A DNA stretch of 41,351 nucleotides from a virus, in IMG/VR virus record IMGVR_UViG_3300037042_003303, positions 1 to 41,351 of that record; one strand, 5' to 3'. The translations under genes were made by a program, and so were the position numbers. Position 1 is the stretch's first letter; each line of letters starts with the position of its first letter. Below the pieces are notes generated by a model. That model worked only from the letters and a program-made list of their open reading frames with translations. It was not told the origin of the DNA and did no database searches. This document shows positions 1 through 41,351 of the stretch, piece by piece.

Positions 1-2
1 TG

Positions 3-269
3 TCGACCGCGCACCGTGCGAAAGGGCTGGAATGGCCTCACGTCTACGTCGACGCGACGATGGGAAGCTTCCCCTACCGCCGCAAGGTCCGCGGATCGTA
101 TGCGCCCGCACAAAACATCGAGGATGAGTGTCGGCTTTTCTACGTCGCCTGCACCCGTGCCCGTGACGCGTTGACGCTCGCGTATGACGGGACGATCGGG
201 CCGTGCGATTTCGCCGACGAGTTCCTGCCCGCGCAGGTCGACCTAGCGGAGCGTACCCGCGTGCGGTAG
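3..269 (+). CDS. UvrD/Rep-like superfamily 1 helicase, C-terminal fragment
   Basis: Only the last 88 codons are in the window; the gene begins upstream. The frame opens with STAHRAKGLEWPHVYV, the UvrD-family motif in which a T-x-H-x-x-KG-x-E segment couples ATP hydrolysis to DNA unwinding, and continues with LFYVACTRARD, the motif VI region with its arginine finger. About 30 residues follow before the stop, so the C-terminal tail is short. Family role: ATP-driven 3'-5' translocation on single-stranded DNA in repair or replication. It lies 8 bp ahead of the tyrosine recombinase on the same strand, so the two may be co-transcribed. Which UvrD subfamily (UvrD, Rep, PcrA or a phage type) cannot be told from this fragment. 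Confidence 0.85.
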   Translation, partial: STAHRAKGLEWPHVYVDATMGSFPYRRKVRGSYAPAQNIEDECRLFYVACTRARDALTLAYDGTIGPCDFADEFLPAQVDLAERTRVR

Positions 270-277
270 GTTGCCGT

Positions 278-955
278 ATGCTTTCCGCACGCCGACACTA
301 CCGCCGCAACCCCGACCGCGCTGGGGTGGTGCGCCATCTGGTGCGGACGTGCGGATTTGACAGCAAAGACGCTGAAAAGCTGGTCCCCAAGTACGCCAAG
401 GGGGGCACGTCGCGCCGCGCGCTGTCGGAAGCCGACCTCGACGTGTACCGGCGCGCCGTCAAGCGCACGGTCGCCGACCCGGTCGCGGCGTGTGTGCTCC
501 TGCTCCTCCCCCGTACTGGGTTACGGATCGCCGAGATCACCCGGCTTCAGCACCGTAACGTCGTGACCGAGGGCAACCGGATCGGGTTCCGGTTCGTCGG
601 TAAGGGCCAAAAAGAGCGATTCGTACCCCTCACCCGGAAGGCGCTGGCGATCCTCACGCGATACCCCGGCCGTACCGGCGCGGGTACGCCGTGGCTGTTT
701 CCAAACGCCCGTGGGACCGGGCCGATCCCGGCGGCGCGCATCCAGTCCTTGTGCCGGGAGCTTGCCGCCGCCGAGCCGCACCTTGTCGGGCTGACGCCGC
801 ACGTCCTACGCCACACCTACGCGTCGATGGGCCTACAACGCTGCCAAGACATGATCGCGCTCCGCGATTCGTTGGGGCACGGGAAGGCGAACAGTAAGAA
901 ACTGCCGGCGGTCACCCTGACGTATCTGCACCCTGACATTTTGGACCCGTACTAG
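278..955 (+). CDS. Tyrosine recombinase (XerC/D-like integrase)
   Basis: A 225-residue site-specific recombinase with the full catalytic set visible: Arg83 in TGLRIAEI, a beta-hairpin Lys in GKGQKERF (109/112), His175 and Arg178 in HVLRHT, His201 in LGHG, and nucleophile Tyr216 in TLTYLHP. The N-terminal core-binding part is only about 60 residues, shorter than the usual 90-100 of Xer proteins, so DNA grip may differ or rely on a partner. I chose the ATG at 278 because it follows the helicase stop directly; a longer frame begins at 203 but would overlap the helicase by 67 bp. Residues 9-12 read RRNP, a motif repeated in several other proteins here. A second recombinase lies at 2622-3458 on the opposite strand; their catalytic domains are similar but clearly diverged. 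Confidence 0.88.
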   Translation: MLSARRHYRRNPDRAGVVRHLVRTCGFDSKDAEKLVPKYAKGGTSRRALSEADLDVYRRAVKRTVADPVAACVLLLLPRTGLRIAEITRLQHRNVVTEGNRIGFRFVGKGQKERFVPLTRKALAILTRYPGRTGAGTPWLFPNARGTGPIPAARIQSLCRELAAAEPHLVGLTPHVLRHTYASMGLQRCQDMIALRDSLGHGKANSKKLPAVTLTYLHPDILDPY

Positions 956-1009
956 CCTCGCCCGCACCCGTCGCGCGTGGTAACCTGCGTGCGACTACGG
1001 GGGTAGCAG

Positions 1010-1567
1010 GTGACACCAGAACTGATCGCGCGGTATTGCAAGGTTCGGACGCTGGCCGAACGTGGGGCGACGGACGGGGAACGCACCGCGGCGGCGACGA
1101 TCGCCGCGCGTATGGAGGCGGAACACCCCGGCTTGACCGCCCATTGGCCCCCGCGCAACGTGGGCGGCGTCGGTGCCAGCGCGGGTACCGCCGAGCAGCG
1201 CAAACAAGCGTGGTGGCAGCAGATCGACCCCGCGTTCGTCCGCGAGGTCGTGACCGCCGCCGCGGGTGCGATGGGCGCGGCGTATGAACGCTTCAGCGCC
1301 GGGCTCGACACGGACGGCGACGAGCCGAGCATCGAAGACCCCGAGGTCCGCGCGTTCGTGGAGGATGGCGCGTCCTACGACGTGCGCGAAGATCGAAGCG
1401 GCGGCGTCAAGATCGTGATCAAGCTAACCCCGGCGATGGTCGCGGCTTTGCACGATTCCGACGACATTGAATGGCTCGACGCGGTCGCCGATATGCTGGG
1501 TGGCGACGTGGTCGACGTATTCGCGGCGGTCTTCGTCGGTGACGGCGAGGATTTGGACGAGGGCTAG
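1010..1567 (+). CDS. DUF2786-like protein
   Basis: The 185-residue product starts at a GTG preceded by GGGGG six bases upstream. Residues about 5-45 match the pattern of DUF2786, a short helical domain common in phages and plasmids: KVRTLAERGATDGERTAA followed by a run ending ARMEAEHPGL. The domain has no established activity. The middle contains an aromatic stretch (QAWWQQIDP) and the C-terminal third is acidic. It is the last of three plus-strand genes. Its TAG stop overlaps the stop of the convergent gene in the sequence CTAG, so transcription from both sides meets here with no room for a separate terminator. The DUF assignment rests on a short motif. Confidence 0.6.
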   Translation: MTPELIARYCKVRTLAERGATDGERTAAATIAARMEAEHPGLTAHWPPRNVGGVGASAGTAEQRKQAWWQQIDPAFVREVVTAAAGAMGAAYERFSAGLDTDGDEPSIEDPEVRAFVEDGASYDVREDRSGGVKIVIKLTPAMVAALHDSDDIEWLDAVADMLGGDVVDVFAAVFVGDGEDLDEG

Positions 1568-2055
1568 GGCGTCGGTGCGGGCTGGGTCGGCGCCGCCGCG
1601 GGCTGGATCGTCGCGTCCGGCTTCGTCGGCGCTTCGGCGCGCGGTGCGAACCCGTAGACCAGCCCGGCGATGGTGCCAACAAGGCCGATGATCGCGAGCG
1701 TGACCTTGCCGGTCGTCTCGATCCGGTAGCGTACCGTCGCTTGTTCTTCGGCGCGGCTCGCTGCGATGGCGTCGCGGGTCTGGGTGGCGACCCGTTCGAC
1801 CGCCCCCTCGACCGTCCGCGACACGTCGGCGCGCAGCCCGTCAAGCTGCGTGCGGAAGGCGTACATATCTGTTTTCAGCCCGTTGAACTCGGCTTTCAAG
1901 TCGTCATGCCGATCGGTGTCGCGCTTGTCATGCGCGGCGACCTCGGTGGTGAGCGTCGCGACGGCGACGCGCACGTCGGCGACCTCGCCGTGTAATTTCT
2001 GTACGTTGTCCTCGACCCGGATCATGCGCGCCGCCAAGTCATCGGTGAGAGCCAT
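1564..2055 (-). CDS. Coiled-coil protein with C-terminal membrane segment
   Basis: A 163-residue protein. Residues 1-100 are helical with heptad-like spacing (VEDNVQKLHGEVADVRVAVA), predicted coiled coil. A hydrophobic span TLAIIGLVGTIAGLVYGF follows and the C-terminus is a Pro/Ala/Thr-rich tail. The layout resembles small phage membrane proteins such as holin accessory or virion membrane proteins, but I do not recognise a named family. I chose the ATG at 2055 (AGG lies about 8 bases upstream); an in-frame ATG at 2118 sits only 7 bp after the predicted -10 hexamer and would be leaderless. It has its own promoter of the recurrent type (2126-2170), so it is expressed separately from the metallopeptidase behind it. 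Confidence 0.65.
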   Translation of the reverse strand: MALTDDLAARMIRVEDNVQKLHGEVADVRVAVATLTTEVAAHDKRDTDRHDDLKAEFNGLKTDMYAFRTQLDGLRADVSRTVEGAVERVATQTRDAIAASRAEEQATVRYRIETTGKVTLAIIGLVGTIAGLVYGFAPRAEAPTKPDATIQPAAAPTQPAPTP

Positions 2056-2125
2056 AGTTAGACCTGTGTTTTGCCCGTCGTCGGGTGGTTTCACGCGTGC
2101 AGGGCTGGATCGTGTCATAGGTCCG

Positions 2126-2170
2126 AGCATACCGCGTCCCGGTGCGCCGATCCCGCGCGCCGCGTGCTAC
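2126..2170 (-). promoter_or_regulatory. Recurrent promoter element: GTAGCAC box, 32 bp, TATGCT
   Basis: On the minus strand the GTAGCAC box (2164-2170) is followed after exactly 32 bp by TATGCT (2126-2131), ahead of the gene ending at 1564. The spacing equals that in seven other copies in this window, and the box has short complementary flanks (GCG/CGC). Confidence 0.6.
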
Positions 2171-2211
2171 GCGCACGGGCGCGACCGTTCGGTCTGGCTA
2201 CGGGCCGCGCG

Positions 2212-2625
2212 CTAACGCGGAAGGTGCGCCGGGCGCGGGGAGCGCCCGTAGCGCGTCGATTGCACGTCGTCCGCGTCGTAGCGGATCGCGCGTCCGAACA
2301 CGCGGCGCGCGACCTCGTCGGCGCGGCGTTCGGTGTGCTCTGGCGCGTCGAGGTAGCCGGCAACGAACAAGAGCGCGTGGCCTAGCTCATGGCGCAGAAC
2401 GCCCTCGATCCGGTCATCGGGCGCCGCCTCCAGCCGCGGCGCGACCGAGATCCGTAGCGGCGCCGATTCGCAGTAGGCGAAGCTCCGGGCGGTGGGGTAG
2501 TCGTCGGGATGGCCGACGCGGAGCCGGATCGGCCCCGCCAGCACGCCCGCACGTCGCGCGTCGCGCACAAGGCGCCGGAAGACCTCGCGACAGCGGGGTA
2601 TCGGTGTCGCCGGCCCGGCCCTCAC
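2212..2625 (-). CDS. Putative zinc metallopeptidase (HExxH)
   Basis: A 137-residue protein with a zincin signature: HELGH at residues 79-83 (His79 and His83 as zinc ligands, Glu80 as general base) and a downstream RADEVA helix whose Glu104 is a candidate third ligand. The pattern resembles the compact phage or plasmid HExxH proteases near the M78/ImmA group, in which proteolysis often inactivates a repressor, but I cannot assign a family firmly. It starts with GTG, overlapping the recombinase stop as GTGA, so translation is probably coupled. The pairing suggests a role in controlling integration or excision, which is inference. No signal peptide is seen, so it is probably cytoplasmic. Confidence 0.65.
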   Translation of the reverse strand: MRAGPATPIPRCREVFRRLVRDARRAGVLAGPIRLRVGHPDDYPTARSFAYCESAPLRISVAPRLEAAPDDRIEGVLRHELGHALLFVAGYLDAPEHTERRADEVARRVFGRAIRYDADDVQSTRYGRSPRPAHLPR

Positions 2626-3458
2626 GCGTCCATCCGGGCGAGCGCATCCGCGACCTCGCCGATCGTGGGATGGAGGTACCGCGCTGTGGTTGCCATGCTT
2701 TCGTGACCGACAAGCTCTTGTAGTGCTTTCACGTCCATAACCTTTATCGCGTTCGTGCAGAACGTGTGTCGCAAGACGTGAGGGGATAACCCGTCAAGGT
2801 CGGTGCGGCCGGTCTGCTTTCTGTACCGCGTACGGAGCGAGATGCACGCGTGGCGCACCGCCGACGTGTCGAGAGGCTGTGACCCATAGCCGGGGAAGAC
2901 CCAGACATCGCCGCCGGCGCGCTTGTTCTCCGCGCGCCACGCGTCAAGGATCGCCGCGGTCTGGGGTGTCAGGGGAACGAACCGCTCTTTTTCGCGCTTG
3001 CCGACGATGCGGAACCCGTCGCGGTCGTCTTGGATCTCGCGCTGGTCCCACCGCAACCCGCACGCCTCCGAGATCCGAAACCCCGTGCGGGGCAGGATTT
3101 GCAGCAGCGTCCGAACGGAGCCGGCCGGCAACGCGTCGACCGTGGTGTAATACTCGCCGAGTTGCAGCCGACCGAGCGCCGCGCGCCGGTGTCCGGCCTT
3201 CCCGATCGCCGGCGGGAGGACCACCGCGACCTCAGCCTCCGACATCCCGAGCGCGATCAGGTGGTGCTGGATCGCGGCGCGGAACGGCAGCACGGTACCG
3301 ATGGGCGCCTCGCGCAACCGTTCGTGCAGCCAGTCGACCGGGTCGACCCCTTCGGGGATTTGCCCCACCACGGACGCGTAGGTCCGCTGTGTATTCGCCG
3401 ATCGTTTGAGACGATCCAGCCGGTCTAGCATCGGTGTCGTATCCACGCGCGCCCCCAC
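2622..3458 (-). CDS. Tyrosine recombinase (integrase), second copy
   Basis: A Xer/phage-integrase type recombinase of up to 278 residues. The catalytic domain shows RTGFRISEACGL (Arg I), GKREKERFVPLT (beta-hairpin Lys), SPHVLRHTFCT (His-x-x-Arg), LVGHESMATTARYLHP (His and nucleophile Tyr). The N-terminal 100 residues fit a SAM-like core-binding domain (SANTQRTYASVV). The start is uncertain: GTG at 3458, a nearby in-frame GTG five codons in with GGGGGCGC ahead of it, or ATG at 3431. Its stop overlaps the metallopeptidase start. A 28-bp dif-like site lies about 220 bp upstream of the gene at 3675-3702, the natural candidate substrate. It is more complete than the plus-strand recombinase at 278-955, so it is the better candidate for the element's main integrase. 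Confidence 0.88.
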   Translation of the reverse strand: MGARVDTTPMLDRLDRLKRSANTQRTYASVVGQIPEGVDPVDWLHERLREAPIGTVLPFRAAIQHHLIALGMSEAEVAVVLPPAIGKAGHRRAALGRLQLGEYYTTVDALPAGSVRTLLQILPRTGFRISEACGLRWDQREIQDDRDGFRIVGKREKERFVPLTPQTAAILDAWRAENKRAGGDVWVFPGYGSQPLDTSAVRHACISLRTRYRKQTGRTDLDGLSPHVLRHTFCTNAIKVMDVKALQELVGHESMATTARYLHPTIGEVADALARMDA

Positions 3459-3674
3459 GAATACACGCTAACACAACCGCCGGGCCTTCGGCCCGTCGAC
3501 GGTGGAGGTTTGGCGGCCCGTAGGGCCGACAGGGCGGCGGGGTGGGGTGGAGACAGCCCCTAGCCGGTGGGGCGGCCTTCCCGTGGCGCCTACGCGCAGC
3601 GCGGGGCGGTCCCGCGTGGTGCCGTCGCCGCGGTGCGCCGTGACCCCTTGGTGGTGCCGGCTGGGCTGGGGCAC

Positions 3675-3702
3675 ATTCACGCTAATACCTATTATCGTGA
3701 AT
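3675..3702. other. Candidate dif/att-like Xer recombination site
   Basis: A 28-bp sequence with 11-bp arms ATTCACGCTAA and TTATCGTGAAT around a 6-bp centre, the 11-6-11 layout of chromosomal dif and Xer-dependent phage or plasmid sites. The arms end inward in TAA and TTA, the most conserved part of dif. The segment is strikingly AT-rich in a GC-rich neighbourhood. It sits upstream of a tyrosine recombinase. Activity is inferred, not shown. Confidence 0.5.
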
Positions 3703-3797
3703 CCGTTGAAAGCACGGCGGCCCCGTGGCTTTTCGGTGGCCAGGGTATCCCAGACCCCGCCCGGCGGGCTTCGCGCGATGTTCGCGCGTCGCGCAGG

Positions 3798-3825
3798 TTG
3801 CGCGCGCGGGGGCGTGTGGTATACT
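3798..3825 (+). promoter_or_regulatory. Plus-strand sigma70-like promoter for the small RNA
   Basis: TTGCGC at 3798-3803 and TATACT at 3820-3825 with a 16-bp spacer. The -10 matches the TATAAT consensus in five of six positions; the -35 is partial. Transcription would begin near 3832. Confidence 0.5.
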
Positions 3826-3831
3826 ACCTGC

Positions 3832-3905
3832 GTCGGTTGGGGAACCGGCGGGTCAGTGGTTAGGCGGCGCCCCGATAGTTTATGACTATCGGGGCGTTTC
3901 GCTTT
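3832..3905 (+). ncRNA. Candidate small RNA, about 74 nt
   Basis: Between a sigma70-like promoter and an intrinsic terminator there is room for a transcript of about 74 nt with no plausible coding frame. It would fold into two stems: an 8-bp stem (3831-3838 with 3843-3850, one T-G pair) closed by a GGGG loop, then the terminator stem. The loop G-run is exposed, as in antisense RNAs that regulate plasmid copy number or phage genes by kissing. No homologous complementary target was identified by eye. Start and function are inferred. Confidence 0.45.
3870..3905 (+). terminator. Intrinsic terminator of the small RNA
   Basis: Perfect 10-bp stem CCCCGATAGT (3870-3879) and ACTATCGGGG (3885-3894) with a 5-nt loop, followed by the T-rich tail CGTTTCGCTTT. 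It points to the plus strand. On the minus strand it lies beyond the 3' end of the reductase gene, which stops at 3922, and could also end that transcript although the tail there is not T-rich. Confidence 0.7.
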
Positions 3906-3921
3906 CTGGGGGAGGTTACCC

Positions 3922-4629
3922 CTACGGGGTAAGCTGGGCGATCGTGCGCGCGCTCGCAATCGCTTCCGCGCAGCGCGCGACCGCATCACGCCCCGTAGGG
4001 GTCAGCGTCCACCGCTCGACGTGCGGCTTGTTGTTGTCGGGCTGTTCGTAGTACACGTCGGCGCTCCGCTGCCAAGCCAGAGAGCAGGAATAGTCCGGGC
4101 TTGTCGCGAAACCCCACCACCGCAGGGTATCGACCAGCCGGCGCGCCACGTCCCCGGTGCGCCAGTCGGTGCCGGTGGCGACGACGCCGAGCTTTTTACC
4201 CAGCAGCGGATACGGCTCGCCGTAGGATGCGCCTCGGTTTTCCAGCGTGTTCATCCGTTCGATGATCCGCTGGCAGAGCGCGCTATGGGATCCCCACCGC
4301 GTTGACGTCGAAAAGATGACGGTGTCCGCCCAGCGTAGCCCGTCGTAAATCACGGGCATCTGGTCTTTTCCGCCATACTTGCGCGGATCTTTCTGCGACA
4401 GCGCGTTCGCCCAGCACCGGTACGGCCCAGACTTCGGGTCTGCACAGTTCTTTTTTCCGTTCGCGTAGCACGACAGATTGTGGACGATGTGCAGCTTCGA
4501 CGCGTCGATCCATTCCACATCGGCGCGCGGCGCCAGCGGCAACAGGTGGGCGATCACGTCGCGCGTGAGCGCCGCGGAGCTTGACGCCTCGATGTCGTGC
4601 GTCGACGTGTGTATCGCCAGAATGTTCAT
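3922..4629 (-). CDS. NADPH-dependent FMN reductase-like flavoprotein
   Basis: A 235-residue protein with the flavodoxin-like fold of the NADPH-dependent FMN reductase family: beta-1 MNILAIHTSTH followed by a Ser-rich phosphate loop (ASSSAAL), then WADTVIFSTSTRWGSHSAL, the segment that usually packs on the flavin ring, and LGKKLGVVATGT, the next core strand. Family members reduce FMN, quinones or chromate with NAD(P)H. A Cys-containing insert lies between residues 50 and 75 (SCYANGKKNCADP). No signal peptide, so cytoplasmic. It is an accessory metabolic gene with no evident link to virion or replication functions and may have been picked up from a host. It ends 17 bp beyond the small-RNA terminator. 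No copy of the GTAGCAC promoter precedes it. Confidence 0.75.
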   Translation of the reverse strand: MNILAIHTSTHDIEASSSAALTRDVIAHLLPLAPRADVEWIDASKLHIVHNLSCYANGKKNCADPKSGPYRCWANALSQKDPRKYGGKDQMPVIYDGLRWADTVIFSTSTRWGSHSALCQRIIERMNTLENRGASYGEPYPLLGKKLGVVATGTDWRTGDVARRLVDTLRWWGFATSPDYSCSLAWQRSADVYYEQPDNNKPHVERWTLTPTGRDAVARCAEAIASARTIAQLTP

Positions 4630-4644
4630 GGGGTGAACGTACCC

Positions 4645-4953
4645 CTACGCGGCGCGGGTGTCGAACGCAGCCCGCAGCAGCGCGTAGATCGCGCGCAACC
4701 CACCGCCGACCGCCAGTTCATGCGTCAGCATCGCGGTCAACGCCGTTTGATCGGCTTCGGTACGCTGGTCGTATTCCTGCGCCAGCAGCATCAAGAGCCG
4801 CATTTGCAGCGGTTCTATCTTGAGGTTCCGTGTCTCGTTTCGCGCGACCTCCCACCGATGCACGGTCGACGGATGCACCCCGAGCAGGTCGGATAGCTGC
4901 TTCGCCGTCAGTTTCAGCCGCGCGCGTAGGGCGCGCACATCGTTCCCGGTCAT
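4645..4953 (-). CDS. HTH transcriptional regulator
   Basis: A 102-residue protein whose N-terminal half is a helix-turn-helix of the Xre/MerR-like lambda repressor fold: LTAKQLSDLLGVHPSTVHRWE at about residues 15-35 has the typical Q-x-x-x-A/L-x-x-x-G-V-x-x-x-T/V-V-x-x-W-E spacing. The C-terminal half is helical (IEPLQMRLLMLLAQEY) and may mediate dimerisation. The start codon overlaps the stop of the upstream gene (ATGA), so both are read from the promoter at 5378-5424. It may regulate the flavoprotein gene 16 bp downstream or the element itself; the sequence does not decide. Confidence 0.75.
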   Translation of the reverse strand: MTGNDVRALRARLKLTAKQLSDLLGVHPSTVHRWEVARNETRNLKIEPLQMRLLMLLAQEYDQRTEADQTALTAMLTHELAVGGGLRAIYALLRAAFDTRAA

Positions 4954-5357
4954 GCCTGCACCGGGGCGGCGTTGGCGGCGGCGTCGGCGAGGACGAGGTG
5001 GGCGCGGACGGGCGGCGCCAGCAGGTCACGCCGGACCACGATCCGCGCGACCGGCGGACACGCGGCCGGCAACCCGGCGCGCAGCTTTTCGGGCGCGGCC
5101 CCCTGACCGTCCGCCGCGAGGATCCGCGACGTGGGAAGGTCGAGGAACGACGATGGCACCACGGTAACCAACGTGAACACCATCACCGGCCCTTGGGCGG
5201 TGGCTTGGATCTGCCCGCCGACCTGTACGATCGGCTGCTCCAGCACCGCGAACGCGGCGGGGTCCAGCCCCGCGGCGGTGAGGCGCGCGGCCTCGTCGGC
5301 GTTCAGATCGCCGTGTATCCGTGCGGCGGGTGGTGGTGGCGTTGTCGTCGTGTCCAT
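4950..5357 (-). CDS. Hypothetical protein
   Basis: A 135-residue protein without a motif I recognise. It begins with a Thr/Pro-rich stretch, then an acidic-helical segment (LNADEAARLTAAGLDPAAF), followed by alternating hydrophobic residues (VMVFTLVTVVP) that look like beta strands of a soluble domain rather than a membrane span. Ribosome site AGGAG lies ahead of the ATG. It is the first gene of a two-gene unit with the HTH regulator and is translationally coupled to it. It could be a partner or effector-binding protein for the regulator, but there is no direct evidence. Confidence 0.6.
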   Translation of the reverse strand: MDTTTTPPPPAARIHGDLNADEAARLTAAGLDPAAFAVLEQPIVQVGGQIQATAQGPVMVFTLVTVVPSSFLDLPTSRILAADGQGAAPEKLRAGLPAACPPVARIVVRRDLLAPPVRAHLVLADAAANAAPVQA

Positions 5358-5377
5358 GCTGGCTCCTATTGCGGACC

Positions 5378-5424
5378 AGCATAAGCCATACCACGCGCGC
5401 CCGCAACTACGGCGCGCTTGCTAC
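5378..5424 (-). promoter_or_regulatory. Recurrent promoter element, GTAGCAA variant, 34 bp, TATGCT
   Basis: Minus strand: GTAGCAA (5418-5424), overlapping the TAG stop of the DdrB-like gene, then 34 bp, then TATGCT (5378-5383), 20 bp before the start codon at 5357. Box differs by one base and spacing by two from the main type. Confidence 0.5.
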
Positions 5425-7376
5425 CGACGCCCGCCGCGGCCGTTGCGGCGGACGCCTTCGGGGAGCCGGCGCGGGATGCGGACGCCCAGCAGCGACGCGA
5501 GGTAGGCGGCCGGCTCGATCTCGCTCGACGCCCCGAGCAACCCGCCACCGCCAAACATGCCGCCGCCGAGGTCCGGCTCTGGCGCGCCGCCAAACATGCC
5601 GGCTTGTTTCGGGTTGTCCTGTATTGCTTGGGAGAAATACGGTTTTAGTACCTTCTGTACGCCGGTCGACGGGTCCGACAGGGTCGACCAGTTCGCGAGC
5701 CCAACGCCGAGATAGAACCCGAGCAGGTGAATGTTCGCCAGTAGCGGCTCCGCACCCGCGATCGACGTTTGCGCCGCTTCTTGCTCCAACAACGTGTGCA
5801 TCATCTTTTTGCTGGGGCGTTCTTTGCGGGGCATCCGTTCCAGCCCGCGGTACAGGCGGATCGCGTCGGGGAGCACCGCCATCAGCGACCACTTCGGTTT
5901 GACGTCACCCGCGAGGATCAAGGTTTCCAAGCTGACGATCAACGGGAGCGCGGCCATCAGCGTCTCTTCGATCGCCTCGTCGCCGAACCCTTGCGCCCGG
6001 ACCTCGCGCGGGAGGTACCCGACCATCACCTGCTTGATTAGCTCGACTTGCTTGTGCGCTTGGCTGTACGCGTCCCGGCGCGCGGGATCCATGCGTTCTA
6101 GCAGCGCGTTCCAAAAGCCGGGGTTCACGTCGATAAACCCGAGCCACCGGTTCGGGTTATCGCTCTTGACGTTGTCGATGTTTAGCTCGGAATCCCATTG
6201 AAACGCCGGGAGAACGCGCGGATCGGTAATCCCGAGCCCGCGGACAACGGACATCGCGCGGCCCAACGGCGTCTCGGCCGCGGCGGTCGACTCCTGCGAC
6301 GCGCCGGCCAGCATGGTCGCCTCCCCGATCGACAGCGGGCGGCCGTCCGCCCGGCTGACCTCGCGCACCAGCAGGTAGCGGCGCCCCGACCGCGGATCGT
6401 CCGCCGGGGCGAGGCTCGCCCACTCGTTGTGGAGCGTCGCGAGATAATCCTCGTATCGGTCTTTCGGCGACATCAGAATCGCGATGGTGCGGCCGTTTCC
6501 GCCCAAAACGTGTAGGCGGTTCGTCCGCGGGTCGCGCCAGACCACCGGCGCGCCGAGCGTCGGATCGCTGTGCGCCCAGAGCACGCGGATCGGATCGAGA
6601 CTGTTTGCGATCTTTCGGATCTTTTGCGTTTCGGGGAGCGATGACAGGTCACGCGCTTGAAACTCAGGCGGATACGCCGGGTCAACCTCAAACGTACCGG
6701 GGCGGTTACTCGTCGTGAGCGGCCCGGCGCCGTGCGCGTCGGTGTCGACCACCTTGTACTCGACGCGATACTTGCGCCCTTCGGAATCGTACAACGGCGC
6801 GACGGTCACGCATTGGGGGTTGCGCCCGCGGGGGACGGCCGGCGCCGGGGCGTCGCGGGTTGCGACGTGCGCCGCGACCTCGCGGACGTGCGCCGCGGCG
6901 GCCATCAGCCCGCGCGCGGCCCGCCGGGCGTGCTGGCGCTCCTCGGGGCTGACGCGACGTTGTAGCATCAGCCGGGCGCCTACCTGCGACGACAGTATAT
7001 CCAGCCCTTGCGCGATGCGTTCGGCGAGCACGGTATTCCGCGTCGGTACGCGGATCGATCCGGCCCCACCACGCGGCCCCGGAACGTAGGCGTCGACCGC
7101 GGCGAGGATCAGCGCCTCGCGCGGGTCGTTCGGGTCGTAGTGCTGGCGGCCCGAGCGCCGCGCCTCAATCTCGTCGCCCACCTCGGAATAGGACAGCATC
7201 GCCCGCACTTGATCCTTGCCGAACAGGTGGTCAAGCTGACCCTCGCGCACGTCGCGGTGCGCGTGGTTCACCGCGCCCGCGACCGCGGCGCGATGCGCCT
7301 GCAACCACGCGCGCAGCGTTGGCGGCGCCGCCTCGGTGAGCGCGATCAGGATTTCGGGTGTCGTCGGGGTGTGCAA
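5421..7376 (-). CDS. DdrB-like protein with ParB-superfamily domain
   Basis: A 651-residue protein. Residues about 236-345 match the DdrB-like ParB-fold pattern: FQARDLSSLPETQKIRKI, then a PVVWRDP strand, then GGNGRTIAI at 292-300, the nucleotide-binding signature of ParB-like CTPases, and a later GEATMLAGASQESTAA segment. DdrB is one of the phage P1 defence-against-restriction proteins carried inside the virion; its activity is not settled. Residues 1-35 carry the N-terminal segment shared with four neighbours. The C-terminus is Gly-rich (GGGMFGGGGLLG). I chose the TTG start at 7376 because GGAGG lies just upstream and the shared segment begins there. It is a single-gene unit with its own promoter (7394-7439). 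Confidence 0.7.
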   Translation of the reverse strand: MHTPTTPEILIALTEAAPPTLRAWLQAHRAAVAGAVNHAHRDVREGQLDHLFGKDQVRAMLSYSEVGDEIEARRSGRQHYDPNDPREALILAAVDAYVPGPRGGAGSIRVPTRNTVLAERIAQGLDILSSQVGARLMLQRRVSPEERQHARRAARGLMAAAAHVREVAAHVATRDAPAPAVPRGRNPQCVTVAPLYDSEGRKYRVEYKVVDTDAHGAGPLTTSNRPGTFEVDPAYPPEFQARDLSSLPETQKIRKIANSLDPIRVLWAHSDPTLGAPVVWRDPRTNRLHVLGGNGRTIAILMSPKDRYEDYLATLHNEWASLAPADDPRSGRRYLLVREVSRADGRPLSIGEATMLAGASQESTAAAETPLGRAMSVVRGLGITDPRVLPAFQWDSELNIDNVKSDNPNRWLGFIDVNPGFWNALLERMDPARRDAYSQAHKQVELIKQVMVGYLPREVRAQGFGDEAIEETLMAALPLIVSLETLILAGDVKPKWSLMAVLPDAIRLYRGLERMPRKERPSKKMMHTLLEQEAAQTSIAGAEPLLANIHLLGFYLGVGLANWSTLSDPSTGVQKVLKPYFSQAIQDNPKQAGMFGGAPEPDLGGGMFGGGGLLGASSEIEPAAYLASLLGVRIPRRLPEGVRRNGRGGRR

Positions 7377-7393
7377 CGGGCCTCCACCGTGCC

Positions 7394-7439
7394 TACCTAC
7401 ACGCGCGCCCGCCCCATGCGCCAGCGGTGGACGTGCTAC
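7394..7439 (-). promoter_or_regulatory. Recurrent promoter element: GTAGCAC box, 33 bp, TAGGTA
   Basis: Minus strand: GTAGCAC (7433-7439), 33 bp, TAGGTA (7394-7399), 17 bp before the TTG start at 7376. The 10 bases after the box are almost the same as in the copy at 8000-8044 (GTCCACCGCT against GTCCACCACT), which suggests duplication of the element. Confidence 0.55.
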
Positions 7440-7444
7440 GACTG

Positions 7445-7984
7445 TCAGCGCCCCGTCCGCAACCGCGCGTCCAACTCCTCCTCTGCAAACGCGGCTAACT
7501 CACGTTCCACGATGCTTTCTGGATCTAGCGGTGGCTCGTTGACCCATTCAAGCCTGCGCTCCCATTCGGCTAACGATCCGTGCGCGGCGGGCCATTCACC
7601 CGCAGCAACAAACGCGCGCAACTCCTCCAACGCTGCAACGCCGCGCGGGCGGTACTTGTCACGCGCCGCCTTGGCGGTGCGGATGGCTTTTTTGCGGCTT
7701 TTTTCAAGCACAGCCAGTCGGGTGCCAAAGGTTCCCCGTGGAATGTAAAATCCACCGACTTTGACGCTATCCAAGCGGCCTAATGTTTGTAACTCTTTGA
7801 CTAACGCTTGTTTTTGCGCTCCGCGTTCAACCGCACGAAGATTGTGGGCGTGGCGTGCGTCCTGCGCGACCGCAACGACGCGCGCCTCGTTCACGTCCAG
7901 CCACGCCGCCAGTTCGGGCGCCGCAACCGCCCGGAACGCATCGGGGGACTTTTCGATGATGGCGTATACCGTTTGACCCGTCAT
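7445..7984 (-). CDS. Hypothetical protein with shared N-terminal segment
   Basis: A 179-residue, mostly helical protein. Residues about 14-45 (VAAPELAAWLDVNEARVV) align with the N-terminal segment of the DdrB-like, SNF2 and DUF3560 proteins nearby. The middle is strongly basic (EKSRKKAIRTAKAARDKY), suggesting nucleic-acid contact, and the C-terminal third is acidic (IVERELAAFAEEEL). No enzymatic motif. Start ATG has AGGTG eight bases upstream. Own promoter (8000-8044). It could be a small accessory factor of the same putative delivered complex as its neighbours; that is inference from the shared segment and position. Confidence 0.6.
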   Translation of the reverse strand: MTGQTVYAIIEKSPDAFRAVAAPELAAWLDVNEARVVAVAQDARHAHNLRAVERGAQKQALVKELQTLGRLDSVKVGGFYIPRGTFGTRLAVLEKSRKKAIRTAKAARDKYRPRGVAALEELRAFVAAGEWPAAHGSLAEWERRLEWVNEPPLDPESIVERELAAFAEEELDARLRTGR

Positions 7985-7999
7985 GTTTCACCTACTGCG

Positions 8000-8044
8000 G
8001 GCGTAGCCCGTTACGCGCGCCGCTACCAGTGGTGGACGTGCTAC
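8000..8044 (-). promoter_or_regulatory. Recurrent promoter element: GTAGCAC box, 32 bp, TACGCC
   Basis: Minus strand: GTAGCAC (8038-8044), 32 bp, TACGCC (8000-8005), 15 bp before the ATG at 7984. It directly abuts the large hairpin at 8044-8085. Confidence 0.6.
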
Positions 8045-8085
8045 GCGCCGGCGCTGGGGGAATACCAGAACCCCGCGCCGGCGCG
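8044..8085. terminator. Large GC-rich hairpin after the 8099-8761 gene
   Basis: Arms CGCGCCGGCGC (8044-8054) plus GGGG and their complement CCCC (8071-8074) plus GCGCCGGCGCG (8075-8085), with one bulged T and a loop of about 11 nt. It has no T tract, so it may work as a Rho-independent-like or RNA-stabilising structure. It lies between the stop of one unit and the promoter box of the next. Confidence 0.45.
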
Positions 8086-8098
8086 CACTACGCCACCC

Positions 8099-8761
8099 CT
8101 AGCGTAACTGGGCGCCCATGAATCGAACAGGGTACGTCCATCGAACCACGGCGCGAATCTCGCGGTCGGTGACGGGCGCCTCAACCAGTTCCGCGTGTAC
8201 CGTGTCGAGGCGCAGGTCCGCATCCACGTCCGCGCCTTCGGTGGTGTGGTGGCCGTCCGCACGGTAGGTCCGCGCCTCGGCGTCAACGTCGACGTGTTGA
8301 TAGAGCGCCTCTTCCGCCGCGCCTTCGCTCGGATGCGTGGTGTCGCTAAGCGCGTCACGCACCAGACCGGGCCAGATGCCAGCGAGGTAGGCGCGGGCGG
8401 CGGGGCGATCCAGCGGGGCGGGGATCGCGGCCTTGACGGTTTTTTGGGCGGTCAGCGCCGTTGGGTGCGTGACCTCCCAGACGAACGTACGCCCGCGCGT
8501 GTGTAGCTCGGACTCGTCCCCGCCCTCCTCGGTGCGCTTCCCGCGCGGCCGCCACGCGTGCCGCGGGATCCCGGTCCCGGCGGCCTCAACCGCCTTCTGT
8601 GCCAGCGGGACCGCCCATGCCTGTACCGCCTCGCGCTCGTCGTCCGTCATGCGTGCCCCCTGTAGCATACGCATAACCACTTGCGCGTTACGGTCAAGCC
8701 AGTCGGCGAGCGGCGGGGGCGCCGCCGCGCGCAACGCGGCGAGGGTTTGGGTGGGCGTCAT
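8099..8761 (-). CDS. Hypothetical protein with shared N-terminal segment
   Basis: A 220-residue protein. Its first 30 residues (TPTQTLAALRAAAPPPLADW) are nearly the same as those of the SNF2 protein at 11001-14258, although the DNA has diverged. The rest is not recognised: a charged region (WRPRGKRTEEGGDESELH) and alternating strands toward the end (REIRAVVRWTYPVRF). The ATG overlaps the stop of the upstream helicase gene (ATGA), so it is the last cistron of the four-gene unit 14265-15692, 11001, 8758, 8099. Conserved position next to two helicases suggests a subunit or cofactor. No enzymatic motif is seen. Confidence 0.6.
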   Translation of the reverse strand: MTPTQTLAALRAAAPPPLADWLDRNAQVVMRMLQGARMTDDEREAVQAWAVPLAQKAVEAAGTGIPRHAWRPRGKRTEEGGDESELHTRGRTFVWEVTHPTALTAQKTVKAAIPAPLDRPAARAYLAGIWPGLVRDALSDTTHPSEGAAEEALYQHVDVDAEARTYRADGHHTTEGADVDADLRLDTVHAELVEAPVTDREIRAVVRWTYPVRFMGAQLR

Positions 8762-11004
8762 CGACGGCCTCGGGGCTTGCCGAGCACGGCGGACACGGTC
8801 GGCGTGTACCTCACGGTCTTGAACGATCCCGGCTCAAACAACCGGGCGTCGCGCTGGGTGACCGTGTGGTGGGTCGCGGTCGACGTGACCGACGCGGCGG
8901 CGTAGCCGTGCATCCTCGCCCAGTGTGCGGCCGTTTTCGGGTTCCATGCGCGGGCGGAAAACACAAGGGCTTGCACGTTCGCGGTGCTTGGTAGCACGTT
9001 CTCAGGGTTCTTTTTACCCTTTTGCTTCACAGTTCCGCGCGCGCCTTCCTTTTTCAGCTTGGCGCCGATCAACCCGCCTTCGGCCAGCAGTTCGGCCATG
9101 ATCTCGCCGATCGGCCGCGGGTCCGCGTCGCCCGTCGTCGCGATCCGCTCGCCGCCGATGATCCGGTCGCTGATCTGGCGCTTTCGCTCGATAGCATCGT
9201 TCATAATCTGGTCGATCGTGTCGGGGGCGTACAGGTACCAAATGACCGCGCCGCGGGTCTGCCCGATACGGTGGATGCGGTCTTCGGCCTGCTCCTCGTC
9301 CGCGGGCGTCCAGAACCGCTCGACAAACACCGTGTTTGACGCCCGGAACAGGTCTAGACCCTCTTTTGCGGCCTGCGTGCCGATAAACACGTCATACTTG
9401 CCAGCTTGAAAGTCATTGACGCGCCGGTTTCGCTCCTCGCTCGACACCGAATCGGCGCCGCCGATCGTGGTGAAGCGGATCCCCTCGGAACGCAGCCCGT
9501 CCTCGATCGCCCGGACGACGTGGTGGTGCTCGGCGAACACGACCACCGGTTCGCCCTGCTCCACCAGCGACGAAATAAACTCGATGGCGGCGGGCACTTT
9601 CGCGGCGCCCATCGCGCGGCGCAGGTACCCCACCTTGACCAGCGGTTCGTTTCGGAGCGTCCGGCTGACCTCCTCCTCGACCTCGCCGTCGATCTCGGCG
9701 TCGGTGGGGCGCTCGTAGGTCGGGTCGGCCGCCTCACGCGCGGCGATGCGGGCGAGCACCGCGCGCCGCTTGTTGTCGTATAGCCACGGCTCAAAGTCTT
9801 TGACGACCTTGTTATATTCGCGGATGTCGTCGTCCGTTAGCTCGATCGGCTGCATGACGCGTTGTTTCGCGGGTAGGTCTTTCAGAACGTCGCTTTTCAG
9901 CCGCCGCACGGAGATACACGACAGGAGCTTCCGTAGCCCGTCCTCGTTCCGGGTGCCGGTGAATTGCTTGACCGTGCGCCCGCGGCCGATCGACTTGTTG
10001 ACGACGTTGGTGTACTGGTCGCCGAAATCGCCGCGCGCCCCGAACGTCTCGGCGTCCAGCATGGATAGCTGGTGATGAAGCTCGATCACGTTGTTTTTCA
10101 GCGCCGTACCGGACAACAACAGGACGTGCGGTACCTGCTCGGCGAGCGCGAACGCGGCTTGAGAGCGCGCGGCTTCGGGTTCCTTGACGTAGTGGCTTTC
10201 GTCGCCAACAAACAGCTTGACGCCCCACGCGGCCAGCGGTGCAACGTACTTGCCGAGCAGCGACCACGTCGTCAAGATAATCCCCTTCCACCCGGCCGGC
10301 GGGAGAGCTTGACCGCCGGCCTTCAAGACGTGGACGGGGACGTGGGGGAGCCAGCCGACTTTACCGGTCGACGGGTTGCCGCTGATCTCGTCGCGCCACT
10401 TCAGCAGGACCGACGCCGGCGCGACGATGACGGCCGGTAATAGCTCCTCGGGGTCGACCACGATCGATCCGAGCGCCTGTATGGTCTTGCCGAGCCCCGG
10501 CGCGTCCCCGAACAGCGCGCGGTACCCCGTCAGTTTCGCGAACGCGATACCGACCACTTGATAAGGGAAGGGGAATAGCTGCTTCCCCGTGCGCGGGTTC
10601 ATGGGGAGCCGGGCGCGGAGCCGTTCGACCACGTCGGCGATGACCGCCTGACCGATCGGGCTCCGTACCGCGGCGGGATCCGGAGCGCCAGACATATCGG
10701 CGAGCGGATCGCAGCGTAGCGCCTCGGCATCGAACGCGCGCTTTTGCGACCCGAACGCCTTGATCAACGCCGCCGCGGTGCCGGGCCACTCACCCGCCAT
10801 CGCCTCGGCGACCATCCACGCGCGCGCCGCGCGGAAGGCCACATACGGGCGGCCGGCGGCATCGGTGCGGACGCGCACCAGCGCACGCACGCCGGGGCGG
10901 TCTAGCCACGCGCGCCCGCCCTCCGGCGGTACAGGGAGGCGCACGCCGCCAGACGGCGTCAGCGTCCACGCGAGCACGGGCGCACCGCTACGGCCTGCGG
11001 TCAT
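8758..11004 (-). CDS. SNF2-family helicase, ZRANB3/SMARCAL1-like
   Basis: A 748-residue SNF2 ATPase. Motif I GDAPGLGKT (Lys173), motif II DESH (in GDESHYVKEP), motif III LLLSGTALKN, and motif VI EDRIHRIGQTRG are all present. The DESH box and the following YVK are typical of the annealing-helicase group that includes ZRANB3 and SMARCAL1, which rewind or remodel DNA. Residues 670-748 form a separate module (VQALVFSARAWNPKTAAHWA...) that recurs in the protein at 34311-35429. It lacks the N-terminal segment seen in its neighbours. The region before motif I matches that of the next SNF2 protein (RCDPL, FPYQVVGIAFAKLTGYRAL), so the two are probably tandem duplicates. Coupled by ATGA overlaps on both sides. 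Confidence 0.88.
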   Translation of the reverse strand: MTAGRSGAPVLAWTLTPSGGVRLPVPPEGGRAWLDRPGVRALVRVRTDAAGRPYVAFRAARAWMVAEAMAGEWPGTAAALIKAFGSQKRAFDAEALRCDPLADMSGAPDPAAVRSPIGQAVIADVVERLRARLPMNPRTGKQLFPFPYQVVGIAFAKLTGYRALFGDAPGLGKTIQALGSIVVDPEELLPAVIVAPASVLLKWRDEISGNPSTGKVGWLPHVPVHVLKAGGQALPPAGWKGIILTTWSLLGKYVAPLAAWGVKLFVGDESHYVKEPEAARSQAAFALAEQVPHVLLLSGTALKNNVIELHHQLSMLDAETFGARGDFGDQYTNVVNKSIGRGRTVKQFTGTRNEDGLRKLLSCISVRRLKSDVLKDLPAKQRVMQPIELTDDDIREYNKVVKDFEPWLYDNKRRAVLARIAAREAADPTYERPTDAEIDGEVEEEVSRTLRNEPLVKVGYLRRAMGAAKVPAAIEFISSLVEQGEPVVVFAEHHHVVRAIEDGLRSEGIRFTTIGGADSVSSEERNRRVNDFQAGKYDVFIGTQAAKEGLDLFRASNTVFVERFWTPADEEQAEDRIHRIGQTRGAVIWYLYAPDTIDQIMNDAIERKRQISDRIIGGERIATTGDADPRPIGEIMAELLAEGGLIGAKLKKEGARGTVKQKGKKNPENVLPSTANVQALVFSARAWNPKTAAHWARMHGYAAASVTSTATHHTVTQRDARLFEPGSFKTVRYTPTVSAVLGKPRGRR

Positions 11005-14000
11005 CGCCGACGCCGCTTCAGCATTAGCCGCACAAACTCCGACCTGTTTTTACGCCGAAATACAGTTTCGTACGAGTCATCACCCAGCACCGCTTCGGTC
11101 AGGGCTGCCTTACCCTTGTTCAGCTTGTGCATGTAATCGTCCACGCTACCGGCGTGGTATTGATCCCGCGCTCCTGCATAGTTTAGGTGCAACTTGATGA
11201 TCTCGACTGGTTTTTTCTGACCGATACGGTAGATCCGATCTTCGGCTTGTACCTCGTCTGCCGGCGACCAGAAACGATCAACAAAGATGGCCTTTGCAGC
11301 GCGCGTCAGGGTCAACCCTTCACGCGCGGCGGTGGTCGCGATCAGCACATCGATCTGACCCTGTTGGAACCCTTCGGCGATGGCGGCCCGCGTAGCCGGC
11401 AACGTCGACCCCTCGATGGTGGCGAAGCGCAGCCCCGCAGCGGCGCACGCGTGCTCCAAGGCGACAACGGTTGGCAAGAACGCGGTCCACACAATGATCG
11501 ATTCTTTTAGTTTGTGGATAAGATCAATCGCAGCAGGAACCTTGATTTTGCTTGCAAGCTGTCGAAGCTCCGAAAGCTGCGTAAGGGCTTCGGCCTCCAT
11601 CGACCGCGTAACGGACTCTTCGACTTGTTCACGGATTATCTGCGACGCGGTATCCGGGTCTAACCCCATTTTTTCAATCTCGGCGCGTACGCGCGGGGTA
11701 ACCTCCGACTCAAGCCACGCGCGGAACGTCATGTCGGCTTTTTGGTACTTGACGCGCTCTTCGGGCGTCATCTCAACGCCGATCATTATACGTTTTTTCG
11801 GGGGAAGGTCTAGGACATCGCCTTTTTTCCTTCGGATTAGGGTACAGGCAAGGCGCGTGCGTAGCTCCTCGATGCGCTCCAACCGCAATTCAGTGGTGTC
11901 CTCCCCATCGTCATTAGGCGCACGATAGGACTTGATCGCGTCAATCCCATCATATTGGGCGCTGAACGCCTTTTGTGTCCCCCACACCTTCGGGTCAACG
12001 GCCGAGAGGAGCGGGTGTATTTCCTCCAGCGCATTCTTGAACGGGGTACCCGTCAACAGCACCAGATGGGGGATTTGGGCGCCGACCGTCTGTAATGCCT
12101 TCGACCGCTGCGTTCGGGTATTTTTTCCGTAGTGGGCTTCATCCACGATCATCAGCTTGAAACCCGCATCTACGATCTCACGTTGACGCGCGACCAGCGT
12201 ATCCCACGAGCACACGACGAAGCCCGCATCCGCGATCCGTCCGGTGTCCTGCGTGACGTCGCCCGGAATGTCCTCAAAGACCACCGGGCGTGCGCGCGCG
12301 ACGGCGCGGATGCGCCGGCCCCCGACACGCTCCTCGACTTCGACCTCGTCCGCGTCTTCCGCGGTGGTACTGCCCCGCAAAATCTGCACGGGCACGCGCA
12401 TCCGCCCCGTCCACCGTAGGATCTCACGCGCCCAGTTATACACGACGCTTGCGGGAGCAACAACGAGGCATGGCAGGTTTTCATCTGGATCTGCGATAAC
12501 ACACCCGATACCTTGGATTGTTTTGCCAAGACCCATGCTATCTGCGATCAGCGCGCGGTATCCTGCCAGTTTCGCGTATGCGATACCGACCTCTTGGAAC
12601 GGGAGCGGCGATAGCCCCTTCGGGCCGTGCGCGGCGAACGCTTGCCGGACGGCGGCGATGGCTGCGCGCGCCTTCGGATTGGTCACGACATCTGGGGACA
12701 CCGCCTGTGACAAGGCGACAAGCGGTTCGCACCGCTCCACCTCCGAATCCATCACGGTCGCCACGCCACCGTATGCCCGCGTCATAGCCTCGGCCAAACG
12801 GGGCACTTCGGAGCGGATAAGGTCTAGGAACGCCCGTAAACCCTTTTCGTTCACGACGTAACGCCATCCGGCCCCGTCAAATGTCAGGTCTTTGTTCCAT
12901 GGTCGGAGCATACCCCACAAATCTCGGGAGACGCGGTTCAGCCAAATATGAATCCACTTCTGCTCTTTATCCACAAACAACCGTGTTTTTGGGTCACGTA
13001 CGCGACTCGTTACGGTCTGCACCTTCCAGCGACCCCCTTCGGCCGTCCCCGCATCGCGCGATTGCTCCAGCGAAGAGCGCGCGGCGCTCCACGTCGCGGC
13101 GTTCGCTTCTACCGCATCCGCGAACGCGTAGTGACCGCGCGAACGCGCAAAGGTGACCGCTTCTGCGAGCTTTTTGGGGTCAACGGACAGCGTCGAAGCG
13201 TAGCCCTGTGTACGGCCATCCGCGCCCGTAAGCCGGTCGTACCCGGCACTCGGCCCGAATGTAGCGGCGGACCAGTCCAACGCGCGGCCGGACGGAAACC
13301 ACAGGATGCGGAACCGTTCTTTATCCCAAACATAGCGAACACCTTGAACCGTTCCCTGTCCCGGCGGGTACTGCGGCGCTTGGACGCGTGCGCGCTCCAC
13401 GGCTGCGCGCTCAACGGCTGCGCGGGCTTGCGCCTGCTCCGCTTTGACCTCTTGCGCCCAACGAGGCGCGGCGGCGCTTATTACGGTTGCAAGCTCTTTT
13501 TTACCGTAGGCTTCTAGTAGCTTGGTAAACTCCTCGACCTTGTCCGTGTTTCGTAGGACAATGTGCCAACGATTATCAATGGGTAGGGCCGTCCAATCTT
13601 CTTTGCGTTTTAGGTCCAGACCGAGCTTTTCGATCTGGTTTTCGACGTGGCCTGCGGTGCTCATATCACCCCAAAAAACCGCGATAGCCCCCGTGTCGGG
13701 GCTGACGCGCCACTCACCGTCAACATTCCGGCCGGTACGGCGTGCGTTCACCGCGGCATCCGCGAACCGTTGCTGGCGTGCGCCGATCGCCCAGTCCCGC
13801 ACACGTTCAACGAACGCGGACACAAGTTCGGCACCTCCTAACTGTGTTTTTGCGTATTTTATTAGGGATTGTGCGGCGCGGTAATGGTCTTCGGGAGAAA
13901 TGTCAGGCAGATCAAGTTCTCCGTAAGCTGCAAAGAATCCAGCGTCCGCCGCGCTAAACCCGCGTTTATCCTTCAGCATTTTACCGGTCATCGGGTCGTA

Positions 14001-14258
14001 ATGCGTGCGATCCGTTAGCGTTTGCGCCCATGCTTGAAGCTGCGCCAACGCGACGTCGACCGGGATGTCAGCCGCTAAAAATCCGGGGACGGCGGGCGCT
14101 GGCCTCGGCGTGCGCGTACCCCGTTGCCGTTGGGGTGTGGGGGCACTTTGCGCGCGGGTCACGGTAGCGCGCAATAGGTCTAGGTTAGCCGCGATCCACG
14201 CGGCGAGGGGTGCCGGCGCGGCGGCGCGGAGGGCATCGACGGTCTGTGTCGGGTTCAT
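11001..14258 (-). CDS. Large SNF2-family helicase with extended N-terminal region
   Basis: A 1085-residue protein. Residues 1-30 are the shared N-terminal segment. Residues 60-500 include repeated beta-rich modules (WRVSPDTGAIAVFWGDM; VRYVWDKERFRILWFPSG; KWIHIWLNRVSRDLWGM) without a family I can name. The SNF2 core starts near 545: motif I DSMGLGKT (576-580), DEAH box in VDEAHYGKN, TGTPFKN, and RIYRIGQKK as motif VI. The helicase C-terminal lobe is followed by a basic tail (LKRRRR). In P1 the DarB anti-restriction protein joins methyltransferase and helicase domains; here helicase and methyltransferase (35489-37669) are on separate genes. The ATG start lies 6 bp after the DUF3560 gene stop. 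Confidence 0.85.
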   Translation of the reverse strand: MNPTQTVDALRAAAPAPLAAWIAANLDLLRATVTRAQSAPTPQRQRGTRTPRPAPAVPGFLAADIPVDVALAQLQAWAQTLTDRTHYDPMTGKMLKDKRGFSAADAGFFAAYGELDLPDISPEDHYRAAQSLIKYAKTQLGGAELVSAFVERVRDWAIGARQQRFADAAVNARRTGRNVDGEWRVSPDTGAIAVFWGDMSTAGHVENQIEKLGLDLKRKEDWTALPIDNRWHIVLRNTDKVEEFTKLLEAYGKKELATVISAAAPRWAQEVKAEQAQARAAVERAAVERARVQAPQYPPGQGTVQGVRYVWDKERFRILWFPSGRALDWSAATFGPSAGYDRLTGADGRTQGYASTLSVDPKKLAEAVTFARSRGHYAFADAVEANAATWSAARSSLEQSRDAGTAEGGRWKVQTVTSRVRDPKTRLFVDKEQKWIHIWLNRVSRDLWGMLRPWNKDLTFDGAGWRYVVNEKGLRAFLDLIRSEVPRLAEAMTRAYGGVATVMDSEVERCEPLVALSQAVSPDVVTNPKARAAIAAVRQAFAAHGPKGLSPLPFQEVGIAYAKLAGYRALIADSMGLGKTIQGIGCVIADPDENLPCLVVAPASVVYNWAREILRWTGRMRVPVQILRGSTTAEDADEVEVEERVGGRRIRAVARARPVVFEDIPGDVTQDTGRIADAGFVVCSWDTLVARQREIVDAGFKLMIVDEAHYGKNTRTQRSKALQTVGAQIPHLVLLTGTPFKNALEEIHPLLSAVDPKVWGTQKAFSAQYDGIDAIKSYRAPNDDGEDTTELRLERIEELRTRLACTLIRRKKGDVLDLPPKKRIMIGVEMTPEERVKYQKADMTFRAWLESEVTPRVRAEIEKMGLDPDTASQIIREQVEESVTRSMEAEALTQLSELRQLASKIKVPAAIDLIHKLKESIIVWTAFLPTVVALEHACAAAGLRFATIEGSTLPATRAAIAEGFQQGQIDVLIATTAAREGLTLTRAAKAIFVDRFWSPADEVQAEDRIYRIGQKKPVEIIKLHLNYAGARDQYHAGSVDDYMHKLNKGKAALTEAVLGDDSYETVFRRKNRSEFVRLMLKRRRR

Positions 14259-14264
14259 GGGCGG

Positions 14265-15692
14265 TTACTCCACGCTCGGGCGCGTAGCTTCATGGTCCTT
14301 GACGTCGCGCTTGACGGCGTCCTTACGCCAACGCGCCTCGGCGGCATCGGCGCCGTGCGCGCGGTAGTACGCGGCGCCCGCGTCTTCCTCGGCGACCGCA
14401 AGCTCGCCACGCCGAACGAGCCAGTCTTTCGCGGTGGCGGCGATGACGGCCAACGCTTCCGCAGGCGTCCCCGTAGCCCGCGCGATAACCGGGCCGTCCT
14501 CACCACCGAACCCGCGCAACCGCAGGACGTAGCCGCCCGCCGTTGGCATCGACAGGAAAGCTACATACGAGGGTTCGTTACGCGCGTCCAAGCGCCCATA
14601 CCCGAGAATGAAGGATCCAAAATAATCGGTGCCGATCTTGATCGCTCCGAGCGCCTTTTTCGCGTTCTTTTTCGCGTGGCCGGCGTAGTCAGCATCGGCG
14701 GCGCGCGGTGGCGAAATCTCACGGAGCCGCGCGTATACCGCCTGCGCCGCCTCCTCCGGGGTCGCGGCGGTGCCGTACTCGACCGACCCGAACGACGGGC
14801 CGCGCCCATACGGGGTCTCCAGCGCCGTCGCCGACGCGCCGATAAAGAGCACCACGTTACGGTCGGTGAAACGGGCGATCTGTTCAGAATACTTGATCGC
14901 ACCCGTCGCTTTGCGGATCCCGCTGCGAATCGCGGCGGTAATGTCGGCGATCCGCTGGTCGCGCTCAACGCGCGATAGCTCGCGCTCGACGCGGGTAGCG
15001 GCGTCCTCGCGACCTGCGGCTCGATACTCGGCGTGCTCGGCGCGCTTCTGCTCGGTAATGCTCGCACGCATCGCGGTATCATGGCGTGCGATGTCGCGCC
15101 GGTGCCGCCCTTCGGAATGGTGGCCCACCTTGATCGGCTCGCCGGTGTGACCCTCCAGCGCACCACGGGCGCGCTGGTAGGCGGTGGTCGACGCCGCCGT
15201 CCGCCGGGCGGCGCGCGCCTCGTACATCTCTGCACGGGCGCGGAGGTATTCGGCCTTGGCTTCCCGCGCTTCGGCCCGCGTACCGGTTTCGATCTCAAAC
15301 GCGACCTTGAACCCGCCGTCGTTGAGGTACTTTTTGATCGCCCGCAGGCCCAATGTCGGGACGGGCGTACCCACCGAACCCTGACGGCGCCAGATGCCGA
15401 GGCTCCGCACCCACAGGAACCCGAACCGCTTGATAATCGTGGCGATGTCGGCATCACGGGCGAACGTGGCGATCGTGCCGTCCGCGGGCGTGTGGCTGAT
15501 CGTCACGGCCGCGTCGGCCTCCGATTCGGGGACCACGATCTGATCAACGGATAACACTTCATGCAGCAGAACGCCGATCAACGCTTGATTATCCGCCCAC
15601 CATTCCGCCGCTTCGGTGTCAGGATGCGCGGCCTTCCACGCAGCGCGCAACGCGTCGCGGGTGCGAAGGATCTGGTGAGCGGTGAGCGCCAT
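14265..15692 (-). CDS. DUF3560 protein
   Basis: A 475-residue protein. The signature of DUF3560, GHHSEGRHRRD, is at residues 190-200, preceded by a helical arm of alternating Arg and Glu. Residues 62-135 (VTISHTPADGTIATF ... RFGFLWVRSLGIWRR) match residues 158-230 of the methyltransferase at 35489-37669, so the two proteins share a module. The C-terminal half contains an alpha-beta region (VVLFIGASATAL). Residues 1-45 hold a weaker version of the shared N-terminal segment. DUF3560 proteins are found on phages and plasmids with helicases and methyltransferases; activity is unknown. I chose ATG 15692 rather than the GTG three codons upstream because GAG lies eight bases before it. Confidence 0.75.
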   Translation of the reverse strand: MALTAHQILRTRDALRAAWKAAHPDTEAAEWWADNQALIGVLLHEVLSVDQIVVPESEADAAVTISHTPADGTIATFARDADIATIIKRFGFLWVRSLGIWRRQGSVGTPVPTLGLRAIKKYLNDGGFKVAFEIETGTRAEAREAKAEYLRARAEMYEARAARRTAASTTAYQRARGALEGHTGEPIKVGHHSEGRHRRDIARHDTAMRASITEQKRAEHAEYRAAGREDAATRVERELSRVERDQRIADITAAIRSGIRKATGAIKYSEQIARFTDRNVVLFIGASATALETPYGRGPSFGSVEYGTAATPEEAAQAVYARLREISPPRAADADYAGHAKKNAKKALGAIKIGTDYFGSFILGYGRLDARNEPSYVAFLSMPTAGGYVLRLRGFGGEDGPVIARATGTPAEALAVIAATAKDWLVRRGELAVAEEDAGAAYYRAHGADAAEARWRKDAVKRDVKDHEATRPSVE

Positions 15693-15731
15693 CGTACACA
15701 CTCGGTAGCAAGAGCCGGCCTGTCACCGGGG

Positions 15732-15776
15732 AGCGTAGCCCCGCGCACCGGCATCGGGCAACCCGCCCCGTGCTAC
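15732..15776 (-). promoter_or_regulatory. Recurrent promoter element: GTAGCAC box, 32 bp, TACGCT
   Basis: Minus strand: GTAGCAC (15770-15776), overlapping the TAG stop of the lipoprotein gene, then 32 bp, then TACGCT (15732-15737), 39 bp before the ATG of the DUF3560 gene. The box lies in the loop of a small CCCCG/CGGGG hairpin. It would drive the four-gene helicase unit. Confidence 0.6.
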
Positions 15777-16012
15777 GGGGTGTCGGCGCGACACCCTGTA
15801 TCGGGGATCAACTGCTCGACAGGGATCAAGTCTTCGCCCGCGCTTTCGCAGTAGCACGCCCGGTCGACCACGACGCCCCGACGCGGCGCACACGCCCGGT
15901 CGCACACGTCCTGCGCGGCGCCGTTATCGGCGTCCGTATGGGTGAAGATCCAGCCCGAACACGCGACGACAGCGCCGAACAGCAGCAGCGACGCGAGATC
16001 CTTGGCGGTCAT
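15773..16012 (-). CDS. Small Cys-rich lipoprotein
   Basis: A 79-residue protein. It begins MTAK, then a hydrophobic stretch LASLLLFGAVVAC, ending at a lipobox-like VVAC (Cys18), so it is probably exported and lipid-modified. Five further cysteines follow (CDRAC, CYC and one near the end), suggesting disulfides outside the cytoplasm. Size and layout recall outer-membrane spanin subunits of phages, but no partner inner spanin is evident. The start ATG overlaps the stop of the upstream gene. A longer frame to 16117 exists but overlaps that gene by more than 100 bp. It is the last gene of the unit from 20191. Confidence 0.65.
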   Translation of the reverse strand: MTAKDLASLLLFGAVVACSGWIFTHTDADNGAAQDVCDRACAPRRGVVVDRACYCESAGEDLIPVEQLIPDTGCRADTP

Positions 16013-16374
16013 GGAGCACCGGCGCGGAGCCACCGCGCGAAACGGCGAGGGGTCGGGGTGTAGGCCCACGCGATCAGACCGAGGTGGCGCCGGGTCGGGC
16101 GCCCGTCGATCCACCACGGCTCGCCGTGGGCGCGGGCTTGGGCGACGTGCCGCGCGACGAACCCGTCGCGGCGTTCAGACCACGTTGTATTGCGCGTCGC
16201 GGGGCGTTCCGCCATACGGGCCGGATCGCCCCCGGTACGGCGGTAGTTTGGCAAGAACCCGGTACCCGTGGCCGTTGACCGCCGATCGCCAGTGGCGACC
16301 GCCGACACGTCCGCGGCGCGGATGGCGGGTAGCGCCGCCTCCACCGCCGCGAGCGTGAGCCACGGGTAACGCAC
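16009..16374 (-). CDS. Hypothetical protein, basic and aromatic
   Basis: A 121-residue protein starting at a GTG that overlaps the previous TAG stop (TAGTG). It is rich in Arg and Trp: TTWSERRDGFVARHVAQ and PTRRHLGLIAWAYTP. These two segments form a pattern I have seen in unnamed phage proteins, but I cannot name a family. No membrane segment or catalytic motif. It belongs to the unit of small genes between the M23 peptidase and the helicase block and could be a virion or DNA-contacting protein. Confidence 0.55.
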   Translation of the reverse strand: MRYPWLTLAAVEAALPAIRAADVSAVATGDRRSTATGTGFLPNYRRTGGDPARMAERPATRNTTWSERRDGFVARHVAQARAHGEPWWIDGRPTRRHLGLIAWAYTPTPRRFARWLRAGAP

Positions 16375-16700
16375 TAGGCGGCCTTGGCGGCTTCTTCGCG
16401 GAACGCGTTGATCAACGCCGACTGATACTCGGTCGACAGGTTCCCCAGCGCGGACGGCACGAGATCCGCGAGGGCGTACCACGCCTGCGCGTCGCTCATC
16501 CGCGCCGGCTCGACCACCGGTTCGGGTTCGGGGACGCCCAGAACGTGATCGGCGACCTGCGCCAGCATCGGCGCAACATCGGGGTCGCTGGCGTACTTTC
16601 GCATCAGCATCGCGAGCCGAGCCTGCCCCATGCTTTCAACGAGGGCGATCAACGCGTTGACGTCGCCATTCCGGCGACGGCCATAGTAGTACCTTCTCAT
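16374..16700 (-). CDS. Hypothetical small helical protein
   Basis: A 108-residue protein with a basic, Tyr-rich N-terminus (MRRYYYGRRRNGD) followed by helical, mostly acidic sequence (NALIALVESMGQARLAML). The N-terminal RRRN resembles the RRNP motif in many other products of this window. No recognised family. Its ATG overlaps the upstream stop (ATGA) and its stop overlaps the downstream GTG, so three genes in a row are coupled. Confidence 0.55.
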   Translation of the reverse strand: MRRYYYGRRRNGDVNALIALVESMGQARLAMLMRKYASDPDVAPMLAQVADHVLGVPEPEPVVEPARMSDAQAWYALADLVPSALGNLSTEYQSALINAFREEAAKAA

Positions 16701-17440
16701 TTGCCCCCCTTGGCCGCGAGCAACGCCGCCAGACCCGCCATCAGTTCCTCTTTCTCAGACATCGCGGCGGCCTTCGGCTGGCGCGGTGCGCGCGGCTGGC
16801 GCGGTGCGCGCGGCTGGCGCGCGGCACGGGCGGCTTCGGCGGCGGCTGCGCGCTCCGCGGCGGCGCGTTCGGCCTCGGCGGCGGCGCGCTCCATCTCGCG
16901 CGCGGCGCGCTCGGCCTCACGCTTCGCCGCGGCGGCCTCCTGCTTCGATGCGGCGGACGCGCGGCGCGCGGTCGCGCGGTGCTCGCCGGCGGCCTCGCGG
17001 GCGCTGATCCGGGCGGTGGCGCGCTCGCCACGGCTGGCGGCGCGGTGCGCCCCGGCGAGGGTCGGCGGGATCTTTTCGGCCAGCGCGGCCTGCACGAACA
17101 CGCCGACGCCCGGCTCGGCCGGCACCTGCGACCCGAGGGCGAGCTTTGCGACGAACGCGGGGCCGGTCCCGAGGACGACAGCGTCGCCGAACGGGGTAGC
17201 GCGCCAGACGTAAACACGGTACGTCGACCGATCGACGCTCGCGTTGTAGACGTCGGGCTTGTCGGCGTTTTTGTGGCCCATGCCTGCGAGGGTATGAACC
17301 ACGGCGTTCACCTGCGCGGACTCACTGGTGAGCCCCTCGACGCGCGTAGCCAGCGCCTCAAAGCGGCCACCGTTGCGGATCAACGCATAGCGATTCACCG
17401 GGGGAACAACCCAGTCTCCGGCGGGATTTCGTCGCGACAT
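16697..17440 (-). CDS. RRNP-motif protein with Ala/Glu/Arg-rich helix
   Basis: A 247-residue protein starting at ATG 17440, with GGAGTG eight bases upstream. It begins MSRRNPAGD. Residues about 15-125 form a mixed globular domain (YRVYVWRATPFGDAVVLGTG). Residues about 130-215 are a long helix of Ala, Glu and Arg, then three tandem RQPRAP repeats and a short amphipathic C-terminus (LMAGLAALLAAKGGK). The repeats are visible as a tandem 15-bp unit around 16780-16825. No family recognised. A structural or DNA-binding role is plausible from charge and repeats. Confidence 0.6.
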   Translation of the reverse strand: MSRRNPAGDWVVPPVNRYALIRNGGRFEALATRVEGLTSESAQVNAVVHTLAGMGHKNADKPDVYNASVDRSTYRVYVWRATPFGDAVVLGTGPAFVAKLALGSQVPAEPGVGVFVQAALAEKIPPTLAGAHRAASRGERATARISAREAAGEHRATARRASAASKQEAAAAKREAERAAREMERAAAEAERAAAERAAAAEAARAARQPRAPRQPRAPRQPKAAAMSEKEELMAGLAALLAAKGGK

Positions 17441-17453
17441 ATTCACTCCAAAG

Positions 17454-18161
17454 TTAGGTTTTTGTGCGCCGGTAGACGCGGTATCCAAGGTACCCAAGGG
17501 CGCCGAGCGCCGCTACGGCCGTAACCGTCGACGCGACCTCGCCCGTACGCGCGCGGCTCGCGGCGGTGCGGAGCCGGCCGCTGATCTGTGTCGCGTCGAA
17601 CGGGGAGATCCCGCTGCGCGCGATCTCGTCGGCGACCCGCGTGTACAGCGTCGAGATAAACAGGTGCCGCGCGAACAACGCACGGGGATCGAAAAAGAGC
17701 CAGATGCCCGTACTGGCGGCCCGTTCGGAGGTAAGCCGTCCCCCGAGGTTGTACAGGGCTTCAGCCGCGGCCTTTTTGCCGTCGTAATCGGCGCGATTGC
17801 GCGCTAACTGCACCCACCAGATCGCCTTCGCATACGCATCGTCCACGGTCGCGGGTTGCGCGCTGTTGGCGGCGATGGCGTCGGGGTTCTTACTGTAGAA
17901 ATCCGCGCTGGTGCCGACCCCGAGCCCCGACTTCAAGGATTCGGGGAGGTACTCTTGCGCGGCGCGCACACCCGTCGAGACGGCGCCGCGCGCCGCGCCG
18001 GACACCGCCGCTTGCGCGCCGCGCGCCGCCGACTGGACGTAGCCGGCGCCGGGGACGTAGTCGGTCCACGCGCCATAAGCATCCGTTACCACGCCGGGCG
18101 CCTGCCCGTCTGGGGTCGGCCAGAGGACGTTACTGTACGGCGATGGTTGGAAGTTTAGCAC
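17454..18161 (-). CDS. Hypothetical tail-anchored membrane protein
   Basis: A 235-residue protein with Gly/Ala-rich N-terminal part (GARGAVSTGVRAAQEYLPES), a helical middle (DDAYAKAIWWVQLARNRADY) and a C-terminal hydrophobic span, VTAVAALGALGYLGYRVYRR, followed by basic residues, so the bulk is predicted to face away from the anchored tail. I prefer the GTG at 18161, six bases after AGGA and one base past the upstream stop; an ATG at 18182 is possible. It belongs to the group of at least ten proteins in this window with a C-terminal membrane span, expected for virion membrane proteins. Confidence 0.6.
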   Translation of the reverse strand: MLNFQPSPYSNVLWPTPDGQAPGVVTDAYGAWTDYVPGAGYVQSAARGAQAAVSGAARGAVSTGVRAAQEYLPESLKSGLGVGTSADFYSKNPDAIAANSAQPATVDDAYAKAIWWVQLARNRADYDGKKAAAEALYNLGGRLTSERAASTGIWLFFDPRALFARHLFISTLYTRVADEIARSGISPFDATQISGRLRTAASRARTGEVASTVTAVAALGALGYLGYRVYRRTKT

Positions 18162-18162
18162 G

Positions 18163-19125
18163 TTAGATCCTATCGAACGCATAGATCATGGATTCAAGGA
18201 TCGGGCGGCGGACGCTGTTACGCCGCGCGCCGTTGGTGCGCGTCGCCGGGACGACCGCCAACATGCCGCCACCCGCCGCGAGCTTGCGCGCCTTCGACTC
18301 GGCGAGCGACCGCGACGGGTACGGGCCGTGGCGTTTCGTGGCCTTGCCCCGCGTCTCGACAACATAGTGTCGATCATCCGCCGGGTTCTGGCGCATCCCA
18401 CCGCACCCGCACCCGCCGGGGTTGCGCCGCATCCCACCGCACCCGCAGCCGGGATTACGGCGCTCCGCACCCAACCGCGCCTCGACCCAAGGTTTCGACA
18501 GCAGACCGAACCGGCCGTCACCGATTGCCCACCCGATCTGAAAACGGGTATGAACCTTGATCACGTCTTTTGCGCGCCAACCGAGCGCCTTTGCGGCGGC
18601 TTGTGCTTCAGTCTTGCCCTTCCAAAACTTGACCTTGCTACCGTCGATCTTGTAACCGGCGTCCAGCGTCGATTCACCGAACGGGACGTACTGCGTGGGA
18701 TCTTCGGCGGGATTGCGGCGCGGGTTGAAAAGCCGGGTCTGGGCGCGAGCCGCGACGCGATCTTCATCGGCGCGGATACGGGCGAGGAAATCGCGGCCCC
18801 GCTTGGTGATCTTGACCTCAAGGCCCCCGTAGCCGTAGGGCTTCGCAGAAATCCACTTCGATCGCGCCATCGCGATAATGTGGTCGGGGAGCGGCGCACG
18901 CATGATCGTCAGGTCGCCGCGTTCAAGCGACGACAGGAACGCGCGGACATCGCTGTTACGGCGCGTCGGTCGCGGATTGACGGTCGTTATCGCGTATTCG
19001 CCGATCGTGACGCGGTGCAGGTCTAGCACGTCGCCGTGGCCGGGGTAGTCGTAGGCGAGGCGCAAGATCGCGCGGGCCGCGGTCGACGCGCGGACGTTCC
19101 GGGTCTTCGGGTTGTGACGCTTCAC
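18163..19125 (-). CDS. RRNP- and CGCGG-repeat protein
   Basis: A 320-residue protein. The start is the GTG at 19125 with GGAGG ahead, overlapping the upstream stop (GTGA); it begins KRHNP. Residues about 5-135 look globular with a helical core (ARAILRLAYDYPGHGDVL). A middle module (KIDGSKVKFWKGKTEAQAAA) resembles a small alpha-beta domain. Then come near-identical units, RRNPGCGCGG and RRNPGGCGCGG, and a basic C-terminal third. The paired Cys residues could bind metal. Not a family I recognise. The repeat is also clear at the DNA level (18392-18447). Confidence 0.6.
   Translation of the reverse strand: MKRHNPKTRNVRASTAARAILRLAYDYPGHGDVLDLHRVTIGEYAITTVNPRPTRRNSDVRAFLSSLERGDLTIMRAPLPDHIIAMARSKWISAKPYGYGGLEVKITKRGRDFLARIRADEDRVAARAQTRLFNPRRNPAEDPTQYVPFGESTLDAGYKIDGSKVKFWKGKTEAQAAAKALGWRAKDVIKVHTRFQIGWAIGDGRFGLLSKPWVEARLGAERRNPGCGCGGMRRNPGGCGCGGMRQNPADDRHYVVETRGKATKRHGPYPSRSLAESKARKLAAGGGMLAVVPATRTNGARRNSVRRPILESMIYAFDRI
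18392..18447. repeat. 20-bp direct repeat within the CGCGG protein gene
   Basis: Two identical 20-bp copies (18392-18411 and 18428-18447), 36 bp apart start to start, encode the repeated RRNP/CGCGG units. Third-position differences outside the copies suggest the unit was duplicated and is kept. Confidence 0.7.
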
Positions 19126-19304
19126 GATTGCCTCCGTAGTGCGGTCCACCCGCCGACGAGGATTACCAGCCCGAGCACCCACCACGGAACGCCCCGCGCT
19201 GCGCGTCCGCAGGCCCCGGAGCCGCCGCAACCGCACGCGCACGCGTCAGGGTCACCGAACACGGTGGGGCCGCCTTCCTGCGCCTGTGCGGGGTACCCTT
19301 GCAT
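19122..19304 (-). CDS. Small Cys-rich single-span membrane protein
   Basis: A 60-residue protein. The first half carries a cluster of cysteines and glycines (DACACGCGGSGACG), related to the CGCGG units of the next gene; the second half is a membrane span, WWVLGLVILVGGW, with a basic end (ALRRQS). It starts in a TAATG overlap with the gene upstream and ends in a GTGA overlap with the one downstream. Probably a small virion or envelope-associated membrane protein; no named family. Confidence 0.6.
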   Translation of the reverse strand: MQGYPAQAQEGGPTVFGDPDACACGCGGSGACGRAARGVPWWVLGLVILVGGWTALRRQS

Positions 19305-20191
19305 TACCGCATCCGCCCGAAGCTGCGACGCGGGTTTACATGGATGACTTCTTCGGGCGTGAACCAGATTTCCCGACTGCTTCCAAATCGGACGAGGTAA
19401 GACAACATAGCGCCCTCAAAAGGCCGCCCGACACGCACAACAGTTCCCGTGTAGTTGTGCTCTTGGGGCACACGCACCCGTGAACCGACGCTGATTTCAG
19501 TATTGCGGCGGCGCGGGTTCATCTCGACCGAGTATAGCGTTGCCGGGTGGACGCCCCGCCGCTTCGCGTATTTTGCGCGGCGACCGAGGGTATCCATCCG
19601 TTGCTGCTCTTCCCAAAACTGGCGGTCTGTGTCTCGGTCGATCCCGAGTTCCCGCGCAAGGCGCGCTGATCCGCTGCGAAGTTCCCGATCGCGAGTCGCC
19701 GCAATTCCCCGAGGACTCTGCGTGAGATAGTATGCCTTCTCATGCGCTAGATCCTCGGCGCGTGATAATGCTTGGTGCTCGCGAAGACGTTCTTTTGTAT
19801 GAGGCCCAGCGCGGTGCGACGCGTACAACTTCGCTTCGGCCTTCGCGATTGCCTTATCGGCGGCTTTGAGCTTCTTCTTGAACGCGCTGGGGTTTACGCG
19901 CTCGTTGAAGGTCGCCTTACCGCTTGACGCGGTGATCGCCGAAATCGAGCCGTCCGAGGCTTCATAGCCGATCTCTTGTTTGCGGGCGTCAAGCACGCGC
20001 ACTACCCGGACGGATTCGCCATCCTCGTCCACCAGACCCCGCACCTTGGCGCGGAGGACCACCTTGGCGTCTTCCAGCGCGGCGCGCCGGGTGACGTAAG
20101 GCCCGAGCTTCCCCGCGCTCTTGCCTTCGCGGGTGAACTTTGCATACCAGTCTTTCGTGCCCGTACCTGTTCGTGCGGCCATGCGCGCCAT
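19304..20191 (-). CDS. Hypothetical protein with SH3-like C-terminal domain
   Basis: A 295-residue protein; ATG 20191 follows GGGGG by four bases. The N-terminal 80 residues are alpha-beta (DWYAKFTREGKSAGKLGPY). A long helical, basic middle (AIAKAEAKLYASHRAG) follows. The C-terminal 65 residues look like a small SH3/KOW-type barrel: SVGSRVRVPQEHNYTGTVVR, then LVRFGSSREIWFTPEEVIHV. Two RRNP-like motifs (MNPRRRN and VNPRRSF) flank this domain. It is the first gene of the unit read from the promoter at 20211-20255. Function unknown. Confidence 0.6.
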   Translation of the reverse strand: MARMAARTGTGTKDWYAKFTREGKSAGKLGPYVTRRAALEDAKVVLRAKVRGLVDEDGESVRVVRVLDARKQEIGYEASDGSISAITASSGKATFNERVNPSAFKKKLKAADKAIAKAEAKLYASHRAGPHTKERLREHQALSRAEDLAHEKAYYLTQSPRGIAATRDRELRSGSARLARELGIDRDTDRQFWEEQQRMDTLGRRAKYAKRRGVHPATLYSVEMNPRRRNTEISVGSRVRVPQEHNYTGTVVRVGRPFEGAMLSYLVRFGSSREIWFTPEEVIHVNPRRSFGRMR

Positions 20192-20210
20192 ACTGCCCCC
20201 AGATACCACG

Positions 20211-20255
20211 AGGCTAACCGAGCGGGCGGCTACCTCCTACCCGCTCGCGTGCTAC
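20211..20255 (-). promoter_or_regulatory. Recurrent promoter element: GTAGCAC box, 32 bp, TAGCCT
   Basis: Minus strand: GTAGCAC (20249-20255), 32 bp, TAGCCT (20211-20216), 19 bp before the ATG at 20191. Here the box is inside the last codons of the M23 peptidase gene, so its conservation is not explained by intergenic space. Confidence 0.6.
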
Positions 20256-20790
20256 GCCAGCGCCAGAGCCCGTAGCCCCCGAGGACCAGCAGCCCGACCG
20301 CGGTGGTCAGCGCCCACGAATACGCGAGGTTACGCGCGGCGCCGTAGCCCGCACCGACGAGGGCGGACGCGAGGACATCCCAGCGGACGTACGGCGCCGG
20401 ATCAACCTCTTTGCCGTTGACGTAGACGATAAAATGTAGGTGGTTACCGGTCGATCGGCCCGTTGACCCGACGTAGCCGATCAGATCGCCGGCGTTGACG
20501 GTGATCCCCGGCCGCGCGACGATCGCGCTCATGTGGAGGTAGGCCGTCGCGATCCCGCTACCGTGGTCGATCTTGACCCAGTTACCCGTGACCGGCCCGA
20601 CCGACGCGGTCGTGACCTTGCCCGCCGCCGCAGCGTAGATCGGCGTGCCGTTCGGTGCGCCGAGGTCGATCCCGTTGTGTAGCTGGGGCTCTTTCGTGAC
20701 CGGGTTGATCCTCGGCCCAAACGGCGACGTGACCTTGTACGACCCAAGGGGGAGCGGCGACGCGAGCGCGACCGGGAAGGCTTCAGCCAC
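20230..20790 (-). CDS. M23-family peptidase with C-terminal membrane anchor
   Basis: A 186-residue LytM-type zinc endopeptidase that would cut peptide bridges in peptidoglycan. Zinc ligands are visible as His38 and Asp42 in HNGIDLG and His119 in HLHF; His86 (YLHMS) and His117 complete the site. The catalytic domain occupies residues 18-135. A membrane span (TTAVGLLVLGGYGLW, about 160-178) and a basic end follow. No signal peptide is present, so the enzyme is probably held in a virion or membrane and acts from there, as entry lysins of membrane-containing phages do. GTG start at 20790 with GGGGTGA upstream; last cistron after three beta-rich genes. Confidence 0.88.
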   Translation of the reverse strand: MAEAFPVALASPLPLGSYKVTSPFGPRINPVTKEPQLHNGIDLGAPNGTPIYAAAAGKVTTASVGPVTGNWVKIDHGSGIATAYLHMSAIVARPGITVNAGDLIGYVGSTGRSTGNHLHFIVYVNGKEVDPAPYVRWDVLASALVGAGYGAARNLAYSWALTTAVGLLVLGGYGLWRWRSTRAGRR

Positions 20791-20793
20791 GGG

Positions 20794-21174
20794 TCACCCC
20801 GCCGCGTCGCAGCCGAGGGCGATGGCGACCGATGCCGCGTTGGCGCCCCCGGTGACGGCGACCCGGAACTTGGTCGCAGGCCAAATCAAGTTTGCCACCG
20901 TAACCACGCCTGCAAGCAGCGGGAGTTGCGGCCCAAAGTTGAGCCATTCGTCCTGACCGCCCGGCGCGGGGTCCGCACGGATCGAGAACTGGGGTTGCAG
21001 CGTGACCGGGTCACCGGCACCGGCGAGCGCCCAGATCGAAAAGCGGGGCATACCGGCGCTCAAAAGCTCGTCGGTGTAGATCGTGACCGCGCCCGCGGTC
21101 ATATCCTGCCTGCGGTTGGCGGTGGCGACGGCGATACGCGGGCCGCCCGCGCCATACGACTGTGCGACAGGCAT
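20794..21174 (-). CDS. Candidate minor virion protein, beta-rich
   Basis: A 126-residue protein, dominated by short alternating strands: AGAVTIYTDELLS, FSIWALAGAGDPVTLQPQFS, KFRVAVTGGANAASVAIALG. The pattern looks like a small beta sandwich. It lies in a four-gene unit with two other beta-rich proteins and the M23 peptidase, and starts in a TAATG overlap. A minor capsid, vertex or spike component is a reasonable guess, with no direct motif to prove it. Confidence 0.5.
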   Translation of the reverse strand: MPVAQSYGAGGPRIAVATANRRQDMTAGAVTIYTDELLSAGMPRFSIWALAGAGDPVTLQPQFSIRADPAPGGQDEWLNFGPQLPLLAGVVTVANLIWPATKFRVAVTGGANAASVAIALGCDAAG

Positions 21175-21770
21175 TAGTAATACGCCCCTTCAATCTCCAG
21201 CATCGGGAGATTGTTGGTGTAAAGCTCAAAGTTTAGCTGACACTTCCAGAACCGGACAGCCTGACCGTTCCCCGGCGCGGTGAACGACATCAACGCAACC
21301 CGCTTGCCCGGCTGGAAATAGTCGGCGAGGTCTTCGGGTGACGTGATGGTCTGCAACCGTCGCGGGTCGGCGATCGACGCGTACTCGACCGAGCGGACGT
21401 TCATCGTACCCGTGAGGCTGATCGTCGGCGCCGGCGGGAGGAGCACCGCGACGAATAGCTGACCGGCGCCGGCCTTCCAGATCGGCTGCGAGCCGTTTAC
21501 GTCGCCGTACGGCGAGTAAATAGACCCGCGAAACTCGGGGCGCAGGTCGAAGATCGGCGACTCCCACGTCGCCACCCACGCCGGATCGTTGCCGCCGGGC
21601 GGCGCGCCGCTCGGCTGCCAAAGCACGTTCGCGACCGGCCCGAACCACGACGCCGGCGGGGTATCCGCAGGCTGAGGGCTCGGGATGGTCGTAGGCTGCC
21701 CCGGCCCCGGCACCGCGGGGTTGTCCCACGGCCCGAACGGGTGCATCATGCCGGGCGGCCAACGATTCAT
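21174..21770 (-). CDS. Candidate virion structural protein, beta-rich
   Basis: A 198-residue protein with a Pro-rich N-terminus (PAVPGPGQPTTIPSPQPAD) and a beta-rich remainder (QLFVAVLLPPAPTISLTGTM; VRFWKCQLNFELYTNNLPML). I prefer the ATG at 21770, which overlaps the upstream TAA as TAATG; an ATG five codons earlier (21785) is possible. The Pro-rich arm suggests an extended segment that bridges subunits, as in virion proteins. No named family. Confidence 0.5.
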   Translation of the reverse strand: MNRWPPGMMHPFGPWDNPAVPGPGQPTTIPSPQPADTPPASWFGPVANVLWQPSGAPPGGNDPAWVATWESPIFDLRPEFRGSIYSPYGDVNGSQPIWKAGAGQLFVAVLLPPAPTISLTGTMNVRSVEYASIADPRRLQTITSPEDLADYFQPGKRVALMSFTAPGNGQAVRFWKCQLNFELYTNNLPMLEIEGAYY

Positions 21771-22345
21771 TAGCGGTTCGTCCATGAAGAGCCGCCGCGA
21801 AGCTCCATACAATGCAGGATAATGTCGACGCGGAGGTTCGCGAGCAGCGGGGTGATGCCGATTTGCAGCGACGAACCGGCGTCAAGCATCAGACCCGACC
21901 CGCCAAGCTCGCCCGGCCGCTCGGCGGTGCCGACGCAGGTGGACGCAATACGCGACGTGATCTGGATCTTTTCGCCGTTTGACCGTTCCATACGGAACAG
22001 AAAACAGTCGCGCGGCCCGACGCCCGCCGGCAACGCGTTCGGCGCGAGCGTGACGAACGCGGCGCCGTTCAGCGCGATCAACTGCACCGGAATATCAAAC
22101 GTGATCGGCTGGATAACTTCGGTCCCGGCCGCCTGATTCAAGATGCCGACCGAGTATTCACGGACCATGTACCCGACGTTCGGGTTCGTCAGGAACAGCG
22201 GCGCGGTCGGAAAGAACGGCGCTTTGTAGAACGTCGGCTGACCGGCCGGCGTACCTTGGGCCATATCGTTGACGTTGACCGAACGGGTACGCGCGCTGGC
22301 GTCCGCTCCGGGGTACGGCTCGCCGCCCATTCCAAACTGGCGCAT
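21770..22345 (-). CDS. Candidate virion structural protein, beta-sandwich
   Basis: A 191-residue protein. After a flexible N-terminus (GGEPYPGADASARTRSV) the rest reads as a beta sandwich: ITFDIPVQLIALNGAAFVTL, DCFLFRMERSNGEKIQITSR, AGSSLQIGITPLLANLRVDI, ILHCMELRG. The order of an unclipped first strand, a Gly-rich turn, and a final strand ending in a short Arg-Gly motif recalls small virion proteins in unrelated phages. ATG has CGGAG seven bases upstream. First gene of the unit from the promoter at 22369-22413. Confidence 0.55.
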   Translation of the reverse strand: MRQFGMGGEPYPGADASARTRSVNVNDMAQGTPAGQPTFYKAPFFPTAPLFLTNPNVGYMVREYSVGILNQAAGTEVIQPITFDIPVQLIALNGAAFVTLAPNALPAGVGPRDCFLFRMERSNGEKIQITSRIASTCVGTAERPGELGGSGLMLDAGSSLQIGITPLLANLRVDIILHCMELRGGSSWTNR

Positions 22346-22368
22346 GTAGACTCCGAGGTGTCGAGGGT

Positions 22369-22413
22369 AGCGTACCGCGTAGCGCGTCCAGCGGCGAGGC
22401 GCTACCGTGCTAC
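22369..22413 (-). promoter_or_regulatory. Recurrent promoter element: GTAGCAC box, 32 bp, TACGCT
   Basis: Minus strand: GTAGCAC (22407-22413), overlapping the HNH endonuclease TAG stop (22410-22412), then 32 bp, then TACGCT (22369-22374), 23 bp before the ATG at 22345. It isolates the structural unit from the endonuclease insertion upstream. Confidence 0.65.
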
Positions 22414-23630
22414 GGCGCGTCCCCGGCCGCTCGTTGTTTGTTGGCCTTCGTGACGTAGGCGGCGATCTGGGAATCGGATAGCTGATGCTGACGTTTGACC
22501 TCGTTTCGATCCGCACCTGCGCGCAAATCCGCGAGGATAGCGGCGCGGGTTTCGGGCGGTAGGATCCCCCTCTGAATCCGGGCGATGGCAGCATCCAGCC
22601 CCGGCGGGCGTGGCAGGTGTCCCCACGATCGGCCCGATACGATGGCGTAGGCCGCACCGCGCGCAACGCCGAGCGCGCGTTGTACGGCTTGCATATCAGT
22701 CAGCGTACCGTCAACGATCTGCTCAAACACGGCTAGGATCTGCTCCGAAGTCACTTTGGCGCCGCCGTGGTCGTCGCCGACACGCCGGTTCATGGTCGCC
22801 GCGTCCGGCCACGGATACTGGAAACCGGGCGGCCGGTCTAGGTACTTCCGCGTCCGGCCCCGGAGGATCGAATCCGCCGTTATCTGCGGGATCCCAAGGT
22901 GCGCCGCAAACTGCACGCCTGACCAATGGTGATCGACATAAAGCTGAAAGGCGGCGCGTAACTGGTCGTCGCTGCATACGGCGGCGTGGTGGTGCTCGCC
23001 TTCGCGGCCGTTCGCCGTTGCACGCTCGGGGCGGACTAACCCCAACTCTTGACGCGTCTCACCCCGCACAATGTTTGCCGCAACATCGACGCTGCATGAC
23101 CAAAGATCGGCTAAATCCGGCATCGTTAGCTTTTTTTCGTTGTAGAATCGCAAACCTTGATCGAGTAGCGCCTTATCCAAGGTTTTTCCTTGATACCATA
23201 CTTCAGTCCGCGTAGGCCGTTCGCGCGCCTCGACACGGGCGCGTCGGTGCTGGATGACGTCGCGCATGTTTTCGCTACGGGTTCCCCACTGAAGGTTACA
23301 AAGCCGGTTGTCGTCGGTTCCCCCGGCGCCGTGGCGGACGTCCGTATGATCCGGCTGGGTCGGCGGCCCGTCGAACGTCAGGATCACAAGGCGATGAAGT
23401 AGGTGCGTCTCGGCGCTCCCACCTTCCGCCCGTGTAATGCCGAGACTACGGTAGCCCGAAGGCATGAGCGTTGCCTTCAGGTCTTGCACGCCGCGCCCGC
23501 GCACGTTCGATTTTGCGCGGCCCAGATTGCTCACAAAGTAGCGGTCGGAACAGTCAGGAATCGGTGCCCAAACTTCGATCCCTTGTTGGGCCAACTCACG
23601 GGCATTTTCGGATCGGTCCCACAGCCGCAT
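22410..23630 (-). CDS. HNH homing-type endonuclease with NUMOD4 motif
   Basis: A 406-residue protein. NUMOD4 is visible near residues 19-45 (EVWAPIPDCSDRYFVSNLGR), and an HNH core near 75-115: HLLHRLVILTFDGP, then PDHTDVRHGAGGTDDNRLCN, ending LQWGT. The C-terminal 200 residues contain three helix-turn-helix-like repeats (DLADLWSCSVDVAANIV; VQFAAHLGIPQITADSIL; MQAVQRALGVARGAAYAIV), expected to read a DNA target. Family role: site-specific cleavage that spreads the gene or disables a competing genome. No intron is evident here, so it is probably free-standing. GGAGG precedes the ATG. Confidence 0.85.
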   Translation of the reverse strand: MRLWDRSENARELAQQGIEVWAPIPDCSDRYFVSNLGRAKSNVRGRGVQDLKATLMPSGYRSLGITRAEGGSAETHLLHRLVILTFDGPPTQPDHTDVRHGAGGTDDNRLCNLQWGTRSENMRDVIQHRRARVEARERPTRTEVWYQGKTLDKALLDQGLRFYNEKKLTMPDLADLWSCSVDVAANIVRGETRQELGLVRPERATANGREGEHHHAAVCSDDQLRAAFQLYVDHHWSGVQFAAHLGIPQITADSILRGRTRKYLDRPPGFQYPWPDAATMNRRVGDDHGGAKVTSEQILAVFEQIVDGTLTDMQAVQRALGVARGAAYAIVSGRSWGHLPRPPGLDAAIARIQRGILPPETRAAILADLRAGADRNEVKRQHQLSDSQIAAYVTKANKQRAAGDAP

Positions 23631-23639
23631 AGTACCTCC

Positions 23640-24881
23640 TTACGGGCGACGAAAAACCAACACCGGCTCCGACTGGACGGCGCTGGGGTTGTTGTGCGAC
23701 ACCGCTTGTGCAAGGGCCGAGCGGTTCAAGGTAAGCTCTTCTTCCGTTACGAACTGAAAGCCCACGGCTAACGCCGATTGTAAGTAAACGTCGCGGTGCA
23801 TCTGGTTGATGTTGATCACCGCATACGCGCCGGGTTTCAACCCCACGAACGCAGCGCGTAGGGTTGGGATGACCTGCCGTTCTTGCCACACGGCGCGGGT
23901 CTTGTACTCCACCCAGACCTGTCCCGGCTCGTTGAAGTAGCGTTCCGTGTCGAAGTACGGCGGCGACGTAAACACCAGATCAAGTGTCCCCGGTTCCCAA
24001 GAGGCAAACTCGCTGCCAGCCTGTTCAATCCGCGACATTCCCGGCATCTCTTGCGCCAACGTGCATAGGTTCAAGTGCGTCAATGCCGCGGGTTCGTTTG
24101 CAAAGTAGGTTCCATGTGGAAACATCGCGAAAAATCCCAGCATCCGCGCGCCGAATCCTGCGGACGGATCCCAGACCACCGGGGCGGTGTGGCCGTCGAG
24201 CCACCGCGCGTAGATCCCCGCGGCGACCGCCGGACGGAAAAAGGACACAACAACATGCTGCTCCGAAAAGGCGCGACGAAAGTTAGCCCATGTGAAATCG
24301 ACCGGCCGGGCCGCGGCTGACAGCCCGAGCATATGCCGCAACAACCGTTGCAACCGCGGCGGGTCCGACAGCGTTTCGTAAGGTCCACGGAACGTCTGCC
24401 AGTACGACGGGAAACGGCTTTTTAGGAAGTCAATCCCGGTTCGACCGCGCCCCGAGTAGATCGGACCCGGTACCGTATTGGATCGAACGTCGGCGAGCGT
24501 TTGTGCCGTTGTCTGCCCGCAAGGCGGCATTGGCCACCCATGGTATTGCACATGGGCGACCACAAACCGGGTCAGGTCCGGGGTCAACGCCTCCGCCAAT
24601 CCCGGATCGGATAACTCGTCGCGGTTTAGCAGGATTTCCCCTTCAGCAAGGGGACGTTGTGCCACACCTGCGTACCGCAACGCGAGCCGGCGCATCGGAT
24701 CGCGGAGGAGGATCGGGTCATGGTCGGCGGTTGCCAACCCGAGCACCACCCGCAAGGCGTCCGAACGGCTAGTCACGTTGTATCGGTGGGCTAATGCTTC
24801 TAACGCATCGTTTTCATCGGGCGTCAACCGCACGGTGACCACGATGTTTGACAGGTTATCGCGCCGACTTCTGCGCCCCAT
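23640..24881 (-). CDS. Ribbon-helix-helix / DNA methyltransferase fusion
   Basis: A 413-residue protein. Residues 11-50 form a ribbon-helix-helix: strand NIVVTVRLTPD, then two helices up to ALRVVLGLA. The rest is a class I methyltransferase with motif I DPSAGFGAR (238-246) and motif IV TSPPYFDTERY (SPPY 306-309), the SPPY type found in N4-cytosine and some N6-adenine enzymes. ATG 24881 follows GGGGGCAAC. A perfect 11-bp inverted repeat spans its promoter (24901-24937), an obvious target for its own RHH domain. The combination suggests a self-regulated modification enzyme, protecting the element DNA. No cognate restriction endonuclease is adjacent, apart from the HNH gene 10 bp downstream. Confidence 0.8.
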   Translation of the reverse strand: MGRRSRRDNLSNIVVTVRLTPDENDALEALAHRYNVTSRSDALRVVLGLATADHDPILLRDPMRRLALRYAGVAQRPLAEGEILLNRDELSDPGLAEALTPDLTRFVVAHVQYHGWPMPPCGQTTAQTLADVRSNTVPGPIYSGRGRTGIDFLKSRFPSYWQTFRGPYETLSDPPRLQRLLRHMLGLSAAARPVDFTWANFRRAFSEQHVVVSFFRPAVAAGIYARWLDGHTAPVVWDPSAGFGARMLGFFAMFPHGTYFANEPAALTHLNLCTLAQEMPGMSRIEQAGSEFASWEPGTLDLVFTSPPYFDTERYFNEPGQVWVEYKTRAVWQERQVIPTLRAAFVGLKPGAYAVININQMHRDVYLQSALAVGFQFVTEEELTLNRSALAQAVSHNNPSAVQSEPVLVFRRP

Positions 24882-24900
24882 GTTGCCCCCGGCCCTCCGT

Positions 24901-24937
24901 ATAACGTATTCTGTCCGCGCGCAAGCGAATACGTTAT
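24901..24937. promoter_or_regulatory. Palindromic operator upstream of the RHH-methyltransferase gene
   Basis: Perfect inverted repeat of 11 bp, ATAACGTATTC (24901-24911) and GAATACGTTAT (24927-24937), 15 bp apart. It begins 19 bp upstream of the ATG and overlaps a -10-like TTATAC on the minus strand. Inferred to bind the RHH domain of the gene it precedes. Confidence 0.6.
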
Positions 24938-24976
24938 CGAACGCTGAAAGTATGGGAGCAAACACCCTAAAAAGGA

Positions 24977-25006
24977 AACGGCCCGCAGGGTGTCCTGCGA
25001 GCCGTT
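24977..25006. terminator. Second hairpin downstream of the capsid gene
   Basis: 13-nt arms with one mismatch and a GTGT loop: AACGGCCCGCAGG (24977-24989) and CCTGCGAGCCGTT (24994-25006). No T tract on the minus strand; it backs up the stronger terminator at 25012-25037. Confidence 0.55.
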
Positions 25007-25011
25007 CGGCG

Positions 25012-25037
25012 AAAAGGCGGCTTGCGCTGCCTTTTTT
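25012..25037. terminator. Intrinsic terminator downstream of the capsid gene
   Basis: Stem AAAAGGCGGC (25012-25021) with GCTGCCTTTT (25026-25035), loop TTGC, one G-T pair, flanked by A and T runs, so it works in both directions. It lies 10 bp past the capsid stop and ends the minus-strand transcript with a T run (CCGCCTTTT on that strand). Confidence 0.75.
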
Positions 25038-25046
25038 GGCGTTGAC

Positions 25047-25748
25047 CTAGCCGATCTCGATAACGTTTTTGTAGTAGCCCAAAAGGACGATACGAACGGC
25101 AACGTCAGTCTGGCCGACAACCGCGGCGCGCGACCCGAACCGGAGCACGATCGCGAACTGCGACTGGCCGGGGAGCGCGACCGGGTGCTTGCGGTAGAGG
25201 AAAACCGAGCCGTTACCGTTGTTCATCGCACCGGTAGAGGTACCGCCCGCGTTCTGGGCGACCGCACCGAACGCGCCACCGCCGGCGCCGACGAGCGAAA
25301 CCGGAGCGACATCCACGCTGGTCTGCGTGAAGTCCCAGCTAATAACACCATTGTTGATGATGTTGGTCAACTGGTTGACGTTGGTGGTGCTGGAGGCGGC
25401 GGTGGTGAGATCGCCGGTGTCGTTCGCGCCGTCGCTGAACTCGACCTGCGCGGCGATGCCGAACACGTCGTACGCGACGCCGGCCGGGAGGATCGAGCCG
25501 GCCTTCTGGTTCGATTCGGCGATAGAGAGCGAAGAAATAAAGCCCTGACCGACCTGACCGAAAGGCGTGGTGAAAGCACGGTTGGTGGTGTTCGCGATCG
25601 TGCTGCCGGCCGTGAGGAGCAGGGTCGACCAGATCGACTGTTCGCCGTAGCGGAACAGCGCGGTGTTCTGGGTCATCCCGACGGACGGGATAAGCGCCGA
25701 CTGCATAACCTCGGGGCCAAGCGTAAAGTTACCGGGTCCGTGCCACAT
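25047..25748 (-). CDS. Candidate double-jelly-roll major capsid protein
   Basis: A 233-residue protein. The pattern fits small double-jelly-roll capsid proteins of the PM2/FLiP type: a first-barrel segment SLSIAESNQKAGSILPAG (74-90) then YDVFGIAAQVEF; a P-x-x-x-x-G-x-G-G-x-x-G turn at 149-161 (PVSLVGAGGGAFG); and a final RKHPVALPGQSQFAIVLR ... IVLLGYYKNVIEI, resembling the last strands of the second barrel. Length is below the 270-300 usual for those families, so a single-jelly-roll or other beta protein is possible. A strong double terminator follows it, as expected for an abundant protein. RBS AGAGAGG precedes the ATG. Read from the promoter at 27131-27175 together with the basic-repeat protein. 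Confidence 0.5.
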   Translation of the reverse strand: MWHGPGNFTLGPEVMQSALIPSVGMTQNTALFRYGEQSIWSTLLLTAGSTIANTTNRAFTTPFGQVGQGFISSLSIAESNQKAGSILPAGVAYDVFGIAAQVEFSDGANDTGDLTTAASSTTNVNQLTNIINNGVISWDFTQTSVDVAPVSLVGAGGGAFGAVAQNAGGTSTGAMNNGNGSVFLYRKHPVALPGQSQFAIVLRFGSRAAVVGQTDVAVRIVLLGYYKNVIEIG

Positions 25749-25824
25749 AATGTACCTCTCTTGTCAGGGTGAATCGAACGGGGAGCGCCGCGGGGCCGGG
25801 ATCCCAGCCCCGCAGCGGGAAGGA

Positions 25825-27096
25825 TTAGGCGTACTGGCCGGCGTAGACCACCGCGCCGTAAGCGTCGCCCATCGCGCTCTGGTCGGCGAGGGCGCCAGCG
25901 GAGGTCGGAACCTGCGCGATGGCGTACTCACGCAGCTTGCGGAGGTAGGCCACGCGCTGATCCGCCGGGAGGGCGGCGAGGGCTTGGAAGCGATCGAAGC
26001 CGATCATCCGCACCAGCCAACCCCAACGGTGCCCGTGCTGGCCGGCGTAGGGCGAGAACGCGCCCGCGATCCGGTTGATCCGGTAGGCCATCGGGAAGCG
26101 GCTGAACCACACGCGCGGCCCGCTGATCGCGGCTTCGCCTTCGGCCGGATCGAGGTCCGGGCCGGAGTAGGCGGCGTCGGCCGCCGACGCATCGACGTAG
26201 AACGACTGATCCGACGAATCGGGGCCGATCATGCCGTAGCTGCCCCCGCCGACCGCGTACAGGCCGCCGTCGCCGAGCATCCCAGACTCGTTGAGGTACC
26301 GCACGGTGTCCACCGCGCCGCCGCCCACGAACATCGCCATCGACATCTTGTTTTTCGTCTCCTGCGACAGCATGGGGACGAACTGGAGCGCGATCGAGAC
26401 GGCCAGACCCGCCACGGTGTAGGCCACCGGGGCGACGTAGTCGTTCACCGCGTCGGGGAGGTACGGCTGACCGTACTTCAGCGCGACGGTCACGACACCG
26501 GCGGTCAGCGCACCCAGCGCGGCGGTACCGAGCACCGGCGCGATGACCTTACCGACAAAAGGCACCTTGCCAAGCAGATCGGTAACCGGCTTGAAGATCG
26601 CGAGGGTCGGGGTCGACGCGGCCATCGCCGGGTTGCGGAGCAGGCGGAAGCCCACGCCGTTGTGCCGACGCTTGCCGTTGTGCCGGCGCTTGCGGCCGTT
26701 CATGCGGACGGCCACGCCGTTCATGCGAACCGCAACACCGTTCCGGCGCTTGCGGCCGTTGTGGCGCTTGCGGCCATTCGTCAAGATCGCGTACGGGTTG
26801 TGCTTGCGGTTGTGCCGGCGCTTGCCGTTGTGCCGCTTGCGCCCGTTGGTGAGGATCGCGTAGGACGCGTTCCGGCGCTTGCGGCCGTTGTGCTTCCGGC
26901 GCTTGCCGTTGGTGAGGATCGCATACGGGTTCAGACGAGCCGCGACGCCGTTGGTGCGAATCGCCACGCCGTTCCGACGCTTGCGGTTCATCTTCAGGCC
27001 GATCCGCGAAAACGCGGACTTGTGCTTGGCCTTTTTGCCGTTGGTGAGGTAGATCGCGGTGCCTTTGGGCATCGGGTTCCGGCGACGACGGGCCAT
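25825..27096 (-). CDS. Basic-repeat membrane protein
   Basis: A 423-residue protein in two parts. Residues 1-165 are a tandem array of basic, Asn-rich units such as YAILTNGRKRHNGKRRHN and VAVRMNGRKRRHNG, with RRRRNP at the start; the charge is very high, so DNA or RNA binding or charge neutralisation of packaged DNA is likely. Residues about 185-270 have two to three membrane spans (VIAPVLGTAALGALTAGVVTV; VAPVAYTVAGLAVSIALQF). The last 140 residues are soluble. It fits a membrane protein that holds the genome at the inner face of a virion membrane, but this is inference. It is just upstream of the capsid gene in the same unit. ATG follows AAGGAGG. Confidence 0.65.
   Translation of the reverse strand: MARRRRNPMPKGTAIYLTNGKKAKHKSAFSRIGLKMNRKRRNGVAIRTNGVAARLNPYAILTNGKRRKHNGRKRRNASYAILTNGRKRHNGKRRHNRKHNPYAILTNGRKRHNGRKRRNGVAVRMNGVAVRMNGRKRRHNGKRRHNGVGFRLLRNPAMAASTPTLAIFKPVTDLLGKVPFVGKVIAPVLGTAALGALTAGVVTVALKYGQPYLPDAVNDYVAPVAYTVAGLAVSIALQFVPMLSQETKNKMSMAMFVGGGAVDTVRYLNESGMLGDGGLYAVGGGSYGMIGPDSSDQSFYVDASAADAAYSGPDLDPAEGEAAISGPRVWFSRFPMAYRINRIAGAFSPYAGQHGHRWGWLVRMIGFDRFQALAALPADQRVAYLRKLREYAIAQVPTSAGALADQSAMGDAYGAVVYAGQYA
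26600..27060. repeat. Tandem basic-repeat coding array
   Basis: Within the gene at 25825-27096, DNA segments coding for (Y)AILTNG(K/R)xRHNG, N-G-K-R-R and R-M/T-N-G-V-A-V/I-R units recur at least eight times in varied order with visible DNA similarity (for example gcgcttgcggccgtt in several copies). Repeat expansion and contraction is likely; variation in copy number between relatives is expected. Confidence 0.7.
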
Positions 27097-27130
27097 GCGG
27101 CCTCCTTGCGTAGTGGGCGTGTACCTCGGG

Positions 27131-27175
27131 AGTGTGACCCGTTAGGGTGGAACGTACCAGCCCCGCGCGTGCTAC
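27131..27175 (-). promoter_or_regulatory. Recurrent promoter element: GTAGCAC box, 32 bp, CACACT
   Basis: Minus strand: GTAGCAC (27169-27175), 32 bp, CACACT (27131-27136), 35 bp before the ATG at 27096. A second GTAGCAC lies at 27180-27186. A TACGTT hexamer is also present 12 bp after the first box. It would drive the basic-repeat and capsid genes. Confidence 0.5.
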
Positions 27176-27191
27176 ACCTGTGCTACGGTTA

Positions 27192-27241
27192 TTGTCAGCG
27201 TGCAAGCCACGCTATGACAGGTGACATGACGTGTGACAGGT
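27192..27241 (+). promoter_or_regulatory. Candidate promoter and TGACA-repeat operator for the divergent RHH gene
   Basis: TTGTCA at 27192-27197 and TATGAC at 27213-27218 form a weak sigma70-like promoter (spacer 15). An inverted repeat GCGTG/CACGC (27198-27212) and direct repeats TGACAGGT (27215-27222 and 27234-27241) with TGACATGA between lie over and after the -10. RHH proteins usually bind short direct repeats in their own promoters, so autoregulation is likely. Confidence 0.4.
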
Positions 27242-27259
27242 TATCTTCGGAGGTACGCG

Positions 27260-27613
27260 ATGACAAAACGGGTGTTTGCGGACGATCCGCCGCCATATTC
27301 CCCAAAGCCAAAAAAAGTTTACGGCCCGAACGATCCACGCGAGCCGATCATCATTCGGATCCGCGCGCGCCGCGGGATGCTGCGCCGAATCCATGCGATC
27401 GTGGAACACGACCGGGACGTGTATCGTGAGCATTGGACGTTATCGGACGCGCTACGGGAAGTGATCGCCGACTGGTGTGGGCGGCGCGAAGCCGAGATCG
27501 CGGCGGCGCGCGCCGCCGGCTTCACCGGACGCCCCCCGATCGATCTGGACGACGACGACGAGGACGGCGACCTCGACCTCGACACGGCGCCGGCGATCCG
27601 GGTCACCGGCTAA
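27260..27613 (+). CDS. Putative ribbon-helix-helix regulator
   Basis: A 117-residue protein, the only complete plus-strand gene in the right two-thirds of the window. Residues 31-80 have the order strand (PIIIRIRAR), helix (GMLRRIHAIVEHD), turn, helix (TLSDALREVIADW) of an Arc/MetJ-like ribbon-helix-helix, with somewhat longer helices than usual. The C-terminus is acidic (DLDDDDEDGDLDLDT), which may mimic DNA or prevent aggregation. GGAGG lies six bases upstream of the ATG. It is divergent from the capsid unit across a region of repeats, so it is a natural candidate for a repressor or activator of virion genes. Confidence 0.6.
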   Translation: MTKRVFADDPPPYSPKPKKVYGPNDPREPIIIRIRARRGMLRRIHAIVEHDRDVYREHWTLSDALREVIADWCGRREAEIAAARAAGFTGRPPIDLDDDDEDGDLDLDTAPAIRVTG

Positions 27614-27619
27614 ACCCGG

Positions 27620-28186
27620 CTAGTTGGTGATCCCTTCGGTCGGGCAGGTATAATCTCCACCTGCGAACCAGAGGCGCCCCGTCGCGTCGACGGCGAGGAT
27701 CGGCCGCTTGCCGTTCACTTCGCCGAACTCGTGGATATAGTTGGATAGGTCGTCGCCTTTCTTGTCGGTGAGGTAGACAACGTGCGACAGCATCCCCAAG
27801 GGCTGCACCGTCACCGCCGGGTAGTCGTCGGTGGCGTGCCGGCCGGGCGCCGCTTTCGCGACGCGTCGAAGCGTGTACGTCGGCGCGCTCGGGTTCCAGA
27901 ACTGGCGCTTCACCGCACGGCGCACGGGCTCGGGAATACAGATATAAAGCCGATCGTGCTTGTGGTCTTTGTCGAACGCGAGCCACGATCCGCCGATATG
28001 CGCCTTGCCGATATGTAGGATCTTATCGCGCTTTTCGCCGGGTGGCAGAAAATGAAGCTCGACAAGATGATCGAACGCGATCAGCCGGTCAGGATAATCG
28101 CGGTCGTTCCAGTCGAAAACGTGCGTCGCCGGATTGCCCCAATGCATCCGCTCATACGCCGCCTCGCCCGATTCGCGCTTGCTCAC
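27620..28186 (-). CDS. Hypothetical protein
   Basis: A 188-residue soluble protein. Motifs include EAAYERMHWGNPA near the start, then HLVELHFLPPG, and a C-terminal part SNYIHEFGEVNGKRPILAVD, ending AGGDYTCPTEGI. The His/Trp/Gly pattern and the ending recall a conserved phage protein that I cannot name. GTG start at 28186 overlaps the upstream stop (GTGA). It is the last gene of the unit starting at 31535, and the promoter at 31561-31605 would feed it after seven other genes. No membrane segment. Confidence 0.55.
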   Translation of the reverse strand: MSKRESGEAAYERMHWGNPATHVFDWNDRDYPDRLIAFDHLVELHFLPPGEKRDKILHIGKAHIGGSWLAFDKDHKHDRLYICIPEPVRRAVKRQFWNPSAPTYTLRRVAKAAPGRHATDDYPAVTVQPLGMLSHVVYLTDKKGDDLSNYIHEFGEVNGKRPILAVDATGRLWFAGGDYTCPTEGITN

Positions 28187-28743
28187 TTGCGTTTCCCCGA
28201 CGTGTACCAGATGCCGGCACCCACCACGCCGAGCACGCCGAGCGCAACCACCGGCGGGAACCACCATTGTTCGTAGAACGCGCCGGCCGGCGTGGCGGCG
28301 GGTGCGGCCGGCAACGCGGGCGTACCGGGGAGCGGCGCGAACGTCGGGGTCGACGGCGCGGAGGGCTTCAGCGCGGCGGCGTATTGCGTCGCGTTCTTGG
28401 CGCGGCTCGTGGCGGCTGCGGATGCAATCGCGGCCAGCAAGATCGGTTGCTTGCTGAAATACTTGGTGCCTTCCGCGACGATCGCGTCGTAGGCCCTACC
28501 GTCCGCGGCGGTACGCTTCAGCCCTTTGTACTTGCCGGATGGCTCCGATAGCACCGTGATCGTGCCGTCCGCTGCCATCTGGTACGACCAACCGCCGGAC
28601 CCCACCCACGACGGTATCACGGTGGCGCCCGACGTCGCGGCACCGTAGCCGGGCATCTGCCCCGGCGTCGGCGAGGCCATCGTGCTCGGGGCCGGGTCGT
28701 GCGGGTTTCCGTAATCCGCCGGCAAGGTATCATACTCAAACAC
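28183..28743 (-). CDS. Single-span membrane protein with Y-x-Y-DG repeat domain
   Basis: A 186-residue protein. It starts with a Pro-rich segment and holds the short module GWSYQMAADGTITVLSEPSG (about residues 52-71), matched by GYSYQYLNDGSIKIVAGPNS in the protein at 30075-30752. A Pro/Ala-rich linker (PSAPSTPTFAPLPGTPALPA) leads to a membrane span VVALGVLGVVGAGIWY with basic end GKRK. The layout predicts an exposed soluble part and a C-terminal anchor. Probably a virion membrane protein. Confidence 0.6.
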   Translation of the reverse strand: MFEYDTLPADYGNPHDPAPSTMASPTPGQMPGYGAATSGATVIPSWVGSGGWSYQMAADGTITVLSEPSGKYKGLKRTAADGRAYDAIVAEGTKYFSKQPILLAAIASAAATSRAKNATQYAAALKPSAPSTPTFAPLPGTPALPAAPAATPAGAFYEQWWFPPVVALGVLGVVGAGIWYTSGKRK

Positions 28744-28746
28744 GGG

Positions 28747-29343
28747 TTACCTCCGAAGGATTGCGGCGAGCACCGCGATCGAGCCGAGCACAGCAGCGCC
28801 CCCGACAACCAGCGTGCCGACCGAAGGTGTAGCAAGACCGGATGCGCCGGCGTCGGGGGCGGACGTGGTCGGTGGCGTGTACGCCGACGCGACGACGGGG
28901 GCGGTCGACGGCTGGAAGGACGCGTCAGGCTCGGGCTTGCAAAGCGCCGGGTTGAGCGCGAACTGCTCACGTCGATTTTTTAGGGTTTTTAGCTGCTTTT
29001 GTTTGCCCTTGACGCCCTTGGCTTTTTTGAGCTTGGTGATCTTTGCGTCAAGCTCGGCGATACAGGGGACCGTTTCGCGGAGCTTCTGGTCGATCGCCCG
29101 CTTTTCGCGCGCCTTCGCCGCCGTGTCCTTGCCAATCTGTGTCCCGCCATAAATAAGCGGCACGACCAGCGGGATAAGCGCCAGCAGCGGGAACACGCCA
29201 TACCCGTTGACGCCGGGGCCGTCGCCGGGGAGGCGGTAGCCGGTGCGGGGGAGCCAGTAGGCCGGGTCCGCGCTGTTGCGCCCTTGCGCCTGCGCGACGT
29301 TGAAAGGCAACGGGCTAACGTAGGTGGTGGAGAGAGGTTGCAT
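28747..29343 (-). CDS. Membrane protein with coiled-coil loop
   Basis: A 198-residue protein with two hydrophobic spans. The first is VFPLLALIPLVVPLIYGGTQ (about 51-70), followed by a helical basic region (AKITKLKKAKGVKGKQKQ, about 97-115), a Pro-rich linker and a second span VGTLVVGGAAVLGSIAVLAA near the C-terminus. The helical part has a Cys on each side. Likely a virion membrane protein; no family recognised. ATG 29343 lies 2 bp past the upstream stop. Confidence 0.6.
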   Translation of the reverse strand: MQPLSTTYVSPLPFNVAQAQGRNSADPAYWLPRTGYRLPGDGPGVNGYGVFPLLALIPLVVPLIYGGTQIGKDTAAKAREKRAIDQKLRETVPCIAELDAKITKLKKAKGVKGKQKQLKTLKNRREQFALNPALCKPEPDASFQPSTAPVVASAYTPPTTSAPDAGASGLATPSVGTLVVGGAAVLGSIAVLAAILRR

Positions 29344-29345
29344 GA

Positions 29346-29720
29346 TCAGCCCTTGTACGTTGCGACTTTGTAGGTGGCGGCGACCAGCAGGCCGATCAGC
29401 GCGACGCCCGCGACGATGCCGATACCGGCGCCGGTTTGGCCGATCGCACGCCAGTCGCGGGTCGCCGCCTCGCCTTCGGTGGTCAGCGCGAGGTTTTCGC
29501 GCATCGCCTTCGCTTTCGCCTGCGCTTTGCGTAGCTCGCCCTTGTAGTAGCCCTGCAACAGACCCGGCTTTGCTGCAAGGTCTTTGAGGTTCTTGATCTG
29601 CGCTTCGGTTTGCGCGAGCGCGACCCGCGGATCGGCGGTCTGCGTATACGTCGCATAGAGCTTGGCGAGGTATTCCGCGTCAGGCAGCGAGACGGATGGA
29701 TTCTGCGTAGCGCCGTACAT
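29346..29720 (-). CDS. Small helical membrane protein
   Basis: A 124-residue protein. A helical, charged region (LAQTEAQIKNLKDLAAKPG) leads to a C-terminal span GIGIVAGVALIGLLVAA and a short tail. The ATG 29720 lies one base downstream of the upstream TAG, with GGGAG five bases before it. Member of the run of tail-anchored proteins. No family recognised. Confidence 0.6.
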   Translation of the reverse strand: MYGATQNPSVSLPDAEYLAKLYATYTQTADPRVALAQTEAQIKNLKDLAAKPGLLQGYYKGELRKAQAKAKAMRENLALTTEGEAATRDWRAIGQTGAGIGIVAGVALIGLLVAATYKVATYKG

Positions 29721-29721
29721 G

Positions 29722-30075
29722 CTAGCTCCCACGCTTGGAAATCGCGACCGCGAGCGACACGGACGCGACGAGGACCAGCGCGCCGGCGCCGACGTAAGCC
29801 CACGTCGGGATGGTCGCAGCGGGCGGCGGCGGTGGGGGCGGTGGCGGTGGCGGCGGTGCCGCCACGGGCGCGGGTGCCGGCGCCCGGCTGAAGCCGCGGG
29901 GCGGCGGCTGGCGCTGGCTCCCCGCGGAGCCCGCCGCGGTGATACCGGCCACGGCGACCTGCGTAAGACCCCCGATAATGTCGGATGCTACGTCAGGATT
30001 GACCGTCGAGAGGTCAAACTTGCCGTAGGGGTCACCCCAAGAGCAGTCCGCGCATACGCAGCCGTGCGGGTGCAT
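29722..30075 (-). CDS. Tail-anchored protein with polyproline linker
   Basis: A 117-residue protein. It begins with a Cys cluster (MHPHGCVCADCSWGDPYG), then IIGGLTQVAVAGITAAGSAG and QRQPPPRGF, which match IISGLTQVGVAAVSQPGG and RQPQRRAF in the neighbouring 30075-30752 protein, so the two genes are related. A run of 12 prolines follows, then a membrane span YVGAGALVLVASVSLAVAI and a basic end. The start overlaps the upstream stop (TAATG). Confidence 0.6.
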   Translation of the reverse strand: MHPHGCVCADCSWGDPYGKFDLSTVNPDVASDIIGGLTQVAVAGITAAGSAGSQRQPPPRGFSRAPAPAPVAAPPPPPPPPPPPPAATIPTWAYVGAGALVLVASVSLAVAISKRGS

Positions 30076-30752
30076 TAGGCCCCCTTCTTGGCTTTGCCCG
30101 ACAGCAAACCGGGGAGAACGAACGCGGCGACCAGCCCGCCGACGACGAGCACCGATCCGCCGACGACGATCGCCCACGGGAATCCGCCGCCGCCTTCGGT
30201 GCCCGCGCCTTCGGTCCCGGTCATCGGCGGGGCCGCGGGTGCGGCGGCGCCGGACGGTGCGAAGGCCCGGCGCTGGGGCTGGCGTGCCCCGCCGGGCTGC
30301 GAGACGGCCGCGACCCCTACCTGCGTCAGCCCGGAGATGATCGCGTCGGTCAGGTTCGGTTTCTGGGTACCCGCCGCGCCGGGGATCGCGCCCGCGGCCT
30401 GCATCTCGGCGTAGATCGCACTATGCGCGGACGTGCCCGGCTTGACGATCGACCCGACGCTGTTGGGGCCGGCGACGATCTTGATCGAGCCGTCGTTGAG
30501 GTATTGGTAGGAATACCCGCCCTTGCCCCGGTAAATATCGGCCATGCCGCCCCAGTTTGGCGACTGGACGCCGTTGTCGCGGATCTGGTGCGGGTAGGGG
30601 CTCGGGATCGGCCCGCGCGACGCGGCGCGGCGCATCCCGCCCGCCTCGACCGCGCGCACGGTGAACGACGTGCCATAGCCCGGCGGCAACGCGAACTCTT
30701 GCCCGAACAGGCTAGGATCCCAGTATGGAACGTCGGTCGATTGCGCGAGCAT
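30075..30752 (-). CDS. Tail-anchored virion-like protein
   Basis: A 225-residue protein. It carries both the Y-x-Y-DG module (GYSYQYLNDGSIKIVAGPNS, shared with 28183-28743) and the IIxGLTQV motif (shared with 29722-30075), so it links the two. An Ala/Pro/Gly-rich linker leads to a C-terminal span WAIVVGGSVLVVGGLVAAFV and KAKKGA. A good candidate for the ancestral form of the family. Probably displayed with the N-terminal part outward on a virion. Confidence 0.6.
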   Translation of the reverse strand: MLAQSTDVPYWDPSLFGQEFALPPGYGTSFTVRAVEAGGMRRAASRGPIPSPYPHQIRDNGVQSPNWGGMADIYRGKGGYSYQYLNDGSIKIVAGPNSVGSIVKPGTSAHSAIYAEMQAAGAIPGAAGTQKPNLTDAIISGLTQVGVAAVSQPGGARQPQRRAFAPSGAAAPAAPPMTGTEGAGTEGGGGFPWAIVVGGSVLVVGGLVAAFVLPGLLSGKAKKGA

Positions 30753-30753
30753 G

Positions 30754-31065
30754 TTAGCCCTCTTTCGCGAGGTTGAACGCCACGCCAGCTAGGAACCGGG
30801 CGGCGGCCTGTTTAGTTTCGATGTCGAGCAAGGATCGGCCGGCAACCTTCGGATCCCAGTCGGCGATCTGGATCGTGACGAATACCGCCAGCGTATCGGC
30901 GTCGATCGTGCCACCGGCGCGGACGACCGTATGGTAATGGTCGAACGCCGATTTGACGATCTCGCCCAGCTTTGGCAGCAGCGAGATCAGCGCCGACGAG
31001 TTGAACGCCGGCGCGCCGTTCGGTTTGGCAGATCCACCGCCCATGAACGCGTCGAACAGACCCAC
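30754..31065 (-). CDS. Hypothetical small protein
   Basis: A 103-residue protein, predicted mostly helical: SSALISLLPKLGEIVKSAFD and DPKVAGRSLLDIETKQAAAR. N-terminal MGLFDAFMGGG is a hydrophobic, Gly-rich end that could contact membrane. No named family. It lies between two tail-anchored proteins in the same unit, so it may be a virion protein or an assembly factor. Confidence 0.5.
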   Translation of the reverse strand: MGLFDAFMGGGSAKPNGAPAFNSSALISLLPKLGEIVKSAFDHYHTVVRAGGTIDADTLAVFVTIQIADWDPKVAGRSLLDIETKQAAARFLAGVAFNLAKEG

Positions 31066-31067
31066 GG

Positions 31068-31535
31068 CTACCTCCGCAGGAACAGGAAGTACGCCGCGCC
31101 CAGCGCGCCGACACCGACCGCGACCTTGGTGGTGGTCGACAGGTCGTTCCAGTAGCCCATCACGCCCTCGGCGCTTTCGACGCCTTCATCGGCGATCTCG
31201 GCGGCTTCGTCGGACGGCGCGACGGGCGCCAGCGCCGGCGTCTGCGCGGTCACCGCGGCGGGTGCCGGCTGTGGGAGAGTGTATACGGACTTCAGCCGGG
31301 CGACAAGGTCGGCGAGCGTGGTGGGCGCGGCCGGATAGAGCGTGCGCCCCTGCGTTTTGGGCTTCAGCGTGCGGCCCTGCGTCGCACGCAACAGCGCGTC
31401 GCGCTGGCGCTGCAAAAGCTCGGCGGTACGAAAGTCTTTCCGCTTGATCGCGTCTTTGATCCGCTGATCGAGGCGGTAAAGTTTGATCCGCGTCTCACTC
31501 GGTCCCGAATCCACCGCCAACCCGTAGCCACGCAT
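31068..31535 (-). CDS. Tail-anchored helical protein
   Basis: A 155-residue protein. A basic helical N-terminus (LYRLDQRIKDAIKRKDF) is followed by a repeat of QGRTLKPK and QGRTLYPA, a Pro/Ala linker, an acidic segment, and a C-terminal span TKVAVGVGALGAAYFLF with LRR. First gene of the long eight-gene unit from the promoter at 31561-31605. The ATG 31535 lies 25 bp after the -10 hexamer. Probable virion membrane protein. Confidence 0.6.
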   Translation of the reverse strand: MRGYGLAVDSGPSETRIKLYRLDQRIKDAIKRKDFRTAELLQRQRDALLRATQGRTLKPKTQGRTLYPAAPTTLADLVARLKSVYTLPQPAPAAVTAQTPALAPVAPSDEAAEIADEGVESAEGVMGYWNDLSTTTKVAVGVGALGAAYFLFLRR

Positions 31536-31560
31536 GACGAATCCCCGCGCTATTCGGTGG

Positions 31561-31605
31561 AGCGTACCGCCCCGGCGTCCTGCGAGCCACCGGGGCGCGT
31601 GCTAC
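31561..31605 (-). promoter_or_regulatory. Recurrent promoter element: GTAGCAC box, 32 bp, TACGCT
   Basis: Minus strand: GTAGCAC (31599-31605), 32 bp, TACGCT (31561-31566), 25 bp before the ATG at 31535. The box and the next 12 bp (GCGCCCCGGTGG) are identical to the copy at 35448-35492. It lies 10 bp past the stop of the upstream gene. Confidence 0.65.
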
Positions 31606-31615
31606 ACCCGCGCGG

Positions 31616-31972
31616 TCACCCGCAGTAGCCGCACAACACCGCGGCGGCGCCGTAGATCCACTGGTACGCGAGCGACGGCTGGCCGCTATCGACGGTGGTG
31701 TAGGCGTTTTTCCAAAGCTGTAGCTCGGTGGCCTCGATATACAGGCCGCCAACGTCCATGCCCCGCGCGCCGAACTGATCCTCCGACATACGCTGGAGGA
31801 TCGTGGCGCCGCCCTCCAGCGCCCGGAGGAGCCGCGGGTCGCGAGCGCGCGCGGCGCGCATCCCGATCGCGGCGATCGACTCGCGGCGCGATTCCTGCGC
31901 GGTCTTTGCGATTCGGTAGGCGGTTTCGACGGTTTTACGGTTGATCCATTCGGGTAGCTCGGTGGTGCTCAC
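31616..31972 (-). CDS. Hypothetical protein
   Basis: A 118-residue protein with helical N-terminus (INRKTVETAYRIAKTAQESR) and a small hydrophobic C-terminus ending CGYCG, a Cys pair that may bind metal or form a disulfide. It starts at a GTG overlapping the upstream stop (GTGA). No named family. It is the last gene of the two-gene unit with 31969-32241. Confidence 0.5.
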   Translation of the reverse strand: MSTTELPEWINRKTVETAYRIAKTAQESRRESIAAIGMRAARARDPRLLRALEGGATILQRMSEDQFGARGMDVGGLYIEATELQLWKNAYTTVDSGQPSLAYQWIYGAAAVLCGYCG

Positions 31973-32241
31973 GCTTCCCCCGCGTCGGCGTTCGCCAGCT
32001 TATCCGTCAGGAACGCGCCCAGCGCCACGGCTTCAGCCACGTCCAGCCGCTTAAGCGGGTATTCCTTGCCTTTCGCGCTGGTGCGGGTGAAGGTGACGCG
32101 CGGGTTTCCGCCGCCGTAGCTGCGGAGCTTGACCGAAATGGGCGGACGCGTGCCGTCCACCGTGCCGTAATCCGCCACGACCTCATCTTTTCCAGCGTCG
32201 TACCCTTCTTCGGCGTCCTTCTCGCCCTTGTCCTTTGACAT
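31969..32241 (-). CDS. Hypothetical small basic/acidic protein
   Basis: A 90-residue protein. N-terminus is acidic and helical (KDKGEKDAEEGYDAGKDEVV), then a beta-rich part ISVKLRSYGGGNPRVTFTRT and a helical end (DVAEAVALGAFLTDKLANA). A small nucleic-acid or structural role is possible; I do not recognise a family. I chose the ATG at 32241 because it has the strong ribosome site GAGGGGTGTAGC, seen also at 40995, 38147 and 41097; a longer frame exists upstream but overlaps the previous gene. Confidence 0.6.
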   Translation of the reverse strand: MSKDKGEKDAEEGYDAGKDEVVADYGTVDGTRPPISVKLRSYGGGNPRVTFTRTSAKGKEYPLKRLDVAEAVALGAFLTDKLANADAGEA

Positions 32242-32262
32242 GCTACACCCCTCGGCGGGAGC
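32239..32262 (-). promoter_or_regulatory. GAGGGGTGTAGC ribosome-site leader and -10-like TATGCT
   Basis: Ahead of the ATG at 32241 the minus strand reads GAGGGGTGTAGC, and 18 bp before the ATG there is TATGCT. There is no GTAGCAC box 32 bp upstream, so this unit probably uses a different activator arrangement. The same GGTGTAGC leader precedes the starts at 38147, 40995 and 41097. Confidence 0.45.
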
Positions 32263-32291
32263 ATATGCGCCCCGCGCCTCGGCGTCGAGCG

Positions 32292-33254
32292 TCAGCCCTT
32301 CATCCGCTTGCGGACCACGTCGAGGACGACCTGCGACAAGACCGACGTGGCGACGCCGATACCGATCGCCATTAGGATATTCTGTACGTTGATCCCGTAG
32401 CCTTTCGATCCGCGCGTCTCGATGTCGGACGCGAGCGCGCCGGACACCGACGCGGCGATCGAATCGAACGGCCCGTGCATCTGGCGCGGTACGGCGGTCG
32501 CCACGATCGGCTGTAGCGGCGCCGGAAGCTGCGCGCCGCCGGGTGCCGCCCCGTCCGCCGCCCCGTCCGCGGTGTACATGCGGGCGAACGTGTCGGGCTG
32601 TCCCGGCGCGGGTTGCGGGGCCGCGGCGGTGCCGCCGTCGACCTCGGGGAGCGGGCCGCCGCCGGTGCGCGCGGCGTGGCTGTGAACGTCCCAGCCCAGC
32701 GGCGCGGACTTGACGGTGGGTTCGGCGTAGGCCCATGTTTGTTTTGCCATCGGCTTGAACGGCGGCCACCCGACCGCGACGTAGATGTGGGCGTACTTCG
32801 CACGGACGTAGGGTGTGCCCTCCGTCCAGCGGGCGCGGTTGCCGGCCGCGTCGGTGCCGGCGAGCACGAACCGCCAATCGAGCCGGATCGCCTCGTACAA
32901 AGATCCCAGCAGCGCGGCCATATCGTCGCAATCGCCGTAGCCGTAGCGAAGCGTCAGGAGCGGGTCTTGAATGATCTCGTCGGGCTCGTTGAGGTATTGG
33001 ATATTCTCTTGTACCCACTTCAACAATGCCGCGGCCTGCTCGCGGTAGCGGCGCTGGTCGACACCGGCGTCGCGGAGAATCCGGGCGGCGACCGACCGCA
33101 GGCGCGGATCGCGGCCGGCGCGCTCGGCGACGTCGCGCAGGAACGCCAACCGCTGCACGTCGGACGCCGACCGCCAACCCCGAAGATTGAACGCTTTGGG
33201 CTGGTCCATCGTGATCTCTTGCGCGCCCAACCCGATATGACCCGGCGTGTGCAT
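32292..33254 (-). CDS. Transglutaminase-like cysteine protease with C-terminal anchor
   Basis: A 320-residue protein. Residues 60-180 form the transglutaminase-like fold: Cys109 in YGYGDCDDMAALL, His156 in KYAHIYVAVG, and an acidic residue near 178, a plausible Cys-His-Asp/Glu triad. Family members are proteases or peptide-modifying enzymes and are common in phage structural regions. A Pro/Ala-rich linker follows, then a C-terminal span ILMAIGIGVATSVLSQVVLD with basic end. ATG has GGGAGGAGG upstream. A role in virion maturation or cleavage of host surface is possible. Own promoter (33271-33316). Confidence 0.8.
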   Translation of the reverse strand: MHTPGHIGLGAQEITMDQPKAFNLRGWRSASDVQRLAFLRDVAERAGRDPRLRSVAARILRDAGVDQRRYREQAAALLKWVQENIQYLNEPDEIIQDPLLTLRYGYGDCDDMAALLGSLYEAIRLDWRFVLAGTDAAGNRARWTEGTPYVRAKYAHIYVAVGWPPFKPMAKQTWAYAEPTVKSAPLGWDVHSHAARTGGGPLPEVDGGTAAAPQPAPGQPDTFARMYTADGAADGAAPGGAQLPAPLQPIVATAVPRQMHGPFDSIAASVSGALASDIETRGSKGYGINVQNILMAIGIGVATSVLSQVVLDVVRKRMKG

Positions 33255-33270
33255 CCCGCCTCCTCCCGTG

Positions 33271-33316
33271 AGGCTAACCCACGGGGCCGCACCGGCGCAC
33301 CGGCGCGCCGTGCTAC
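33271..33316 (-). promoter_or_regulatory. Recurrent promoter element: GTAGCAC box, 33 bp, TAGCCT
   Basis: Minus strand: GTAGCAC (33310-33316), 33 bp, TAGCCT (33271-33276), 16 bp before the ATG at 33254. The box lies in the loop of a short GCCG/CGGC hairpin, 18 bp past the transglycosylase stop. Confidence 0.55.
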
Positions 33317-33334
33317 GGCTCGCCCGGCCGCCCG

Positions 33335-33952
33335 CTACGCAGGTAGCCGAGCTACCCGGAGCGCCATGCGGGTATAGTCCCCCGCGGTGTAGATGCCGGG
33401 GTTGACGCGGGTAACACTGGCGGGGAACGCGAACGCGTCGCCCTTGCCGATTGCGGACGGATAAAACACGGCCATAAACACGGCCGATTGACTCGTCAGC
33501 CGGCCTTTGTACGGGCTGAAATAGGCTTCAACGTAGGGCCACTGGTCGAGCACCGACAGCGTGCGGAGCGACGCCGTGGTGGTGCCGAGCTTGCGCGCGG
33601 TGTCCTCGACAAACTGGATCAACCCGGTCGCCGACCCGTTCGGATTCTTGGCGGCCGGGTTCCACTGTGACTCAAACTGTATGACGTTCGCGATCCACGC
33701 GGGCTGCGCGCCAAGGTACCCCGCCAAGGTGATTAGCCGGTCCACGATGGGTGCTGCGGCCGGGTACGCGGCGACGATGCGCGCGGCCTCGGGGCTGCGC
33801 TGTGGGCCGTAGGGATCGGCCACGGGACCGGGGAGCGCCGGCAGGGCCGGGCGGTGCCGCCACCGCCACCACGCCCAGCCAGCGGCGCCCAGCGCCCCCG
33901 CGCCCAGCCCCAGCCAGATGCCCCGACGCACCCACCGGAACAGGCCGAACAT
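33335..33952 (-). CDS. Membrane-anchored lytic transglycosylase
   Basis: A 205-residue protein. An N-terminal span WLGLGAGALGAAGWAWWRW (about 13-32) is followed by a Pro-rich linker, then the SLT-type catalytic domain: Glu94 in VIQFESQWNPAAK, then GSATGLIQF (107-114), and a Tyr-rich end. It cleaves the glycan backbone of peptidoglycan; membrane-anchored forms act as entry or egress enzymes in PRD1-like phages. Its ATG overlaps the upstream stop (TGATG). Confidence 0.82.
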   Translation of the reverse strand: MFGLFRWVRRGIWLGLGAGALGAAGWAWWRWRHRPALPALPGPVADPYGPQRSPEAARIVAAYPAAAPIVDRLITLAGYLGAQPAWIANVIQFESQWNPAAKNPNGSATGLIQFVEDTARKLGTTTASLRTLSVLDQWPYVEAYFSPYKGRLTSQSAVFMAVFYPSAIGKGDAFAFPASVTRVNPGIYTAGDYTRMALRVARLPA

Positions 33953-34314
33953 CAGCGGCCCGTTTGCTGGCGTAGCAGATACTTGGCTTGCTCGCGGTGT
34001 TCCAGCAGGGTCATCAGGTAGTTTTCCATCGCGCGCGGTACGCCCTCGTCCAGCGCGGCGGACGCGAGCGCGATGATCTCGTCCTCGGCGGCTTCCAGCG
34101 TCGTCCGCGTAATCAGCATGATTTCGACGGGTTCAACGCGCTGGTTACTGATCTCGGCGAGGGTGTCGATGTCCTTTTCCAAAGACTCGTACAAACGCTG
34201 AAACAGCAGGTGGTTTGCGTAGTTACTCGCGTTCCAGTGTGCGTATTGATACGCCGTACGGAGCGCGATCATTCGCGACAGCAGCGGGTTCGCGTCAGGA
34301 TTTCTTCGCATCAT
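33952..34314 (-). CDS. Dps/ferritin-like protein
   Basis: A 120-residue protein. Residues about 10-48 match the first two helices of the Dps family: LRTAYQYAHWNASNYANHLL then LYESLEKDIDTLAEIS. The order of His-Trp-Asn and of the Asp-Thr-Leu-Ala-Glu segment is the Dps ferroxidase region, though the usual four-helix length is slightly shorter here. Dps proteins bind DNA and sequester iron. It begins MMRRNPD, the RRNP motif. It is coupled to the genes on both sides by overlaps. In a phage it might condense DNA or protect from peroxide during entry; this is inference. Confidence 0.6.
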   Translation of the reverse strand: MMRRNPDANPLLSRMIALRTAYQYAHWNASNYANHLLFQRLYESLEKDIDTLAEISNQRVEPVEIMLITRTTLEAAEDEIIALASAALDEGVPRAMENYLMTLLEHREQAKYLLRQQTGR

Positions 34315-35429
34315 CGCACCAACCCGAAGAGCCGGGCGACTTCGACGCCCGGCTGGGCGTACGCCCCGCGCGCCGCGCCGATAGCCGCATCGTAACCCCG
34401 GAGCCAGAGTTGCCCGTGCTTCATGCTAACACGCTTGTACGCCTTCAACGCGTCAATATAGCTGGCGTCGGGCTTGCGCTTGAGCGTGCGCTGGCCGGCT
34501 GCGAAACCTGCGATGAAATCCGCATCATACGACAGTTTACCGCCCGGCTCTTCGGACGGCCGGATCGCGGGATTCCGCCGCGCCCGGTTCACGCGCGGGC
34601 TTCCGACTGGGACGCCGACCACCGCTTGCACCCCTTCGGTGAGGGTGATCGTGCGGAAGGTCTTGGGCTTGAACCCGGCTGGATCAACCTGACGGAGCCG
34701 GAACGTCGCCGCTTTCGCGTCGACCTTGCCGTACTTGTAACCGTGCAGCTTCGCCCAACCCTTTGCGGCCTTTTCGTCAAACATCAGATTATCGAAGATC
34801 AACGTCTGTACGGTCGTCGATTGCGCCCACCGGGGACGGGCCGGGTTCTTACGCCGATCGAGCGTCAGCGTGTACGCGCTGAGCCCATCCGGGGCGTAGA
34901 GCGTGAGGGCCTTCGACGCGCCGGCGCGGAGCCACGCCTTCAACGCGTGGACGGTCAACCGATCGCCGAGGTTTGCGGCGATAAACGCCTCAACGGTGGT
35001 CTTGTACGCACGGGCGCCCGGAGCCTTGACGGTGAGCATCTGACGGCCGACAGCCGACATAATCCCGTTCTTTTTCGCGGTGCGCGCCAGCGCGGCGCGC
35101 GTCGCCTCGCGCGCGGCGGCGTGGGCGATCTCGCCGCCGGCCTTGGTCGCGCCGACGCCGTGCTCCTCCATCGTGTCGAGCAGCGCGTCCAACGCCGTAT
35201 CCGACTTGGCGACCTGACGGGCGACGATCGCGTTCGGGCCGAGGATCGCCGTCGCTTTGCGCGACGCCAGCGATTCCCGTAGCGCCCGCTTACGCTCGGC
35301 GCGGGGTAGCGCGTTGAACCGGCGGATCGACGCGCCCAGCAGCGAAGTAGCCGCGCTGGCAACCAGCGGGGCCAGCGTCGTTACCGCGACCGCCACAAGC
35401 TGCGCGTAGTTCCGCCGGGTCTTCAGCAT
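34311..35429 (-). CDS. Membrane-associated protein with helicase-shared module
   Basis: A 372-residue protein. After MLKTRRNY a hydrophobic segment LVAVAVTTLAPLVASAATSL suggests an anchor. Residues about 60-175 are helical. Residues about 200-280 (VQTLIFDNLMFDEKAAKGWA ... TFRTITLTEGVQAVVGVP) match the C-terminal module of the SNF2 helicase at 8758-11004. RRKNP and ARRNP motifs flank that module. The C-terminal 75 residues contain a helical module with a repeated Tyr/Lys pattern (SYIDALKAYKRVSMKHGQ). The start ATG 35429 has AGGAG upstream; a longer frame to 35477 would cross the promoter hexamer. Function unknown. Confidence 0.6.
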   Translation of the reverse strand: MLKTRRNYAQLVAVAVTTLAPLVASAATSLLGASIRRFNALPRAERKRALRESLASRKATAILGPNAIVARQVAKSDTALDALLDTMEEHGVGATKAGGEIAHAAAREATRAALARTAKKNGIMSAVGRQMLTVKAPGARAYKTTVEAFIAANLGDRLTVHALKAWLRAGASKALTLYAPDGLSAYTLTLDRRKNPARPRWAQSTTVQTLIFDNLMFDEKAAKGWAKLHGYKYGKVDAKAATFRLRQVDPAGFKPKTFRTITLTEGVQAVVGVPVGSPRVNRARRNPAIRPSEEPGGKLSYDADFIAGFAAGQRTLKRKPDASYIDALKAYKRVSMKHGQLWLRGYDAAIGAARGAYAQPGVEVARLFGLVR

Positions 35430-35447
35430 CGGTTCTCCTGACGTGGG

Positions 35448-35492
35448 AGCGTACCGCGTCGGCGTAGCGGCGCCCACCGGGGCGCGTGCTAC
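35448..35492 (-). promoter_or_regulatory. Recurrent promoter element: GTAGCAC box, 32 bp, TACGCT
   Basis: Minus strand: GTAGCAC (35486-35492), overlapping the methyltransferase TAG stop (35489-35491), then 32 bp, then TACGCT (35448-35453), 18 bp before the ATG at 35429. It drives the unit 34311, 33952, 33335. Confidence 0.65.
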
Positions 35493-37669
35493 GCCGGCGC
35501 TTCGGTCCCGAGCGCCACGATTTGCGCGGCGAACGCGCGCGCCGCATCCGTTGGGGTCATGCCTGTTACGTCGAGCACGACCGCTGGGCGGTCCAGCAAG
35601 CTGAAGCTGCGGTACGCTTCTGCGTAGTTACGTCCGTCCTTCGTGCGTTCGTAACGGATCCGACGCACCACGGCGGCGCGCTTGCCGGCGTATGTCTCGC
35701 GCACCGGTCCAAATCCGATCGCGTAGCCGTTGGTATCGGAACGGAATAGCGTGGCTCCAAACTCTTTTTTCGCGATCTTGCGTAGCTCGTCGTCTAGGGC
35801 TTCATCCCACCGCTTCGTCTTGCCGATCTCCACTGTTAGGTACTTGGCGTCGACGTCACCACGCGTGACGGCCCACGACAACGGTTCCAGCAGTTGCGCG
35901 CGATACGCGGACTCGACCCCGGTTTCAAGGTTGCGGACCTTCACCTTATCCGTGAACGCACGCACCACAATCGCCGGGAACACCGCTTCACCCCAACGCA
36001 CCGGGCGCACCGCAACGCGGTCGCCGGGTTGCCAGCCGGATCCCGTTGCTTTCGGCTTTTCTACGCCGACCTGCCGGGCGGTCGCTTCGATAGACCGTGC
36101 GCGGCGCGCCAATGCCTCGGCGTATTCGGCCTCCTCCTTCGACAACCGCTTCGCACGTTCTAGTGACCGCTGTGCGCGGCGGGAGGTTGACGCCCGTTCG
36201 ATCAGGTCCGCCGCGATGGCGCTGGCGTCACCCGTCGCGCCTTCGGCCTCGGCGCGGGCGCGTGCAATCGCGGCGATCTGCGCGTCGTCGCGCGGCGCTG
36301 TCTCGGCCCCTTCGGGCACGTCGAGCGTGACCAACGCGGTCGACACGGTCGCGCGTCCGAACGTCGTAGCGGGGAGCATTTCAATCGTTGCACCTTGGCT
36401 TTCCAGCCATTCACGGAACGCTTGCGCCTTGCGGTCGCTCCGCTGCACCGCGCCGGCGGACACGATCGCGACGAGCCGCCCACCGGGCTTGAGGAGCCGG
36501 GCGGCGTGGCGAACGTGATCGATGTCCTGCCCCCGCTCAAAAGGCGGGTTCATCACAACAACGTCATAGATCCCACCGGGCGCAAAATCGAGGATGTTCG
36601 TTGCGACAACCGGGTAGCCAAGCGACCGCAGGTAGGCGCCCAGCCGCGGGTTTACCTCGACCGCGTCGACCTCGCCCCCGGCGGCGCTCGCCGCGTCCGC
36701 CAGCGTTCCCGATCCGGCGCTCGGTTCTAGGACGTTGTCGCCGGGTTCGATGTCGGCGGCGTCGATAACCCGCGTCACAAGCTCTTGCGGTGTCGGGTAG
36801 TACCCTTCGATTTCCAGTTTCGTCAGGGCTTCCTTCGCACCGATCCCGGCGCGCTGCGCGTAGGCGGCGGCGCGTTGGGCGGCGCGCTGCCCGCGATCGG
36901 CGATCATGGCGGCGCGCCCGCGGAGGTAGGCGCGGCGGCGTTCATGCGCGGCGGCGACCTCTTCGGGGCTGACCGCCTCGGCGATGTCGAACGCGACACG
37001 GAACCCGGCTTGATTCAGCGCCGCTTTCAGCGTTCCAAGGTTGACCGGGGTCTTGGCAACGCCGACCGTGTTTGTGCGGCGCATGACGCTGGCCGTAGGC
37101 GCCCACACGAAACCAAACTTTCGGATAACTTGGGTAATCTCTGCGTTTTTCGGGTAAAGCGCCACCGTACCATCTTGGCTCGTGTGCCGGATCGTGACGT
37201 CGGGGTTTGCGTCGCTCGCGGGCGTCCCCTCTGGATCCTCGTCGGGGCGTAGCTCGGGGTGAAACTCAAACGGGACGATCAACGCGGCGTTACCGGCTTT
37301 CGTCATCAGGTTGACGTAGTCTTTGTACCGTTCCTTTGCCTGTTTACTAGACCACAACGGCCGGATGCGGAGGATTTTTGGCCCGCGGGCCTGAACCCAA
37401 TTGTCTGCAAACACGGATCCGCGATCACCGCCGCCACTATTCGCAACCGCTATCACGTTTGCGCCTTGGCGCCTGACCACGATGTATCGCTTACCTGTGG
37501 AGTCTCGTATCGTCTCGTTGATCTGCGGGATGCGCTCACCCAAGATATCCGCAAGGATTTCAGTGATACGCCCATACTGCGCCACCCACCAGTCTCGCCG
37601 TTCGGGATACTGCGCGATGAACGATTCACGGAGCCTATAACCCTCATCCGAAGCCGTCGGCTTGTACAT
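35489..37669 (-). CDS. DNA adenine methyltransferase with DUF3560-associated module
   Basis: A 726-residue protein. Residues 158-230 (VTIRHTSQDGTVALYPKNAE ... IRKFGFVWAPTASVMRR) match the module of the DUF3560 protein at 14265-15692. The methyltransferase core follows: YYPTP (290-294, motif X-like), LEPSAGSGTL (314-323, motif I, S-adenosylmethionine binding) and NPPF (374-377, motif IV), typical of N6-adenine enzymes. Residues about 540-700 are another alpha-beta region with WQPGDRVAVRPVRWGEAV, resembling a small barrel. With the two SNF2 helicases the element encodes the parts found fused in P1 DarB. ATG follows GGTGAGGGG. Single-gene unit between a hairpin and the next box. Confidence 0.85.
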   Translation of the reverse strand: MYKPTASDEGYRLRESFIAQYPERRDWWVAQYGRITEILADILGERIPQINETIRDSTGKRYIVVRRQGANVIAVANSGGGDRGSVFADNWVQARGPKILRIRPLWSSKQAKERYKDYVNLMTKAGNAALIVPFEFHPELRPDEDPEGTPASDANPDVTIRHTSQDGTVALYPKNAEITQVIRKFGFVWAPTASVMRRTNTVGVAKTPVNLGTLKAALNQAGFRVAFDIAEAVSPEEVAAAHERRRAYLRGRAAMIADRGQRAAQRAAAYAQRAGIGAKEALTKLEIEGYYPTPQELVTRVIDAADIEPGDNVLEPSAGSGTLADAASAAGGEVDAVEVNPRLGAYLRSLGYPVVATNILDFAPGGIYDVVVMNPPFERGQDIDHVRHAARLLKPGGRLVAIVSAGAVQRSDRKAQAFREWLESQGATIEMLPATTFGRATVSTALVTLDVPEGAETAPRDDAQIAAIARARAEAEGATGDASAIAADLIERASTSRRAQRSLERAKRLSKEEAEYAEALARRARSIEATARQVGVEKPKATGSGWQPGDRVAVRPVRWGEAVFPAIVVRAFTDKVKVRNLETGVESAYRAQLLEPLSWAVTRGDVDAKYLTVEIGKTKRWDEALDDELRKIAKKEFGATLFRSDTNGYAIGFGPVRETYAGKRAAVVRRIRYERTKDGRNYAEAYRSFSLLDRPAVVLDVTGMTPTDAARAFAAQIVALGTEAPA

Positions 37670-37684
37670 GACCCCTCACCGCCC

Positions 37685-37724
37685 ACCCCTAACGTGCGCC
37701 GGCGTTCCGGCGCACGTTAGGGGT
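37685..37724. terminator. Long perfect hairpin between two units
   Basis: Perfect 18-bp inverted repeat, ACCCCTAACGTGCGCCGG and its complement, with a 4-nt loop (37685-37724), directly beside a GTAGCAC box (37725-37731). There is no T tract. It separates the gene at 37728-38147 from the methyltransferase gene and may act as a bidirectional terminator, an RNA-stability element or a protein-binding palindrome. Confidence 0.55.
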
Positions 37725-37731
37725 GTGCTAC
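37686..37731 (-). promoter_or_regulatory. Possible promoter element: GTAGCAC box with weak hexamer
   Basis: Minus strand: GTAGCAC (37725-37731), overlapping a TAG stop, then 33 bp, then TAGGGG (37686-37691), 16 bp before the ATG at 37669. The hexamer is a poor match and overlaps the arm of the hairpin, so this copy is less certain. Confidence 0.35.
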
Positions 37732-38147
37732 GCCGGGCGGCCGACGTCGACCTGCAACACGGCCGCGATCTGCGACCACGCCTCGCCGGCCTGCTTGTCG
37801 CTGTCGGGGTCGCGGATATAGACCGATTCGGCGACGGTGACATACTTCGGCGTACCTTGCTCGATCGCAAAGAACTGCGCGTCGATCGCCATATCGGCAT
37901 CAGCGACCGCTTCGGCGCGCGCCTCCTCGGGGATCTCTGCCAACTGGCTACGCACCTGCGCGTACAGCCGAGCCTTGCGGTTGGCGACCTCCACCCAGCG
38001 GGCGTTGACGCCGCGGCGTTCAACCGTGATCTTCAACCAGCCGATCGGGAGCGCGTCGAGGTCGTCGTCTTCGGGCGCGTCGAGGATCAAGTCTTTTTCG
38101 CGGGCCGTTCGGCCGGTCAACGTACAAACATATTCAGCTTCGTCCAT
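37728..38147 (-). CDS. Hypothetical protein
   Basis: A 139-residue acidic protein. It has a helical centre (NRKARLYAQVRSQLAEIPEE) and short strands (PKYVTVAESVYIRD). No motif, membrane segment or family recognised. ATG 38147 has the ribosome site GAGGTGTAGC immediately ahead, as in three other genes. It is the last of the three-gene unit starting with the coiled-coil protein, and ends in a GTAGCAC box. Confidence 0.55.
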   Translation of the reverse strand: MDEAEYVCTLTGRTAREKDLILDAPEDDDLDALPIGWLKITVERRGVNARWVEVANRKARLYAQVRSQLAEIPEEARAEAVADADMAIDAQFFAIEQGTPKYVTVAESVYIRDPDSDKQAGEAWSQIAAVLQVDVGRPA

Positions 38148-38148
38148 G

Positions 38149-39051
38149 CTACACCTCGTCTGGGGGGTTGAATGCGAGCGTCGCGTCAGACGGCCCGCCC
38201 CACGCGGGGCGCTCCGGGTCTGACGGGAGGTTCAGCAACAGCGACCGCTCAAGTAGGCGATCCATCGGGATACGCAGCGCGGATCCGACATTGACCATGT
38301 TGAGCGCCGCCTTTTTCGACAGCGCGACCGCGCCGTCTGGGGGCGACAACCGCTCGCGGAGCAACGTGTCGAGCACCGCACCGGCGAGCCCGCCCCGCTC
38401 GCGGACGTAGGCGGCGACCGCGGGGCCGTACCCTGCGATGGCGCCCATCAGCGCATCCGCGCGATCGGGCTGCGGTGCGCCTTCGACGTCAAAGTTTTGC
38501 ACCCACGTCCGCACCAGCGCCCCGAACGCACCCGCGCCCTCCGCAACCTGCGCGGCGCGCACCTGCGCCCGCGCCTCCACCGCATCCAGCCCGGTCGGCG
38601 GCGCCTGCGGCGCCACCGCCCGTACTGGCTGCACGGGGACGGGTTGCGCGACGACCGGCGGCGCGACGACCGGTGGTGCAGCCTGCGGGGCCACCTGCAC
38701 CGGCATCGCCGGGGCATCGGGCGCCGGGGCGGCGGGTAGGCGCCGGGTGACCGCGCGCCGGGCGTCGTCGCGGGTCGCGGCGAACCCGCTACCGCCGTGC
38801 GGGTCGGACCACGACCACGTCCCGTCTAAACACTCCTCTATCCGCGCGATCGGGCGTTCGCGGAACGCGATCAAGACTTCGGCCTCGGCGGCGCTATGGT
38901 TCGACGGCGCCCACCGCGGCGCGGGGAGGCCAGACGGTACGGCCGCGGGCGCCTCGGTGAGCCGGCGGGCGACGGTGGCCGCCGCGTCGAGCGTCGGGGC
39001 GGTGATCGACACCTGTACGCCGTCCATATCTACGTTGATCGTCGTTTTCAC
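38149..39051 (-). CDS. Hypothetical protein with Pro-rich linker
   Basis: A 300-residue protein in two parts: an N-terminal part (residues 1-110, INVDMDGVQVSITAPTLDAA and a TWSWSDPHGG segment), a linker of Pro, Val and Ala repeats (VVAPPVVAQPVPVQPVRAV), and a helical C-terminal domain (ADALMGAIAGYGPAVAAYVR; LERSLLLNLPSDPERP). It starts at GTG 39051 with GAGG seven bases before it. The layout is like that of the coiled-coil protein next to it. Function unknown. Confidence 0.55.
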   Translation of the reverse strand: MKTTINVDMDGVQVSITAPTLDAAATVARRLTEAPAAVPSGLPAPRWAPSNHSAAEAEVLIAFRERPIARIEECLDGTWSWSDPHGGSGFAATRDDARRAVTRRLPAAPAPDAPAMPVQVAPQAAPPVVAPPVVAQPVPVQPVRAVAPQAPPTGLDAVEARAQVRAAQVAEGAGAFGALVRTWVQNFDVEGAPQPDRADALMGAIAGYGPAVAAYVRERGGLAGAVLDTLLRERLSPPDGAVALSKKAALNMVNVGSALRIPMDRLLERSLLLNLPSDPERPAWGGPSDATLAFNPPDEV

Positions 39052-39054
39052 GGG

Positions 39055-40995
39055 TTAGCCTCGCGGGACGTCGTTGGGGATAAGCGCCATCGCGGGATGG
39101 TTCAAGAAGCGTTCGATAAACGCCTTGTCACCGCCGCCTTCGGCCAACGCAGCCCGGATCGTCACGTCCTTACAATAATGGTAGATCGCCACTTCCCCGG
39201 CGATTGCCAACGCTACCGCCTCCTGCCATTCGGTGTCTGGGAGCGCGCGGAGGCGCTTGATCAGGTCGCGGATCGCGAACCGCGCGTCGCGCTGCGTCGC
39301 GAGCGGTAGGCTGGACTGTGGCGGCTGGGGTTCGGCGGGGGCCTGCGGTTGGGCCGCGGCGGGGGCTGCTTCGGCCGGGAAGGCCGCCGCACCGTAGTCG
39401 CCCGGTGGTTGTGCCCCCACGGGCATCGGCGCGCCCTGCGGTGCCATTCCGGGGTACCCTTGAGGCATGTAGGCGGGAAGCATGGGCGCACCGGGCATCG
39501 GTCCCGGCGGACGGCCCGGCGCGCCCGCGTTCGCGCGGGCCTTCATCACCTCGCCGACCGTGCTGATCCCGGTCGCGACGACCTTACCCAAGGTTTCCAG
39601 CAGTTCGGACGTGCCGCTACCGCTGTCGTCCTCTTTGTCGCCTCCGAGCACCTTTTCCATGAGGTCGGTCGGCTTCATGCCAAACATATTCAGCATTTTC
39701 GCGCCGCGTTCAAGCAAACCCTCGACGGATTCGGTCTTATCGCGGTTGTTGTTGATCGCCATCATGCGTTCGGCGTGCTCGCGCTCGCGCTGGGCTGCAA
39801 GCTCCATTTCTCGCATCTTTTGGTCGTGCTGGCGGGTGCGCTCCGACTCGCGCTCGCGCTCGCGGCGCTCCGCTTCGATCCGCTCGCGTTCGATCTTGAG
39901 CGCGGCTTCGGAGCGTTCGCGCTCCCATTTTTGTTCCCATTCCATCCGTTCGCGCATCCGGCGGTCCTCAAGCTCGACCCGCTCACGCTCGCGGCGCGCC
40001 TCTTCGTCCCTCATTCGGCGCTCGTACGCGTCGCGTTCACGTTCGGCCGCTTGTTGCTGCATCATCGCCATTTGGCTGAAGATCGAGGTCATCGCGGTCT
40101 GGCTCTGCTCGTTGCGGAGCCGTTCAAGTTCCGCCATACGATCGGCGCGGGTACGCTCCTGCTCGGCGGATCGTTCGGCGCGCTCGGCCTCCATGCGGAG
40201 CAGCCGATCGGCGCGTTCGGATTCGGCTTTCATCAGTCGTTCGGTGACGGCTTCCGTCGCCATCGCCGACCGGCCGGCAAGCTCGGCCTCACGCTGCGCC
40301 AACAGTTCGCGCTCGGACATCAGCCGCTCGCGCTGGGCCTTCGCCTCCTCCTCGACCAGCGACGCGCGCTTTTCCAGCGTGTCCATCAGCCGGAGCATCA
40401 GCGGATCGGGCGATCCGCCCCCGTACCCAAACCCATACGCGGGCTGCGCGGGCGCGTTCGCGCTCTTGGCGGCGCGCATCCGCTTCAAGATGGTGTGTGT
40501 CGGCGAGATCGGCGGGATCGACATCTCCTCGCGGACCTCGCGCCCTTGGTTGTCGAGCGGGCGCACGACGAACCGCGCCGGCGCTTCCCCGGCGACCGGC
40601 ATATCGTCGATGAACTCCTGTATAAAATCCTCCTCGTTCGCCTGCGCGTCGATGGTGCCGACGAGAACGTGATTCCCGTTGATCACCTTCCAAACCCGAA
40701 GCTGGGTTACGGCTGGAAACAGGTGCGCGTTCGCCCAAATCTTCGGCGCGACCGGACGCCCTACCACCTGCGGCGCCCCGAATCCGCCGTCCATCCCCAT
40801 CGGGGAGGGTACCCCGAATCCCGCGCCGATCGGGGCCGGTTCGTGCTCCGACAGGTCTACCCGGTTGGTGGCGTTGTAATGGTCGGCCATGCCCGCCGCG
40901 TCGGCTTCCGCCTCGTCGTCGTCCATCGACGGGTACAGCGGTTCATCGGGCGGCATTTCGGGTTGTGGTGTCGTCGTCGCGCGTCGTCGTGCCAT
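39055..40995 (-). CDS. Large coiled-coil protein
   Basis: A 646-residue protein. Residues 1-195 include an acidic N-terminus and a folded module (QLRVWKVINGNHVLVGTIDA). Residues about 195-425 are one long charged coiled coil (AKAQRERLMSERELLAQREA; ERERVELEDRRMRERMEW), over 200 residues. A Pro/Gly/Met/Ala-rich linker and a helical C-terminal domain (FAIRDLIKRLRALPDTEWQE) follow. Length and coil suggest a scaffolding, fibre or DNA-organising protein. It starts at ATG 40995 with GAGGGGTGTAGCAC ahead, and a -10-like TACACT (41017-41022) is 21 bp upstream. It is the first of a three-gene unit. Confidence 0.65.
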   Translation of the reverse strand: MARRRATTTPQPEMPPDEPLYPSMDDDEAEADAAGMADHYNATNRVDLSEHEPAPIGAGFGVPSPMGMDGGFGAPQVVGRPVAPKIWANAHLFPAVTQLRVWKVINGNHVLVGTIDAQANEEDFIQEFIDDMPVAGEAPARFVVRPLDNQGREVREEMSIPPISPTHTILKRMRAAKSANAPAQPAYGFGYGGGSPDPLMLRLMDTLEKRASLVEEEAKAQRERLMSERELLAQREAELAGRSAMATEAVTERLMKAESERADRLLRMEAERAERSAEQERTRADRMAELERLRNEQSQTAMTSIFSQMAMMQQQAAERERDAYERRMRDEEARRERERVELEDRRMRERMEWEQKWERERSEAALKIERERIEAERRERERESERTRQHDQKMREMELAAQREREHAERMMAINNNRDKTESVEGLLERGAKMLNMFGMKPTDLMEKVLGGDKEDDSGSGTSELLETLGKVVATGISTVGEVMKARANAGAPGRPPGPMPGAPMLPAYMPQGYPGMAPQGAPMPVGAQPPGDYGAAAFPAEAAPAAAQPQAPAEPQPPQSSLPLATQRDARFAIRDLIKRLRALPDTEWQEAVALAIAGEVAIYHYCKDVTIRAALAEGGGDKAFIERFLNHPAMALIPNDVPRG

Positions 40996-41026
40996 GTGCT
41001 ACACCCCTCGCGGCGAAGTGTAGCAC
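40996..41026. promoter_or_regulatory. Promoter/leader of the coiled-coil unit with inverted GTGTAGCAC
   Basis: Inverted repeat GTGCTACAC (40996-41004) and GTGTAGCAC (41018-41026). On the minus strand the second arm overlaps a -10-like TACACT, and the first arm is part of the ribosome-site leader before the ATG at 40995. It is the only copy in which the box is inverted around the start region. Confidence 0.45.
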
Positions 41027-41096
41027 GGGTCGCGGCGTGGCGCCGCGCCCCACACTCGCAAATGCGTTAGCATAACAACGTGTCTGGGGGTGTAGC

Positions 41097-41351
41097 GTGA
41101 AATCACGGTGGCAAGTCAAGGACGTACCTGCGCCTGCAATAATAAATAACAGACCCGAGAAAACGCCGGAACCACCGGCATCGCCGGAACCGCTCGCGGT
41201 TAGTCCGCCGCCATCGGAGCCTTTCGAGGCGCCCGAACACAAGGGCAAACGGCCGGGACGGAAGCGGGTTCGCGGGCCGCGGTTCGTGGTCCGGTCGGTG
41301 TCGTTCCCCGCAGAGCTTGAAGCACGGCTGCGCCGATTCATGCACGCGGAG
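41097..41351 (+). CDS. Putative ribbon-helix-helix protein, N-terminal part
   Basis: The gene runs off the right end; 85 codons are visible. It starts at GTG 41097, preceded by GGGGGTGTAGC, the same leader as three minus-strand genes. The N-terminal 55 residues are Pro-rich and disordered, then basic (KGKRPGRKRVRGPRF), then FVVRSVSFPAELEARLRRFM, which resembles the strand and first helix of a ribbon-helix-helix. It is divergent from the coiled-coil unit, the same arrangement as the RHH gene at 27260-27613. A regulator is likely; certainty is limited by truncation. Confidence 0.5.
   Translation, partial: MKSRWQVKDVPAPAIINNRPEKTPEPPASPEPLAVSPPPSEPFEAPEHKGKRPGRKRVRGPRFVVRSVSFPAELEARLRRFMHAE

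Follow-up and report, generated by a model that had tools for sequence, protein, structure and literature searches.

Do the unrelated enzymes of one viral gene block carry a common address that could bring them into the virus particle? The question is raised by a virus record of 41,351 bases (the window, by which the whole stretch analysed is meant), in which a preliminary description had recognised a Dar/Ddr-like anti-restriction block and a related N-terminus on five of its proteins. In phage P1, DarB is packed via its first 30 residues, yet no common signal has been found among the Dar proteins. A common address would permit a direct packing test.

The block and its surroundings

The plausible genes of the window are nearly all on the minus strand and are named here by their lower coordinate. 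In descending coordinates, their order is 39055, the methyltransferase (MTase)-like 35489, 34311, a series of small proteins, the capsid candidate 25047, an M23 peptidase, the block (15701-5421), the FMN-reductase-like 3922 and the integrase 2622, which places the block between candidate capsid genes and the integrase. Read by eye, the plus strand to the left of position 270 resembles the end of a UvrD-type helicase; the record is therefore probably a fragment. No terminase, portal or tail family and no prohead protease was recognised among the scanned window proteins, and the capsid role of 25047 is that of a candidate, whose structure models were poor (mean pLDDT 28 and 35). Many of the small proteins (28183, 28747, 29346, 29722, 30075, 32292) have a C-terminal membrane helix. 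The run 28183-32292 suggests that the particle is associated with a membrane: several members have one predicted terminal membrane helix, and transglutaminase-like and SLT proteins are interspersed or close by.

Several other features of the region were noted. A NUMOD4/HNH endonuclease ORF of the homing type (22410-23630) overlaps the upstream part of the frame that starts the capsid-region gene 21770, and a second MTase-like protein with an SPPY motif (23640-24965) adjoins the capsid candidate. From composition, the tetrapeptide RRNP would be expected 0.18 times in the window proteins; it was counted seven times, spread over five proteins, the regions bearing it including 25825-27096, 16697, 18163, 33952 and 34311; it is also found in related viruses, often close to the N-termini of large ORFs.

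The block genes and their coordinates had been described correctly (Table 1): a DdrB-like ParB protein, two SNF2 helicases and a DUF3560 protein were assigned by Pfam, and for 7445 and 8099 family searches gave nothing above the cut-off. The SNF2 motifs are intact in both helicases, which resemble the defence translocases ZorD and DpdE. The first 60 residues of 14265 are an extension missing from two of the three compared plasmid DUF3560 homologues and weakly similar to the N-terminus of 35489 (pair p=0.002). These two proteins have about 140 residues in common (E 1e-23) ahead of differing main domains; each also begins with a long extension that contains a WW motif.

Table 1. Coordinates of the block proteins, the shared pieces and other relevant genes in the window.
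Feature	Coordinates	Strand	Evidence or remark
651-aa protein 5421	5421..7376	-	TTG start with GGAGG upstream
DdrB-like ParB domain of 5421, residues 199-321	about 6414-6782	-	Pfam PF18763 7.9e-9; GNGRT motif
Segment of 5421, residues 4-42	7251..7367	-	shuffle and profile tests
179-aa protein 7445	7445..7984	-	function not assigned by family search
Segment of 7445, residues 9-46	7847..7960	-	shuffle and profile tests
220-aa protein 8099	8099..8761	-	function not assigned by family search
Segment of 8099, residues 1-39	8645..8761	-	shuffle and profile tests
SNF2 helicase 8758, 748 aa	8758..11004	-	Pfam 4.3e-25; no N-terminal segment
C-terminal shared domain of 8758, residues 674-748	8761..8985	-	HMM leave-one-out 1e-13
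SNF2 helicase 11001, 1085 aa	11001..14258	-	Pfam 6e-39; orthologue K3 70820-75379
Segment of 11001, residues 1-39	14142..14258	-	shuffle, codon and profile tests
DUF3560 protein 14265	14265..15701	-	Pfam 2.7e-14; ~60-residue N-terminal extension
Candidate major capsid protein 25047	25047..25748	-	48-54% identical in three kin; used for kin search
388-aa protein 34311	34311..35477	-	capsid-side region; C-terminal-type domain about 34599-34823, leave-one-out 7.9e-17
Adenine-MTase-like 35489	35489..37669	-	NPPF motif; DarB-MTase-like; region in common with 14265

The likeness to P1 Dar/Ddr held for the content of the block and failed for its N-termini. The protein 5421 matches DdrB (6.7e-8) with GNGRT kept in the alignment, and its best relatives in a protein search come from phage-plasmids of Vibrio, Citrobacter and P1 type; 8758 matches the helicase (3.3e-7) and 35489 the MTase (4e-4) of DarB. 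While P1 DarB combines MTase and SNF2 in one protein, they are on separate ORFs in the window (8758, 11001, 35489). In phmmer comparisons with the window proteins, DarA, DdrA and Ulx gave nothing below E 0.01, and none of the P1 Dar N-termini matches the segment described below. The C-terminal HExxH metallopeptidase of DdrB is absent from 5421; among the predicted proteins, 2212 (2212-2625) alone has an HExxH. It is small and metallopeptidase-like, with the sequence HELGH and a weak SprT-like match, and adjoins the integrase here and in seven related viruses (K1, K2, K3, L138, L140, L141 and L142). The same domain set (DdrB-ParB, SWI2/SNF2, MTase) is known from the polyvalent proteins, for which entry into the host together with the DNA has been predicted (Iyer et al., 2017, PMC5512222); those have several activities per polypeptide, whereas the window has separate ORFs with a short common segment.

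Two shared pieces, one at each end

A segment of about 35 residues at the N-terminus is common to 5421 (PTTPEILIALTEAAPPTLRAWLQAHRAAV), 7445 (SPDAFRAVAAPELAAWLDVNEARVV), 8099 (MTPTQTLAALRAAAPPPLADWLDRNAQVV) and 11001 (MNPTQTVDALRAAAPAPLAAWIAANLDLL), all six pairs of which scored better than shuffles (p<=0.002). Apart from it these four are unrelated, and two of them can be recognised as enzymes of the anti-restriction type. The fifth protein for which it had been claimed, 14265, did not go beyond shuffles against these four (p 0.02-0.30) and had p=0.91 in a joint profile of the window and the related virus K3. With a core of L..W[LIVM]..N/H, the segment probably forms two short helices linked by a proline-rich turn. 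As had been observed, it is nearly the same in 8099 and 11001 with differing DNA: 17 of 27 residues are identical, and the same codon is used at 8 of these 17, against 8.2 expected from codon usage if the choices were independent. Codon identity is thus at chance level, and the segment is therefore old and kept at the protein level, with no recent copying. DUF3560 relatives in viral contigs were considered as further bearers, and the segment was not on them.

A second piece, missed in the preliminary description, is a domain of about 72 residues that ends 8758 (VQALVFSARAWNPKTAAHWARMHGY...FEPGSFKTVRY...AVLGKP). It is also on 34311 and at the end of the 34311 orthologue in K3 (100921-101661), and it ends the SNF2 orthologues of the related viruses K1, K2, K3, K4, L138, L140, L141 and L142 as well as giant ORFs of K1, K2, L140 and L141. 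Leave-one-out E-values of its HMM were 3e-9 to 8e-17; it matched nothing in PHROGs below 0.01 and nothing in phages by tblastn. No protein with both the N-terminal segment and the C-terminal domain was found in the window and its kin.

Related viruses and the recurrence of the segment

Used singly as queries, 5421, 11001 or 25047 gave no close kin. The transglutaminase-like 32292 led to the contigs L098 and L099, which have the style of the 28183-32292 region in common and little sequence similarity, and an alignment of these led to K1 (G001; 72,988 bases) and K2 (G002; 58,610), whose capsid candidates are 48-51% identical to 25047. A search with the capsid candidate added K3 (G010; 104,974 bases, 54% identical) and the distant K4 (G012), and a family search with the SNF2 protein 8758 added L138, L140, L141 and L142. 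The group's capsid candidate had no match in the phage or plasmid records searched. It was also unmatched in the genome collection, where no host was found; this collection held one SNF2 locus, without the C-terminal domain.

Orthologues of 8758 are present in all kin having the region. In K1, K2, K3 and L138, the capsid genes are followed by large ORFs and these by SNF2 and integrase, and the order in L142 is the same, as judged from the proteins downstream of the capsid candidate. In K1, K2 and L140, giant ORFs with no Pfam domain above the cut-off occupy the place of the window's block, which suggests that fused and tagged arrangements may stand in for each other across kin. Part of the window protein 16697-17497 resembles the start of the K1 and K2 giant ORFs, of which it may be a remnant or counterpart.

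In K3, the segment is near the N-termini of 57499 (SPGLREWVDQNESKTARLI), 58080 (KPALKAWVDQNIPRTFDLI), 53506 (ARLLDWIEANPIRTAELL) and 69303 (QRLLAWMQTHRTRLYKFV), none of which is homologous to the tagged proteins of the window; the gene starts of K3 are guesses, and some of the ORFs called in these G+C-rich records are spurious. These four had initially been chosen by eye, for which a reciprocal profile test partly corrects: with the window-only profile, 57499, 69303 and 58080 ranked first to third of 115 N-termini, and with the K3-only profile, 5421, 7445 and 11001 ranked first to third of 43, with 8099 sixth. In the joint profile of the four window and four K3 members, all eight had p<=0.0007 on being left out. 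These joint and reciprocal N-terminus tests were used in place of an HMM from the four Ala-rich window segments alone, which gave weak results (fifth rank for one K3 bearer when full-length proteins were scanned; hmmsearch E-values in kin >0.2). In the kin ORFs, which total 92,275 residues, the pattern L..W[LIVM]..[NHQ] was matched six times; four of the matches fall within the N-terminal 80 residues encoded by the 18 K3 block genes, and K3 has no other. The shuffle mean for these N-termini was 0.05 (maximum 3 in 20,000 shuffles). The match count is partly post hoc, as the K3 sequences were already known when the pattern was widened; the narrower window-derived L..W[LI]..[NH] matches one of the K3 four and one K2 giant ORF.

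Other candidates were less convincing. The K3 proteins 67311, 70820 and 75372 were not upheld (p 0.14-0.69) and 78046 was borderline (p=0.017). The 11001 orthologue 70820 has a look-alike, PLRAYYFAHQ, at the matching place, where the N-terminus similarity was not significant (p=0.33). A weak match in the giant ORFs of K2 and L140 (ALHQWLTSN after RRNPY) was likewise not upheld (p=0.87 and 0.12), and no significant segment was obtained by the profile test in K1, K2 and L140. The segment is therefore confirmed in two viruses only, the window and K3. It reappears in a divergent relative on proteins that are not homologous to the first bearers and so behaves as a portable tag; the earlier proposal that unrelated enzymes carry it stands in this respect and has to be given up for 14265. 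That the K3 bearers are different proteins also means that the segment moves between proteins and is kept. Inheritance by repeated duplication of one ancestral N-terminus, which would have no common partner and aid only folding or dimerisation, fits four bearers in one block with 8099 and 11001 most alike, and is rendered quite improbable by the fully diverged codons of conserved residues and by these different K3 bearers.

Loading, docking and the meaning of the tags

The tag probably serves its bearers as a common address for loading or docking, and packing into the virus particle may be its purpose. Because a portable N-terminal segment on unrelated proteins adjoins capsid genes, a signal for loading into the particle is the best explanation, with its chances evenly balanced. 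The block would then be a delivered set of the anti-restriction type, comprising the DdrB-like ParB protein, two SNF2 translocases, the DUF3560 protein and small unknowns. By way of the N-terminal segment, unrelated proteins would meet at a single partner, for which an inner protein of the capsid or a membrane protein is the likeliest candidate, and the tagged proteins would be packed in the particle and then enter the cell with the DNA; the C-terminal domain would be a second address, serving the SNF2 protein 8758 and 34311. Loading is supported by the four window and four non-homologous K3 bearers with agreeing reciprocal profiles, the motif count in the K3 block N-termini, the randomised synonymous codons, the same order of capsid genes, block and integrase in the kin, and the P1 Dar/Ddr-like content. 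Against it, K1, K2 and L140 have giant ORFs instead of a significant segment, the block members 14265 and 8758 are without it, no capsid fold or scaffold protease was identified, the models of the capsid candidate were of low confidence, and anti-restriction activity is known for none of 7445, 8099 and the K3 bearers.

Loading by a short N-terminus has precedents. Thirty residues of P1 DarB suffice for capsid targeting, with no consensus reported among the Dar N-termini (PMC9024508), and the Dar proteins are packed stepwise, dependent on DarA and Hdf (PMC12810830). T4 internal proteins have a common N-terminal packaging sequence, and some of them are anti-restriction proteins injected with the DNA (PMC12373910). 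Whereas the P1 proteins have no common N-terminus (PMC9024508), the four of the window do, and their arrangement is like that of T4 Ip1-Ip3, with several different proteins and one N-terminal sequence in one virus (PMC12373910, PMC9024508). Judged by sequence, the window has a short N-terminus common to unrelated proteins, which would agree with a capsid targeting sequence of the T4 or P1 DarB kind if these proteins are delivered. Unlike in T4, a large SNF2 enzyme is among the bearers, neither a prohead protease nor a cleavage site was identified, and the virus is without a recognised tailed-phage gene; the likeness is one of arrangement.

A cytoplasmic complex could use docking segments equally well. 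The segment might have no part in the particle and serve as a helix for docking into a complex formed within the infected cell, such as one in which an SNF2 translocase works on DNA together with the ParB-like protein and small subunits; by sequence, such a helix could not be told from a loading signal. The two tagged proteins whose domains can be recognised both act on DNA, the SNF2s have the noted resemblance to defence translocases, and the giant fused ORFs lie at the same place in kin, as if docking replaced physical fusion. However, the only recognised domain that these giant ORFs have in common with the window's block is the C-terminal domain, and the adjoining capsid genes and a content like that of virion-borne P1 proteins favour delivery; docking alone is possible and, in our judgement, somewhat unlikely. 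Less probable still is a reading in which loading in this virus group depends on the C-terminal domain and the N-terminal segment has a different task. The C-terminal domain has the wider distribution, being on the SNF2 orthologues in the window, K1-K4, L138, L140, L141 and L142 and on unrelated giant ORFs and 34311-type proteins, as against two viruses for the segment. On the other hand, it is on only two or three protein types per genome and could be a DNA-binding domain suited to SNF2.

For the loading signal, the broader picture is put forward tentatively: an unclassified group without recognised tailed-phage genes may use two interchangeable addresses, one a helical segment at the N-terminus and the other a domain at the C-terminus, to load the anti-restriction enzymes that it delivers, with bearers differing per virus, and in the window and K3 separate tagged proteins would replace the giant fused ones of K1, K2 and L140. 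If this two-address reading is true, new cargo would be findable just by reading tags. In a virus with one visible address on unrelated proteins, cargo could be listed from sequence alone, as for the T4 internal proteins, and because these viruses form a group unmatched in the searched phage and plasmid collections, the block is a source of candidate counter-defence proteins.
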